From Sycobia sp. Sy_11 (Eukaryota; Arthropoda; Insecta; Hymenoptera; Epichrysomallidae), in assembly GCA_018907035.1 (NCBI GenBank), contig JACCIC010000228.1, positions 310,001 through 374,000 on the forward strand: DNA of 64,000 nt, given 5' to 3'. The translations under genes were made by a program, and so were the position numbers. The notes beneath the pieces were generated by a model, which saw only the letters and a list, made by a program, of their open reading frames with translations, searched no databases and was not told the origin of the DNA. Numbering within the stretch: position 1 is the stretch's first letter; each line of letters opens with the position of its first letter. This document shows, piece by piece, positions 1-64,000 of the stretch.

Positions 1-860
1 ATCGTAGTTAACTACTTTTTCTATAATATTTGTGTGATAATTTAATTGCTCTTTCGAGGACTCCCTTTCATAGTACCTATTTTATTTCCGCATTGATGGT
101 GTGAGATACAATAGAATAACCTACCAAACCATGTATGTTTTCTATATCAATATAATTTTATACTAACTCTTATAACATTAACCTCCCAAAATCTTTATGT
201 ATAGATTAATTCTATTCTTTTTTGTAAATCGAATTCTATTATGGATGGAATTAAAAACATTCACCATTTCGTCTATACACCTTTTGGATACAATTTTACA
301 ATTTTTACAATTTACCTTTTTGGTAAATTGTACATCATCGTCATCAACATGTCGTTCATTATCATCAACATAAACGTCATCAACATATCTTTTAGAGATA
401 ATTGGTTTACAATTATCTTTAATAAGAGTTTGTTTTCCCAATATAAGATTTATTTTTCCATTTCTTCCATCCCAATTCCATTTCTTCCACATATATCCTG
501 TCCAAAAGAATTAGATAGTAAAAACTCATTCATTCAATTTATTTTGTAATCTATAAGAATGAGGATGCCCGACTTGTACCATCTTCTAATACCTATGCTA
601 TTGTATTAATAATATTCTTTTTTGTTAGATACTACTATTGCATTTGCTTTATCTGCAATTTGGAATATAATATATGTGTTTCCTTTTAAGAAATTCTTGA
701 CTATTTTCTATTCTTGTATGACTATTAAATAATTTTGATTGATATTATAATTAAAATTACTATCTAAATAATTTTGAAATCTATTTTCTTTGTACATTGT
801 TTCTTAATATCATTGTTGCAGCGAATAATACTATCTTCTACGGCTGAGCTGATTTCCTTA
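1..860 (-). pseudogene. Penelope-like element reverse transcriptase fragment, decayed
   Basis: Minus-strand translation in several frames gives pieces typical of a Penelope-like RT, in the right order. Near 610-670 reads IADKANAIVVSNKKEYY (compare the family's ADKGNATVV block). Near 375-400 reads the RYVDD catalytic motif. Near 260-300 reads MVNVFNSIHNRIRFT, and at about 10-110 the post-RT block HHQCGNKIGTMKG followed by ERAIKLSHKYY. Stops and frameshifts break it, so it is a dead copy. The open stretch 178-492 covers the RYVDD part and carries an unusual acidic run (VYVDDNERHVDDDD) directly after the motif. No GIY-YIG domain follows because the copy runs off the left edge. The order of blocks, not any single one, supports the call. 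Confidence 0.7.
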
Positions 861-1300
861 ATAGGGAAATTATTATTTGAATAGGATCTTCCCAATTTAT
901 CCTGTTGAAAGGATCTACACAATTTATTTTGAGATGTTAATATTTATTAAATTTTAATAAAATATTTTTATTATTGTTGTAAGTATTATTTGCCTGAGAA
1001 TGCTTTAAAGTTTTCAAATATTCAAATTTACTTTTCAGTTCTCTTCTTTTTTCGTATTTTATTTTATTATAGTGTCTGTTTTGACCTAGAAAAAATGAAA
1101 GAATTATTGTAAATTATTGTATTATACATGTTTATATAACTATTCTTGTTTCTTTAATAAAGAATGTAATAATTGATTAATTTGAAAATTTTTAGATCTG
1201 TTTTCTGAATTGATTAATTTACTTTTAAAATAGAAAACATTTCTTTCTAAATCATTCTGACAAAAATTATAAATTATATTCTTATCGTAATCCTGACAAA
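861..1300. other. AT-rich spacer without recognised gene
   Basis: AT-rich DNA between the PLE RT remnant and the next PLE terminal unit. It contains no long open frame and no repeat that I recognise; it may be further decayed PLE sequence. Confidence 0.4.
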
Positions 1301-1304
1301 CATT

Positions 1305-1560
1305 TTAGTTCCTCAGGATGAACTGTAGCGGTTCCGAACATCGTAAAACAGAGGTGAATTTAAATTTAACCTGATGGGGTAATCAGGTTGTCGTTTACTA
1401 ACATAGAAAATTATTTTTATTATTTTTATTTTATTCATTATTTTTATTTATTTTTAATTTTGAATATAAATAATTGTAGTAATAAGTTCTAGTTTAGATT
1501 ATTCTGGGGTGACTATAAACAAGGACAGCCTGACTGTCATTATTTTAGTTAATATATTAT
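1305..1560 (+). repeat. PLE terminal unit, subfamily B, with decayed hammerhead-like core
   Basis: Reads in the sense direction on the + strand. A hammerhead-like block lies at 1311-1345 (CTCAGGATGAAC, then GTAGCGGTTC, then CGAAC). An A/T-rich (TATTTTT)n tract follows, and the palindrome variant GACAGCCTGACTGTC sits at 1524-1538. The order matches the other units in the window in reverse orientation. Two core positions differ from the functional consensus (CTGANGA and GAAA), so this copy is probably inactive. No coding part is attached. Confidence 0.65.
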
Positions 1561-1883
1561 ATATAAAGACTTAAGAACGATAAAAATATTTACGGATTTG
1601 ATCCGACAAAAATTGTTATTTTAAAAATTATTATCAATATATGTCAAAAAATTTTTTGCATCTAAATAGAAAAGTGAGTTGTTCTTTAATTATTATAGCT
1701 TCAAATCCATTTTCCCCTTTTTAACCGATTTTCCCCAATGTAATCAATAAATTTTCCTGAAATAAAACATTATGCCTTTATTATACCTTTGATTAAATTA
1801 AAAACTAAGAATTGTACTTATGACTGATAAAAATATTTATTAATTTAATTCAAAACCGTCGACATATATAAAATTATTAATTT

Positions 1884-2210
1884 TTAAAAATTACAAATAC
1901 ATACTTGTTTTTTATCACTAGCCACCATCGGCCAAAAATCAGACGAGATTGTCGATGAAGAATCAGAAGGTCTTATCATCGACTGTGGATAGTTGATTGT
2001 ACAATGACTCCATGGTTTACTGTCTATCAATATTCTACCATCCCTGCCTGGTATGTCAGCTGACGAGCATGTTCGGCCAAGAAAACTTGGCGTACGGGCA
2101 CGGATACTAAGTATGCAGCTCGAAACGCTGCAGCGATAGATATTAGGCACATAATGATGTGGTGAGTACTTACTAACATCGAGATGCATATTGTAGTTTC
2201 TAGAATTCAC
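1884..2210 (-). CDS. possible internal exon of an unrecognised host gene
   Basis: A 108-codon minus-strand open frame of balanced composition sits inside very AT-rich DNA. Its Ser/Pro/Arg-rich translation does not match a transposon protein that I recognise. On the minus strand the frame runs into CAA|GTATGT near 1906-1914, a good splice-donor match, which would truncate the reading to about 100 residues. Possible acceptor-like AG positions occur near 2170-2190. If it is an exon, the gene must run leftward out of the window or have further exons too small to see. It could also be a fragment of an unknown repeat. No function is proposed. Confidence 0.25.
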   Translation of the reverse strand: MNSRNYNMHLDVSKYSPHHYVPNIYRCSVSSCILSIRARTPSFLGRTCSSADIPGRDGRILIDSKPWSHCTINYPQSMIRPSDSSSTISSDFWPMVASDKKQVCICNF

Positions 2211-2761
2211 TGTTGAAATAGTTGCACAAAGGTAATTCTTGAAGTGAATATATTTTTAAAATCTGCGATAAAATATTATAATAAGAATATATAATTTTTT
2301 AAAAATTCGGTAAAATAAAAAAAATTGTAGAATTATCGATTCGCTCTTATATGGTAAAAGAAATTTTTACCATATAAGAGTATAGATAACTTCCCTTTTA
2401 ACGTAAAATTCTTTTTGTAATTTTTAATGATACGATTCCAAAACTTACTACACTTGATTTTAGAATTTGAAATGTAACACAAGTTAATAAAATTTGCGTT
2501 ATAAAATTACGATTAGATAAGAAGAAAGAATAAATATGTTGCTACACCAGCATTCATTATTACAAATAATTTTATTTTAAGCAGTAAATTACACATTTAC
2601 TGGGTTAAGTAGCAGAAAATAAATGGTCTTCGGTCAAGTAACGTATGTTTCACGGCCAATTCTGAATCTACGTGTAGTACAGTAGTACCGTATTGAATAC
2701 CGATGCACAGTCAGTCCAAGTACCTCAAGTATATATCGAAGTCAGGCTCAAGAATTTCTGA

Positions 2762-2763
<2 letters not shown>
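2211..2763. other. AT-rich spacer
   Basis: No gene or recognised repeat apart from a short perfect hairpin near 2350-2385 (ATATGGTAAAAG and its complement, around AAATTTTT). Nothing else is supported. Confidence 0.4.
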
Positions 2764-2802
<39 letters not shown>

Positions 2803-2805
2803 TAT

Positions 2806-2854
<49 letters not shown>
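2764..2854. repeat. (TA)n microsatellite
   Basis: Imperfect TA dinucleotide array, interrupted by CA and AA steps. Confidence 0.95.
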
Positions 2855-2856
<2 letters not shown>

Positions 2857-3060
2857 CTAACAAATAATACATAATACATAAACACGAAAAAATAGCGGAA
2901 ACTTATAGTGCGAAAGTAAACGAAAATAGAAAATTCTAGCGCAAAACCGAAAATCCAGGCAAACAAACATAAGGCACTTACTGAATTCATATACAATGAT
3001 ATACTGTTAAGTTCGAAAAGAGAGACAGAGAGGGAGCGCGAGATATCAACTCTCTCTATC

Positions 3061-3114
3061 TCTGTCTGTTCTCTCTCTCTCTCTCTCTCTTTCTCTCTTT
3101 CTCTGCTGCTGAGT
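3061..3114. repeat. (CT)n microsatellite
   Basis: Polypyrimidine CT array. Open frames that cross it (Arg-Glu repeats on the minus strand) come from the dinucleotide and are not genes. Confidence 0.95.
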
Positions 3115-3951
3115 AGAATATGGCATATGAGACGGGATACACCTCGCACTGTGAAAGAGAGCCGCACCGAGTGTATTAGGCCTACGCTTGCTTTCCCCCT
3201 CTAATGCATGCCTGTGCGCTGTCATTCTCATTCACTCAGCTCGCACAAATATCGAAGTGTGGGCTGCGGTATACATTTTAATTATTTCTATATTTGCATT
3301 GGCATAAACACCGGTACATATATTAGTATTAATATATCACATTCGCGTAAACACCGATATATGGGTATTTTCAGAACATTATCACGAAATATATATGTTG
3401 TAATGAGTACTATGTAATGGACAGTAGTGTCGTTCGCGAAATAGAGAGAGACAGACGACAGATTATGTTGCTCTCATTACAGTTGCTCTCATATTTCGTC
3501 GAATATTAGGGAGTGGGGATATACGAAAAGGCAGTTAGTTTAACTATTTGACTTACATACATGCCTTTCTTTTCCTTATTCTTGAGACTCTAAAATACAA
3601 TTTGAATAAAATAAATATATTACGTGATGTTGTGGATGAATACGAGTGATAGCATAAAAGTACACTCGTTTCTCAGTGAGACAATTGTCATATTTGAATA
3701 TTCAAAACTGCGGCTTGTGGTACAAGATTAAATTAATTGTGACAGTATTGAAGATATCGGGCCCGCATCTTTTACCGAAATCTCAATGAGACGTAAATCT
3801 ATTGAATAATAATTTTATGACGCAATCGATCGCATTCTAAAAATCAATATACCCGCTAGTTACTGTACAAGTTACGAGCTTCGGGAAATAAAATAATTTA
3901 TATTATTTCTTTCGCGATATAAACAAATTGTAATGGTCGCTTGTATTTATA
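3115..3951. other. unique spacer without recognised gene
   Basis: Moderately AT-rich DNA. Short open frames are present, but none has a recognisable domain or splice context. It ends at the TA that flanks the mariner terminus. Confidence 0.4.
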
Positions 3952-4077
3952 TTAGCTTGTCAAATATCTCCCTTCCGCTTTTTTGCTCTTCATCCAATGC
4001 TTTATAAAAAGTGTTACAGTGGTTAGACTTACTTCAAATATGCGCCGTTTTGTTCGATAATGTGTTTCCATCTAGTA
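3952..4077 (-). mobile_element. mariner 3' end fragment
   Basis: Starts with TTAGCTTGTCAAATATC after a TA, the same inverted-terminal sequence as the element at 51613-52889. It reads in reverse through the transposase C-terminus (codons for IIEQNGAYLK on the minus strand). It is cut off at about 4077, where the R1-type element begins. Only the last 126 bp of the transposon remain. Confidence 0.85.
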
Positions 4078-4343
4078 CAGTTGTAAAACCAGATAGTCAA
4101 CATGTCAGGCTGCCCCAAACAGTGTTAGGGCGTCATCAGACGTCAGATCCCGCTTCTCGTTGTAGTGCCGTATGGCGTACGGATGGGACGCTGCTGCGAG
4201 TCATGAGGGGGGGGGACAGCCGAGGCCACCGGAATGTAGGAGGTCTTGAGTATTGGGGAGATTCAGGACGCTGAACCGTCATCTTCAACAAATAATCCTC
4301 CTGACCATCACAAATATAACTCACACAAACTAGTAAATTAAAA
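4078..4343 (+). other. probable 5' leader of R1-type element
   Basis: GC-richer than its surroundings and lying directly upstream of the ORF1 remnant. It contains a G9 run near 4207-4216. It is assigned to the element by position and composition only. Confidence 0.45.
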
Positions 4344-5150
4344 ATGAAAAGTTTTCAAAAAGTATTAGCAGGCTCTCGGGTGCCGCCTGTAACCGAGTCA
4401 GTAGAGTCCATGGAGCTTCCCAGCTCCCCTAGTACAGCAGTAGGCAATCTGGCTGGTGTGCCAGAAAATGTGATAGGTAACAGTGGAAATGCGAGTGTAA
4501 ACGCAAATAGTTCGTCAGCAACTTGGTAGGCTGCTCAGTGTAAACTGCAAAAGCAATTTTACATTATCAGCAGAGTCTTCAGTAAAATGACAGAAAGAAC
4601 TGGCATACAAAAGAATGTGAGCGAAGTGATTAAGAACGATTTGAGTAAGATCCACGAGGCGGTGGAAGTCGGGCAGTATTATTTAAAGCGAATGAGAGTG
4701 CTTCGATGGATTGACAAAGAAAATGACAAAGGACGGATCGAACGTAAGGAGTCAACTCCTCAAAAACGGAAAAGAGAATGTCAGACCCCTACTCCGGAGC
4801 AGGAGACCGCACAAGAGCGGATGACTGAGACCGAAGCTTGGCTGACGATGGTCTCAAGAACCAAAAAACCGAAACGGACCGAAACAGATAAGAAAATAAC
4901 GATAGAACAGATGGCAGAAAAACCCCACACGAGAACTCAAGGTCGCGAGTCTGATCGCTCTCACCTCAAAGGTAAGGGAGGAGCGGTCATGATCAAGCCG
5001 GCTGAGGGATAGACGTACGTGGATGTTGTACGGACAAGACATCAAAAGGTGAACCCTTACAATAGTAAAACTCATGTCAGAACAATAAGAAAGACAACGC
5101 CCGGCACAGGGTCACTTACCTGGCTCGTCCTCGTGTGCCGCATTCCGGGC
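4344..5150 (+). pseudogene. R1-type non-LTR retrotransposon ORF1 (gag-like), broken
   Basis: Open pieces at 4344-4529 and 4587-5012 read as a charged, basic protein typical of R1-clade ORF1. Its N-terminal part contains KNVSEVIKNDLSKIHEAVEVG. A C-terminal GGAVMIKPAEG block leads into VNPYNSKTHVRTIRKT in another frame. In R1-clade proteins this block normally precedes a CCHC zinc-knuckle region. No knuckles follow here: the reading passes almost at once into the endonuclease, so a deletion has removed the end of ORF1. Several stops show that the copy is dead. Confidence 0.65.
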
Positions 5151-5179
5151 AGCCCGAACAGAATAGAAGACAGTCACAC

Positions 5180-5670
5180 AATGACGATAACGATATTTCA
5201 GTGCAACATGAATGGAAGTAGAACGGTGGAAGTTGCGGAAGAACTGGACACTAACGTGCTCATTATTAGTGAGCAATACAAAGACAGACGTTCACCGACT
5301 TGGCTCACTAGCAGCTCGAGCAAGTCTGCAGTTTGGTTTCGAGGAGAGCGAAGTCGAACATAGCACGTTATAGGATTGAGGAGGACTATGTCTGGGCGAG
5401 GGCCGATGATGTCAGCGTTTACCTAAGCCCCAACTACAGTGCCTCCGAGTAGGCGGCGAAACTCGAGAGAATCGAGGAGGCGGTACGAGAAATACCTGGC
5501 GACGTGATCGTGGCGAGCGACTTTACCGCACGAGCGGTCGAGTGGGGAATGCCATCGATTAACAGACGGAGACCACTACTGCTGGAGATGGCCGCAAGGC
5601 TGGATCTGGTAGTACTCAACGAAGGAACGACACCGACTTACAGACGACCCGGGTATGGTAATTCTATGGA
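5180..5670 (+). pseudogene. R1-type APE endonuclease domain, broken
   Basis: TITIFQCNMNGSRTVEVAEE marks the start of an apurinic-type endonuclease, followed by NVLIISEQYKD. In another frame come VYLSPNYSASE, then DVIVASDFTARAVEWG, LVVLNEGTTPTYRRPGYGNS. These are the usual landmarks of the R1-clade nuclease that nicks the target for target-primed reverse transcription. The expected GDFN-like motif reads SDFT. A stop lies in the YLSPNYS block and the end is lost near 5670, where a short duplicated TATATATAATCCGAT motif occurs. Confidence 0.7.
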
Positions 5671-5771
5671 ATTACCATATATATATAATCCGATAATAAT
5701 ACATATATATAATCCGATGTGAGTCTGGCCTCAAACAGAATTCGGACAAACTGACAGACGGGTCGAAACGA

Positions 5772-7310
5772 ATGGAAAGGCGAGGTACAAGTCTTACCGG
5801 ATGGAACTCAAAGCGCTTAGATAAGGACAAACTCGAAAGGCAGCTACAATACGCAGAGCCTCCCTTACGGGAGGTATCTCAAGAGTTGACGAACCGGAAT
5901 ACGGTGAAGGCATTAGCGGCGGTGACGGCTGGCTTTTTTAAACGCTTATGTAATGACACCATGCCCAAGAAATGGAACATACACAACAGGCGGCGGACAT
6001 GTTGGCGGACGGTTGAGATCGCGGATCTCAGAAGCACCTGCTTAAAGCTGAGACGGAGAGCTCTACGATCCCGAAGCCGAGGCGAAATGGAACTCTACTC
6101 TGCGAAGTATAGTCTCGGCAGGAGACAGTTGAGATTTGCGATCAATGACAATAAGAAACGGTGTTGGCAATAAAAGGAGGGTCGACTGATTCTCATCAGT
6201 AAAACTAAAGGGAACCTGATTTGCCTTCTTCGTACAGGTCTCTCTGCCTACTTAATACGATAGAGAAGCTGTTTCAACTACTACTAAGACCAAGACTGCT
6301 ACAGGCAATTAAAAATGCCGGAGATCTATCCGAACAACAACACGGATTAAGAAAGGACGTTCGAGAATAGGGTCTGTAGGTGACGTGATGAAGATCTTTC
6401 ACTAAACGAACAGGGGCTGCCATACGACCAGACCGCTTGTTCTACTGCACGTCCAAAACGCCTTGAACTCAGCGAAATGGACAGAGAGACTGGGAGCGTT
6501 GGAATCTACTTTTAAAGTTGACTCCTACCTTGTACGTATCATACGGGACTATTTAAGGGACTGAGGATTGACCTACGAGACACTGGACCGTATGTATATA
6601 TTGTGCAACATACAGTATGACAGCTTACTAAGACTGGACATGCCCTTGGATTACACCTCGTAGCATACGCTGACTCAATTAAAGCTGAATCAGGTCATGC
6701 GATGGATAACTGAATGGATCACAGACCACGGACTCCAACTGGCGCTGCAAAAAACCAAGTTACTACTACTAACTCGCAGACGTATAGAGGCGGTAATTCC
6801 GATCATGTTAGGGACGGAAAGATTGGAGACCAGGAGTGAGGTCAAGTATCTTGGGGTAATCTTGGATACGATGATGAGCGTTACCGATTCGATCCTGCTT
6901 TACGGGGTGGAGGTATGGACCAGCGAACGCCATAAAAAGCGTACAAGGGGTGGGCGCGTTAAGAATCGCATTCGCGTATCGCACAGTATTCGACAGCGCG
7001 GTTTTCGTAATCACTGAGGTTATTCCCATCGATCTACTCGCGGTCGAACGGAAACGTATTCACGAGCGGAGTTCGAACGTTGGAAGGCAAGACGCTGCAA
7101 CAGAAGAACGGATAAAGACGATCGAAACGTGGCAGAGACGGTGGACGACGGATGAACGTGGACAATGGACGAAAAGACTTATACCCGAAATCGATACGGA
7201 GCAAAAAAGCAGATGGATGCTGCATGCTGAAAGTATGTGAGAGTGGACGCGGTAACGAGTATGCATGAGAACCTGGAAAAAACCTGCCGCCAATGATCTA
7301 CCTGCGCCGA
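5772..7310 (+). pseudogene. R1-type reverse transcriptase and C-terminal region, broken
   Basis: The linker between endonuclease and RT is open at 5772-6173 (RRRTCWRTVEIADLRSTC and following). Much of the RT palm is decayed between 6180 and 6700, but the order of blocks is kept: LLRPRLLQAIKNAG, then GLRKGRS, then VQNALNSAKWTERLG, then LVRIIRDYL. The thumb and connection region is open at 6697-7017 (MRWITEWITDHGLQLALQKT, then VKYLGVILD, then LYGVEVW) and continues in another frame at 6950-7240 (IPIDLLAVERKRIHE, then TWQRRW). The YADD box is not intact. The element seems to end near 7310. Confidence 0.75.
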
Positions 7311-7343
7311 GGTGAGCCTAGCCTGAACAATAGTGTCGCTTCC

Positions 7344-7690
7344 TCATAATAGCAATAAGCCGTCTACGGTATCAGTAGGGTGTTTGTCGTCCTCTGGCTT
7401 AAATTCAGGGGCAGGCTTCACTGGCAGGCCTACTGCCCTTTTCTCGACCAGCACCATTACATCAAGCGGGGACAACGGAGGTTGGAAGGTTAGCTCACTG
7501 TCGCCGTGAGATGAGGTGGGAGGCGGCAGGCGCTTCCGGGGCGGATACGATGTTAAGGGGTGCATCGGGGTCACTTTTTTTAATAAGACATGAAACCCTG
7601 CCAGGGTTTCTACACTTTTTATGCGAAGTTTCCCGGTACTCGTCACTAGCTTAGTCGCATTGGCCGACGTACTATTTTCTTAAATTCGGC
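7344..7690 (-). CDS. unrecognised open frame, probably retroelement-derived
   Basis: A 100-codon minus-strand frame, Pro-, Lys- and Leu-rich, lies between the R1-type element and gypsy debris. It has no recognised motif. Composition and context suggest a retroelement remnant; no function is proposed. Confidence 0.25.
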
Positions 7691-8170
7691 CTTTGCGGCC
7701 AAAGTATCGCAACGCGCCCGCTCTACTTATTTAGGGAACATTTTTTCAGATAAACTGCTTGTTCAAACGGTTACGATAATACTGATTTCAATTACTATTC
7801 TAATTTAATTAATACCTATCAAGTTTCTTTGACCTTGCTTTCTATTTTTATTATTTACTGCGATTATTTATGTTTTTATTTCTAAGGATAGTAGGTTGAC
7901 GAACTTGACATGTATTATCATCGGTAATTTCGATTAACTTCTATTAAATTTAATTATTTAATTATTATTGAGACAGATGTCCCTGAGTGTATTCGTAGCT
8001 TACTTTACTCGATGTGGCTCATCCCTTTAAACTGGGTAAGACTATTCATGCCCTCGTCATCCATTCTGTTCAGGAGTCGTCGAATCGTATGTCTTCTTTT
8101 CTTTCTTTTTTCTGCGCGCTGTTTTCGTGTTGCTGGTGACCGTTCTTGTAGTAGTATAGGATAGCCTATT
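7691..8170. other. spacer within gypsy debris
   Basis: No gene recognised. Low-complexity AT-rich DNA with several stops in all frames. Confidence 0.35.
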
Positions 8171-8172
8171 TT

Positions 8173-8520
8173 TCAGATGGTTTCTATACCAAAAATAATA
8201 TTTACTGGTTGCTGATCTACTACGACGAAACTTTCTTCGTACACTTTTTCCTTGAATTGAAATTCTATTTTTAGCGTGTGGCTAGTTGACATCCTCGGCA
8301 TTATTTCTGAAGATAAGGGACCTCGAATTAGCTGGAATTCGTGTTCAATGCGTCGTTCGTGTTGCAATTCGTGTTGCAATTCAGCACCTCGTGCTTGTAA
8401 TATTCGACCGATTTCACTCCACACAGTGGACATAAGCACGTCAGTGTTTATGAACGCATAGAATATTCGTTCATAGCACTGGATTCTCACTCTAAGATCT
8501 AATATTCGCTGGAATAGCTC
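8173..8520 (-). pseudogene. gypsy-type protease-like fragment
   Basis: A minus-strand frame of 105 codons. AFINTDVLMSTV resembles a decayed active-site loop (the family has D-T/S-G followed by hydrophobics). The C-terminal part, FVVVDQQPVNIIFGIETI, resembles the ILG-D/E-F/I ending of retropepsins. The predicted catalytic triplet reads NTD, so the enzyme would be inactive. It lies downstream of an integrase end on the same strand, so it belongs to a different copy. Confidence 0.4.
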
Positions 8521-8605
8521 TTGTTCATTGTGGTGCTACATAATTACTGGATTTTATTTAATATTTTGCTCTTTTATATTCATTTTCATGGAGGCGAATC
8601 ATATT

Positions 8606-9365
8606 TAATAAGATAATCTCGGTTTCACATCTTTAATATGAATATTACGTATTATCTTTCTGTGGCTATCTAGGGCGTCAAAGATAACTGGTGATACTTG
8701 TTTGTAAACTGTGAATGGTCTTTCAAATTTTGGCGCCAATTTCGCATTAAAGGCCTCCGTTTTGTTGACAATTCGTGTGTCTGCTTAAATATTTTTTCAC
8801 CAATCGTTGGTTTCCAAACTCATCGACGTAAATTGTAATAGTGTTTGAAAAATCCTTGCCTGTGGTCCTCTCACAAACTCTAAGACATCATTCAAATTTG
8901 GTATGATTTAGTATGGTTTTTATTCGCTATATTTGCAGTTAATCCTTTCTTTTTTATTAGAGAACCCGGAGGACGTAGTTCTCTACCAAAGTTTAAATAA
9001 GTCGGTGTATATTTAATTGATTCTCTCCGGGCCGTGTTATAATCAAATGCAATTTCAATTAAACGATCGTCCCAATTTCTTTGACTCGTAATATACTGTG
9101 ATATTATAACCTTGATTACTCGGTTTGCTCTTTCAACTAGGTTACACTGGGAGGGGGGTATACGGTGGTGTTATACGTTATTCTATAACTGTATTTGTTA
9201 ACATATCAGTAAATTCCTTCGATATGAACTGTCGTCCATTGTCCGATATTATAGTTTTAGGACAACCAAACCTCAGATTTATTCTTTCGTTGGCTACATG
9301 GACAATAGCTGTTCCGGTGGCCTTTCAAAGTGCCTGTAGTTTTGCACATTTCGAAAATTTTTTCC
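8606..9365 (-). pseudogene. Ty3/gypsy integrase core and C-terminus, broken
   Basis: Minus-strand pieces in shifting frames. NERINLRFGCPKTIISDNGRQF carries the second catalytic Asp at 9235-9310. TPPYTP is followed by ERANRVIK with the Glu near 9120-9150, then NWDDRLIEIAFDYNTARRES. The ending KLAPKFERPFTVYKQVSP then SHRKIIRNIHIKDVKP stops at about 8606 and is a GPF/Y-like C-terminal module. Frameshifts lie near 9110-9170 and 8860. This is the 3' end of a pol gene whose RT is missing. Confidence 0.7.
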
Positions 9366-9535
9366 TGCATTAGCATTTGTATATTAGCCATTGGTAATTG
9401 GGGACTGTCTTAGCTATTTGTACTGATATTGGGGGGAGGGAATTTATATTGGTCATTTGTAATGGGTTACCGTTTTGTACGCTTCCAGGTACAATCGCTG
9501 GTAGTTCTGGGGCCATGTGCGCTTTAGCTATAATT
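9366..9535. other. spacer between gypsy fragments
   Basis: Short stretch with no clear domain. It probably belongs to the same retroelement cluster. Confidence 0.3.
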
Positions 9536-10250
9536 TCATTTTTGCATATAAACTTTTACCCCTGAGATCATAACGGGCTGCGTCTTTTTCGTCGGGCTTG
9601 CCATCTCTTGTAGGGTTTGCGCAACTGTGGGGCCCTCGCTACTCACTCGTGCCTCTTCCCTATCCGACACACTTTGCGTAGACGCCTGGCGTATCGTGTT
9701 CGCCTGTATCTCCGGCTGCGCAATACCCTCCCCCAACCAAGACGATACGACAGGCGTCGCAAATCTTGGATGCATACGCAGGTGCGCACGTTGCGATCCG
9801 CCCTGCCACACTTATAGCAAAATTTCTTGCTTCGCGGGTGTGGGCAGGTTTCGTAGCCATGTCCAGCTTCACCACAGTTCCAACAGTCGTGCGGGGGTGC
9901 TGTTATGTACTTGTTGTGTGGGCGTAGGGGGGGAGTAAAATTGAGGGGCGGCGATACCTTTAGGTTCATCAGGGCCGGTAGTGCTGCTACTGAGCTGGCG
10001 GTATTATGAGTCGCTTGTGGTTCCTCTGAAGGCCGTTCGATGCTTGCTACCGGTGAGGCAGTTCTTAACATCGTTGGTGTCGGCAGCTTGAACGGATTCC
10101 ATTTTGGGGGTACCTCTGGGCACGGTATTATACTGGGGATCTCTTTGTCAAGCCCGGCCTTGTCATCGTCAGGTGTTCTATACCACGTAGGTATTATAAT
10201 CTTTTCCTGCCTTGGGATTTTGGGCGGCCAAAAGCGGCCGTTTTCCAACC
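9536..10250 (-). pseudogene. zinc-knuckle ORF of a gypsy element
   Basis: An open frame of 201 codons (9643-10248), with an overlapping frame continuing to 9536. Its N-terminal half is Pro-rich. Two consecutive zinc knuckles follow: CWNCGEAGHGYETC at about residues 121-134 and CYKCGRADRNVRTC just after it, the second lacking the usual His. The region lies 3' of the integrase end of the gypsy copy at 10255-13900. It is therefore either a C-terminal extension of that polyprotein or the gag of a second, mostly lost element. The reading frame changes after the knuckles (Arg-rich tail), a sign of decay. Confidence 0.5.
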
Positions 10251-10254
10251 GCCT

Positions 10255-11500
10255 GTCTTGTGTGGCTGTTGTTATTGCCGAGATCTGGAATAAAATTTTG
10301 AGTATTAGGTGGGTAGTATTTTTTTAAATCCGTCATATGGACTCTATTTATTCTCCCATCGTTCCGATCCCTAGTTTATTAGTTCAGACACCTTTTTTAA
10401 TTTGACTGAGTGCCGCAATTTGTCTGGGCCTGATGATAGGACGTGGTTTCGTCTGCACACCAAGTCATGAAAGTTCTCTTGCCTTCGGCTTTTTTTATAA
10501 TATTTAGCCTGCTTTTGGCTAGCGATACTTAAGTCTTTCATCATCATGGGAATTGCTGGCAACCTTTTCATACGACTCAGCCAATTCGTTTGTGATAAAC
10601 TTTGCATTTGCAACGCCGCTCCCTAAGATTGTTGGTACGTCGGCATTTCGCACGGGTTACGCTCGAAATTCAAAAAGACCGGCGGTGCTTGTGTACTCGT
10701 GTGCACAGCGGTATTCATTGTAAATGCTAGTTCTGGAAAGGATACGTCTCAATCTTTGTGGTCGTTTTTCACGAATGTGGCTATCATCGTATTGACCATT
10801 CTGTTCACTAGTTTTACTGGGTTTGTGTGGGCATGGTATGGTACTATTAGTATGGTATGGTGTGTAACGCCCAGTTCGGTTATCTTGGCCTTGAGCCAAT
10901 TAGACAATTATTCGCAAATTCCGTACCGTTTTCTGTTATCAGGTACTTCGGACAACCCCATTTGACGATTATTTGCTCCTTAAATAATCGTCATTCTACG
11001 TATTTTGTGAATAAGTCCTGAAATACGAGAAGGAACTTGTACTGTCCCTTACTAGCCGGGAAGGGCCCCATAATGTCTGCTGTAACGCTGGTACACGGCC
11101 CTTCTATGTTACCTTGTATCATTAATTCTGTGGGCCCGCGTTGAGATACCTCATAAATTTGTCATTCCGAGCAGTACTAGACGTACTGGTGTACGTCTCT
11201 TCGCATTCCAGGCCAGTAGTAATTTTTTTTCGACTTTATGGGTTGTTTATTCGACTCCGAAGTGTCCTAATGTCGAAGGGTTTCGTGCAACACTCTTTCT
11301 CTGTCACTTATCGGTACTACTAGCTTCGAGTATTCCTCGTTTTCGCCTAATATGTGCGTACGCTCATTTTGGCGGTGTTTGTAAATGAGGCCGTTTTTTA
11401 TTGTCCAATCGAGGTATTTCTCCGGGCGTTCTATGATTTCATTGGTTTTACTCTTGTACCAGTTGTCTCCCTCGATGGTCGTGAGGGTTGCGGTAGGGGA
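10255..11500 (-). pseudogene. Ty3/gypsy integrase, broken
   Basis: In minus-strand order, frames give TADIMGPFPASKGQYKFL with the first catalytic Asp (about 11090-11040) and FQDLFTKYVE. CPKYLITENGTEFANN follows, where the expected Asp reads Glu. NRMVNTMIATFVKNDHKDWD is next, then the Tyr/Pro-rich ending with VHMTDLKKYYPPN near 10280-10335. The last block is the usual chromodomain-like or GPF/Y tail motif. Many stops and shifts are present. It is continuous with the RNase H and RT remnants to the right. Confidence 0.7.
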
Positions 11501-11559
11501 TTCAGGGTGTTGGGGGGTCTTGAGAGGGCATCTGGTATATGATATAATGTTCCTTTTCG

Positions 11560-12830
11560 GTGCACTATTGTCATATTATACGCCTGCAGCGTAGTCGCCC
11601 ATCTTGCTAGGCGGCCTGTCGGATCTTTGAGTGTGTGGAGCCATTTTAGGCTACTGTCATCTGTTAAAACACTGAATTATTCGCCTAGCATAAACATTCC
11701 TTTTCGGTGACCGTGTAATTTGATTCTGCTTGGGTAATTTCCGGCTTCCATACGCGATTGGGTGCTCTTCGCCTAGATTGTTTTGGCATAACACCGCCAA
11801 GAGGACTTAGATGCTTGCATCTGTTTGCAGAGTATAAGGTTCATTTTGCACGGGGCACGCTAGTACCAGCGCTTGTGTCAACAGTATACAGAGCTTATCA
11901 AAAGCTTCCTGTTGCGCCTGTCGCCAGTGCCATTTCATTTTTTTTTCAATAGCTTCGTGAGGGGCAGCAATGTGATGATTGCAAGGTCTTTTATGAACCG
12001 AGAATACCACCCGACCATGCCTAGAATGGCCTGTAATTGTCTCAGATTCCTTGGGTATTCGCTTACAGGGCGAATTTTATCCGGATCCGTGCGGAGCCCG
12101 TCCTCGTCTACGATGTATCCCAGGTATTTGACCTCCGGGCAACAAAACTCGGATTTCTCTCTTTTGATTTGGAGACCAACCTCGTTTAATCGGTTAATCG
12201 CCGCCGTAAGTTCTTGAGTATGCTGCTAGAAAGTCTCCGTGGCGATAACGATGTCGTTCATGTAAACGAAGACGTATGGTTGCCACGCCGGGCCGAAGAC
12301 GAGGTCCATACCTCTCTGAAATCTGGCGGGGGCATTTGTCAGTCCATAAGGCAGACGCTTATACTAAAAAAGTCCCTTTTGTCGGATAGCGGAGGCGGTG
12401 ATCTCCCTGCTGTTTTCGTCCAGTGGTATTTGATGGTAGGCTTGGCTTAGGTCGACGGTTTTCGACAAATACCTAGTATCCCTTAGGTTAGCCAGAAGGA
12501 CGTCCATATATGGTAATGGATATACGTTCTTTCTGGTGATGGCGTTGACTGCCCGGTAATAAATGCAAAATCTAATTTTGCCGTCCTTTTTAAGGGGAAA
12601 CTATTAAGGGGAAACTACTCGAATGGCTCAAAGATGCCCTCGGCTAGGAGTCGATTAATTTCTACATGTGCCTGCTTCAGCAACTTATCTGGGATTCGCC
12701 GTAAGCGCTGTTTTATAGGGCGATGTCCCTGCATGTCTATCTGATGCGGCTGCATGCGGGACTGCATGCGGGTTGAGTTTCCGAGGCGTGTGCCACGTTG
12801 CGTCAGCAAAGTTGATGGTGACTTTAATTA
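11560..12830 (-). pseudogene. Ty3/gypsy reverse transcriptase and RNase H, broken
   Basis: Minus strand from 12809: HRPIKQRLRRIPDKLLKQAH and LLAEGIFEPFE form the RT fingers. At 12200-12450 come LSQAYHQIPLDEN, LPYGLTNAPARFQRGMD and FVYMNDIVIA; the catalytic box reads YMND instead of YMDD. VKYLGYIVDEDG and the connection domain follow. RNase H begins at about 11890 with YTLQTDAS and has HPIAYGSRKL. Several stops interrupt it. It is in line with protease and gag upstream, so it is one decayed provirus-like element. Confidence 0.8.
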
Positions 12831-12841
12831 GCGCAAGTAAG

Positions 12842-13231
12842 TCATTTCCTATTGTCATATTTTAATGACTTTGACACTTGAAATATGGCTTTTATTTGTT
12901 GTTCGTCTATATTCAATAGTAGATCGATTTCTCCCTCGTTTACAAATGTTTTTCCGTCAGGTAATTGTATATACGAGATTACCGGTATAATTGCCCATCG
13001 TACTATACTCCCTGGGCCTGGGCCTATATATGACTTTCGTGCACCGGGATCAATAAATGCCGGAAAAACTTTACCCATTAATTCTATATTCAGGAAAACC
13101 AGATTTTCCTCTTCTTTAGTTCTGAGGTCTGAATGTGTATTTGAAACATCCTTTGCCTCGAGGCACTGGTCGCTGTTCTCAGCGAGTGGAGTCGTGTTAT
13201 GAGAGGCAGACTCCTGAATCCTCTCCCTCAT
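12842..13231 (-). pseudogene. Ty3/gypsy retropepsin-like protease region
   Basis: A 129-codon frame contains LVFLNIELMGKVFPAFIDPG, a retropepsin N-terminal half whose active-site triplet reads D-P-G instead of D-T/S-G. ARKSYIG follows, then a strand-rich region ending in a decayed ILLNID-type block. It normally cleaves Gag-Pol; here it is presumed inactive. It lies between gag and RT as expected for gypsy. Confidence 0.6.
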
Positions 13232-13243
13232 GCGTTTCCCAAC

Positions 13244-13900
13244 TTACTTTTTGGGCCACATCGTGCACAGTTTTGCGTTGTAACGTTTTGCTCGCCACAG
13301 TTGTAGCAAACAGGTGCTTCCTGTTGGGGCACCTATCTGCCCAATGTCCCGGTTCTTTACATGTCCAGCAAGGCCTTGAGTCTTCACCTTGCTGTCTGCT
13401 GCCATAGTTTGCGTTGTTACATCGCGGCGAAAGGTTTTCATTGCGAGCACTTCTGTTATTGTCTCGTCTAGGTGGGGATCGCTATTCATTTCGATATCTT
13501 TGATAGCTTCCTTTGTATTCTCGGCGTGATGATCTCGGTGGTCGTTCGCTTCGATGTGTGTAGTCGTTCCAGATGTTGGTGTTGCTTGACGATCGATATT
13601 CGCAATCGGGTGTTCGTGGTCGCCGTTGTCGATCTTGAGTATAATTGCAGTCGTTAGTTGGGTACCGAGAGTTGCACCGAGAGGTATGGCTGGGCGAGAT
13701 TTTTTTGCATGTATGTGGTGAGGTGTATCTATTACGGAAGGGTGAAGGGGTCTGGTAACGAGGGGGTGGTGGGGGGTTTCGGTATCTGGGGGATGTTGGG
13801 CGATCTCTAGGTGGCATCTTTGCCCTGTCTTCGGTTCGTCGAGATGTGGTGGATCGGAAAATCCGAGTGAGCTTGCCTCTCAGTGTTCGGGGCTGTGGTT
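13244..13900 (-). pseudogene. Ty3/gypsy gag with CCHC knuckle, broken
   Basis: The minus-strand frame 13482-13817 is very rich in Pro, Arg, Tyr and Ser (PPPPPRYQTPSP), a nucleic-acid-binding Gag tail. A frameshift then leads to CWTCKEPGHWADRC, a canonical CCHC knuckle, at about 13320-13365. This is the 5' end of the element whose protease, RT, RNase H and integrase follow leftward. Neither LTR can be recognised; a long (TA)n array lies just to the right. Confidence 0.7.
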
Positions 13901-13993
13901 CTAGGTTAGAACGTAGTGCTGTAAGGTACTACACTCTCCGTGACGAAATACGCTGGTATTAGAAAGAGCGCTCCTATGCTCTTCGTTGCTGCG

Positions 13994-13994
<1 letters not shown>

Positions 13995-14038
<44 letters not shown>

Positions 14039-14070
14039 GTACTACATATATATATATATATATATATATT

Positions 14071-14109
<39 letters not shown>
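13995..14109. repeat. (TA)n microsatellite
   Basis: Two long TA blocks separated by TTCAGTACTACA and a short TTCACA step. Its Tyr-Ile open frames on both strands are artefacts. Confidence 0.95.
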
Positions 14110-14114
<5 letters not shown>

Positions 14115-15040
14115 CATCTCTATATGTCACGTTGCCATGTTTATCTATTTGCTTACAAGGCAGTACATATGGGACTAAGTATGAGAATACGTTCTGGCTG
14201 CTTTCCGTTACGTAGCATTACAACTATGTGTACTTGATGAGATACAATTCAGATCTCTTTGCATAGTAGTGTTTAATTTGAGGCATGTGGAGGCATCGTC
14301 TCAGTCTTGTTTGCCTCATTATTATCACGTTTTTACCATAAGAAATAATTAACGATTACCAAATGTGAATACAATCACAGTGTGAAAAATGTACAAGACC
14401 GATAAATTAACACAAGCATTTTCCTATGAATAATCCGTAAATATAATTTCATGCATAGTCCTGGTGTAGATGTCCGAATGAAAATGAATAATTAATATAA
14501 AAATATACTTTCTGAATTGCTGTTAGAGTAATGTCGTTAGAGTAACATCAATATCATTCAGCGATTCACAGGAAAACTTGAAGTTACTCGAGTAATATTT
14601 ATTACAAACAAGCTGCAAATAGAAAATCAACGCTAGAACCGAAGCTGAACAATGAACTAATACACAGTACCCCGCTCTTGGAGTAAATTGAAATCGATCA
14701 GGAGGTACGACATCATCTTGCTCTTTCTCCAGAAGTTAGGTATATAATAAGCATATCGAAAATTACATAATTAATGAGCGTACGAAAACAAATAGTACAA
14801 GGAAAAAATGCCAGTGAGAAATTCAAACCCAAGCGCTTTGATAATGCAGCGACTATAGAGGAGATTATAAAGCAAGTACTCGCTGTAAAGTGCGAATTGC
14901 TGTACCGTATTACTTTGTGTTTATGAAAATTGTGTTCTTATGGAATTATGGATCGTACGGTAATATATTAAAATTAGATACTGTTGATGCTATAAAGATT
15001 ATATAGTCATGGATCGTTTCTCCTGAATTCATCAAATCAA
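14110..15040. other. spacer without recognised gene
   Basis: AT-rich DNA with no clear open frame. The right part may be a decayed upstream portion of the gypsy RT scrap that follows. Confidence 0.35.
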
Positions 15041-15049
15041 ACTGTCTTC

Positions 15050-15245
15050 TCAACACCCGAGAGGCATACAACATTTTAAGAATACCCTTTGGTTTGAAAA
15101 ACACAAGTCTGAATAGTAATTCAGGAGACTAGTAAGTGTCCAATTATGTTTATGCTAGAAGGTCTCATTGACAAGGGCGTAATTGTCTATATGGACAGCA
15201 TTGTATTCTGTATCTAAGACTTAGAAGAACACTTTTTATTCTATA
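15050..15245 (+). pseudogene. gypsy RT fragment
   Basis: Short + strand pieces in shifting frames: AYNILRIPFGLKNTS (the family's MPFGLKNAP block), then LEGLIDKGVIVYMDSIVF and DLEEHFLFY. This is the RT palm around a YMDD box that reads YMDS here. It is too broken to appear as one open frame and is cut by the (TA)n array at 15241. Confidence 0.65.
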
Positions 15246-15270
15246 TATATAATTAATATATATATATATA

Positions 15271-15316
<46 letters not shown>
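15241..15316. repeat. (TA)n microsatellite
   Basis: TA array with two TTAATA interruptions, ending the gypsy RT scrap. Confidence 0.95.
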
Positions 15317-15317
<1 letters not shown>

Positions 15318-15324
15318 TATAGAT

Positions 15325-15700
15325 ATTTTGCGAGTGTCACAAGGCGCCCGCGCCGACTTGTCGAGGAAACGAAGACGATGCGTGCGTCTTTCCACAACGA
15401 GGAAAACTTCAAGGCGCTCGCGCGCGCCACCGCGCCTTGTGCTCGGCACCATCTCCGGCGACGTAAATAAAGCAGATGCACACTGTACTCGTTTAGAATT
15501 TCCGCCCGCGTCGAAATATTTCTTATTCATTCCCCTTTGTAAAATATATCGGCGTCGAAATAAGGCATAAGGAGCAGCCATATATATGTGCAGTGTGGAG
15601 CAGCCATTTTAGATTATGCGCACAGACGTGTACAGTAGCTACAGCAGAAAGCTACTAGCAACAGCAACCAAGCTGATAATGCAATATACAATGAATGTTC
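15325..15700. other. GC-rich block, possible solo LTR
   Basis: GC-rich island in AT-rich DNA with CGCGCGC runs. TGTCACAAGGCG at about 15336 could be an LTR start, and AATAAA occurs at about 15465. No matching second copy was found in the window, so the LTR reading is a guess. Open frames on both strands here have no recognised domain. Confidence 0.25.
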
Positions 15701-16810
15701 CCGTATTTGATCTATAAGTATTTTAATAAACTAATGAACAATTATATATCCTCCTAGGGTAGGGTTTAATACTTGTGATAATAGTGCAGGATTGTAATAC
15801 TTTCCCACAACTGCTATGAGAAGTAGTAAAGAAACGACCAGAAATTAGCAATAAAGATACAACGCTAATTATCTAGGCAACGCTAATTACTTGTATTTAT
15901 TTTGTTCTAGAAAAGGTCGAACAATTCTAGCTCTGCTCCAAAGTATTGTAATTAGAGATAAATATACTTATTTTCATTTATTATTTATATTTATTATTAT
16001 CATTTATAGATATATTTTATATATAATCTATATATATTCGATACATGCTGATGCTATTCTAAATTATACAATGCCATCATAAATATATTCACTGCCTTTG
16101 TTATTATAAAGTTCTACTCAAACTTTTCTGGTCTATTACCGTTCAGGAGTAATTTCTTCTGAATTTATTTGTAGTAATTACAATTTATCAATATTCCCCA
16201 ACACCAGCTCCCTTAGCACGATACGAATATAACTAGATTTATTGTAATACCGATATTGATTTTAGAAAAACCTTTTTCACATAGAAGGAATCATTTGAAC
16301 TCTGGAAAGTGTAAGAGATTTGAAAATACTCTAGCAATGGTGGAAAAATTTTGCAGCGTGATGGGTTAAAAATAACTAATTTGAAGAAAAATAAATGTTG
16401 TTGAAAAGTGCCCGTCGCACAAGGACAAAAACAGCATTATAACAGGCTGAAATCATTCATTTTTATTAATTTTTAAACGAAGGCTCACGTATACATAGAA
16501 GAAGTGGTGGTGGTATATTCATACGATTGTAGTGTCTGAACACAAAAAGACAAAAAACATTATCCCACTGAAAAGGGCACTGAGCGATACTCTTAATAAC
16601 CTTTATACCATAAGGAGCATAGTGCAGTAAATTTAAAAACACCAAAAAGGCAGAAGGAATTCGAAACTCGGACGTGCAAAACCTTATGAGTTGTAATGAC
16701 ATTTGTAACTTTTGTGTACATGTAATCCAGAATCATTAAAAGAAATAAAGCAAGGAAGAATTGGATTTGGCGTGGGTCCTACGCTTTTCAAAATATGAAG
16801 ACAGGGATAA
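15701..16810. other. AT-rich spacer
   Basis: No gene or recognised repeat. The 78-codon frame at 16466-16702 has no domain features. Confidence 0.4.
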
Positions 16811-16814
16811 TAAT

Positions 16815-17085
16815 TTAATAATTAAATTAATAAATATTACTATTGATCTGTCCAATTAAATAAATTAAAATTAATGCATAATAATATCAATGTATATTTA
16901 TATCACTACTAATACATATCAATATATAATTAATTAAAAATTATAATGATAGTCAGACTGTGTTGTTTAAAATGAGCCTGGTAAATTAATGTGAAATAAA
17001 AATATATTAGCTGAAAAATTCTTTATTAAGAAAGTGTACTCTGACCGTCCCCACCACCTTTACCCAACTGAATTCTTAGCGCATC
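16815..17085. repeat. degenerate PLE terminal unit
   Basis: Starts with TTAATAAATATTACTATTGATC and has the TAGTCAGACTGTG relic of the palindrome at about 16950. ATATTAGCTGAAAAATTCTTT follows, then CTCTGACCGTCCCCACCACC. It has the same order as the units at 30363 and 47799 but is more diverged, and no hammerhead-like core remains at its right end. Confidence 0.7.
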
Positions 17086-17232
17086 AACATGTATTTAGGT
17101 GAGGCCTCTCTACAAAAATTAGCGCACCCTAAAGGAATTTAAGGCTTCACTGTGTAGAGAATACTGTCTAATTAATTACACTGTACGGCTAGAGGAAGAA
17201 CTGCTCGATCGAACACAGAGTTAATTTACAAA

Positions 17233-17526
17233 ATGTTAATTGATAAAATGGCACCAACGCATCCCATCTTGATGGACAGGATCGAGAGAAAACACTTCAA
17301 TCTCATAGACGATCTCCAATTATTAGGGCAACAAATTGAATTAAAACATTTACTCTCAAGACGCTACAACGAACCATCATCGGCAGAAGACTGTATGGTC
17401 AGGACAACGGCTTGCTCACCCTCGAAGAGAGCAAGCAAGCGCTTCCGATTAGGGCTATGGAAAACGGTAAGTCACTCACAAAAAAACAAAGGTCGCTCGC
17501 TAGCTTTTGCTTTATCGACCGGTTGA
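17233..17526 (+). CDS. unrecognised open frame
   Basis: A 97-codon frame beginning MLIDKMAPTHPILMDRIERK. It has a charged N-terminal half (a possible short helix or coiled coil) and a Lys/Arg/Ser-rich C-terminal half. It sits between a PLE unit and a non-LTR element. It could be an exon, since GGTAAGTC near 17465 is a donor-like site, or a retroelement gag piece. No function is proposed. Confidence 0.25.
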   Translation: MLIDKMAPTHPILMDRIERKHFNLIDDLQLLGQQIELKHLLSRRYNEPSSAEDCMVRTTACSPSKRASKRFRLGLWKTVSHSQKNKGRSLAFALSTG

Positions 17527-17689
17527 GTTCCAAAACTTTTCATTATTGCTGATCTTTCCGAAGGACTTTTATTGCACCATGTATTTTGAGACTAGACTTG
17601 TTAACCAGTGTAAAGGCTGGTTTGTTTTTATTGCGATTTCTGAAATGCTACACTTTCTGAAATGTTCACCGATAACTTTGGAACGGCAG

Positions 17690-18400
17690 CCATTTGGATT
17701 CCTGACTCACGAAAAACAAAAATAGAGGCTCATGGATCTGGAAATGGCTATGTTGGATACGATGCAATGCATCACGTATGTGAGTTGCTATCTTACACCA
17801 AACCAAGCCATAGGTGACTACCAGATCATACTTGATGACCTGGAAGACACCGTCAGAGAAATGAAAGGTGAGCTGGTGATGGCAGGTGAATTCTCACAGA
17901 CCATTGAACGCGGTCAGTAAAGCCTTGTTAGCATTCCAAATGGCTCATCGACAATTAAGCACGCCAGGAAGTTGACTAAAAGACTTCTTACTTGACCAAA
18001 AGACGTCTTGTTTACTGGTGGACGGCTGAGATAGCTGACATGAGGCGTAGGTGTTTACATCTACAACGAATGTCACAGAGAACTCGTAAACACGGAGATG
18101 ACATCACTTTGAGGAGGGCTGAATACAAGCTATCTGAGAAAGCCCTTCGACGAGCGATCGAAGCCAGCAAACGCCGATGCTGGAAGGCGCTGTGTGAGGA
18201 CATAGATGGGGATCCATGGGGACTGGGATACAGGGTAGTTGCTGGAAAACTGGGAGCTCATGGAAACATGGGCACCTTGGACTCCGGCACAATGCAGAAT
18301 ATCATAGATACTCTGTCCCCCCTGATAGGTCTCATCCAGCTCCACCGAAACGAGAACTGGATGTACCTCTTTTCAGCAAGGAGGAGATCGGTAGAGCCGT
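17690..18400 (+). pseudogene. R1-type endonuclease C-terminus and linker, broken
   Basis: Starts with AAIWIPDSRKTK, then VSCYLTPNQAIGDYQIILDD and ELVMAGEFSQ (normally GDFN), all APE-nuclease landmarks. A deletion then leads to the EN-RT linker, open at 17992-18402 (RRLVYWWTAEIADMRRRC, then RRAIEASKRRCWKALCEDID). The nuclease active-site core is largely lost, so the copy is dead. Confidence 0.7.
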
Positions 18401-19810
18401 GAGAACCATGCGAAATAAGAGGGATCCAGGACTTGACGGAATTCCAGGAGAGGTGCTGAAAATAATAGTTGAGGAGCATCCAGAACTCCTTCTGTCGATG
18501 TACAATACGTGCTTGATGGCTGGTTTATTCTATTCTAGCTGCAAGGTTGCGAAACTTGTGCTAATCGACAAGGGCAAGTGTCCGTCGAAGGCGCCCTCCT
18601 CGTATCGATCTTTATGCATGTTAGATGCAGCTGGAAAGCTGATGGAGCGTCTATTGAAGCCACGACTCCTCGGGGCTGTTGCTGCTGCCGGTGGCTTGGC
18701 TGACAGACAGTACGGATTCCGAGGGGGCAGGGCGACGGCAGACGCAATCGTCAAGGTTGTTGATGCGGCGAGGCGCACAGAGTACCCCTCTCTGTGCGCC
18801 TATTAACCCTACTCGCGACCTGTTTGCCTCCTGGCTGCCCTTGATGTTCGGAATGCCTTCAACTCTGTTGGATGGGCAAATGTTTTGATGGTCATGGAAC
18901 GAGACTTTCGGGTGCTGCCTTATATACTTCTTATATTGGGTGACTACCTTAAGGATCGATACTTGATTTACGAGACATCGGACGGTCGAAGAAGGAAAAA
19001 ACTTAGTCCGGGATCGCTCAGGGGTCTGTACTCGGACCCGACATGTGGAACATCTCATATGACGGAATACTCCGGATGCAGATGCCTGAAGACACCTTTC
19101 TGGTTGGATACGCAGATGATGTAGCAGCTGTCATCATCGCTAGGGAATATGACGCTGCACAGATGCGACTCAATCAGGTGATGCGTCGCGTGCAAAGACG
19201 GATGGAGAGCAATGGGTTAGAACTGGCGGCGGCGAAAACGGAGATCGTGCTCCTGACGAAGAAACGTATCCCGAAGATACGCCTTATGCAGGTTGGAGAC
19301 GCGACGGTGAGTACCAAAGCAGCTGTAAGGTACCTGGGGGTGACGCTTGATTCCAAGCTGACCTTCTGGGACCAAATAAAAAAAGCAGCGGATAGAGCTG
19401 CTCGAGTGACACAACTTGGCAGGTTGATGGCCAATGTCGGCGGCCCAGCACCCTGCAAGCCGCGTCTGCTCATAAGGACAGCCGAATCCATCATGCTATA
19501 TGGCGCGGAGGTATGGGCCGATACACTGATGGCCCAAAAATATAGAAAAAGAATGGCAGCAGTACAGCGTAGAGGGGCATTACGCATCGTGAGCTCCTAC
19601 CGTATGGTCTAAGAGTCGGCGGTGCTGGTAATCGCATGTCTTATTCCCATTGATCTCCAAGCACAAGAAAAGAAATTTTTCCACCAGAATAAAAATATTC
19701 TCGGCAGAATAGAGGCAGCTGCACAGGCCAGAGCTGCCACGATGACCGAATGGCAGAAGCGCTGGGAGAGGGATCCGCGCAGCCGATGGATGGCTCGACT
19801 GATTAGTCAG
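18330..19810 (+). pseudogene. R1-type reverse transcriptase, broken
   Basis: RT begins in the frame 18216-18806: LFSKEEIGRAVRTM, then RDPGLDGIPGEVLK, VAKLVLIDKGKC, YRSLCMLDAAGKLMERLL and ADRQYGFRGGRATADAI. A frameshift near 18800 breaks the LDVRNAFNS block. The frame 19043-19612 carries the catalytic FLVGYADDVAAV box intact, then LAAAKTEIVLLTKKR and VRYLGVTLDSKLTFWDQI. A stop in SYRMV*ESAV interrupts the C-terminal region. The order and motifs are those of the R1 clade, which makes cDNA at a nicked target site. Confidence 0.85.
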
Positions 19811-20425
19811 TGAAAGCCATGGTTCCAGAGGTCGCACGGAGAGGTTAATTACCACCTCACGCAGCTCTTATCGGGGCATGGTCAGTTTCGATCCTATCTC
19901 CACAAGATGGGAAAGTACCGGATCCCAACTCTGTCCACTGTTGCGATCCCCGAGACGATGCGCTTCACACGTTTTTTCAGTGCGTGGTGTTTTGCCTCGA
20001 AAGGGAGTGCCTCTGGAGAGACGTAGGGCCATGTGGGCCTGAAAATATCGTCCGGTTGATGCTGGAGAGCCCTGAGAAATGATCCAAGATTTGCAATTTT
20101 TGCAAGGCCATCCTGGACCACAAACGAAGAATTGAAGAAGGCGTGTAAGCCCGCAAGGGCGAATAGCATGGCGCAGCCCAGAAGCAATGTCCTCATAGAT
20201 GGTTCCTGGGCTGCATTTACGTCATCGCGAGGAGATCTCCTCGGTGCACGCCTGCCGACCCCGACTCGCAGCTCTTTTCAGTGCTGTGGGAAGCAGTCGC
20301 GGGGAATGCACTGAAGAGGTAGTTTTTTAGTGGGTATGCCCTCACAAGTGAGTCCTACATACCCGGGAACCGGTCTCCGGGATCCATAAAGGATTTTTCT
20401 CCTCCTCCTCCCAAAAAAATGCTAG
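19811..20425 (+). mobile_element. R1-type element 3' end
   Basis: Continues in broken frames (YHLTQLLSGHGQFRSYLHKM, then a decayed zinc-binding region). Non-coding sequence follows and ends with GGATTTTTCTCCTCCTCCTC and a short A run at about 20410-20420. This A run is the likely 3' terminus. The next element begins on the opposite strand within about 60 bp. Confidence 0.6.
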
Positions 20426-20479
20426 TATATGATTCGAGTAACTTTACCGTCAAATTCCAAACTGGCAGTCGTTCCCTAC

Positions 20480-21543
20480 CCACCTATTCAGGTTTCACTG
20501 CGATTTCTGCATCAAGCAGATTCCCAATATCTTCTAGCGGCTCCTTGGTCTGGAGGAGTTCTTGAATTAGTTTCTCCAGAGCTTTATACTTGTCTTGGCT
20601 CAATACAGTTCGCACCTCAATAGAGGTATCATTTTCTCTTTGGAACCTGATGCTAATTACAGGCCAGGACGTGCTCTTGTGTATCCACCTTACCGCATAT
20701 ATCGCTCTCTTTCAGATGAAAGAGAAAAAGATATGACTGGAAATCTCTATGCCCAGTGAGGAATTGGATTAGCCATCGCGATTCCTGCGAGTCATCAAAA
20801 TATCGTTCTAATATCGGTCTCGCGGCACGACGTTGGTCCTCTACTGACACTGCATTTTTACGGTTAGCGTACAGTTCCGCTGTACGCCTGCATTCTAGCA
20901 TTGCTAAAGTGTCTATTGAGGTGGTCCTGTATGCACCGGTGACTCTAATGAATGCGTGTGTTTGAGTACTTGCCAACTTGCGTTGCAGTTCTACACACAT
21001 GAAATCGTGCTAACGTGCCGCTACATAAACAGCGATAGGTGTGAACAGCCCGGTATAGATAGTACTAAGCTCCTTAAATTTAAGATCTCATTTCCATACT
21101 GCCATGCGCCGAATCCTCTTAAACAAATCCACACATTTCTATTGTACCGCTTTCAAATGGCAGCCGATTTTAAGATATTCGCCGTAGTGGATTCCAAGGT
21201 ATCGTACGCTTTCTAATCTCTTCACCCTCGAGCTACCGATCTTAATAAGAGGGGAGATTCCCGGGTGAAGGTAGCCTCTCAAGATAAATATTCCACACTT
21301 TTGAGAGGCCAACCTCATTTTATTGAGGCGACACCAGGATTCCACTTCTTCAATGCTACTCCGGCCTATCCTTTCGATCTCGCTACGCGAATCTCCCTCG
21401 ACTAAGAGCGCGATGTCGTCAGTATAAGCACTGACTTCGCACCCTAGTCTTGAGAGCTGCCAAAGAAGGACACGGATCAAGGACAATGTTCCACAGAGTT
21501 GGACCCAGTACGGATCCCTTAGGGCATCCCTTACTGATCCCAA
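20480..21543 (-). pseudogene. non-LTR retrotransposon RT palm and C-terminus, broken
   Basis: Minus strand. The frame 21139-21543 has a decayed YADD box reading CEVSAYTDDIALLVEG, then NKMRLASQKCGIFILRG and SVRYLGIHYG. After a gap, the frame 20653-21000 has AYRTTSIDTLAMLE, then FLTGHRDFQSYLFLFHLKES and the C-terminal zinc-binding end (C-x2-(C)-DTQEHVLAC). The C-terminal tail continues to about 20485. The endonuclease-RT linker lies to the right. Clade is probably R1/TRAS-like. Confidence 0.75.
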
Positions 21544-22350
21544 ATTATCCTTCCTGAAAGCGGTCTCGTATGAGGACTCGACCGCCCTTCAGGTAATCTC
21601 TTATGAGTTTGTAGAGATCCTTGGGGCACGCTTTGCTTTTCAATGCTGTTAGTACAGCGGTCCACCAGACATTGTCAAAAGCGCCCTTAATGTCCAGGAA
21701 AATTGCAACAACATATTTTCTACTCTATTCACTTACAGACCTACGCAACTAAACTATGGCGCCCTCTGGCAATCACCCACTCCTACAGACGGATGTTGTA
21801 AACAACTTCCTCTATGGACAGCTTACCTGCTTGTAGCCGGTAAGTCATGCCTCAAGAGTTCTGATTACCCTTAACTGTGACAAAGTCTTGCCATTTGGTC
21901 TCTTTAGTATGCCTGAGTCTTCGGACCTACTCCTTTCTGGCCTGGCCGTTTTGTATTCCTTCTTGAGGTGCTCCCGTTTGACGAGATCACGCTCGTTCTG
22001 CAATACTCGACAGGCTCGATTTGTATCCCTTTTTATTCTATCTAATTCAGGGTTTCCACCAGGGAAACCTCCTAGCAGCTACCCTACTCGTCGGTATGGC
22101 AGCATTGCACGCTTTCCTCAAAGTGACTGTCACTGAGCGAACTCTCTCAATAGTTTTGGAGCCGGGCATGTCTTTAGGGATCTGGTCCCATTCATCCACG
22201 AGTACAGCGTAGAAATTTTCCGAGTTCAATTTCTGTTTGGACTATCGCTTTAGCTTTTGTTCCTGATTTGCAGTACCTCTACTAGCAGGTGTGCTTGCTC
22301 CATTAAGGTAGAGCGTGATCGTTCTATAATCACTCGTGGTCCAGTAAATG
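21544..22350 (-). pseudogene. non-LTR endonuclease-RT linker and RT fingers, broken
   Basis: Minus strand. The end of a nuclease domain at about 22270-22345 reads TWTTSDYRTITLYLNG. The linker LNSENFYAVLVDEWDQIPK is followed by RFPWWKPELDRIK. RT block A, YVVAIFLDIKGAFDNVWW, lies at 21655-21720, then LYKLIRDYLKGGRV. Much of the fingers between linker and block A is deleted. It is 5' truncated at about 22350. Confidence 0.75.
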
Positions 22351-23073
22351 TTCAACTGTAAATTCGAATATGAAGGATAGACGTTTCGATGCTTTAGACT
22401 GCCAGAAAATAAAAGATGCATTAAAGAAAAAGTTGTTACATCTCAGGACTTTTCGCAATACAAGTACAGCCTCGATTCAAGTGCCGATGAAATTCTGACA
22501 AAATTTCGTTATTCATTGATCTTGCATGATAGCATCGTTCTGTATAATCTCATTAGTACAAATGTGTGAAAGGAAAAAAATGATCCGAAATCAGTCCTTC
22601 AGCATTCAGTAGCATGCAGTAAAAAACAAACAACGGGCACAGAGTTTTCACACTCAGAGATAAACACTCATAGTTATTGATTCATGATAAAATGAATCTA
22701 TAAGGAGTGCTCCTATAGATGTTCGTTTGGAAATTGAGGCGAAATAACTTTTTGAAATAATAACTTTTCAGGCGATATTACAGCTTATTGTTTGATATTA
22801 CCTGAGTGAATCGTTCAGTAGAATTCGATTAGTGGAGATATGAGAAAATTTATTTAAATAACCAATGGATAAAATTTCATAAACTCATAAAATTATTCTC
22901 CCATTCCACCATTTACAAAATAATAGAAAAAAAAAACTTTCGTGATTCTTACACGTAGTACATTTGACACGACCAACGTTATGAAGAAAGCCAGTGTTCA
23001 GACAAACTTTATAGGAATGTGGGGTGTACGACAGTGAATACATGCTAGTATACCTATAGTCAGCCTATTTTAG
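22351..23073. other. spacer without recognised gene
   Basis: AT-rich DNA with short A runs and no supported feature. Confidence 0.4.
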
Positions 23074-23074
23074 C

Positions 23075-23123
<49 letters not shown>

Positions 23124-23126
23124 GTG

Positions 23127-23171
<45 letters not shown>

Positions 23172-23174
23172 GTG

Positions 23175-23220
<46 letters not shown>
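23074..23220. repeat. (TA)n with TACATGTGATATTA spacer repeated twice
   Basis: Three TA blocks. The first two junctions carry the identical linker TACATGTGATATTA, so a higher-order unit of about 60 bp has been duplicated. Confidence 0.9.
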
Positions 23221-23223
<3 letters not shown>

Positions 23224-23640
23224 ATTACAATATCATATCATACTAATTTATTAAGAAAAAGCGTGTTTTTGTTTGTGCACGATAACGGAAAAAACTACTG
23301 AACCGATTGTTCTGAAATTTGACATATAGATTCTATATTATCTTCAGAAGGACATAGGCTCTGTTTTTTATTAAAAATTATTTTACTTTCATCAATAAAT
23401 TGAGTTAATCATCGTAGCAGTCAGTTTCACCAGCGCCAGTAGGTCGCGTCTTGAATCACGAATATCAACACAAAGTAGTCCGCTTAAAGTATTAATACCA
23501 GGCCAGCTCAGTTGAATGATAATATCTGTCTTTGTGATTCGTATCATAAAGAAAGTGTGACTTTAGTTGGTATTACCCTTTTTGTTCTTCAAGTTTATCT
23601 AACACTACTCTCACTTATGGATATCTTTTGATATATGTAA

Positions 23641-23671
23641 TATATATATATCTCTCTCTATGTAAAAAATA

Positions 23672-23733
<62 letters not shown>
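23641..23733. repeat. (TA)n/(CT)n compound microsatellite
   Basis: TA block, then interrupted CT blocks, then a long pure CT array. Confidence 0.95.
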
Positions 23734-23735
<2 letters not shown>

Positions 23736-23999
23736 CATCTTCTCTTATAGAATGCTTGTATATGCCAAATCATACTGAAGATAATTTGTGACGACAAATG
23801 ATATTTTCGTTTTTAAACGTTATATTAACTTGAGAATTGATAATAAACTATGTTTTTTTTTAGTTTGAACAAAACAAACTTTTTTTTTATGTTATTTAAC
23901 TTCGCTCTATTTATGCTTCCAAATATTGGTGCTAATCAGCGACAGAGGTCTACGATGTGTTTGTAAACAAAGCACATGTAAATTTATTATAGCGGTGCC

Positions 24000-24062
24000 C
24001 GTGTCAATCAGCCCAGACCGAGATTTGAACTCTGATCTATCGATCGAGCGATCATAGGCCTC
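24000..24062 (-). other. tRNA-like B-box segment, possible truncated SINE head
   Basis: The minus strand reads CAGAGTTCAAATCTCGGTCT, which contains a GTTCAAATC box between GAG and CTC arms, like a tRNA T-arm and Pol III B box. No good A box or full cloverleaf is visible on the 5' side, where the LTR at 24074 begins. It may be a tRNA pseudogene or a SINE promoter cut by the LTR insertion. Confidence 0.35.
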
Positions 24063-24073
24063 AAACAAAACAA

Positions 24074-24391
24074 ATGATGTCACTTGGGTTCTTTATAAAC
24101 AACCACGAAACTATGTGAGGGGTGGTTTACTGAAGTAAGGATGCCATTTAATTCGAATATAACTACATATTTATTAACTGGTTATATACTAATTTATACA
24201 TATATTATATATATACGCTCGAGAGCATGTTCCGATGAAGTAACTACATATTTCTCGGTTTCGGTGATCGCGACATCTATCTCTCTTTCTGCTAATGCAC
24301 GCATACATTCTATATACGTACGCATTACACGCGCTATATGCTATATTCTTACAGCTCGGCCAGTCCTGACAATTGTTCGTCCTCGAACATC
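24074..24391 (-). repeat. LTR of gypsy element (3' LTR)
   Basis: In element sense (minus) it starts TGTGATGTTCGAGGACGAAC and ends GTGACATCA, the TG...CA form of LTRs. Most of it is repeated in the same orientation at 27272-27556. An integrase gene on the same strand ends 156 bp away, as expected for a 3' LTR. Confidence 0.75.
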
Positions 24392-24546
24392 ACATTTGTT
24401 TTATTTATTTATTCGACATAAGGACAGTTTTTTTTCATTTTAATTTATATGCTTAGAATAAACTATTATATATTTTTTGAATCGCTTTCAATACATTTAA
24501 TACTTAATTACTATAACTACTTAAATTATATATACATAAAAAGGTA

Positions 24547-24905
24547 TCAATTCATTCCTTTTCTCCAGAGTCTCATGTTTGCAGGTTCGTAAGTGCCTTC
24601 ATATTTTCTTTGGCTTACTTGAAAATCTGCAATATCGGCAATGATGTACCTGTTATGTTTAAGTATTTTAGTTACTTGGTATGGACCCTTGAATTTTGGT
24701 ACAATTTTTGATGAAATTTCAGCAGTATTATTATAATTTTTTATCATAACATAATCACCTGTTTCATATGGTTTAAGATTTTTTTGCTTTTTATTAGCTT
24801 GATCAATGGTTTTTCTCTGTTCTTTTACAATTTTTCCATTTGCTTTAGATCTTAAGCTATACAAACATCTTTGATTTTGATTTCTTTTAGTATTAATAAA
24901 TTAGG
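24547..24905 (-). pseudogene. Ty3/gypsy integrase C-terminal domain
   Basis: Open frame of 105 codons. A basic N-terminal part is followed by LKPYETGDYVMIKNYN and KIVPKFKGPYQVTKILKHNR, the GPF/Y-type module of gypsy integrases, and YEGTYEPANMRLWRKGMN before the stop at 24547. It is separated by one stop from the catalytic core to its right. It is the 3' end of pol and directly precedes the LTR. Confidence 0.8.
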
Positions 24906-25352
24906 CTATTGGATCGTGTATTTTACCTCGCTGAGGTACTCTGAATAAGAGTATTCTGGGAGTTTCTCCTGTTGTTTTACGAACAGTATTGCTCAGTGTA
25001 AATTCAATTTCTCCCAAGGTGTTTGCCCAATTTTTCTCCATATCGTAATCTGACAATTTCCCCAACATGGATGATATCGTTCTATTGACCCTTTCAACTT
25101 GACCATTAGCATGTGGTGATCCGGTCGCGATTAATATGTGTTTGATATCAAATTCTTTAATAAAATTCGAGAACTCATCCGAAGTAAAACATGACCCTCT
25201 ATCCGATACAATAATTTTAGGTTTATCATAATATGAAAAATAAGTTTTAAGATTAACAATTGTTTCTTTTGTATTAGTTGATTTTGATGCATATAATGTT
25301 GTAAATTTTGTAAAGCCATGGACAATCACGAAATATTTTCCCGCACTCAGGG
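24901..25352 (-). pseudogene. Ty3/gypsy integrase core, 5' part displaced by insertion
   Basis: Open minus-strand frame. KYFVIVHGFTKFTTLYASKS is followed by KPKIIVSDRGSCFTSDEF with the second catalytic Asp, then SPHANGQVERVNRTISSML with the Glu. The first catalytic Asp segment is missing. The reading passes at about 25350 into unrelated sequence (codons for QKIVFCALSAG), the edge of an insertion of about 1 kb. Confidence 0.8.
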
Positions 25353-26330
25353 CGCAAAATACGATCTTCTGCAACTCTCTAGAGGGAGCAAAATACTACT
25401 TTTCCTCCCTTAAGAGGAAAAGTGAATGAACGAAATCATGTAGTTCGGTAGGATTCTCAGTTTTCCGTGCCTGCGTAACATCTAATCTGGCATTTACGAT
25501 GTTTAGACTTACGAGTATATGCGCCAGTCGACCGCGGGCTCGACCTTTTTTTTGCACTTTGAGTTAGGATTTCAAGATTTTTAAATAAAATAGGATTTAT
25601 ATTCGACCTGAAATTTATTATAAAAATTCTTATGTTTTTTAAGTATTAAAAATTATCTATATCTTTTTTTAATTAGTTTTAATTTTAAATTCTATTTATT
25701 ATGCAATGAAATTTTTTAAAATTTTAATTTGAGCGTAGATTATTAACAAACTTATAATCTTCAATTGATTAGTCTTATTTATTTATGGAGAAGGAGGGCT
25801 CCGCCCTCCCCCCAACCCCCGGCGGGGGTTTCACTCTCCACACCCACCATCCAATCCTACATCTCTTCTTAACATATTTTATCAATTTCCAAATAAGAGG
25901 AAATTATTTAATTTAATTTTATTCAATTCAAGTAAATTGCAGGTGTAACCTTAAGAGAAAACCAATAATAATTTTTTCGAAATCCAACAAATTACATTTT
26001 ATGTTAGGGCAACTTATTTCAGAGCGAGTATCATTTGGACCTTTAGATTTTATACCTGCCCGCTCTATCTAAGTATACCTAACACATGGGGAGGAGGGTT
26101 TGACATTCTTTAATTCTGTGACTTTGCCGTTCAATTTTTTGTGCATTTCATTGAGAGAGAAAGAGCGCCCTCGTATGGGAAAATAGTATGGTACACACGA
26201 GAGCAAAGGCGTTTTCGGACTCGGGTCGTCGTTTCGCTCGGACGGCATACATACCCTCCTCGGAAAACGCCTATTTTGCTCCCTTGTGTCACAATGTACT
26301 ATTTTACTGATTACGCGCGAGTCTGATACA
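25353..26330. mobile_element. insertion in gypsy integrase, possible non-autonomous DNA element
   Basis: Non-coding, about 0.98 kb, splitting the integrase between the HHCC zinc domain and the core. GGGAGCAAAATA at 25385-25396 is inverted as TATTTTGCTCCC at 26271-26282. A related GGCGCAAAATACGATC lies at 25349-25364. Inside is a short GC-rich stretch (about 25795-25855) with CCGCCCTCCCCCCAACCCCC. No transposase frame is visible and I could not define an exact target duplication. Confidence 0.45.
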
Positions 26331-26599
26331 GATGTATGATCTATTGCCTGAAGCTTACCTTCTATTTTTTCGCTCGATGGGTTATATGCAATACATTTAA
26401 AACAGTTTTTTATATGATTGACAACTTTTTTTCTCAATTCTGGGAACCAATATATTTTATTTATGATTTCAATAACTTTTTCAGGTCCCATGTGCCCTAA
26501 TTCATCGTGGTATTTAAACAAAATACTTTTTTCCATCTCGCACGGAACAACAAAAAGTAGCTGTTCTCCCATTTTACGATACACAACGCCGTTTCTCAT
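26331..26599 (-). pseudogene. gypsy integrase zinc (HHCC) domain
   Basis: Start of the frame 26069-26599: VVYRKMGEQLLFVVPCEMEK, then FKYHDELGHMGPEKVIEII, then VVNHIKNCFKCIAYNP. The pattern H-x3-4-H ... C-x2-C is complete. After AIDHTSVSDSRVISKIV the frame enters the insertion. Normally this domain helps integrase multimerise at the LTR ends. Confidence 0.8.
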
Positions 26600-27270
26600 G
26601 TCGGTCTCTCACTTTCTGATTTTTCAAGCTGTGCTTTTATTCCCAATATGTTTTTATGAATGTTTTGTGCAATAATCAAATTGGTTTTGAACGAATTATC
26701 GTCGATAATAGCGACGAAATTGCATCGGCTGAGACTATCGACATGATTCATGCACGATCGTGCTCTGTGTTCAGTTACATAATCATAGTTTTGTAACTCT
26801 AAGATCCATCTGGATATTGTTGGATTAATGTCTAACTTTTTTAATGGTAACGCTAATGAATTACTATCAGTAACATTTTTAAATTTTATACCCATAAAGT
26901 AAACTCTAAATCTTTTTAATGAATAGACTATCGCGAGCATTTCTAGCTCAAAGCTGTGCAACTTACTCTCCGCGTCAGTAGTACGCTGGGAGAAATAAAA
27001 TATAGGATGCATCTTGTTTTCATTGCCACGTTGGAATAAAATGGCTCCGAAACCTCGCGAACTAGCGTTACAATGCAGCTCGGTTTCTGTATTCGGATTA
27101 AAAGTTGCAAGGATGGGCGAATTGACCAATTTTTCTTTTAAATTTTTGAAAGTATCAATTTCAATTTTTCTAAATTTAAATTTGCTTGTTTTTTTCAATA
27201 GGTCATAAAGTGGTTTGGCAATGATAGAGTAAGATTCGATAAATTTTCTAAAGTAAAATAAACAAAACAA
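26596..27270 (-). pseudogene. gypsy RT thumb and RNase H
   Basis: An intact 224-codon frame. FIESYSIIAKPLYDLLKK is the RT connection region. ETELHCNASSRGFGAILFQ is the RNase H first strand, with Asp replaced by Asn at the usual DAS. KMHPIFYFSQRTT is followed by LHSFELEMLAIVYSLKRFR carrying the catalytic Glu, then FKNVTDSNSL carrying an Asp, and NHVDSLSRC. The rest of RT, protease and gag are absent: the frame begins next to the right LTR copy at 27272, so the 5' two-thirds of the element is deleted. Confidence 0.8.
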
Positions 27271-27271
27271 A

Positions 27272-27560
27272 TGATGTCACAATTGGGTTCTTTATAAACA
27301 ACCACGAAACTATGTGAGGGGTGGTTTACTGAAGTAAGGATGCCACTTAATTCGACTATAACTATAGATTTATTAACTGATTACATACTAATTTATACAT
27401 ATATTATATACATGCGCTCGAGAGCAAGTTCAGATGAAAACTAACTACATATTTCTCGGTTTCGGTGAATTCGTGACATCCATCTCTCTTTCTGCTAACG
27501 CACGCATACACTGTATATTATATAAAGCATTACGCGCGCTATATGCTATATTCTTACAAC
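27272..27560 (-). repeat. LTR of gypsy element (5' LTR, truncated)
   Basis: Direct repeat of 24074-24360 (TGATGTCAC...TATATGCTATATTCTTACA) with scattered differences and small indels. It is cut on the right by a (TA)n(TG)n array at 27566. It abuts RNase H/RT coding sequence, not a primer-binding site with gag. Confidence 0.7.
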
Positions 27561-27562
27561 TA

Positions 27563-27565
<3 letters not shown>

Positions 27566-27615
<50 letters not shown>

Positions 27616-27630
27616 GTGTGTGTGTGTGTA
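27566..27630. repeat. (TA)n(TG)n compound microsatellite
   Basis: Long TA array followed by TG repeats. It truncates the LTR copy. Confidence 0.95.
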
Positions 27631-30060
27631 ACAAAATTTCTATAAAATACTAATGGATTTTGCTTTATATTTATTGAAAATTCTAGACACCAGTAAGTTA
27701 TTCGCCTATATATTATATATTATTTTTATCATGGCGGTGCTTTTATAACATTATCCTCATTAATAAAATCTAATAAAATGTAATAAAATGACTCAGTTAT
27801 TAACTAAGAGTCTCAACTAATCAGCAACAGATTTCTACGATTTACTTTTTATTGACAGAATTTGCTTTAATCAGCTGAGCTCGCGACATTAATTTGAACC
27901 ATAGAGTTCTGCGTCAATGAAACGTCTGCTCATAATGTTCTATTTAAAAGAATGTATTTCGTAATTGTTTAGTCGGCAGCCTTTAATTATTTAAAATGCC
28001 AACTATGTGCATGATACAAATGAACTCGACTGTTTATAAATTATCTACCCAATGATAATTGTTGAATCAATTTAGTTTCAATCTATTATCGTATAGTTTA
28101 TAAAAATTTTGTATAGAATATATAATTGCATTGAAAATATTAATCTTGTGGTTGTCCGAAAAATATATTAAATTCAATTTACTTTTTCATTTTCTTATAC
28201 GATTTTTTAGGATTCTGTATTTTACTTAGAATATGAGATTAATTCATACTTCCTATTAAAAGAAAATTTTTAATTATTCCAATTGTTGTTCACCTTTATC
28301 GTGTCATGTATTGTCATGTATTCCTTCCTACTTTTATTACTACTTTTATCGCAGTTTCCTTTTTATTATTGAAAGTTGTGAAATATTATACGATTAAAAC
28401 CATTGAATCGTATTAACAATTTATGCTTAATCTGAAAACATTATTTCAATCAAATTCGTTATTATATTATTTTAATCACTTATTACAATTACATTAATGA
28501 CTTTGACTAACACATAACATTATCATTAGAATGACGTCATTTTTAATTATTACATTTAATTAATCAGCGTTACAATTAATTAATAATATAAACAATTATT
28601 ATGAAAATTAATAACTTTACAATATATAAATCAAGAAATTTTAATAATGTGGCAATTGAAATTGATTGAAATAATACAATTCTAAAACGGCTAGACTCGT
28701 TTCCAAATCTATTTTTAGTCTGACACTAAGGCGAACAATTATATTCGTAAGAATAACTGAAATTCTAACTAAGTGAATTTCATGAAAAAAATAGATTATT
28801 TTTATAGGATCGGAGACATCTACATCCTTTCTAAAATTATAAGTACAATACAGTTAACAAGAACCAATATATAAAAAGCTTTCTGTATACAGTTTTATAC
28901 TTTAATTTTTCATACACATAAATTAATTTTTTTGTTAAGGTTTTAAATAAAAATACGTTTTATCTATTTTTTAGGCAAGTTTTATGTTTTAATAAGTAGT
29001 GAAAATTTTATTTCATTTGTCAAAGAATTATGTAACTAAGTAAAGAATAGAATGACCCATATATACGTATTGTACCGATGCTGAATTCTTACCTCTTAGT
29101 TCTCTTTTGTTATTTGCATTCGCTGTTTTCTTGAAATATAAAGAATTAGATTTTGGAGAAACGATGTGTGCAGTTGCTGCTCTAAAGCCCAGCAACAGCT
29201 CATCGACTAATATTCGATATGCATGAAAGAGATTCTAAATCAGTATTTGTAGTTGCCAGATTTTCTACCACAGAACTATAGAGGGCGTTAGTCCATTACT
29301 TTTACACGTCGATGTTTTCTGTATGGATATTCAATTTAGCTGCATTACATAAAAGTAATAAAATTTTACATAAAACTCCAGTATTTCAACTTTATTTAAG
29401 TATTTCAAATTTTATCTGAAAGAGCGACTTATAAATATCTAGCAGTTTTTTTAAATAAATGCTTAGAATGTGGTTGAAGATAAGTAATATTCCGTGATGA
29501 TTAGAAATAACTGTCTCGTTATTTTATATATCGCACAAAAATACTATGTATTATATTCAGAGCTATAAACTTTTTTCTATTTTACTATTAATGTAGAGAT
29601 GAAAAGAAAACAGAAATAACAAAGAAATATTTATCTCTGATACAATCAAGTAATCGTATAAGTATACATGCAAGAGAAGGGGGAAAGATATACATTTTCT
29701 TCTTATAGTACAGAAATCATTATCATCATTAATCATCTTCACTCAATAACTGATAAAATAAAGTTTTACGTGTGTCTTATTTAACCGTTTTAGATATTCA
29801 TTCGACGAAATTTATGAAAAAAATAGTCCGAGCTGAGTCTTGATAAACGCAATTGGGAACCAAGATTATATGTTAGCTGCTCTTTTGAACATGAAGCGAT
29901 ATGTTATATTTCCAATAAGAGCGTCTGAGTTAGTGAGAAACTATACAAGGTAAATAATAAAAGATTTCTCGAAAAGTATCGGTTTGTGACTTTTTGTGCC
30001 GACTATATAAGCTTTCATTTGAAGCTTTGCATTTCGGCATTTTATTTATAAAAGTATATC
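27631..30060. other. 2.4 kb AT-rich DNA without recognised gene
   Basis: Stops are dense in all frames. I see no transposon motif, no tandem array and no splice-flanked open frame. Confidence 0.45.
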
Positions 30061-30063
30061 ATA

Positions 30064-30354
30064 TTGAAAATGCTCAACCTTTTCATTAATAACTTATATA
30101 ATCGCTATGTGGGGGAGATGAAGGGACGTTTATTCTTCATAGGAAGAATTAGCTCGCCGTTCATCTCGTACAATTATTATGATTATTTTCGGTTTCTTAT
30201 CTCCGAACTACTACAGAACTTCGTAGAAGACTATGTTATATTGAAAAACATAAAATTTATTAATTTAAATACTAATAGCAGTATGGTATGTAAATATTAC
30301 AATACTGTTAATAATAAAAATAATAACAATAGTATAATAATGCGGATTATTTAA
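30064..30354 (+). CDS. unrecognised open frame, AT-rich
   Basis: A 96-codon frame rich in Asn, Ile and Tyr, ending in an AAT-rich tract just before a PLE unit. Its composition suits chance in AT-rich DNA, although the first 60 residues are less biased. No function is proposed. Confidence 0.15.
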   Translation: MKMLNLFINNLYNRYVGEMKGRLFFIGRISSPFISYNYYDYFRFLISELLQNFVEDYVILKNIKFINLNTNSSMVCKYYNTVNNKNNNNSIIMRII

Positions 30355-30362
30355 TCTAATGT

Positions 30363-30668
30363 AAATTAATAAATATTTTTTATCGGTCTTACAGTCCAAT
30401 CAATTCAATCTAAAAATAAAAATAAAAATAAATAAATAAAAATAAAATAAAAATTAAAAATAAAAATTAAATTAAAAATTAAATTAAAATTATAATGACA
30501 GTCAGACTGTCCTTGTTTACATTCACCCCCGTAGACTAATCTGAAAATAAAATATTAGCTGAAAAAATTCTTTGTTAGTAAAATGCAGTCTGACTGTCCC
30601 CAACACCCTTACCTAATTGAAGACTTGTTCAACGTTTCCAGCTCACTACGGCTCCTCATCAGGGACTG
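30363..30668 (-). repeat. PLE terminal unit, subfamily A, with hammerhead-like core
   Basis: The plus strand starts TTAATAAATATTTTTTATCG with GTCTTACAGTCCAATCAATTC after it. The (AAATA)n tract, ATGACAGTCAGACTGTCC, ACCCCCGTAGACTAATCTG and GCAGTCTGACTGTCCCC follow. The hammerhead-like core on the minus strand spans 30622-30666: CTGATGA, a GGAGCC...GAGCT arm, then GAAAC. No coding sequence is attached. Confidence 0.8.
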
Positions 30669-30689
30669 ATAAATTATTTTAATCTAATG

Positions 30690-31330
30690 TAGTAATATTA
30701 ATAATAGTAATGTCGATAAAATACAAATATACATATATTATTTAACAGTAACATTAATAACGATAATATCTACATACTTAATTATAACAGTATATTATTC
30801 AATAGTAATATTAATGCGACAGTATCTAAATAATTAAATATAAATAACAATATTATTTAATAGGAATATTAATGACGACTAGTTATCGTCTATTAAATAT
30901 AATAGTATACATTTATTAATACTGGTAATATCTAAATAATTAAGTAATATTAATAATGATAATATTCAAAAATATAGTAGTTTACGTTATATAATAGCAA
31001 TATTAGTATCGACAATACTTAAATAATAAATATAATAGTACATACTATTCAATATTAAAATTAGTAAGAACAATATTTAAATAATTAAGTATAATAATGT
31101 TTATCCAATATTAAAAATGATAATATTTAATAACAATATTAGTAACGATAATATTTAAGTAATTAAATATAATAGTATATATTATTCCATATTAGTAATT
31201 AAGTATAATGTATATACTATTTAATAGTAATATTAATAATGATAATATATATTATTCGAGAGCAATATTAGTAATGACAATATTTAAACAATTTACTATA
31301 ACAATAATATAACTTACGATATTAATAATT
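30690..31330. repeat. AT-rich tandem array, about 60-bp unit
   Basis: Imperfect repetition of AATAGTAATATTAATAACGA, then TAATATTTAAATAATTAAAT and ATAATAGTATA, roughly ten times with strong drift. It starts right after the PLE unit. Confidence 0.65.
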
Positions 31331-31670
31331 ATTTTGGTTATCGTATTTATGAAAATATTTTCCGCTGCATTTTCCTTGCTAGATTTAAGTTGTTTAAAAT
31401 CTTCATTTCTTGCATTTTCCTTTTGGTATATAGAGGGCCATAAATCGTGCACAGGCGCGCTTTTCTCTTTCTCCCAAACTTTTCACAGGGAAGATATAAT
31501 CGGATGGGGAGGAGGAGAGGGAGACGTCAGTCCGATTCGTATTTCGGACGGAACCGGTTGATCTTCGGTCGAGTCATTGTATATATATCCATCTACATAT
31601 ATTTATATATCTACCCGAATGTATACAACTCTCGAATATCCCGGGGATTGCCTTGAGGAATTTCGAGGAG

Positions 31671-31671
<1 letters not shown>
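31331..31671. other. spacer without recognised gene
   Basis: Short GC-richer stretch (AGGAGGAGAGGGAGACG near 31508) without a supported open frame. Confidence 0.3.

Positions 31672-31722
<51 letters not shown>
31672..31722. repeat. (TA)n microsatellite
   Basis: Pure TA array. Confidence 0.95.
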
Positions 31723-31803
31723 GCCGATACACTCATAGGAATGTATTCCAAAATGTCTCTTTCTCCTACCGTCGGGACGGCGTTGCCGTTTTCGCCTTTT
31801 TCT

Positions 31804-31806
<3 letters not shown>

Positions 31807-31848
<42 letters not shown>
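31807..31848. repeat. (CT)n microsatellite
   Basis: Pure CT array inside a Leu-Ser open frame that is an artefact. Confidence 0.95.
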
Positions 31849-31849
<1 letters not shown>

Positions 31850-32013
31850 ATTTATATCTTTACATACGTTGTACATTGGCTTCCCTGACTGCTGACCGCG
31901 CTTGGCAACAACTCTGCTCCACCTACGCAAAAAGGAAAAGTTTTTTAATTGTCTATTCGTACAAGCTCAGCGCCTGCAGGCGGGTAAGACATAGCATGTC
32001 TCCATGTACCTCT

Positions 32014-32595
32014 TCAGGCGTCTGCCATCGCAATTCCTATATTATTTTTCGGGAGAATCCGTTTGACTCTATACGGTACCGTATATTCGGAATCCAATGG
32101 TCCTCGCTTGACGTTTCGGAGTAGGAGAACGTCATCTCCTTCGCGGAAGTCGCACGGGTTTATTCGCCTATCGTAATAGGTCTTGGACCTCTGTTTTGCG
32201 AATATCAGATTATTCCGCGCGGTCTCTAATATTTTCGGGGTTCTGACCTTTAAACGCGCCACGTAATCGAAATATGTTTCGTCGAAGGTTTCCTCCATTC
32301 CTGGGTGATCAGTCGGCACGCGCGCGATATTCCCGAGCACACACTCGAAGGGGCTCACTCGAGTTCCTTCATGAATGCTGGTGTTGTACGCAAAGGAGTG
32401 CAGTCCAATCAGCTGTCCCAGGTCGCCATTCGCTGTCTCTGGGAGGGGCGCCACTATATCCATGGCTACCTTCTCAAAGGCCTGCCCTAAGGTATCCGTA
32501 AGGATCAGCGGTTGATGGACGTTCCTCCTCACGAGTTTGCCGATCTGACAGGTCGTACACCTGGCGATGACGTCCTGTACATCACGTTTCAGCAT
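32014..32595 (-). pseudogene. Ty3/gypsy integrase with internal deletion
   Basis: A 193-codon intact frame. DVIARCTTCQIGKLVRRN is the end of the HHCC zinc domain. AFEKVAMDIVAPLPETANGD holds the first catalytic Asp. The frame then jumps directly to LGQLIGLHSFAYNTSIHEGT, so the segment with the second Asp and the Glu is deleted in frame. The C-terminal part (ARNNLIFAKQRSKTYYDRR, then FREGDDVLLLRNVKRG) is a normal gypsy tail. It is catalytically dead by deletion, not by stops. Confidence 0.8.
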
Positions 32596-32598
32596 TGG

Positions 32599-33412
32599 CT
32601 AGTAGAAGTCTTGTTTGACACGAAGGTACATCTTCGTGACGCCCTTGTGCCCGTTCACCGGTGGTTGGTGAACGTCGCGTATTATACCCTCACGTTCCTC
32701 TTCGGGAGGCACTCGGACGAGGTTTTTACAAATGAGATATTTCACCACACTTGATTGGTTGACCAGATCCTCTAGGCGGGATCGAATGGCACTCCACGTT
32801 ATATCCTTTACTGGTTTTGTAAAGTACGCGCACCTAATCGCTTTCATATTTTTCTCGCGTATATTTTTCTCGGCCACGTCGAATGCCTGTCGTAGGGTGG
32901 TTATATTGGGCGGCGCGTGCTCGTTTTCCATAACGGACAAAAATACGGTATGGAACCGATCGTTCGCGACGGCTTCCGCAGTTCCCGCAGGTATGGACGG
33001 CCTATCCGGTAGCCCGTCCTTGTCATGCAGCTCGCAAGCTGCCTCGCAAATGGGTTGCCAGACAATAGTCACGAGTACGATGGCGTTCCCATGATACATG
33101 AACACGACATCCCGAATTTCAACGAGGCCAGGTTGGTCATGGTACCGCTGGTCGAGGTCGTACGGGACATCGGCTGGTTGTACAAGGTCTTCATCCCACG
33201 ACCCATTGTCGTCGTCCTCGTCATCCGTAGGGTCGTCCATTTCCTGGTCCTCAGAGGGCTCGTTGACCTCCTCATCGGCCCCCATGCTGAGTGGGTGGCT
33301 CTCGGGACTGCTCCCCATTGTCCCCATCTCGGACATGAAGTCCTGGCCCTGGTCATCCTCCTGTTCGACCTGGATGGTATCATACTCAGGACGGCTCCGA
33401 TTGCTTGATTCG
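32599..33412 (-). pseudogene. gypsy acidic linker and integrase zinc domain
   Basis: A 245-codon intact frame. Its first 55 residues are very acidic (DEEVNEPSEDQEMDDPTDDE). A globular stretch of about 120 residues follows, and it ends in DVHQPPVNGHKGVTKMYLRV, the first half of the HHCC zinc domain. One stop separates it from the integrase to the left. It sits where RNase H and its tether should be. The acidic piece is probably the RNase H-integrase linker, now joined almost directly to the start of RNase H. Confidence 0.6.
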
Positions 33413-33656
33413 ACGCGTCAGTCGTTACGTGAAATGGCTGGTTAAAATCGGGATATTTCAACAGCGGCTTCTCGCATAGTTTCTTTTTCAAATATTCGAA
33501 ACCTTCCCGCTGTTTCTCGCCCCACGACAATGTTGTATCCTTCCTAAGAAGCGCAACTAACGCACGCGAGTACTTTGCAAATTCCGGTACGAACCGGCGA
33601 TAATATCCCGCAAGCCCTAAAAACGCGTTTAGGCGTTTAGGTAGGTTTAGGTAGGT
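33413..33656 (-). pseudogene. gypsy RNase H N-terminal fragment
   Basis: GEKQREGFEYLKKKLCEKPL is followed by FHVTTDASNQAIGAVLS, the RNase H first strand with the catalytic Asp. Reading then changes frame straight into the acidic linker, so the helix with the catalytic Glu and the second Asp are gone. A GTTTAGGTAG decamer is repeated three to four times at 33626-33665. Confidence 0.7.
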
Positions 33657-34325
33657 TTAGGTAGGCAAAAAACCTACGAACGTTTTTAGCGTTTTTCGGC
33701 GTTGGGAAGCTTTGACGTGGCCGAGGTACGTAACTTCTTTGCGATAGAAGCTGCATTTTTCTGGCTGCAGCTTCATCCCTGCTTCGTGTAATATTTCTAC
33801 GGCCTTGCGCAATTTCGCGTCGTGTTCCTCGAGTGTCTTCGCAAAGATAATACAGTCGTCTACGTAGTCGAAAACTTCATCTCCGTGAAGACCACGGAAC
33901 ACGGTATCCATTTGGCGCTGAAATGTTGTCGGTGCATTCTTCAGCCCGAACGGCATTCGCGTCTATTGGTACAACCCGAAAGGAGTTTTAAACGCGGTTT
34001 TCTATCGATCCTTTTCGCTGATCGGTATCTGGTGGAAGCCTGCGGCTAAATCCAAAGTACTGAAATACTTGGACTCACCTAGACTATCGATGATCTGCGT
34101 GATGTTCGGGATTGCATACGCATTTCCGATCGTTTTGGCGTTTAATTCGCGAGAATCTATCACGAGGCGCCACTTTTTGACGCTCGTTTCGGCACGATCC
34201 ACGCAGGGCTAGAATAAGGCGATGTAGATGGCTCGACGATAACATCATCTATTAATTTCTCCACTTGACGCCTAATTTCATCCCACAGGGCTTGCGGGTA
34301 ACGATAATTGGGCGAGACAAAAGAG
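33657..34325 (-). pseudogene. Ty3/gypsy reverse transcriptase, broken
   Basis: Minus strand from about 34322: WDEIRRQVEKLIDDVIVEPS, then KKWRLVIDSRELNAKTIGNA and KYFSTLDLAAGFHQIPIS with block A Asp. After a frame change comes MPFGLKNAPTTFQRQMD and DEVFDYVDDCIIFAKTLEEH with the YVDD catalytic box intact. KCSFYRKEVTYLGH follows. Gag and protease are absent to the right, and no LTR was found, so it is a truncated element. Confidence 0.85.
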
Positions 34326-34959
34326 AAAAACTGTTAAATTTAATTCGTTGAATCACAATAAATCGCAACAAATAAGTTCTTAGATCTTAAAAAATGAAAT
34401 TCTAAAAATTGTATATCTGCCATGAAAACTGTATATCGAATGATTTTTGTAAACAAAAACGTGCAATAATTAAGAAAAGTAGCAATGCTAATTTCGATAT
34501 ATTATATAAGCAATTTTCAACGATTCTTTTCTGATTTATAATTATCACATATAAGATTCAGAAAAAATAATCTATGTTGAAAAAATAATCTATGTTGGAC
34601 AGAACATTGGTGAAGATTACATTCTTACGTAGATATTGAAAAGGGAGATACAAAAACTGGAAACGTGTTCTTTTCCGTTACCGGCCAAGGGCATATTTAG
34701 TCCATTTCCATTCTGATTAAAGCTGATCATTCGAGGGGCAGTCACGGTCAAGAGCTTCCCTCAATTCTACAGGCAGCATCCGAAATGCCCAAAAGCTTTG
34801 TGTATATGACGCTCTCGTCTTCCACGCTTCAGTCCTTGATCAGCAAGATCAATGCCGCGCGCCTTATACTGATATTGAATATGTGCACTACTCGTTGCAG
34901 CGCGCTCGCGCAAAAAAAATGAAATGTATAGTCGGTTGTGAATCAATCGGGTGGCCAAG

Positions 34960-34993
<34 letters not shown>

Positions 34994-35013
34994 GTGCACC
35001 CCATATATAGTCT
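34326..35013. other. spacer with (CT)n at 34965-34992
   Basis: AT-rich then GC-richer DNA without a supported gene. A short CT microsatellite lies just before the long inverted repeat. Confidence 0.4.
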
Positions 35014-36048
35014 CTACGTGGAGCTTGAAATTGAATACAACTTATTAGTGGTTTTATATTCATATAAATTTATCTGTATAAGATTTCTATATTGATGCCA
35101 GGATTTGTAGAAATTTTTAGATTCAGTTACTGTCGCTTGTGCCCTATCTAGATGGAGCTTATGATAATAGATTTTAAATAATTATATTTCACGATTAAAA
35201 TTAACGTTAAAAGAAATTACGTTTCATACGTACACCGTCATATCGCGCTATGGCTATATAAAATTCTACCTATATTATTATATATCATTATAATTTATAA
35301 AAGCTCGTATTATAGCGTTGATATTAATCATATGATTCGTTGAATGTTGTTGGGACGCGGATAACGTTTCGCAGGTATAGTCTTGTGGTTGCTAAAATAC
35401 ATTAGTTCGTCAAAAGCAATATTGTAAGAATAATTCTGATAATTTTTATAATAAACTTTTTCCATTATCTTATTTTCGACTTTGTTTTTCGATAGTGCGT
35501 TAATTTAATATTAATTAATTATTAGTTAAAATATTAGTTAAAACTAAATAATTCCGTTTCATTTGATCTCGATTATTAGAACTGTCACAAATCGAGTAAA
35601 ATTTTTAAAGTTATTATTTTTAAAGTTATTATCCATCATTATCCATTGCCCGTATTTTTGCACAACCTTATTAAGTTAAACCAGGGACAAAATCTTCAGT
35701 AGGCTAATCCCTGGCGCGACGGTGTAATTAGACGCCAAATTAAGATAAAAACCTGGGCGGTAGGGTCATTAGGCGCGAATTAGGGATAATCCCTTTGGCG
35801 ACGGCGGCTGCGAGATGGCCCCGTCCCCTAATTTACGCCTTTGCGATACGAGATATATACATGCTAGGATAGTAATAAAAGGTTTAATAAATCAATTCTC
35901 GATATCCAGACGATATTTACTGGTTAATTGCCAGGTGTAAGTATATTACAATTGTACTGCGTTTCTACCTAATTGCATTGATTGTGTCGTAATGAATATT
36001 AACGTTTAATTAACCTTTGCAACTAAGTACATTTTTATTTAGATGCAT
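35014..36048 (+). repeat. left arm of 2.6 kb long inverted repeat
   Basis: Begins CTACGTGGAGCTTGAAATTG and ends TTTTATTTAGATGCAT. It is the near-perfect reverse complement of 36475-37602. It contains GC-richer blocks (GGGACAAAATCTTCAGTAGG, then GGCGACGGCGGCTGCGAGAT) but no open frame of note. The termini share no known transposon signature. Confidence 0.9.
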
Positions 36049-36474
36049 TGAAATATTTGAATTTTAAATTTTACATCAAAAAGACGATAGATTAAAGTTT
36101 TAGTTAATATTTTGCTATACAGCGTGTAATTAATTTGAGGTATATATATATACATCAAATTGCGCAGGCCCCTCGAAGCTAGTGCCTCTGAGCCCCTTCA
36201 TTATCCTCAGAGCTAACGTCTCTGTCCTCCTGTACGTTTGCTTATAGGCTTAATTAGACTTCGAAAAAGGAAAGGGTTCCCTTTTTTCCTTTCATATATT
36301 TAAAAGTTAAATATAAATTTGTATCAGTTTATTGCGCCCCGACCGCAACGGCCGAGCATACAATCGAAACAACCGAGTCAATCCCGATAAACGCACACTA
36401 TTGGGTAAGTGTAAAAAGGCCCGCTGGTCAGCAAAGCGACTATAAAATGTATTATAATATAGAATGCATATAAA
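36049..36474. other. loop of the long inverted repeat
   Basis: About 426 bp of single-copy DNA between the arms. It includes CAGGCCCCTCGAAGCTAGTG, a GGAAAGGGTTCCC hairpin and CGCCCCGACCGCAACGGCCG. No open frame or known motif. Confidence 0.7.
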
Positions 36475-37602
36475 ATGCATCTAAATAAAAATGTGCTTAG
36501 TTGCTAAGGTTAATTAAACGTTAATATTAATCACGACACAATCAATGCAATTAGGTAGAACCGCAGTACAATTGTAATATACTTACACCTGGCAATTAAC
36601 CAGTAAATATCGTCTGGATATCGAGAATTGATTTATTAAACCTTTTATTACTATCCTAGCATGTATATATCTCGTATCGCAAAGGCGTAAATTAGGGGAC
36701 GGGGCCATCTCGCAGCCGCCGTCGCCAAAGGGATTATCCCTAATTCGCGCCTAATGACCCTACCGCCCAGGTTTTTATCTTAATTTGGCGTCTAATTACA
36801 CCGTCGCGCCAGGGATTAGCCTACTGAAGATTTTGTCCCTGGTTTAACTTAATAAGGTTGTGGAAAAATACGGGCAATGGATAATGATGGATAATAACTT
36901 TAAAAATAATAACTTTAAAAATTTTACTCGATTTGTGACAGTTCTAATAATCGAGATCAAATGAAACGGAATTATTTAGTTTTAACTAATATTTTAACTA
37001 ATAATTAATTAATATTAAATTAACGAACTATCGAAAAACAAAGCCGAAAATAAGATAATGGAAAAAAGTTTATTATAAAAATTATCAGAATTATTCTTAC
37101 AATATTGCTTTTGACGAACTAATGTATTTTAGCAACCACAAGACTATACCTGCGAAACGTTATCCGCGTCCCAACAACATTCAACGAATCATATGATTAA
37201 TATCAACGCTATAATACGAGCTTTTATAAATTATAATGATATATAATAATATAGGTAGAATTTTATATAGCCATAGCGCGATATGACGGTGTACGTATGA
37301 AACGTAATTTCTTTTAACGTTAATTTTAATCGTGAAATATAATTATTTAAAATCTATTATCATAAGCTTCGTCTAGATAGGGCACAAGCGACAGTAACTG
37401 AATCTAAAAATTTCTACAAATCCGGGCACACAGATGCTAACACGGACAATAAATATAATGCTAATGAAAAAAAAGTCAATAGAATAGAAAATCAATGTAG
37501 AGAAAAAAAATCAAAATCAATCAATATAGAAATCTTATACAGATAAATTTATATGAATATAAAACCACTAATAAGTTGTATTCAATTTCAAGCTCCACGT
37601 AG
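36475..37602 (-). repeat. right arm of 2.6 kb long inverted repeat
   Basis: Reverse complement of the left arm, from ATGCATCTAAATAAAAATG to CAAGCTCCACGTAG. It carries one extra block of about 95 bp at roughly 37424-37518 (ACACAGATGCTAACACGGAC and following) that the left arm lacks, and few point differences. Confidence 0.9.
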
Positions 37603-38670
37603 ATTGATTCGAAATCCAAAAAAAAATTTGTGTGAACATAGAATTCGAACAATTATTGTCCAAAGATATTAAACATTAACATAAAAGAAGACAGCGAGTA
37701 TAAGCCTATGATCGGTGTTCCGATTTCCTAACGAAAGAAAAGGACTTACCTGGTGAATTTCGCCGACGGCAAACACCACTTCTCGACGCTCCCTCCTCTC
37801 TTTGAGGTTACTCGCTGCAGCGGCTGTCAATGATGTGGACCAGGGCGATGTATATTCCTCGTTCCCGCAAGGGTACTAAGGGCGCCTTTTCCCGCGGGAG
37901 TACTCGAGACCTTTGACGGCGTGTCCCACGGCTGTCACCCAAAAATCTCTTCTCCTCTGTGACGTCCCGTCGGTCGCAGCCGTTGTTGCGTGGTGATGGC
38001 AAAAGCAGAGGGCACGGCAGGCTGGCAAACTACCTCGACGGTAACAATAATTGATTTGTTAGGCAGCACTCTCACCACTCACTTCTAGATTAGAAGGGAA
38101 AGTGAGATCCCTATTTGTGAATCGTCAATGCACGATACAGCACTGATTTTACGCACTCTGTGAATTATTAAAAGCAACAAACTAGGTTACGATGGTTGAC
38201 CGATGAACGAGAAAATACAAATAAACTAAGGATCAAACATAAATGGATCACAAAAAGGCACGGTAACAGGTTGATGAAATCAAACTCTAACACTGTGGCA
38301 ATTTCAATAGAAACACTTTTTAATATAACCACTACTAAAAATTATCCGTATCGCGTACATTTGAAAATAATGTCGTTTCGGTCGACAGACTCACACTTAT
38401 ATATTATTCACAGAATAGGCCCGACATTTTGCTATATATATTATATAATTCATATGTTATACCACATATACACTGTTTATACATACGACACATTACACAT
38501 TACACTATAATATGTATTACACGTATCATAATACATACAACCATACACATATAATACATATGTAATATGTCACTTCATTCATATTTTTCATACACGACAT
38601 ACATTCAATCATCCCTCAAATACAATCTGTCGATAATTATAATTATATATAATGTTATATGAATGTATAA
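37603..38670. other. spacer with GC-rich island at 37750-38040
   Basis: The island holds a 64-codon Arg-rich minus-strand frame (37808-38002) that I do not recognise. The rest is AT-rich, with ATACATACA-type low complexity from 38440 to 38600. Confidence 0.3.
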
Positions 38671-38674
38671 TAAT

Positions 38675-38757
38675 TGAATTGTACTTTTGTCGACTGCCCA
38701 TATACAAATTAATAAATATTTTTTATTGGTCTTACAGTCCAATCAATTCAATCCAAA

Positions 38758-38815
<58 letters not shown>

Positions 38816-38972
38816 AAATAAAAAAAAAATAAAAATAAAATAAAAATTAAAAATAAAAATTAAATTAAAAAATAAATTAAAATTATAATGACAGTCAGAC
38901 TGTCCTTGTTTACATTCACCCCCGTAGACTAATCTGAAAATAAAATATTAGCTGAAAAAATTCTTTGTTAGT
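38675..38972 (-). repeat. PLE terminal unit, left arm of palindrome
   Basis: Starts TTGTACTTTTGTCGACTGCC and AAATTAATAAATATTTTTTA, then the (AAATA)n tract, ATGACAGTCAGACTGTCC and GCTGAAAAAATTCTTTGTTAG. It stops before the second GCAGTCTGACTGTCC motif, where it is fused to the opposite unit. Confidence 0.85.
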
Positions 38973-39220
38973 CTCGAAACGTTGGACAAGTCTTCAATTA
39001 GGTAAGGGTGTTGGGGACAGTCAGACTGCACTTTACTAACAAAGAATTTTTTCAGCTAATATTTTATTTTCAGATTAGTCTACGGGGGTGAATGTAAACA
39101 AGGACAGTCTGACTGTCATTATAATTTTAAATTAATTGTTAATTTAATTTTTATTTTTAATTTTTATTTTATTTTTATTTTTTTTTTATTTATTTTTTTT
39201 ATTTTTATTTTTTATTTTTA

Positions 39221-39251
<31 letters not shown>

Positions 39252-39300
39252 TTTGGATTGAATTGATTGGACTGTAAGACTAATAAAAAAATATTTATTA
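38973..39300 (+). repeat. PLE terminal unit, right arm of palindrome
   Basis: Opposite orientation to the left arm. It begins inside the hammerhead-like core (CTCGAAACGTTGGACAAGTC at 38972-38991), then reads GGGGACAGTCAGACTGC, CAGCTAATATTTTATTTTCAG and CGGGGGTGAATGTAAAC, and ends with TAATAAAAAAATATTTATTA. The 5' half of the core (CTGATGA and arm) is missing. Confidence 0.85.
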
Positions 39301-39306
39301 ATTAAT

Positions 39307-39307
39307 A

Positions 39308-39346
<39 letters not shown>
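39307..39346. repeat. (TA)n microsatellite
   Basis: Short TA array immediately after the PLE palindrome. Confidence 0.9.
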
Positions 39347-39348
<2 letters not shown>

Positions 39349-39634
39349 CTGCATATACAATGTGTCCAGTAACATTGACATTGTTTGCATTAAATAACAT
39401 GGAATGCATTGACAATATGTCAAATTAACAATCGCTTCTCTCGTATCTATTTTCCCATCGGCGTGATTGTTTCGTTTTCGTGCACGGCGAAACAAACACC
39501 CTTTCCGGCATTTGCCCGGGCGTTTAGGGAAACCGTGCGGAAACCTAAACGGCAAAAGACGCGGGGCTACTCGAGTACAGACGTTACATTAAGTTAAGCG
39601 CGCAACGAACGAGGTCATCCTCGGGACGCAACAC

Positions 39635-40530
39635 TGGCGATGGGAAGGGTCGAGAATCTCGAGGCTTGTCATTTTTTCGGTCTTTAGAAAACATTCGAAA
39701 TTATTTCAAATTTTTGCATGATAATGCTTTTTGTCGGTGGTAAGAGTTGATAAATTCGAAGCTAGTTACTTTTTCAGGTCTGAGAAAAAAATTGAAAATT
39801 TTCATAGGTTTTTCAAAATTTTTGCATTATAATTGTTTCTGGCAATGGGAAAGATCGAGAAAATCGAGGCTTGTTACATCTCGGTTCACAGAAAAAATTC
39901 TAAAATTTTTCCAAACTTTTGAAAATTTTTTCAAATGCTTGACATGAAAATGCTCTTTCGCAATGGGTAGGGTCGGGTAATTCGGAGCTTGTCGCTTTTT
40001 CGGTTTTGAGAAAAAATTCGAAAATTTTTAAAATTTTTTCAAAATTTTTGCTGGATAATGCTTTCTGGCAGTGGGATAGGTGAAGAAATTCGAGGCTTGT
40101 CACTTTTGCAGTTTTTAGAAAAAATTCGAAAATTTTCGAAATTTTTTTAGTTTTTGCATGTTTATCCTATCTAGTGATGAGAAGGGTAGAGAAACTCGAG
40201 GCTTGTCACTTTTTCGGTCCTTAGAAAAAATTCTAAAATGTTTGAATTTTTCCAAACTTTTGAAAATCTTTTCAAATGCTTTACATGAAAATGCTTTCTC
40301 GCAATGAGTAGGGTCGAGTTAGTCGGAGCTTGTCACTTTTTCGGTTCTAAGAAAAAATTCGAAAATTTTTGACATTTTTTCAGTTTTTGCATGAAAATTC
40401 TTTCTGCCGATGGGAATTTTCGAGAAACTCGGGGCTTGTCACTTTTTCGGTCCTTAGAGAAAATTCGAATATTTGTTAATTTTTCGAAAATTTTCAAAGT
40501 TTTTTCAATTCTCTTCTATTTTAAACGCGA
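39635..40530. repeat. tandem array, about 105-bp unit, eight copies
   Basis: Each unit carries GGCTTGTCACTTTTTCGGTC (or a variant), then a run rich in AAAAAATTCGAAAATTTT, then TTTTTGCATGAAAATGCTTTC and GGCAATGGGTAGGGTCGAG. Unit starts (the GCTTGTCAC word) fall near 39663, 39761, 39869, 39988, 40094, 40200, 40328 and 40433. The copies are diverged, so the array is old. Open frames inside it are artefacts. Confidence 0.85.
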
Positions 40531-41280
40531 TGTTGGATCACATAGTCTATTTACGGTAGTTGCTCACGTTTTCTTATAGGTAGCTGCGATACAGGTAGAC
40601 GCTCTCTTTTTTTCAGGCAGCAGTGGAGTGGAAAAGGCTGAGCTCGCATGTTATCTTAAACCTCATGCCTTTTTGGTCGCTCACGACCCCACACTACGCC
40701 GACATTATATCCCACCTAAGTGTTGTACGGCCATAAAAGCGAAGAGCCAACCACACGTGATCTATTTAATCGCCGTGTCTCTATCTGATCTCTTCATCTT
40801 CGAGCTGAGCGCCGCTTGTTTATGCCGTGGCCGAAGTTCTTCTTCTCACTGCTTTGCTCACCTTCTTCGTAGGCCGAATGCCGGCAGTCTTGCCTACTGA
40901 ATCTTTATATTTAGCGCTTCGGACCGATGGTTTTCGCAGAAATTCTTCGTCTTCTGTGCTCAGCTTCTCAATTCCTCGGGAAGAATCTTCGAGCATTTAT
41001 TATATGATATAAATTTTATTTTAACGATCGAGACTCGAGAGCTTGACGCTTCGGAGGCTTATTTGGCGCTATGCTATTAACGTGTATGTTTTGCCGCATT
41101 GGAATACTTATACACGGAAGCATGCGCACGAATATCGGCCATTTATTTTAGTTTTGTTTCCAAGTATACCGTTCGGAATATTGCCAGATATCGTCTCTCC
41201 TTGACATCTTAATGTTTCCTACTCCTATCCCCTTTATGACACGGCACCTGCAGCTGCCACACCAGCTAATACACTACACT
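40531..41280. other. GC-richer spacer, possible LTR-like block
   Basis: Contains CCATAAAAGCGAAGAGCC near 40731 and a pyrimidine-rich stretch. The 90-codon frame at 40628-40900 has no recognised domain. It may be a solo LTR, but no second copy is present in the window. Confidence 0.25.
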
Positions 41281-41395
41281 ATAAATCACTACTAAATAAC
41301 TCGCAAAATTATATTATGTGTTCCTATTATTATTAATTAAAATAGATTAATAAAAATAGATTAATAAAAAATAAGGAAATTAGGACTATTTCACT
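41281..41395. repeat. direct repeat, copy 1
   Basis: AAATAACTCGCAAAATTATA, then TTATGTGTTCCTATTATTAT and TAAAAATAGATTAATAA, repeated nearly identically at 42612-42705, about 1.3 kb away. The intervening DNA has no gene. Confidence 0.8.
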
Positions 41396-42611
41396 ATTCT
41401 AGCTATTTACGCGCACGTAAGTGTAATATAATTAACTTGAATATAATGATACAGGGTCAGTCCACAATATATTTATATATAGATAATGTAAATATAATTA
41501 CTAGTAAGTGTAAATTTATATAAAATAATTAATAAAATTGAAATAATTATATATTATGAAATATTATGTATTGTAACACATGTAGGAATTTCTTTATAGA
41601 TGTAGTTTACTACAGTAAATGAACAGTTATTGTGGTTGTTAAAAAATATAAATCGCAAGGTTCCTGAGCTATATAAATTTTTTGAATAATAAGAATTTGT
41701 CCTGGTGGTTTCGTCACACTACTAATTGTTATTGGTTTAACCCGATTTAAAGACGATTTGTACCATAATACCAGTCATCCACTTCTTTGGTGTAAACTCG
41801 GGAAAGTTGATATTGAACCGGAAAGAGTGTTTTGTTTGGAGACCAAGTTTTTTGTTCAACGTGGGGTAGAAAATTTTCGGTGTTGTTTTATAAGGTTGGT
41901 GAATCTTCTTAATATTTATTTATTTGGAATTCGTTGAATAATAATTTTTATTGGTTTTATTCAGTATAGAGTAATTTGTATTGCAATTTAAATATTATAT
42001 ATATATTTAGTTTATCAAATCAAAGTGTGAGAGAGATAGAGAGATATTAACGTAAATTAGTAGTTATAAGAACAATAAGCGCGCACGCATCTTTTGATAG
42101 TAATTCTTCTAGTTCTCCGTAAGGCGGCGCTCTTGTTGCGTTATCTCTCTGTTATACTTGTAAATTGTTCCTCTCTCACACCTTGTGTGAACGGAAATGT
42201 GCGATAACATACCGCAGGTGCATAATAGGTTGGGGTAGTATATTATTTATTATAATTTTATAGATTTTAATAAATCTTAAAATTTTACCTATTCAAATAA
42301 ATAAATTTTTCTGTTTCTTTTTGTTTGTAATAGAAAATATCATAATATTCCCCCCGTACCTGATAATTATCCCGTCTTTTCCTGGATCATTAATAATCTA
42401 TTAATATAATTTATTATTAATATAAAATCAAAAATAAATAAATTCCAGGATAAAAGGTAAGTCCGAGGAAAAATATTAGTAAAGAACCTACGGTCCATAT
42501 AAATTATTTTTAAAACGATTTAATCCGTTTGAGGTTCTTTACACCTCTGATAACAGTTGATTTTACCGGGTATTTATTAGATAAGCACCCCATTACAGTA
42601 TATATGAAATT
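41396..42611. other. interval between direct repeats
   Basis: No open frame of note; mixed AT-rich DNA. The two flanking copies could be LTR-like ends of a non-coding element or a duplication. Confidence 0.35.
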
Positions 42612-42705
42612 ATTAATCACTATTAAATAACTCGCAAAATTATATTATGTGTTCCTACTATTATTAATTAAAATAAATTAATAAAAATAGATTAATAATA
42701 AATTA
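42612..42705. repeat. direct repeat, copy 2
   Basis: Second copy of the repeat at 41281-41395, in the same orientation with a few substitutions. Confidence 0.8.
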
Positions 42706-43758
42706 AAATATTAAGATTAAGTAAGATAATCCGTGTACTACAGTTCTATTAAATGTTATGTTAGACCTTCCATTTTCTATTCTTTTTAAATTAATGTAAT
42801 GGTATATGAAATACATATTTTATATATTTTGAGGGCCTATTTGGCGGTGTGCTTTTGATGTCGACTTCCCATATGCATTGTTAAGTAATAATATAATGTG
42901 GTTGATCCTCAGTTTAAACTAATTTTGTAACTCGAGCGAGATATTATAATTTGATTTTTTCAATTTTATTTTGTTTTATAATTTTATAGTTATATTATTC
43001 ATTTTCATTCTGGGGGATGTCTTATTAAAGATAAAATTCATCGACCAATTATTTTATAATTTTGTAATGCGATATTAGCTTATAACTGTTTTCCAATTAT
43101 ATATTCAAATCTTATTCTTGGACTTTCGTATTTTGTGTTTTTGGTGAATGAATATTCTCCATCGACAACGAATATTCTAATTCGTATGTTTTAATATTGC
43201 GCAATTTGAAATGATTTTCTAAAATTTTGCTTATAATATATAAGCAAAATTTACGTAAATCACGTAGTTTACGTGATTTTAACTGATATAATATTACAGA
43301 ACATAACAACGCCGACCTGTAGTATCCTACCCTTACCGATCCTAAACGGACTTTGTTCGCAATTCTATCGCAGCAAGCAACAGCGCCATTTTTAGAACCT
43401 TTCGCTTACATGGATTCCAGTAATCTCTATTCATCTCTGCTATGATTTGAATACTTGGTCTATACTACTTATGTCTATGGTCCTGTTATTCTTCCTTACT
43501 AATTGTTTTTATAAGAACTTAAAACTTGACATATAGTTTTAAATGATTCTATTCTTATTGTACTATAATTTCTTGAATATGAAATTTATGAAACTAACTA
43601 GCTAAAGATTTTTCGACTTATAATACGTTGTAACTTTATTTTATTTTCTATTTATATGCAAACGCATTTCATTAATTTAGGAACTCGTACATATTTATTT
43701 AATATCATGTATGTATAAATTCATTGAAATTTAGAATAATTCTTAGAAAATTGAAGCA
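42706..43758 (+). other. upstream region of the CABIN1-like gene
   Basis: AT-rich DNA with a GC-richer patch at 43300-43440 that could include the promoter or 5' UTR. No TATA box or initiator can be assigned with confidence. Confidence 0.3.
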
Positions 43759-43842
43759 ATGATCAAAATCCTAGCATTAAATGAAATAGTAAACAGCAAT
43801 AATGAAGATGAATATACAAATGGTCTTACGAAAGAAGCTCAG
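43759..43842 (+). CDS. CABIN1: CABIN1-like gene, exon 1
   Basis: Coding begins at ATG 43759. The 28 codons MIKILALNE...GLTKEAQ resemble the start of vertebrate CABIN1, which also opens M-I-R/K-I-x-A-L-N and has TKEAQ before the first TPR. The exon ends in CAG|GTAAAC with phase 0, joined to 43899 over a 56-bp intron. It is too short to stand alone as an open frame, but the N-terminal match and phase make the start secure. Confidence 0.85.
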
Positions 43843-43898
43843 GTAAACTATATCAGTCATAATTTTATTCAATTTACATTAATCTAATTTTTTTATAG

Positions 43899-45250
43899 GA
43901 ACAAGTTGCTTTGAATGAATATAATCGGGCATTAACATTGCTTCTTAATAATAAGAAGGAAGAAGCACTGAATGTTTTTCAAGAACTTCTTAATACAGAA
44001 CTTTTAGATCAAGTGGAAAAGCCGCCAATTCGTGATGGTCGATCTAGACCAATGGTTTCATTAAAATATTCTTGTCTTAAAAATATTGCAAACATACAGG
44101 TTGATCTAGCAGATTATGATCTAGCAATTATTAATTACTGCCAAGCATCTAATTTAGATGATGCTGATGTTAATTTGTGGTATAAACTTGGTATTGCAGC
44201 TATACAAGCTTATGATTTGGAATTAGCTTGTATGGCCTTTAAACAAGGATTAAAAAGAAATTTCAATCATTGGCCATGCTTAGATAATATCATTACTGTT
44301 TTATATGCTATCCCTGATTATATGAACTGTCTTTTGTATATATCGTTGGCTTTAGAAAGAGATGTAAACTATATTAAAGGTTTGATGTTTCGTGAACAAA
44401 TTTTGGACGCATTACCATCTTTTAAAGATTGTTATAAATACTATAATAAATTTTGGGTAATCGATCCTCCTCTTTATACTAATTATGATAAAGTGGTAAG
44501 TGATTTATTGATTAATGAAGCTTACGAACTTAAAAAAATGTGGATTATAAAGTCAACTAAACCAATAATATTTAATACTTGCAACTTGCTATTAAAGAAA
44601 CAATTAAATAAATATTCTTGGTTGGAATTAGGAAAATTTTTAATTGAGTTGTATCAATATATTAGTGACAACAACTTTAGTTTTGTTAATCCTGTATCAT
44701 TATATAATTATCAATCTCTTAACACATTGCAAACAAAAACATTATTAAAGAAAGACATATATTCTTTCAATAATGGGGATGATTTATGTATTGATTTGGC
44801 AATAGAACAAAATTGTAGTATGCATAAAGCTAAAGACGTAGATGAGGAAATTAAGTCTCATGAGGATAAAACTATTAAAATAAATCCAGATTTTAAAATG
44901 TTTGGTTCCCATTTTAAGGAATGTAAAGATGATAAATGTGATCATTTTTTAAAACAGTACAGAAATGAAAATTTTAGTGCGCAAAGTAAAGTAAATACTT
45001 GTGATTTACACCCAAAAATTGATTGTAAATCTAATGAAACTGATCAGTTTAATAAATTTGATGATAAAGATAAGAATCAGAAAGGAAGAAAGCGCCGTAG
45101 AAGTTCGTTATGTTTTTTAACGCAGTGGGCGTGGAGTAATAATATTGCTAAAAGACCATCTAGAGCTAGAACAAATAATCGTAAAGATTATGAAAGGGAT
45201 GGTGTAGCATTAGAAGAAATTCTGAAACGTATTTTTCCACCAGAATTATT
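43899..45250 (+). CDS. CABIN1: CABIN1-like gene, exon 2 (TPR region)
   Basis: Follows TTATAG|GAA in phase 0 and adds 450 codons. The protein matches the N-terminal TPR region of CABIN1, the calcineurin-binding subunit of the nuclear HIRA histone H3.3 chaperone complex (family knowledge). TPR-like helices lie at about residues 33-62, 84-116, 118-148 and 152-182; DVNLWYKLGIAAI and NHWPCLDNIITVLYAIPDY are the most family-like blocks. A basic patch KGRKRRRSS at about residue 417 is a likely nuclear signal, and the end EILKRIFPPELL parallels the family's QELLMKFLPSRLR segment. Reading on would meet TAA at 45252, but ATT|GTAAGC is a donor, giving phase 2 to exon 3. Codon use is AT-biased like the flanks. 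Confidence 0.9.
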
Positions 45251-45382
45251 GTAAGCTAAGTTTTTATAATAATATTTTAAATGTTTTATGTATTATTTAT
45301 TGACACAGATTAAAAAGTAAACAAATATTTCAATATTAATAAAATATTCTTAAGATATATCAATAGTATAAAATGGTTTTAG

Positions 45383-45538
45383 ATCAGATAGTACGGTGTT
45401 TATAAAAGAAGAACCTTTAAAACATATTGAAGATTCATTAGATGCAATAGATTTTCACTATTTCATTCATAATAAAGATACTTCAACTGAAGATACGAAG
45501 AGTATAGAAAGTTCTAAACCAAGCAGCCCTTCTTACGA
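45383..45538 (+). CDS. CABIN1: CABIN1-like gene, exon 3
   Basis: The acceptor TTTTAG|A completes the Leu codon split by intron 2. The exon then adds 51 codons (SDSTVFIKEEPLKHIEDSLD, ending SSKPSSPSY) and closes with GA|GTATGT in phase 2. It is acidic and Ser-rich, as is the corresponding inter-domain stretch of the family. It is supported by splice signals, perfect phase and an open frame across both joins; no homology in this piece is strong alone. Confidence 0.75.
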
Positions 45539-45648
45539 GTATGTATCCTAAATTTTATCTTAAATTTCAAACAGCTCACATTTCGGATAGCAGAGAAATC
45601 TATCTCCTCTTGAAAATTAAGTAACAGGAGGCCTTTACTTATATATAT

Positions 45649-45684
<36 letters not shown>

Positions 45685-46417
45685 TTCCCTCGTGATATCT
45701 TTTACAAAGTTATCAACTATAAGCAAGTTTGATTTTTCTTTTTATTCAATAATAATTTATCCTTTCTAATGCATTTTATATAATATAAAGTTTTGAAATA
45801 ATAATTTATATTTTAAATATTTCATTAAAATATTTAACAATTTCCTTATTCTATAGAAATTAATTAATTTTTATATATTTTGAATAAATATTACTTCTCT
45901 TCAATTATTTACTATAACATAATCGTTTATATCAAAATTTTAAAAAAAATTTGAAAGAAATTTCTGTAAATAAGAATATGCATTATTTATTCGCTTAAGA
46001 TCATTTTATTCATTAATCAAATATTTGTAACCATGCAAAAAAAGATACAAAGATAAGAAATCAATAATCAATAGTCAAGTTTTTCATGTTGTCATAATTT
46101 TTCAATAAAAACTAGCCTTTACGTCTGCTTTTGCAGATATTCTCAATAATTAATGTTTGGTTCGAAGACTTTTTATATCATTAATTTCAATTCACGTTTG
46201 TTTGAAAAAGTAACAAGATGAACTTGGCAAGCCCGTTTCCAAATCGTATACAGGTGAACATAAATACTACTCTGTATATTTCATATAAACATTTATGATC
46301 TCGACATTTCTTATGTCTATCAAAAATGAAGAATTTTAATTTCAATTTTTCAGTTTATATCATTATCTCCTTCTTAAATTGATAATTCGGATGTAATACT
46401 AAAACGGTTGGTATGAT

Positions 46418-47180
46418 ATACGAGATGTGTTAAAAAAATAACGAGAATATTAGTTTTATGAAAAAAATATTTATTTATTCATCAATATCTATTTTGTCCC
46501 CTTCAAAGTAATCCCCCTTGGATATAACCCCCTTGTGCCAACGCTTTTTCCAATCCTTGAAACACTTTTGAAACTCGATCCTTGTAATCGCTCTTTCAGC
46601 GATTCGCTTTTAATGTCATCTATGTTTATAAAACGACAGCCTTTTAATGTTCTCTTTATTCTTGGAAGTAGAAAAAAGTCACATGGAGCCATATCTAGCG
46701 AATATGGAGGCTGAGGCATCGTTAAAGTTTTGTTTTTGGCCAAAAATTCACGAATAAGCAATGAAGTGTAAGCAGGTGTATTATCGTGGTGCAAAAGCCA
46801 TGAATTGTTTTGCCACAAATCCGGGCATTCTTTCGGATGACTTCATGCAAACGGCATTAAACTTATAGGTAGTACTCCTTATTGATTGTTTGACCTTGTG
46901 GAAAAAATTCATGATGCACTATGCCATTAAAATCGAAGAATACAGTGAGCATAACCTTCACATTCAACCGCACTTGTCGAGCCTTTTTCGGTCTTGGCGA
47001 TCCAGAATGCCTCAAGGGACGATTGAGCCTTAGTTTCGACATCATATCCGTAAACCCATGTTTCGTTACCTATTATAACATGTTTTAGTAGTTGTGCATC
47101 GCTATTAAGTTCATTTAGTGACCCCTGAACAACTTCCATTCGCCATTGGAACAAATTTTGGTGCCACACGTTTCATATCT
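46418..47180 (-). pseudogene. mariner transposase fragment (3' half)
   Basis: The right-hand terminus ACGAGATGTGTTAAAAAAATAA lies next to a TA. Minus-strand pieces give VIIGNETWVYGYDVETKAQS (first catalytic Asp box, GDETW decayed to GNETW), then VMLTVFFDFNGIVHHEFFPQ. WLLHHDNTPAYTSLLIREFL (second Asp) and PPYSLDMAPCDFFLLPRIKR (third Asp) follow. The spacing is that of the DD34D mariner type. Frameshifts separate the boxes and the N-terminal DNA-binding half is missing. Confidence 0.85.
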
Positions 47181-47184
47181 AAAG

Positions 47185-47750
47185 CATCCGAAAAAATTCG
47201 ACGGCATGAGCCAACTGATATATCAACATCATCAGCGACTTCTCTGAAAAAAGTGCTGCAGAGTCGCATCGAATGCTTGGCATCGAAGGCATATGGTGAT
47301 CATTCTTTAGCAGAAATAATATGCAAAAGATGGTTTCAATCGTGTAGACATAATAATTTTGATGTATGAAATAAAGAACGTGGAAGACCACCAATAAAGT
47401 TTTAAGACGCCGAATTGCAAACGATATTGAACATTTTGAGACAAAAGAAAATAGAAGAAATGTTATATGTCACACAACCAACAATTTCTGACCGTTTAAA
47501 GCTATGGAAAAGATTCAAAACTGTTGAAAATACCACCTCACCCACCTTTCGCCAGACTCGGATCCTTTTGATTACCATTTATTTTCATCGATGGGACATG
47601 AGTTGGCGTGGTATCCATAGATTGCCAGGAAGGTGATCAGAATGTGGAGAAAATAATGGCCAGTACATTCAATAAAATGTTTTTCACTTTCCCATTAAAA
47701 TTAGTGTTTTATTTTCACAAGAAAGCTCATTTTATACCAGTACACCTGGT
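47185..47750 (+). pseudogene. second mariner fragment, internally deleted
   Basis: On the + strand: SKAYGDHSLAEIICKRWFQS, then NNFDV and KERGRPPIKF (helix-turn-helix and linker), then YVTQPTISDRLK. A jump follows to the C-terminal DPFDYHLFSSMGHELAW. The catalytic core between them is deleted. The 3' terminus is TTATACCAGTACACCTGGTA. It belongs to a different mariner lineage from the one on its left. Confidence 0.8.
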
Positions 47751-47798
47751 AAATTAAAAGCAGACTGTCAGTCAGACGTTATATTTGACATTATTCTA

Positions 47799-48110
47799 AA
47801 TTAATTAATAAATATTTTCATTGGTATTACAGTTCAATTAAATCAATCGAAAATAATACGTAATAATATCAATATCTATTTATATTAACATTAATATATC
47901 AATATACAAAAATAATAAAAATTAAAAATTATAATGACAGTTAGACTGCCCTTGTATAAAATCACCACCATAGACTAATCTGGAAATAAAAATATTAGCT
48001 GAAAAAATTTTGTTAGTAAAGTGCAATCTGACTGTCCCCACCACCCTTACCAAATTGAAGACGTAATCCAACGTTTCGAGCTCGCTACGGTTTCTTATCA
48101 GGGACTAAAT
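47799..48110 (-). repeat. PLE terminal unit, subfamily A, with hammerhead-like core
   Basis: The plus strand begins AATTAATAAATATTTTCATTG; ATGACAGTTAGACTGCC and GCAATCTGACTGTCCCC flank GCTGAAAAAATTTTGTTAG. The core on the minus strand at 48059-48106 reads CTGATAA, then GTAGCGAGCTC and GAAAC, then ACGTTGGATTACGTC, which gives a 4-bp stem III (ACGT/ACGT). It lies about 160 bp downstream of the PLE coding end on the same strand. Confidence 0.85.
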
Positions 48111-48265
48111 TAAACTTTATATTCTAATCTATATATACCTTATCCCCACCAGATTTAGTAAATTAAATATAAAATCCCCCTCTACACAAAATGTTCAAAA
48201 CCAATTAATTTAATAAGAAATGATAAATTTTATCTACTTTCTTCGACTCTAACATTAAATTCACA

Positions 48266-48760
48266 TTATTTCGATTCTTGGAAATGTGAATACTTTTCAA
48301 GACTCTCCCTTTCATACTTATTATTAATAGCATAATCTAAACTATCCATATTCACAAAATTAAAAGAATGTAAAAACGTTAAATAATGCTCCTTTAAAGC
48401 GAAAGTAATATGTGAACTAGGTAACCTATATTTATGTTCATAAATTCTCTTTTTTAAATATCTACCTGTTTGTCTAATGTAGTATTTATTACAATCCATA
48501 TAATTAATTTTGTAAACAACTCTAGATTTAGAGTTTCTCTTAGAGAAACATAAATCATTCTTATCTTTACATTAAACAATTTACTTAAATTATTGCTATT
48601 TTTAAAGAAAATTTGAATGTTATATTTCCTGAAATTTGTCTTAATTCTTTCAGATAATCCTCTCTGGGTGTATACATTCTTCACGTTTAAAGAATTTCCA
48701 GTCCACGAAATAGTAATAAACAAAATTTATATTTGTTATTACAGTATTGATTGAATAGCT
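48266..48760 (-). pseudogene. PLE C-terminus with GIY-YIG nuclease domain
   Basis: The minus-strand frame 48454-48723 carries the linker (GLSERIKTNFRKYNIQIFFK, then NSNNLSKLFN). After a stop, the frame 48266-48499 carries MDCNKYYIRQTGRYLKKRIY and EHKYRLPSSHITFALKEHYL. The YIRQTGR block is the GIY-YIG-type catalytic start of Penelope endonucleases (family YIGQTGR), here with Gly replaced by Arg. KYERESLEKYSHFQESK ends the protein. It ties the downstream terminal unit to the PLE class. Confidence 0.85.
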
Positions 48761-49639
48761 CTGTTAGTTTAGATTCCTTGAAAAGGTATATATCAATAGC
48801 CTGGAATATAAGCAAGAAATTATAACTGCATCCGCCTAAACAATTTGGAAACAGGCCTAGCTGGAATAAAAAAAATTGTTAAATATGTTAAAGAGACTAT
48901 TTAAAATTAGATTATTATTTTAAAAATTATTATATTATATAAAATTAACTGGAAAGGATAAATTATGATTAATAGGAACCAAACTTAACCTTGCTTATAG
49001 TTGATATAACTTATTATTTCTATTAATTTTTGAGTTAGATAAGTATTACTCATAAACGAGCAATTTATTTCTTTATCCGAATAATGATGAAACTGCGAGA
49101 GTAAGTGCCTATAGGGCTAAAATTACTCCCGCCTTGGTCCTGTCTAATTATAAATTTATTAATATTAAAACAATTAGAATAAGCTAAGAATTTATTAATT
49201 TTAATTTTTTTACCTTAATTATTTATTTTTACTTACTATATGTGTAATCTGGTAAAAATACGAATATAGAATTAGTATTAAACTAATATAATATAGTCGT
49301 TAATATTTTACCCATATTATTGCGGCCATTTTCTCTATTCATTGTACGGTGCGAATACCACTTAGCGACTTAGACAAACTGATATTGACGTAGTTTATTG
49401 ATGAGGTCCTTACGTAAAAAACCAAGGCGATCTGTATGATCGAGACGCGAAAGAAGTAAAATTTAGAATAGGATTATGTGTTCTTACCAAATGGCCCGAA
49501 ACTTATACACAGTAGTAATTACAGCACCATATGTAAGTAAATTTGTTTTTTCATTAGGAGTGTATTCTCAATCTAATGTCAATTTTCGAGTAAAATTCTT
49601 TTCATTTGCGGGGCATGTTAACTTTCCATTTTCATTTTA

Positions 49640-50060
49640 AGAAAATTGTGGCTGAGGCTTATTGAGAAGGGTAAAACCATCAATGATCGATAAATTGCAG
49701 TGAAGAAGAAAGTAGGAAATGAAAAACGACCTGAATTGACAAAGAAAAATAATCTTGTGTAAAATTAACAAATTAAGATTTAAATTATTTCCCCATCTGC
49801 TATATTCACAGGATTTAGCGCCAGTGACTATTAACTGGTTCTGAATCTAAAAATTCGGCTCGGAGGTAAAAGATATTGAGAGCAAAGAGGAAGTTATCGA
49901 TGCTGTAAAAGAGTATTTTAAAAGACTTGATAAATCGAACTATATAAATGATATAGTGCATTAGAGCACAGTTATGAAAAGTGTTTTTTAAAAGACATAA
50001 TTTAACAAAAAAGCCAAAGTAGGCTGTGTTTCTTTACCAGGTAGAAAACTATTTAGCTCA
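49640..50060 (+). pseudogene. third mariner remnant in intron 3
   Basis: In shifting + frames: LIEKGKTINDR, then LLYSQDLAPSDY (third catalytic Asp box), NLKIRLGG, EEVIDAVKEYFKRLDKSNY and LEHSYEKC. These are the C-terminal half of a mariner transposase. There are no visible termini. Confidence 0.65.
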
Positions 50061-50247
50061 GCCTCGTACGTGAATGCATCGCGATAGAGTTTTGAACATT
50101 AAGTTTTCCAATTATTATTTTTCTAATATTTAAATTTGAGCAAACATTTGATTGTATTCCTTATTTCTTTTTAATTATATATACGTAGGTATTTCAGGCT
50201 TAAGCAATCGTATTTTACTTTAAATTATGTTCTGATTGATTATATAG

Positions 50248-50436
50248 GGAGCAGTATAAATATTTTGGATCGCCTCAAGAAGTCCTTGACATAGAAGAAT
50301 TTCTCAATGCGCATAATAATAAAAGTAATATCATGATAATACTTACAAAGTTTATATTCTGTCTTTCCTCAAAATGGAACTATGAATGGCCTAAAGAATT
50401 ATCCGACTTATATATTCAACTGTATTTGTATATGAG
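50248..50436 (+). CDS. CABIN1: CABIN1-like gene, exon 4
   Basis: TATATAG|G completes the Glu codon left by exon 3; 62 codons follow, ending ATG AG|GTAAAG (phase 2). QEVLDIEEFLNAHNNKSNIM and WPKELSDLYIQLYLYM parallel the CABIN1 segment VHEFLLENLTNGGILELM ... WPPGLAEVVLSVY. This is good evidence that the exon belongs to the same gene despite the 4.7 kb intron. Exon 5 was not found; all DNA to the right edge is repeat or spacer. Confidence 0.85.
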
Positions 50437-51030
50437 GTAAAGTATTAATATATTTACTATGATTATCTTCTATACATGTTTTAATTAGTTAATATGAGGT
50501 GAATATTTTAATATTTTTATGGTAATTGCTTATCACTAAAACAAAAAATTCTTGTTTTTGCTTTTCTTTGTTCTAAATTGCTTACGCGTGTTTGTGCATC
50601 TTGCTATGTGTATGTAATGTTTGTCGACATATAAATAATAATATATTGGTATAACAATTAGTATTTATTATGGTATAGTACAGGTATTTATTTTATAAAA
50701 TTTACACATTAACATGCAATGAATTATACTATAAACATTCTCGTACTGAAACCACTTGTTAATAATTTATATCGTGACCTATAGTTCCATACTATTGATA
50801 CAGTTTTCATTTCCAGCAATTATAAAGTTTAAAATTGTATAATTTTATGCACAATGCTGCAAGTTAGTTTTTCAATAACAACACGTTGAAAAAGCAATAG
50901 AATTTCTAAAAAAAACTTTTAACAAAAGTAAAATAGGCGAGTCTGATGTTTTTCGCATAATATGAACTTTAAAACATATAAATATAATCATGTCTTTTCT
51001 AAAATATGTATAGAAAATTTTTTTTTAAAT
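50437..51030. other. start of intron 4, no recognised feature
   Basis: AT-rich intron DNA with no open frame of note before the next PLE unit. Confidence 0.4.
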
Positions 51031-51034
51031 TAAT

Positions 51035-51199
51035 AAATATTTTTATCGGTCTTACAGTCTTTATAATATTCTATATTAGTTAAAATAATAACTGTCAGAC
51101 TGCCCTTGTTTATGATCACCTCCGTAGAATCTGAAATAAAACTTATTACTACAATAAATTATATCAGAAAATTAAAAAGTAAAAATAAAATAAAATAAT

Positions 51200-51230
<31 letters not shown>

Positions 51231-51440
51231 TACAATAATAAGTAAAATAAAAAAAAAATAATAATAAAATAATAAAAATAATAATATGTGTACTTATTCT
51301 ATGTTAGTAAAGGACAATCTGACAACCCCTACCACCTTAAATTTAGGATCACCTTTTTGTCCGACGTTTCGAACCGCTATGGTTCATCCTCAAGAATTAA
51401 ACTAAAATGAAAAACCCAGCATGCTACTTTATATATCCCA
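51035..51440 (-). repeat. PLE terminal unit, subfamily B
   Basis: The plus strand starts ATTAATAAATATTTTTATCG; AACTGTCAGACTGCCCTTG and TCACCTCCGTAGAATCTGA follow, then an (AATAAAAT)n tract. The core at 51361-51395 (minus) reads TTGAGGATGAACC, then ATAGCGGTTCGAAAC, one base away from CTGAGGA. CCAGCATGCTACTTTATAT lies beyond the core, as in the unit at 63590. Confidence 0.8.
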
Positions 51441-51612
51441 TTAAACATTTTTAATTATATATTTTAATCATATACCCTTTTAATGTTACGAAAATTTATT
51501 TCGAAATATATTAAAAAAATATATTATATAAAATAATATAATAAAATAATAATAATAATGTTGTAAATACTAAACATATACGCATCCAAAAATATGGTAA
51601 AATTTTATATTA

Positions 51613-52889
51613 TTAAGTTGTCAAATATCTCCCTTCCGCCTTTTTGTCTTATGAATTTCGCGGCTATGTACAAAGCGCTACAGAGCTCGTATCTGGCAGT
51701 ACTATACATCATTTGAAAGGTCTCGACATAACGTACAAAACGACGCTATGCATGATTAGTTTGGATATTGCGTTCAAAAGTTATAGACGTGTAAACATGG
51801 AGTTCAATAATTCACGCTATTTTAAAGTTTTCCTTCGTCAAAGGCAAATCCGCTAGAGAAACGTTCCGTCAGATTAATGGTGTTTTTGGGGTATGTCACG
51901 CTATCACTTCGAATCGCAGAGGAATGGTTTCGATGATTCAGAGCCGGTGAAAACGTCACCATGGATAAGCCAGCCGGTGGAAGACCTATGATGACGAATA
52001 CCGATCAAATCATGCAATTATCAAGTTAGTCCGGCATGTGGCATTTCGTGACATCGCTCAGGAGATGAGAGTTTGTAACCAAACCATTTTAAACCATCTG
52101 CAGAAGGCTGGATACAAAAAAAGGTTGATATTTCGGTCCCGCATGATTTAACGCAAAAAAACTTTCTGCACCGAATCAACGCCTGCGATGTGCTGGTGAA
52201 ACGGAATGAACTCGACCCTTTTTTGAAGCGGATGGTGACTGGTGACGAAAAATGTATCACATACGACAATATTAAGTGAAAGCGGTCGTGATTTAATGCC
52301 AGTGGACCGTCCTAAACAGGACCAAGCCGGGATTGACGGCCAGGAAGGTTTCGCTGTGTGTTTGGTGGGATTGGAAGGGAATCATCCACTATGAGCTGTT
52401 CCCATATGGCAAGACGCTTAATTCTACCATCTACTGTAAACTACTGGACCGCTTGAAGCAGGCTATCGACCAGAAGCGTCCACAATTGGCCAACAGGAAG
52501 GGTGTAGTGTTCCACCAGGATAACGCTAGACCACACATTTCGTTGATAACTCGTTAGAAGCTACGGGAGTTCGGATGGGAAGTTATATCGCATCCATCAT
52601 ATAGTCCGGACATAGTGCCAAGTGATTACGACCTATTCATGTCCATGTCGAACGGCCTTGGTGGTGTAAAGTTAGATTCAAAAGAGGCTTCTGAAAAGTG
52701 GCTGTCCGAGTTCTTCGCAAATAAGGAGAGGGGTTTCTACGAGAGGGGTATTATGAAGTTGCCGTCTAGATGGAAACAGATTATCGAACAAAACGGCGCA
52801 TATTTGAAGTAAATCCGACCACTGTAACACTTTCTATAAAGCATTGAATGAAGAGCAAAAAAGCTGAAGGGAGATATTTGACAACCTAA
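51613..52889 (+). mobile_element. mariner element with both termini and TA duplication
   Basis: Left end TTAAGTTGTCAAATATCTCC and right end GGGAGATATTTGACAACCTAA are inverted repeats flanked by TA on both sides; the length is 1277 bp. Transposase pieces on the + strand are VRHVAFRDIAQEMRVCNQTI, then MVTGDEKCITYDN (Asp 1), WWDWKGIIHYELFPYGKT, KGVVFHQDNARPHISLITR (Asp 2) and HPSYSPDIVPSDYDLF (Asp 3). It ends in WKQIIEQNGAYLK at 52812. Frameshifts near 51850-52130, another near 52270, and an in-frame TAG at 52557 leave it non-autonomous. All three Asp remain, DD34D type. Confidence 0.9.
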
Positions 52890-53036
52890 TATTTAAAGTT
52901 AAATATTAAAAACACTACTTTAATAAATTACAAAATTATTAGTTCATTTTTCATGTTCTATTATAGAACGAAAATAAAGATCAGATTTTTGAGGTAGTCA
53001 GATATCTCGTTTGTAATGAAGCAAAGTAGAATAATA

Positions 53037-53052
53037 CACACATGCACGCACG

Positions 53053-53086
<34 letters not shown>
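53037..53086. repeat. (CA)n microsatellite
   Basis: CACGCA-type interrupted start, then pure CA, ending directly at the first base of the R1-type element. Confidence 0.95.
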
Positions 53087-53087
<1 letters not shown>

Positions 53088-54960
53088 TATCCCTAATGCT
53101 GCAGTTAAGTTGGCGATACAGAAGAATCCATCTATATTTCTAAAAGTATATAATGCTTGTCTTCTTGAGGGTATTTTTCCTGATTGCTGGAAAACTCAAA
53201 GGTTAGTCCCGTTACCTAAGGGCAATAAGCCACTTTATGATCCGTCATCATACAGGCCATTGCGTATGCTCGATACGGTAGGTAAAATATTTGAAAAAAT
53301 AATATGTAGCCGACTGGAAGCATTCACTGAGGGATTGCACGGCTTATCCTCACGCCAATTTGGATTTCGGAAATCAAAATCAACAGTCGATGCTATTCAA
53401 CTGGTAGTGTGTACTGCAAGAGATGCAATCAGTGGTAAGAGATGGAAAGTTGGCACTAAACAGTATTGTGCCATTGTCGCTCTAGATGTCAAGAATGCCT
53501 TTAATTCAGCGCGTTGGTCTTCTATTGTGAATTCGCTTAAAGAGTTCGGAGTACCTGGTTATTTACAGAATGTCGTGGCCAGCTACTTTGAGAATAGGAT
53601 AATATTATACCGAACGGATGAAGGCATTGTATCGCATAAGGTTACTGCGGGGGTCCCCCAGGGCTCGGTTATGGGACTTATATTGTGGAATATTATGTAT
53701 GATGGCGTGTTGAGGATTCCACAACCGCCTGGTTCAATAACAGTAGGGTACGCCGACGATATCGTTCTAGTAGTGACGGCTAAGACCCTTGAGGAATTCA
53801 CTGAAAATGCCAATAGGCAATCAGCAACATCAATAGATGGATTAACTCGGCTGGCCTACAATTGGCGGAGCACAAGACAGAAGTAGTTCTTGTCAGCAGT
53901 CGTAAGAAGGTAGATAGTATTACTCTTAAAGTTGGTAGCTGCCGCATTAGTTCTGCGCCATCTTTACGATACTTGGGTGTACAGCTTGATGCCAGGTTGA
54001 ACTTCAAAGAGCATCTAAAGATATCTGTCGAAAAAGTGCAACGAGTTTCAGTTGCCTTGTGTCGACTCATGCCTAACATTGGTGGCCCACGCTCACCCCA
54101 GAGGAAGCTATTAGCTTATGTTGTTAATTCTGTCAGCATGTATGCAGCGCCAATCTGGCATCATGCATATGGAATTAAATCGTATTGTGAGCTGACCATT
54201 GCGACCCGTTGCCGCTCCTGTATACGTATTATTAGTGGTTACAGGACAGTATCCACCGACACTGCTGAGGTACTTGCCGGAATTCTTCCTTTCGATTTAG
54301 CTGCAGATGAACTGGCTAGGCTGCACAACATATGTAAGGCCGCAGTGGATTCTCTACAAGGAAAAACGTAAAATCTAAAAACGTGGAACGTCAACGATCT
54401 ATAGAAATATGGCAAAAACGATGGAACGATTCTAGCAAAGGCCGATGGACTTATCGTATCCTTCCAGACATACACAGATGGATCAACAGGAAACACGGGG
54501 AACTAGATTTCCACCTAACCCAGTTGCTGACTGGACATGGTTGTTTTAGGTTCTATTTCCCCCGTTTTCACCTGGATAATGATGATTTCTGCCCCATCTT
54601 TCCGACATTGGTCGAGGATGCCGAGCATATACTAGTGAGCTGCCCTCGTTTTAGAACACAACGTGAGCACTTGATGAACATGATCAATAAGCCTATAAGA
54701 CCAGAGAGCATCCTATGAATAATGCTGGAATCTTCTGAAAACTGGAAGGCAGTAGCCAGTTTCGCAAAAGAGGTGATGACCAAACTCAGAAATGCCGATA
54801 GAATTAGGCGAATGGCCCAGGATGAACCAGGCTAGCTGATTCTATTTTAAGATGTAGAGGACGAACACCGAACCCCTGATCACTTGTGTGGATGGGGGAC
54901 GTAGGATAGTGTCATAAGAAGAGGAGCCGTATAGGCTAACTAACAGCCCCGTCGAAGTAA
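53087..54960 (+). mobile_element. 5'-truncated R1-type non-LTR retrotransposon
   Basis: The 258-codon RT frame 53110-53886 is intact. LEGIFPDCWKTQRLVPLPKG, SSYRPLRMLDTVGKIFEK and GLSSRQFGFRKSKSTVDAI are followed by AIVALDVKNAFNSARWSSI (block A Asp), VTAGVPQGSVMGLILWNIMY and ITVGYADDIVLVV (catalytic YADD). A frameshift at about 53860-53880 leads to 53862-54371 (LRYLGVQLDARLNFKEHL and onward) and then 54383-54718. The last frame holds LLTGHGCFRFYFPRFHLD and a zinc-binding end with one Cys lost (CPIF...HILVSC). ORF1 and the endonuclease are absent: the copy starts at the (CA)n. The 3' non-coding tail ends near 54960. Confidence 0.9.
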
Positions 54961-54974
54961 TTAGTATCTAAAGT

Positions 54975-55175
54975 AGTTAGTCTACGGGGGTGAATGTAAA
55001 CAAGAACAGTCTGATTGTCATTATAATTTTAATTTAATTTTTAATTTAATTTTTATTTTTAATTTTTATTTTATTTTTATTTATTTTTATTTTTATTTTT
55101 ATTTTTATTTCTACTTTATTTTTAGATTGAATTGATTGGACTGTAAGGCCAATAAAAAAATATTTATTAATTAGT
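54975..55175 (+). repeat. PLE terminal unit fragment, reversed
   Basis: Opposite orientation to most units: TTAGTCTACGGGGGTGAATG, then AACAGTCTGATTGTCATTAT, the (TTTTTATT)n tract, GGATTGAA-like TTAGATTGAATTGATTGG and TAATAAAAAAATATTTATTA. The hammerhead side is missing. It is joined directly to the 3' end of the R1-type element. Confidence 0.8.
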
Positions 55176-55319
55176 ACTGACAGAGTTATCCATGCCAAAT
55201 TATAGGCAATTATTTGTATTGCAATATAGTTACGTTTGTGTTTTGTGAACAAAGAAAAGTTGTCTTTTCGGGTTTCATAATGTCTGAAATTATTCAACAT
55301 TAAAGTAGCATCAGATTTT

Positions 55320-55960
55320 GTTCGCGAAATGAGATATTGGCTACTGACACATTCAGAATGTGACACAAGGCTTTTGGTGAGAAGTCAATGTCAAGAGCAG
55401 ATGTTTTTGATTGGCACAAATTGTTCAAAGAAGGTGGACAACGCGTTGAAGACGAACCACATCAAAGACGACCAAGAAAATCTACAGCTGGGCTACAATT
55501 CGACAAAATTAAAGAATTGGCTGCAAAATCGTCCATTCACTACTAGAGCACTTGTTGATATGGGTGGAATTTCCAACGGATCAGTCAAAACTATTTTGAA
55601 AGACATTTTGTGCCTGAAAAGAGTAAAATATCGATTAGTACCAAAAACACTTTTTTGAAAAAAAGCGTCGCATGGTGGTCTGTGAAACGATGCTTTTGGA
55701 CTATGAGGACAAGATGCAACACAGTAGAATGGGAGATGAGACTTGGGTCTACGCTTATGATACAGAAACAACCGACCAATCGAGCGAATATCGTGCCAAA
55801 GGAGAACGGAGACCGAAAAAATCACGCCAAGTCGCTCAAAAATCAAAGTTATACTCATTGTTTTCTTTGATTATCCTGATGCATTATGAACTCCACCCAA
55901 CTGGCTAAACGGTTGACAAAGAATATTATTTGAGTTTTATGTCAGTTTAGTCAACTGAAT
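55320..55960 (+). pseudogene. mariner transposase fragment (5' and middle)
   Basis: Overlapping frames: FDKIKELAAK, then DMGGISNGSVKTILKDILCL and KRVKYRLVPKTLF (helix-turn-helix and linker), then GDETWVYAYDTETTDQSS (Asp 1) and GERRPKKSRQVAQKSK. After a shift, VFFDYPDALIMN and KEYYLSFMSV follow, where it stops. The second and third Asp are missing, so it is truncated. It is related to, but distinct from, the intron 3 copy at 46418. Confidence 0.8.
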
Positions 55961-56169
55961 TTTTCGGCATCTTTTACAAAACAGAGTTTTCATATTTCTT
56001 TGAGAGGGAAAATTGAACTCATCAATCAGAATCCTTAAAAAAAATATATATGTTCAAATAAATAAATAAGTAATGTCGTGTCCAATATTAATTTTATCTA
56101 TATAGAATTTCTTTCAGAATAAACCTTATATCATATTTTTTTATATTTTTACCTATTTAAAATGTATGT

Positions 56170-57448
56170 ACACTCAGTTAAGTAAGAGTGTGGTCGACTT
56201 TACTGACAGGTTATGAAAGATTACTCTCTAGTTCCTTCATTAGCCGATAGAGAGAAGCTTTATCCTTGATGCATTGTCAACAAAGATTCAGTTGTCGTTC
56301 ATCTTTTGAAAAAGAATCACGTTAAAATCTATGAGTGTTAAGTACGCGTCGTGCTACGAAGATGTGTTCCTTTGCAACCACCCGAAAGGTCCTAAAATGT
56401 CGGAATCAGCGGCTGCTAAATATATGAGAAACTTGAAGGCATTTGTACAGCAGTGGGTACAGCGATATAAAGTGAGTAAAACTTTCGATGATTTATCAGA
56501 ACGTGGCTCGACAGAAAAAGTGAACTAAAAGGATGGAGAAAGAATAGTGAATTTGTTTTCGCGGGATGCTGCATTAGCACTGCGTCAAGGACAAGCAGTA
56601 TTAATGTCAAAAGGTTAAATATATCCTAGGATACTATTCGAACCCATCTCCGTACTCATGGCCTGCAATGGCGCAATACAGTGAGGAACTCTCTGTTGAT
56701 AGAAAAACACGTGATAAAGCGAATCGCTTGGGCTCATGAAAATATTGATAGTGATTTTCAAAATGTCATTTTTTATTGATGAATGTTCTATATGGGCTCT
56801 TTGTGTCCTCACTCGAGCCTGGTCAACTTATACCAGTAGGTTTGTTCAGTGGACCGTAACACGGAATAACGGCGCATTTTTGGGGCTGTTCCTCAAAGCA
56901 GGGACTCGGCACTTTGCACCTCATTATTGATAACCTACATAATAACGTAAATGTCGAGAAAATGATAAAAATCTATAAAAATGCTTTACTGCCATCTTCC
57001 AATCGATGGTTCATCAGAAAAAATAAAGATTGGATTCTGCAGGAGGGCAATGATCCTAAATACCGCAGCAAGCTATGTGCTGAATGTAAGACTCAATCTG
57101 GTATCATTACATTGCATTGGCCGTCGCACCCGATGCATACGCTATTGAAAATGTGTGGACATATATTAATCTGAAGCTTCATGGAAGGCGCACATATACT
57201 TTGAAGTGTTTTTCTTACCAAATTCGTTGGATTTGGAGATCGTAGCCACTAGAATACGACGTTAAATTAGTAGAAAGCATGCCTCGGATATGCCAACAAA
57301 TTATCGACGACGATGGTGACTGAACACATTCTTGATCGAATTGCATCATCGTTTGTAATGTGTACGATGTATATTATACATATGACAGTTTCATCAAATA
57401 ATTTTTTTTTTAAATAAACACGACTACGCTTTTACTTGACAAATTGTA
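56170..57448 (+). mobile_element. Tc1-like transposon with terminal inverted repeats, decayed
   Basis: Left CAGTTAAGTAAGAGTGTGGT and right GACTACGCTTTTACTTGACA are imperfect inverted repeats about 1.28 kb apart. + strand pieces: NLKAFVQQWVQRYKVSKTFD (helix-turn-helix region), LSLRQ-like ALALRQGQ, and VIFTDECS-like SFFIDECSIWA in a shifted frame with the first Asp. ILQEGNDPKYRSKLC follows, where the family has DN-DPKH, then TLHWPSHPMHT, where the family has WPSQSPDLNPIENVW. Stops and shifts throughout; dead copy. Confidence 0.75.
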
Positions 57449-57844
57449 ATTACAAAATTCAAAGTTATTTACAACTAAAGCTTCATTTGTTCAGATTTAG
57501 GTATACACTGTAAAAATCTTTGATGCAAAAATGAATTATTAAAAAAAACAGCATAAACAGCATAAACCTGTTTTTTTTCATAATGATACGTTATTGGAAT
57601 AAATAGAAGAAGAATTTTCATTTCAAAACATTGGTGATTCAAGGCAATTAATTCGTTTTACGAGCTCACGCATGGACAAAATGATGTGAAAATAAACTCG
57701 GCTATTTTAAATGATCTCATTACTTTATTAAGTTAACATTTACTTAAAAACTATTTATTTATTATTATTTTTTAGAGTTTCAGATACATTTTGTGTAAGC
57801 TATACACGATGATATTTGTAGGGATGCATAATGCATATAATTTA
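57449..57844. other. AT-rich spacer
   Basis: No supported gene or repeat; contains AAAACAGCATAAACAGCATAAACC, a short local duplication. Confidence 0.4.
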
Positions 57845-58160
57845 ATTTAATAAATATTTTTATCGGTCTTACAGTTTTTCTAATATAATATATTAGCTAA
57901 AATAATGACTGTCAGACTATTCTTATTTATGTTCACCCCCGTAGAATCTGAAATAAAACTTATTACTACAATAAATTATATTAAAAATTAAAAATAAAAA
58001 TAAAATAATAAATAAAATACAATAAAAATAATCAAAGTAATATTCCCTATTAGTAAAGGATAACCTGAGCCCCACCACCTAAAATTTAGAATTACCTTGG
58101 TGTCGATTTGAGAATTACCTTGGTTTTCGAACCGCTACGGTTCATCCTCAGAAACTAAAC
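57845..58160 (-). repeat. PLE terminal unit, subfamily B, with intact CTGAGGA core
   Basis: The plus strand starts TTAATAAATATTTTTATCGG; ATGACTGTCAGACTATTC, then CACCCCCGTAGAATCTGA and an (AAATA)n tract. The core on the minus strand at 58120-58152 reads CTGAGGATGAACCGTAGCGG then TTCGAAAA. All catalytic-core bases of the CUGANGA...GAAA pattern are present. A short duplication (TTGAGAATTACCTTGG) lies between core and tract. Confidence 0.8.
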
Positions 58161-58960
58161 TGATTATTGTTTTAATTGATTTAATTTACTGACATTTGTT
58201 TTAATTTTCCGTTGTTTTAAGACGTTCTTGCGCTATATAATTTATTTTTTGTTAATCTATTTTGGGGAATTTTAGAAAAATATATTGTATAAATATTATT
58301 CTGGTATATGCAGACTTTTTTGTTTTACTATATTATTTTGTTTGTATTTTTTCTTAATATATTACTGAATTTAGAAAGATATTTTCTATAAAGTTTTAGT
58401 TATATGATTCAGTTGTAAATTTTTTTATATGCTAAGAACATATATTATGTTTACCTTTGTCGTTGGGATTTTGGCCTATAGCGACTTTACAAAAAGAGAT
58501 GTTCTTGTGTTAATGAATTAACACAAGTATCTCTACTATTGATAGGTCTTTATTATAAACTTCTACAATAAAATACAGATACACACCACAACGGATTATA
58601 TTCTGAGGTAGACTGCCCGTTGACTGATTGACTTTGGCTGCTTATATACTCGTAGATAATGACTTTGGCTTCTTGGAAGTCCGTTAAGTGAGGTGGTCAC
58701 GTGATTTGTCGACACTCGCTCCCTTATGCGATCTTTTATCGGGCTGGCAAAAGGTCCGCCTGTCTATGGGTAGTCGTTGTATGCTGGTGGCTTAGTGAAA
58801 AAAGATGGTAGCATACATACAGTCTCGTTATCTCTCGAATGTAAAATATTATTACAGTTTTTGTATTGTATGGTTTGTTCGGGTACTGCACCTTTTTTAG
58901 AATTGCAACATCCTGAAAATAATTTGCTAAAAAACCAAAGAGTTAAAGTCCATAATAGAT
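58161..58960. other. spacer, possible solo LTR at about 58450-58810
   Basis: GC-richer segment with TTATTATAAACTTCTACAAT and CGCCTGTCTATGGG. The frame 58777-59088 carries VCSGTAPFLELQHPENNLL, which I do not recognise, and runs into the PLE unit. As a CABIN1 exon it would break the phase left by exon 4, so it was not joined. Confidence 0.25.
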
Positions 58961-58964
58961 TGAG

Positions 58965-59345
58965 TAATTTAATTGTACTTTTGGCGACTGCTTATATACA
59001 AATTAATAAATATTTTTTCATTGGTCTTACAGGCCAATCAAATCATTCGAAAACAATACGCAACAATATCACTACATATGTACATTGACATTAATACATC
59101 AATACACAAAGATAATAAAAATAAAAATAAAAATTAAATTAAATTAAAAATTATAATAACAGTCAGACTGTCCTTGTTTACAGTCACCCCCGTAGACTAA
59201 TCTGAAAATAAAATATTAGGTGAAAAACAATTATTTTTTTTTGTTAGTAAACTGCAGTCTGACTGTCCCCAACATCCTTACCTAATTAAAGATCCACTCC
59301 AACGTTTGGAACTCGCTACGGCTCCTCATCAGGGACTAAACTAAA
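58965..59345 (-). repeat. PLE terminal unit, subfamily A, attached to coding end
   Basis: The plus strand begins TTGTACTTTTGGCGACTGCT and CAAATTAATAAATATTTTTT. TAACAGTCAGACTGTCCTTG follows, and GCAGTCTGACTGTCCCC is on the far side. The core (minus, 59291-59335) reads CTGATGAGGAGCCGTAGCGA then GTTCCAAAC, with GAAA changed to CAAA. Coding sequence follows without the usual 3' UTR. Confidence 0.85.
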
Positions 59346-59866
59346 CCTTATATTTATGTTCATAAATTCTCTTTTTTAAATATCTACCTGTTTGCCCAAT
59401 ATAGTATTTATTACAACCCATACAGTTAATTTTGCCAAGAACTCCTGATTTTCAACATAAATCATCCTTATCTTTGCCATTATTAAACAACCTACTCAAA
59501 TTATTGCTATTTTTAAAGAAAATTTGAATGTTATATTTTCGAAAATTGATTTTAATTCTTTCATACAATTCTCTAACATATGGCAAGATAATAATTTTGC
59601 CTCCGTTAACATCAACTCCTGCACTATGTCTATTTTTGGTATTATAAATGTCATACAATTTCTCAGCAATTAATCTATTAATAAATTCAATTGTATAACC
59701 ATTATTAATGAAAGTTTCTCTTACTATCTGTAAATTATTTTGTTTAAAATCTTTATGTGATAATTTTGTTGCTCTGTCAATGACACCTTTTAAAGCTCCA
59801 ATTTTGTTTCTGAATTGGTGGTGTGAATTAAAATCTAGATAGTTATATGTATTACCTGCTTCCTTA
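59346..59866 (-). pseudogene. PLE coding fragment (post-RT to GIY-YIG)
   Basis: Minus strand: TYNYLDFNSHHQFRNKIGAL, then KLSHKDFKQNNLQIVRETF, then LIAEKLYDIYNTKNRHSAG. VRELYERIKINFRKYNIQIF, NSNNLSRLFNNGKDKDDLC and INCMGCNKYYIGQTGRYLKK follow. The YIGQTGR block of the GIY-YIG nuclease is fully preserved here. It ends after EHKYK at 59346, where the terminal unit joins. On its other side it is fused to a non-LTR endonuclease. Confidence 0.85.
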
Positions 59867-60409
59867 GCCTGTTTCCGAACGTTGGGGTGTCGCCCACGTT
59901 GAGTATCGCAGGGTCTGTGCCCGCAAGATACTCTAGTAGTTTAGCACCTCTTGGGTTCGTACTAGTAGTCCCCCACACCCTATGGTGCGAGTTTGCATCA
60001 CATCCAAGGACTATTGGAAGATTGTTGATTCTACAATATTCCACTAGTCTCCGAACCTCCCCAGTGGGGTTATCTTTATTGTCATACGGTAGGTAGGCAG
60101 ATGCAACAACAATTCGCCCCATCCCTACTACCTCCGCCGAGGCCACTGCTAGGTTCCCCGTACAGAGACCGAGCATCGGCACCACATTTACTCCTTTTGC
60201 AAGGATACAAGCCCTAGTATTAGTGTCTTTGAGTCACTAATACAAGCGGCCCTCGACCCTAGGCATCTCGTCACACCTTTCACTATCCAAGGTTCTTGGA
60301 TTAGCAATATGCATGTTTGCACCCCCGCCAAACTCCTCAGCATAACGGCCGAGGCGTCTTTGCAGTGGTGCAGATTAATTTGGAGGAATGAGATATCCGA
60401 TGGAGCCAT
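59867..60409 (-). pseudogene. non-LTR APE endonuclease, truncated
   Basis: Two minus-strand frames join by a shift near 60190. The frame 60188-60409 holds ISFLQINLHHCKDASAVML and CILLIQEPWIVKG. The frame 59835-60185 holds GMGRIVVASAYLPYDNK, NLPIVLGCDANSHHRVWG and ILNVGDTPTFGNRLRKQ. Glu of IQEPW and the D-A-N-S-H-H block are catalytic or metal-binding in this family. It is cut after TPTFGNRLRKQ, before the SDH box and the RT, and passes straight into PLE sequence. Confidence 0.8.
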
Positions 60410-61760
60410 TTATTGCTCCATCGTGCTCTCGCTCTCAATATTCTCCACAGGCCCCCGTTCCCCCGTGCGGCTCACCTTGAAGACTCACCTGCCCAGAAGG
60501 TATCAGGGTCTGTGGTCTAGCGCCGCCAACAACCTCGTGTGCGATTCCGGCATGGTCAGTACGAGGAGATGTTTATCTCCTCCGTCAGACCTTCCTTCCT
60601 CGCCGTCCTTTAAGTTGACGACTCTCCATAGTTTGGTTTTACCCCTGAGAGATGCATTATGCCCCTCAAGCCTTTCCAAGACGGTGGACGGGTTCTCCGG
60701 GGGACCCGGTATCGAGGTCACCGCCTTGATCCTGGCCTGTAGGAGCTCTACACCCCCCATTTTCAGATTGGGTAAGTCCAGAGTAGTCAGCGGCCAGCCA
60801 CTCCTTCACCTCCGCGTTGTTGGCCACCAATATGATGGCGCCTCCCTTACAGAAGGAGGCATCGAATTTCGGCCATGTGTCAGGTGGTGCACTATACATA
60901 ACCTTCGACACCGTCCCTCGAAATTGTGAAAACATTTCCGAGGTGATGGTTGTTTCCGAGTACTCTTAATGCACCACGACACATGTAAGGGGGTTTGACC
61001 TTTGGGCAGCCGTGATAATTCCGGCACCCGCTAGCCTTCCTCCCTGGAGGGGCAGGGTTCCTTTAGTGTCACCGCCGCGACTCCCTTCCTTATGCTTTTT
61101 AGCAATACCGGATGTCGAGGGCGGAGTCTTGTCATATCCCTGTCGCCTCTTCATCCCTATCCTAATCTGCGTGGTAGGCCCCGGGGTGCCGGTCCTGCTA
61201 GCATTTTTCTGCCGGGCCAACTTCCTCCTGGCTGAGCAACACAGACTCTTTGGGGGCAGTACTGCCTCCCTCTACACTGGTTAGTGTTTCAGGGGTCACA
61301 ACCACTCCAGGCTTGTTGCCTGGAGCTGCGTCCTCCTTGCCCACTTAGCCAGTAACTCCTTCTGAGGTCCTCGGGGGCATTGCATCCTCCCGGGCCTCGC
61401 CTTCTATATTTTTCTTTTTAACTTCCATAAAAGTCCCATGAGTAGCTAGGGAAATAAAATTCCGCCGACACAGAGCCCCGCATGTGCCGGTAAGGCTATA
61501 TACTCGGGAAGTTCGCCCAGTGTTCCCGAGGCATCGTTTACGACCGCTACTACCCCAGCGACCAAGTCGGTACCCTTCAGCACGATAGCTCCCACCTTGG
61601 GTTTGGGGGTTGGATATAATACCCATTGCGCCTCCTTCCGGACGCAATGGGGGGTTGCCCTTAGCCTCTGGGGTGTCCGCCTGGCTGTTCTCGAGAATCT
61701 CGAGGCCCAGCTCCGGCTGCGAGAGAGACCTACGCGGGTTCCTTATTCAAGGACCCCACC
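60410..61760 (-). pseudogene. non-LTR ORF1, broken (DUF4780-like)
   Basis: Minus-strand pieces, upstream of the endonuclease as expected. The N-terminal region at 60966-61220 is basic, with KRRQGYDKTPPSTSGIAKKH. A middle part follows: WPKFDASFCKGGAIILVANN and EVKEWLAADYSGLTQSENGG. Then LERLEGHNASLRGKTKLWRV and LLVLTMPESHTRLLAAL at 60503-60935. The middle reminds me of the DUF4780-type ORF1 domain of insect non-LTR elements, judged from memory only. The frame 61345-61647 adds a further Gly-rich upstream piece. Many stops. Confidence 0.55.
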
Positions 61761-61914
61761 GGAGTGGTTACTCTAGTGGTTAATCAGTACCTTTTCACCA
61801 CCCAGCCCGCCTTGGGGCAGGGCCGCACCCTCCCAAACCAGTGCCGGGTCAGCCGCTAGGATCCCCAGACGAGCCTCCACAAGGTCTCAACCCCTGTTGG
61901 AGGAGGTGTAGTAA
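61761..61914 (-). other. probable 5' leader of the non-LTR element
   Basis: GC-rich non-coding sequence with CCGCACCCTCCC on the + strand, ending where PLE sequence begins at about 61915. Confidence 0.4.
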
Positions 61915-62250
61915 TAATAAGGTGAAACTTAATTGGTACAGAAAGCCTACTTGGCCAGGTAGGTTTTTAGATTTTAATTCATACCACCAATTCGGAAACA
62001 AAATTGGAGCATTAAAGGGTGTTATTGTCAGAGCAATAAAATTGGCACATAAAGAGTTTAGAGAATTTATGAACATAAATATAGTTTACGTAGCTCACAT
62101 ATTACTTCCGGTTTAAAAGAGCATTGTTTAAAGTTTTTACATTCTTTTGATTTTGTGAATGTGGATATTTTGGACCATGGTATTAATAATAAGTATAAAA
62201 GGGAGAAAGTATTCACATTTCCAGGAATCGAAATCATGTGAATTTAATGT
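61915..62250 (+). pseudogene. PLE coding fragment, internally deleted
   Basis: + strand: KLNWYRKPTWPGRFLDFNSY, then HQFGNKIGALKGVIVRAIKL and AHKEFREF. A deletion then joins to the end of the GIY-YIG region in another frame: NIVYVAHILLPV overlaps EHKY-like codons, then LHSFDFVNVDILDHGINN and KYKREKVFTF. It is oriented opposite to the PLE piece at 59346-59866 and shares LDFNS-HQF-NKIGALKGVI with it. Confidence 0.8.
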
Positions 62251-62880
62251 TAGAGTTTGGTAAATTGGACAGTGTTTATCATTCTTTGTTGATAATATCA
62301 TTTTTATCATTTTTATCATGTGTTTATCATTCATGATTGATAATATTAGTAGAGATACTTCATTCTTTATCTGAAACATAAAATAGATTAATTATAGAAT
62401 TTTCAGATGAAGGCATTTTTCTTAAGATTTGGTTGATGTGGCGAGTTATTATTTTCCCTTTTGCAATTAGCTTATAAGTGTGCATTTACAAATTTCGATC
62501 AGTTTCTACTTTTGGATACTTCCCTTTTATACCTTCGAATTTAACTCTGACTCTGATTTCGTATGGTTTTCTACAGGTTTATCTATGCGTTTATCTTGTT
62601 GCTCTTTTGTTTTTCTTATTTTCTTCCGTTAGTCGGCAAGTCGCTATTTTCCTTTCTTCTGTGTAGGCGTTGCAGTACTCAGCAGTACTCTGCCTGCCTT
62701 CTAAAGGATAAACTAATTTTATTTGTGGTGGCTCACTTCCAACGTATAGGTAGTAGGATGTGAAACCTGTGACTCTATGTGGAGTTTTGTTATATTTGCA
62801 TATAATGTTAAACAGTGTAAATTTTTTTTATTATGTAAGTTTTTTTTATTATTTTTTTTATTACTCTACTAGTTTTCCTT
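62251..62880. other. AT-rich spacer
   Basis: Contains TTTATCATTTTTATCATGTG local repeats near 62300; no supported gene. Confidence 0.4.
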
Positions 62881-63170
62881 TCAATGTGCTAATTACTTTT
62901 CGGCAATCGCATTGGATTGGGGGTAATATGCAGATATTGTTATTACATTTATAACATTTCTTTCACATAGCGTACGTGCCATTATCGGTGATAATGTTTC
63001 TTGGTGGCCCATGTCTTGTAAAATACGAGGCTAAGGTTTTTGCGATGTCGCGTTGATTCATCGTGACGTAGACGCTCAGATAGCCGCTTAATCTGCCTAT
63101 CACTAGTTTTATTATATTGCGAGGGACTGTGTGTGCTTCAGAAATTAGTTGTAACACGTCCTTCAATAAG
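62880..63170 (-). pseudogene. gypsy integrase core fragment
   Basis: Minus-strand frame 62963-63166: KLVIGRLSGYLSVYVTMNQR (first Asp position reads Gly), then IAKTLASYFTRHGPPRNII and TDNGTYAM with the second catalytic Asp. In another frame to about 62880 comes PQSNAIAEK near the Glu. It is flanked by unrelated DNA, an isolated scrap. Confidence 0.7.
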
Positions 63171-63375
63171 TCCCGTGATTAACCCTGAGATGGTGCTACT
63201 AGTGTCAAACGGCCAAGTTTCCCTAGAGTACGACTCTGTATATGAAATCTGTAAAAATTTCACGTCGATTGGACCACAAACAGCAGAATTATCGAGGTTA
63301 GTGTCACTAAGTCACGGTTAAGTCACTTTGTAGTTTATTTGAAAAATGGATAAAAGGAGTTTCGCGTGTTGATAA
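63171..63375. other. probable mariner 5' non-coding end
   Basis: Sequence just upstream of a mariner N-terminus. A terminal repeat could not be defined with certainty. Confidence 0.3.
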
Positions 63376-63590
63376 AACATTGCTTTTTAATGGGTAAAAA
63401 CACCGTAGAAGCCCAGCAATGACTTGAAAAACATTACCTGGACTCCTCTCCATCCAAACCAATGATTTGTTGGTGGTATGCTGAGTTTAAACGTGGTCGT
63501 ACGGACATAAACAATGCACGTTCAGGTAGGCTGTTGGAAGCCGTTACACCGAAAAATGTGAGTGAAGTGCTAAAATTAGATAAAAATAAA
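63376..63590 (+). pseudogene. mariner transposase N-terminal fragment
   Basis: + strand: MGKNTVEAQQ, stop, LEKHYLDSSPSKPMICWWY and AEFKRGRTDINNARSGRLLE, then AVTPKNVSEVLKLDKN. This is the helix-turn-helix region of a mariner transposase (WYAEFKRGR is family-typical). It is cut at about 63590 by the (AAATA)n tract of a PLE unit. Confidence 0.8.
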
Positions 63591-63860
63591 CTTAATATTA
63601 ATAATAAAATAAAAATAAAATAATAAATAAAATAAAATAATAAATAAAATAAAATAATAAATAAAATAAAATAAAATAATAAATAAAATAAAATAAAATA
63701 ATAAATAAAATAAAATAAAATAATAAATAAAATAAAATAAAAGTAATAAAAAAATATTCTATATTAATAAGGGACTACCTCCGCCACCTTAAATTAAAAT
63801 TCATCTTTGGTATCCGACGTTTTGAATCGCTACGGTTCATGCTCAGGAACTAAACTAAAT
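63591..63860 (-). repeat. PLE terminal unit, subfamily B
   Basis: A long (AATAAAATAAA)n tract at 63597-63745, then TAAGGGACTACCTCCGCCACC. The core on the minus strand at 63813-63852 reads CTGAGCATGAACCGTAGCGA then TTCAAAACGTCGG, with G8 changed to C and GAAA changed to CAAA. CCAGCATGCTACTTTATAT follows, as at 51410. Confidence 0.75.
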
Positions 63861-64000
63861 TGGAAACCCCAGCATGCTACTTTATATAATCCATCCCCAC
63901 TCTAAATTTATTGGTATAGCATTTATAGGACCTCGACCTTCTTGGTCAAATACAAATTTTATATTAATAAGGAATGGTAAGTGTTGTGTAGTTTACTTGA
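63861..64000. other. right window edge, probable PLE continuation
   Basis: CCAGCATGCTACTTTATATA is shared with the unit at 51035, so PLE 3' UTR sequence probably continues to the edge. Confidence 0.4.

Follow-up and report, generated by a model that had tools for sequence, protein, structure and literature searches.

A very abundant repeat in Sycobia is probably a Penelope-like pseudo-LTR headed by a minimal type I hammerhead

Minimal type I hammerheads, which have no helix III and may cleave as dimers, are already published for Penelope-like elements (PLEs), as a first-pass annotation of the DNA studied here had noted (available text of PMC7761336, PMC6466107, and PMC6155905). A close system is Poseidon PAc of Anolis carolinensis, for which extension of both target strands from adjacent start sites is reported and whose cleavage in vitro needed protein (PMC11167929). 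The Penelope families of Adineta vaga have pseudo-LTRs (pLTRs), inverted pLTRs, solo pLTRs, target-site duplications, a tail of about 31 bp, and palindromes at head-to-head junctions (available text of PMC3846280); a PLE tail, inverted pLTRs, both-strand extension, and internal initiation are described for other PLEs between that text and PMC11167929. Animal retrozymes are short non-coding units whose type I hammerheads are canonical, show loop-loop contacts, and lie in short tandem repeats (available text of PMC7229834).

The repeat described here lies in a 64-kb stretch of contig DNA from Sycobia sp. Sy_11 (the window), and its copies were searched for in the 621-Mb assembly. Both the element and its ribozyme are of known kinds, and the copy number is very high. 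As far as the available text of the sources goes, it shares pLTR location and thousands of copies with the minimal hammerheads of PLEs (Cervera and de la Pena 2014; Lunse, Weinberg and Breaker 2017), while it differs from those in PMC7761336, PMC6466107, and PMC6155905 in its new host genome, its two subfamilies, the position of the motif at the exact 5' end of insertions, and A-runs at the scissile bond. It resembles PAc in its reverse transcriptase (RT) and probable GIY-YIG, pLTR, tail, hammerhead, and apparent both-strand extension (PMC11167929), and it has the traits just listed for A. vaga, although copy number is far higher here and hammerheads go unmentioned in the available text of PMC3846280. 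The likeness to retrozymes lies in short non-coding units with a type I hammerhead, but the motifs here are minimal and the units dispersed. Because intact cores number in the thousands and insertions have sharp ends, one can ask from junctions alone whether cut or uncut RNA served as template; judged by them, most of the reverse-transcribed RNA looks uncut, and junctions that fall exactly on the predicted bond are rare.

The hammerhead motif and its copies in the window

The intact motif forms the first ~42 nt of the unit and reads AGUCC-CUGAUGA-G-GAGC-loop-GCUC-GAAACGUU^GGACU. Stem I is AGUCC/GGACU, and stem II is GAGC/GCUC in subfamily A and GAACC/GGUUC in subfamily B. This is the layout of a minimal type I hammerhead, with helix III absent and a palindromic ACGU, present in the sequence itself, before the cut site; the predicted scissile bond lies after GUU and before GGAC. 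An extra base stands between A9 and stem II, and in subfamily B this creates an ATG starting at A9, a feature also reported for PAc (PMC11167929). Two sources of a helix III were considered and rejected: a hairpin of ACGTTGGATTACGTC, because the GGAC right after GTT pairs with the GUCC before CUGAUGA (stem I), and a helix from ACGUUGGAUUACGU, because the GGAC after GUU belongs to the stem I pairing. The stem II loop CCGTAGCG is kept in both subfamilies despite their differing stems; it is possibly a promoter or contact element, and shared descent is the simpler explanation.

In the window, Rfam 15 returns no hammerhead at the gathering threshold, and the 39 matches found up to an E of 10 include none either. 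Six genome loci picked for near-intact cores are likewise negative, so the covariance-model check proposed in the first-pass annotation came back empty, an outcome which that annotation had named, jointly with absent cleavage in vitro, as speaking against its reading. Rfam hammerhead models include helix III, which may be why there is no match. Free folding gives the hammerhead no advantage (z of -1.63, -0.74, and -0.67), and folding energies likewise speak against a hammerhead preference (-10.9 against -12.5 and -6.8 against -13.0 kcal/mol). Stem pairing is found in 86.4% of cells and is broken by sliding, yet shuffles score as well (14 rows, two of them misplaced by the aligner), and covariation amounts to one pair changed on both sides, in 3 cells. 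Statistics this weak, on folding as on pairing, fall short of proving the fold. Searches of PDB sequences gave no convincing match.

At the locus originally flagged, a pLTR unit extends on the minus strand from the hammerhead through the 3' end (..ATTTATTAA) at 47805-48106, and its minimal hammerhead (48065-48106, minus) is of subfamily A and degraded. The core strings do lie where they had been placed, i.e. CTGATAAGAAAC at 48090-48101 and GAAACGTTGGATTACGTC at 48060-48077, both on the minus strand, but as a working core this copy is dead (G8 to A). Allowing up to 2 mismatches, CTGATAAGAAAC has 6 matches in the window versus 8.3 in shuffles, and since shuffles match it as often, this string by itself carries no evidential weight. 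Neither the palindrome nor the A/T tract that lies farther on belongs to the ribozyme. The segment upstream of the core at 48266-48760 (minus), taken in the first-pass annotation for GIY-YIG coding sequence, reads by eye as a degraded GIY-YIG domain. It is probably a remnant of the PLE GIY-YIG endonuclease region, assigned by eye and by DNA similarity rather than by a profile match, with ~82% identity to 59344-59574 and 62060-62313 (blastn, window).

The unit had also been said to recur about ten times, and related segments indeed occur at or near all ten named places (blastn, query 47600-48799), but 4 of the 11 window units lack a full core. By eye, the 11 units sort into subfamily A (CCCTGATGAGGAGCCGTAGCGAGCTCGAAACGTTGGA) and subfamily B (TTCCTGAGGATGAACCGTAGCGGTTCGAAACGTCGGA), and a core is recognizable in seven (1.3, 30.6, 48.1, 51.4, 58.1, 59.3, and 63.8 kb) and not in the other four (17.0, 38.7, 39.0, and 55.0 kb). 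CUGANGA and GAAA are both kept only at 30.6 and 58.1 kb, and stem I is intact in neither. The solo subfamily A unit at 30373-30670 (minus) starts at its own hammerhead (30626-30667) and has an approximate target-site duplication of 17-18 bp (ACATTAGATTAAA(A)TAAT) on either side, and the subfamily B unit at 57838-58161 (minus; core ~58125-58151) keeps CUGAGGA and GAAA with an altered 3' strand of stem I. A further subfamily A unit with tail (59010-59337, minus) has its hammerhead at 59296-59337, where G12 is changed to C; an open PLE coding fragment at 59452-59940 (minus), the RT C-terminal part, is by eye similar to two genome loci (L002 and L105) and has no Pfam match of its own. In the subfamily B unit at 51028-51406 (minus), the hammerhead (51359-51399) carries C3 to U. 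The subfamily B hammerheads at 1310-1350 (plus) and 63812-63852 (minus) are degraded, with more decay than in the other recognizable window cores. The coreless units are a degraded one at 16819-17072 (minus), a 5'-truncated one at 54977-55173 (plus), and a head-to-head pair of A units without a full core at 38707-39313 (38707-38972 minus, 38973-39313 plus), in which the unit at 39.0 kb starts inside the core. An active ribozyme is probably absent from the window itself.

Genome copies, element anatomy, and insertion ends

The exact core pattern (CTGANGAN{10,24}GAAACGTYGGAC) has 4,196 matches in the genome, versus 0 for the same pattern read backwards as control, and core abundance is beyond chance at genome scale. 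Genome copies lacking CUGANGA and GAAA would have spoken against the reading in the first-pass annotation; they do not lack them. The ~100 matches listed can be assigned by eye to type A, to type B, or to a variant of either. Likewise, AGTCCCTGATGAGGAGCCGTAGCG has 2,728 genome matches, and five units occur in twenty 10-kb stretches taken at regular steps on three contigs. A table of 46 copies is biased, its query having held the core with the G8 mutation, and mutation frequencies from it are unused. In IMG/VR, a similar pattern occurs in 55 stretches, and stem I (at least 4 bp) and stem II (at least 3 bp) come together in 0 of 45 tested occurrences; the other-host comparison there gave 6 pattern stretches with no PLE relative.

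The structure of a longer element is seen in L105 (on C2), where same-strand hammerheads 2,985 bp apart enclose a unit, a tail, and an ORF in three open pieces (349-1491, 1475-2584, and 2585-2833). The middle piece matches RVT_1 (Pfam) above the cut-off (E 3.2e-8, 34 bits, cut-off 29.6). A GIY-YIG match in L002 is weak and below the cut-off (17.9 bits versus 22.6); PF01541 is present in a protein of 72% identity and in several of the relatives listed. Relatives carry both RVT_1 and GIY-YIG, and the named ones belong mainly to Hymenoptera and other insects (among 120 of 433). At the first hammerhead of L105 (L090), the insertion starts exactly at AGTCC; at the second (L091), AGTCCCTGATGAG is repeated at the head, suggesting a template jump at the 5' end. 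The ORF of PAc begins at stem II (PMC11167929), whereas a whole unit (about 0.4 kb) separates the hammerhead of L105 from the ORF that follows it. Solo and ORF-linked units have sequence and ends in common, and the structural traits of PLEs are present, i.e. pLTRs, an optional tail, inverted head-to-head copies, and target-site duplication. The suggestion that an otherwise anonymous, very common repeat is the hammerhead-bearing end of a PLE is therefore supported by L105, which joins a unit, an RT ORF, and flanking hammerheads.

The 50 bases upstream were read for the first 40 of 100 listed places (of the 2,728 matches). In 18 of these 40 copies, unrelated or antisense DNA stands directly before AGTCC, so that the insertion starts at the first base of stem I, while in the remaining 22 PLE 3' UTR precedes AGTCC. 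No break is seen by eye 1-20 nt upstream of AGTCC in the 40 copies, a sample in which selection on the intact AGTCC string conceals copies cut farther downstream. Self-cleavage was rejected as the origin of the common 5' end because that end sits at the opposite edge of the motif; since self-cleavage cannot make the 5' edge of stem I, the 18 templates had an uncut 5' ribozyme. AGTCC is probably the 5' end of the RNA, perhaps a transcription start. In one copy, L058, both ends are fixed by a clean 11-bp duplication; the copy is a G8 mutant, and its mutation may have arisen before or after the insertion. Right before AGTCC, L004 and L017 carry the PLE 3' tail as a short copy in inverted orientation, which would fit a brief extension of the second target strand.

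Close neighbors are mostly inverted. Among the 100 listed copies there are 19 neighbor pairs within 5 kb, versus about 2.3 expected for pairs of any kind. Fifteen of the 19 are head to head and none is tail to tail; the same-strand pairs are 3 plus-plus and 1 minus-minus. In L031, a single 14-bp duplication encloses a head-to-head pair that has a tail at one end and none at the other; pairs of this type would result from extending both target strands at two adjacent start sites.

Junctions at the predicted scissile bond and a proposed cycle

If cut RNA served as template, copies would be expected to begin at GGAC. There are 2,683 matches to GGACAAGTCTTCAATTAGGTAAGG and 2,457 to CGTT + GGACAAGTCTTCAATTAGGTAAGG, a gap that includes CpG decay. 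Exactly at the bond, 16 of the 2,683 copies are broken (two wrong bases required before GGAC), and the same two-base test at a control breakpoint 4 nt downstream gives 17, with a shorter base string and with upstream sequence unread; by this comparison there is no excess of breakpoints at the bond. Upstream sequence was read for all 16 breakpoint copies, and the 20 places fetched for such reading were chosen, not random. An A-run of at least 4 stands directly before GGAC in 7 of the 16 (L168, L182, L183, L187, L188, L189, and L192), and in L187, L188, and L189 a hammerhead ending exactly at CGTT precedes the run (8, 38, and 4 A). Other breakpoint copies have PLE coding, tail, or unit sequence before GGAC (e.g. 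L185, L186, L190, and L194). Direct search with CGTT + at least 4 A + GGAC finds five loci, two of them 3.7 kb apart and two among L187/L188/L189; including L188, whose run is too long for the pattern, six loci in all have an A-run between CGTT and GGAC, counted for this bond only. In L192 and in L195, a longer read of L187, GGAC is likewise where the head-to-head partner ends. Most of the element sequence is common to the A-run loci, which may not be independent, and as traces of cleavage at the bond they are suggestive and uncontrolled.

We tentatively read the A-runs at GUU^GGAC as fossils of the ribozyme cutting PLE RNA in cells, with the products rejoined. Specifically, the 5' product ending in CGUU would have received an A-tail after the cut, and the PLE reverse transcriptase would have run off the GGAC end and jumped to this tail, rejoining the products (A-runs 4 to 38). 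If true, the ribozyme shapes a minority of templates, and the bulk is inserted with an uncut 5' ribozyme. There is also a real chance that the runs come from one mutated master or by another route and are uninformative on RNA cleavage: L195, L196, and L197 have most element sequence in common, and two direct-pattern loci are only 3.7 kb apart. Against a single master, run lengths differ (4, 8, and 38), as do the 3' flanks of L195 and L196 (the L197 read stops within the unit), GGAC follows A-runs in other contexts as well (L168, L182, L183, and L192), and the partner of L195 stops at GGAC too. That the core processes RNA, as proposed in the first-pass annotation, is no more than suggested by these rare genomic junctions.

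Joining the motif, anatomy, copy number, 5' ends, and A-runs at the bond in six loci, we consider it likely that the repeat is a PLE pLTR headed by a minimal type I hammerhead and that it spreads by the following cycle. Element RNA would start exactly at stem I and contain hammerhead 1, the pLTR, tail, ORF, hammerhead 2, and a second pLTR. The PLE protein would initiate reverse transcription inside this RNA, at or just before a tail, on one or both target strands: a start at the first tail with run-off at the 5' end would yield solo units beginning with AGTCC, a start at the second tail full or 5'-truncated elements, and extension of both strands head-to-head pairs within one target-site duplication. 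The ribozyme could cut after GUU and before GGAC, probably as a dimer via ACGU. Most insertions beginning at the ribozyme would have left it uncut, while for a small minority cut RNA looks to have been the template, with some of these welded to an A-run after CGUU. The RNA 5' end or transcription start at AGTCC, cleavage in cells, A-tailing, and template jumping are steps that we infer. The empty Rfam search, the weak folding and pairing, the missing excess of breakpoints at the bond, and the existence of G8-mutant copies, L058 among them, count against this explanation.

Several of the same observations bear on other explanations. The hammerhead might be kept only as the RNA 5' end, as a promoter or protein-binding site for which catalysis is irrelevant; the uncut ribozyme of insertions starting at AGTCC and the missing excess at the bond fit this account, as do the Anolis catalytic mutants, which insert equally well in vitro with no reads ending at the cut site (PMC11167929). 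We hold it to be unlikely, given the A-runs exactly at the predicted bond in six loci and the presence of all core positions in 4,196 copies, though copies of one master would show the same. More improbable is that the solo units make up a family of their own, non-autonomous and akin to animal retrozymes, that spreads through RNA circles. Short non-coding units with a type I hammerhead would suit such a family, and co-existence of PLEs and retrozymes is reported (available text of PMC7229834), but the core has no helix III, only 4 of the 19 close pairs are same-strand (1.2-3.1 kb apart), no short tandem arrays occur among the 100 listed copies, and solo and ORF-linked units are alike in sequence and ends. 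That the motif is a chance resemblance within a repeat, as the lack of an Rfam match and the weak folding and covariation could suggest, is very hard to reconcile with the thousands of copies that contain the full core, both stems, and ACGU, with its position where PLE hammerheads are described (available text of PMC7761336), and with the 0 of 45 IMG/VR cores that have both stems.

Other features of the window

Matches to mir-283 (Rfam) at 38925-39082 fall on both strands with E about 4e-4, below the gathering score; this candidate was rejected, as the segment is the head-to-head inverted repeat of two PLE units. By eye, open frames resembling non-LTR retrotransposon reverse transcriptase/endonuclease lie at 17980-19612 (plus), 53035-54718 (plus), and 59835-60233 (minus), and others resembling LTR-retrotransposon integrase/reverse transcriptase lie at 24901-27276 and 32014-33656 (both minus). 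A 451-aa open frame at 43899-45254 (plus) looks by eye like a TPR host protein of the cabin-1 type, and a 106 bp tandem repeat (2.6 copies) occupies 39987-40262.
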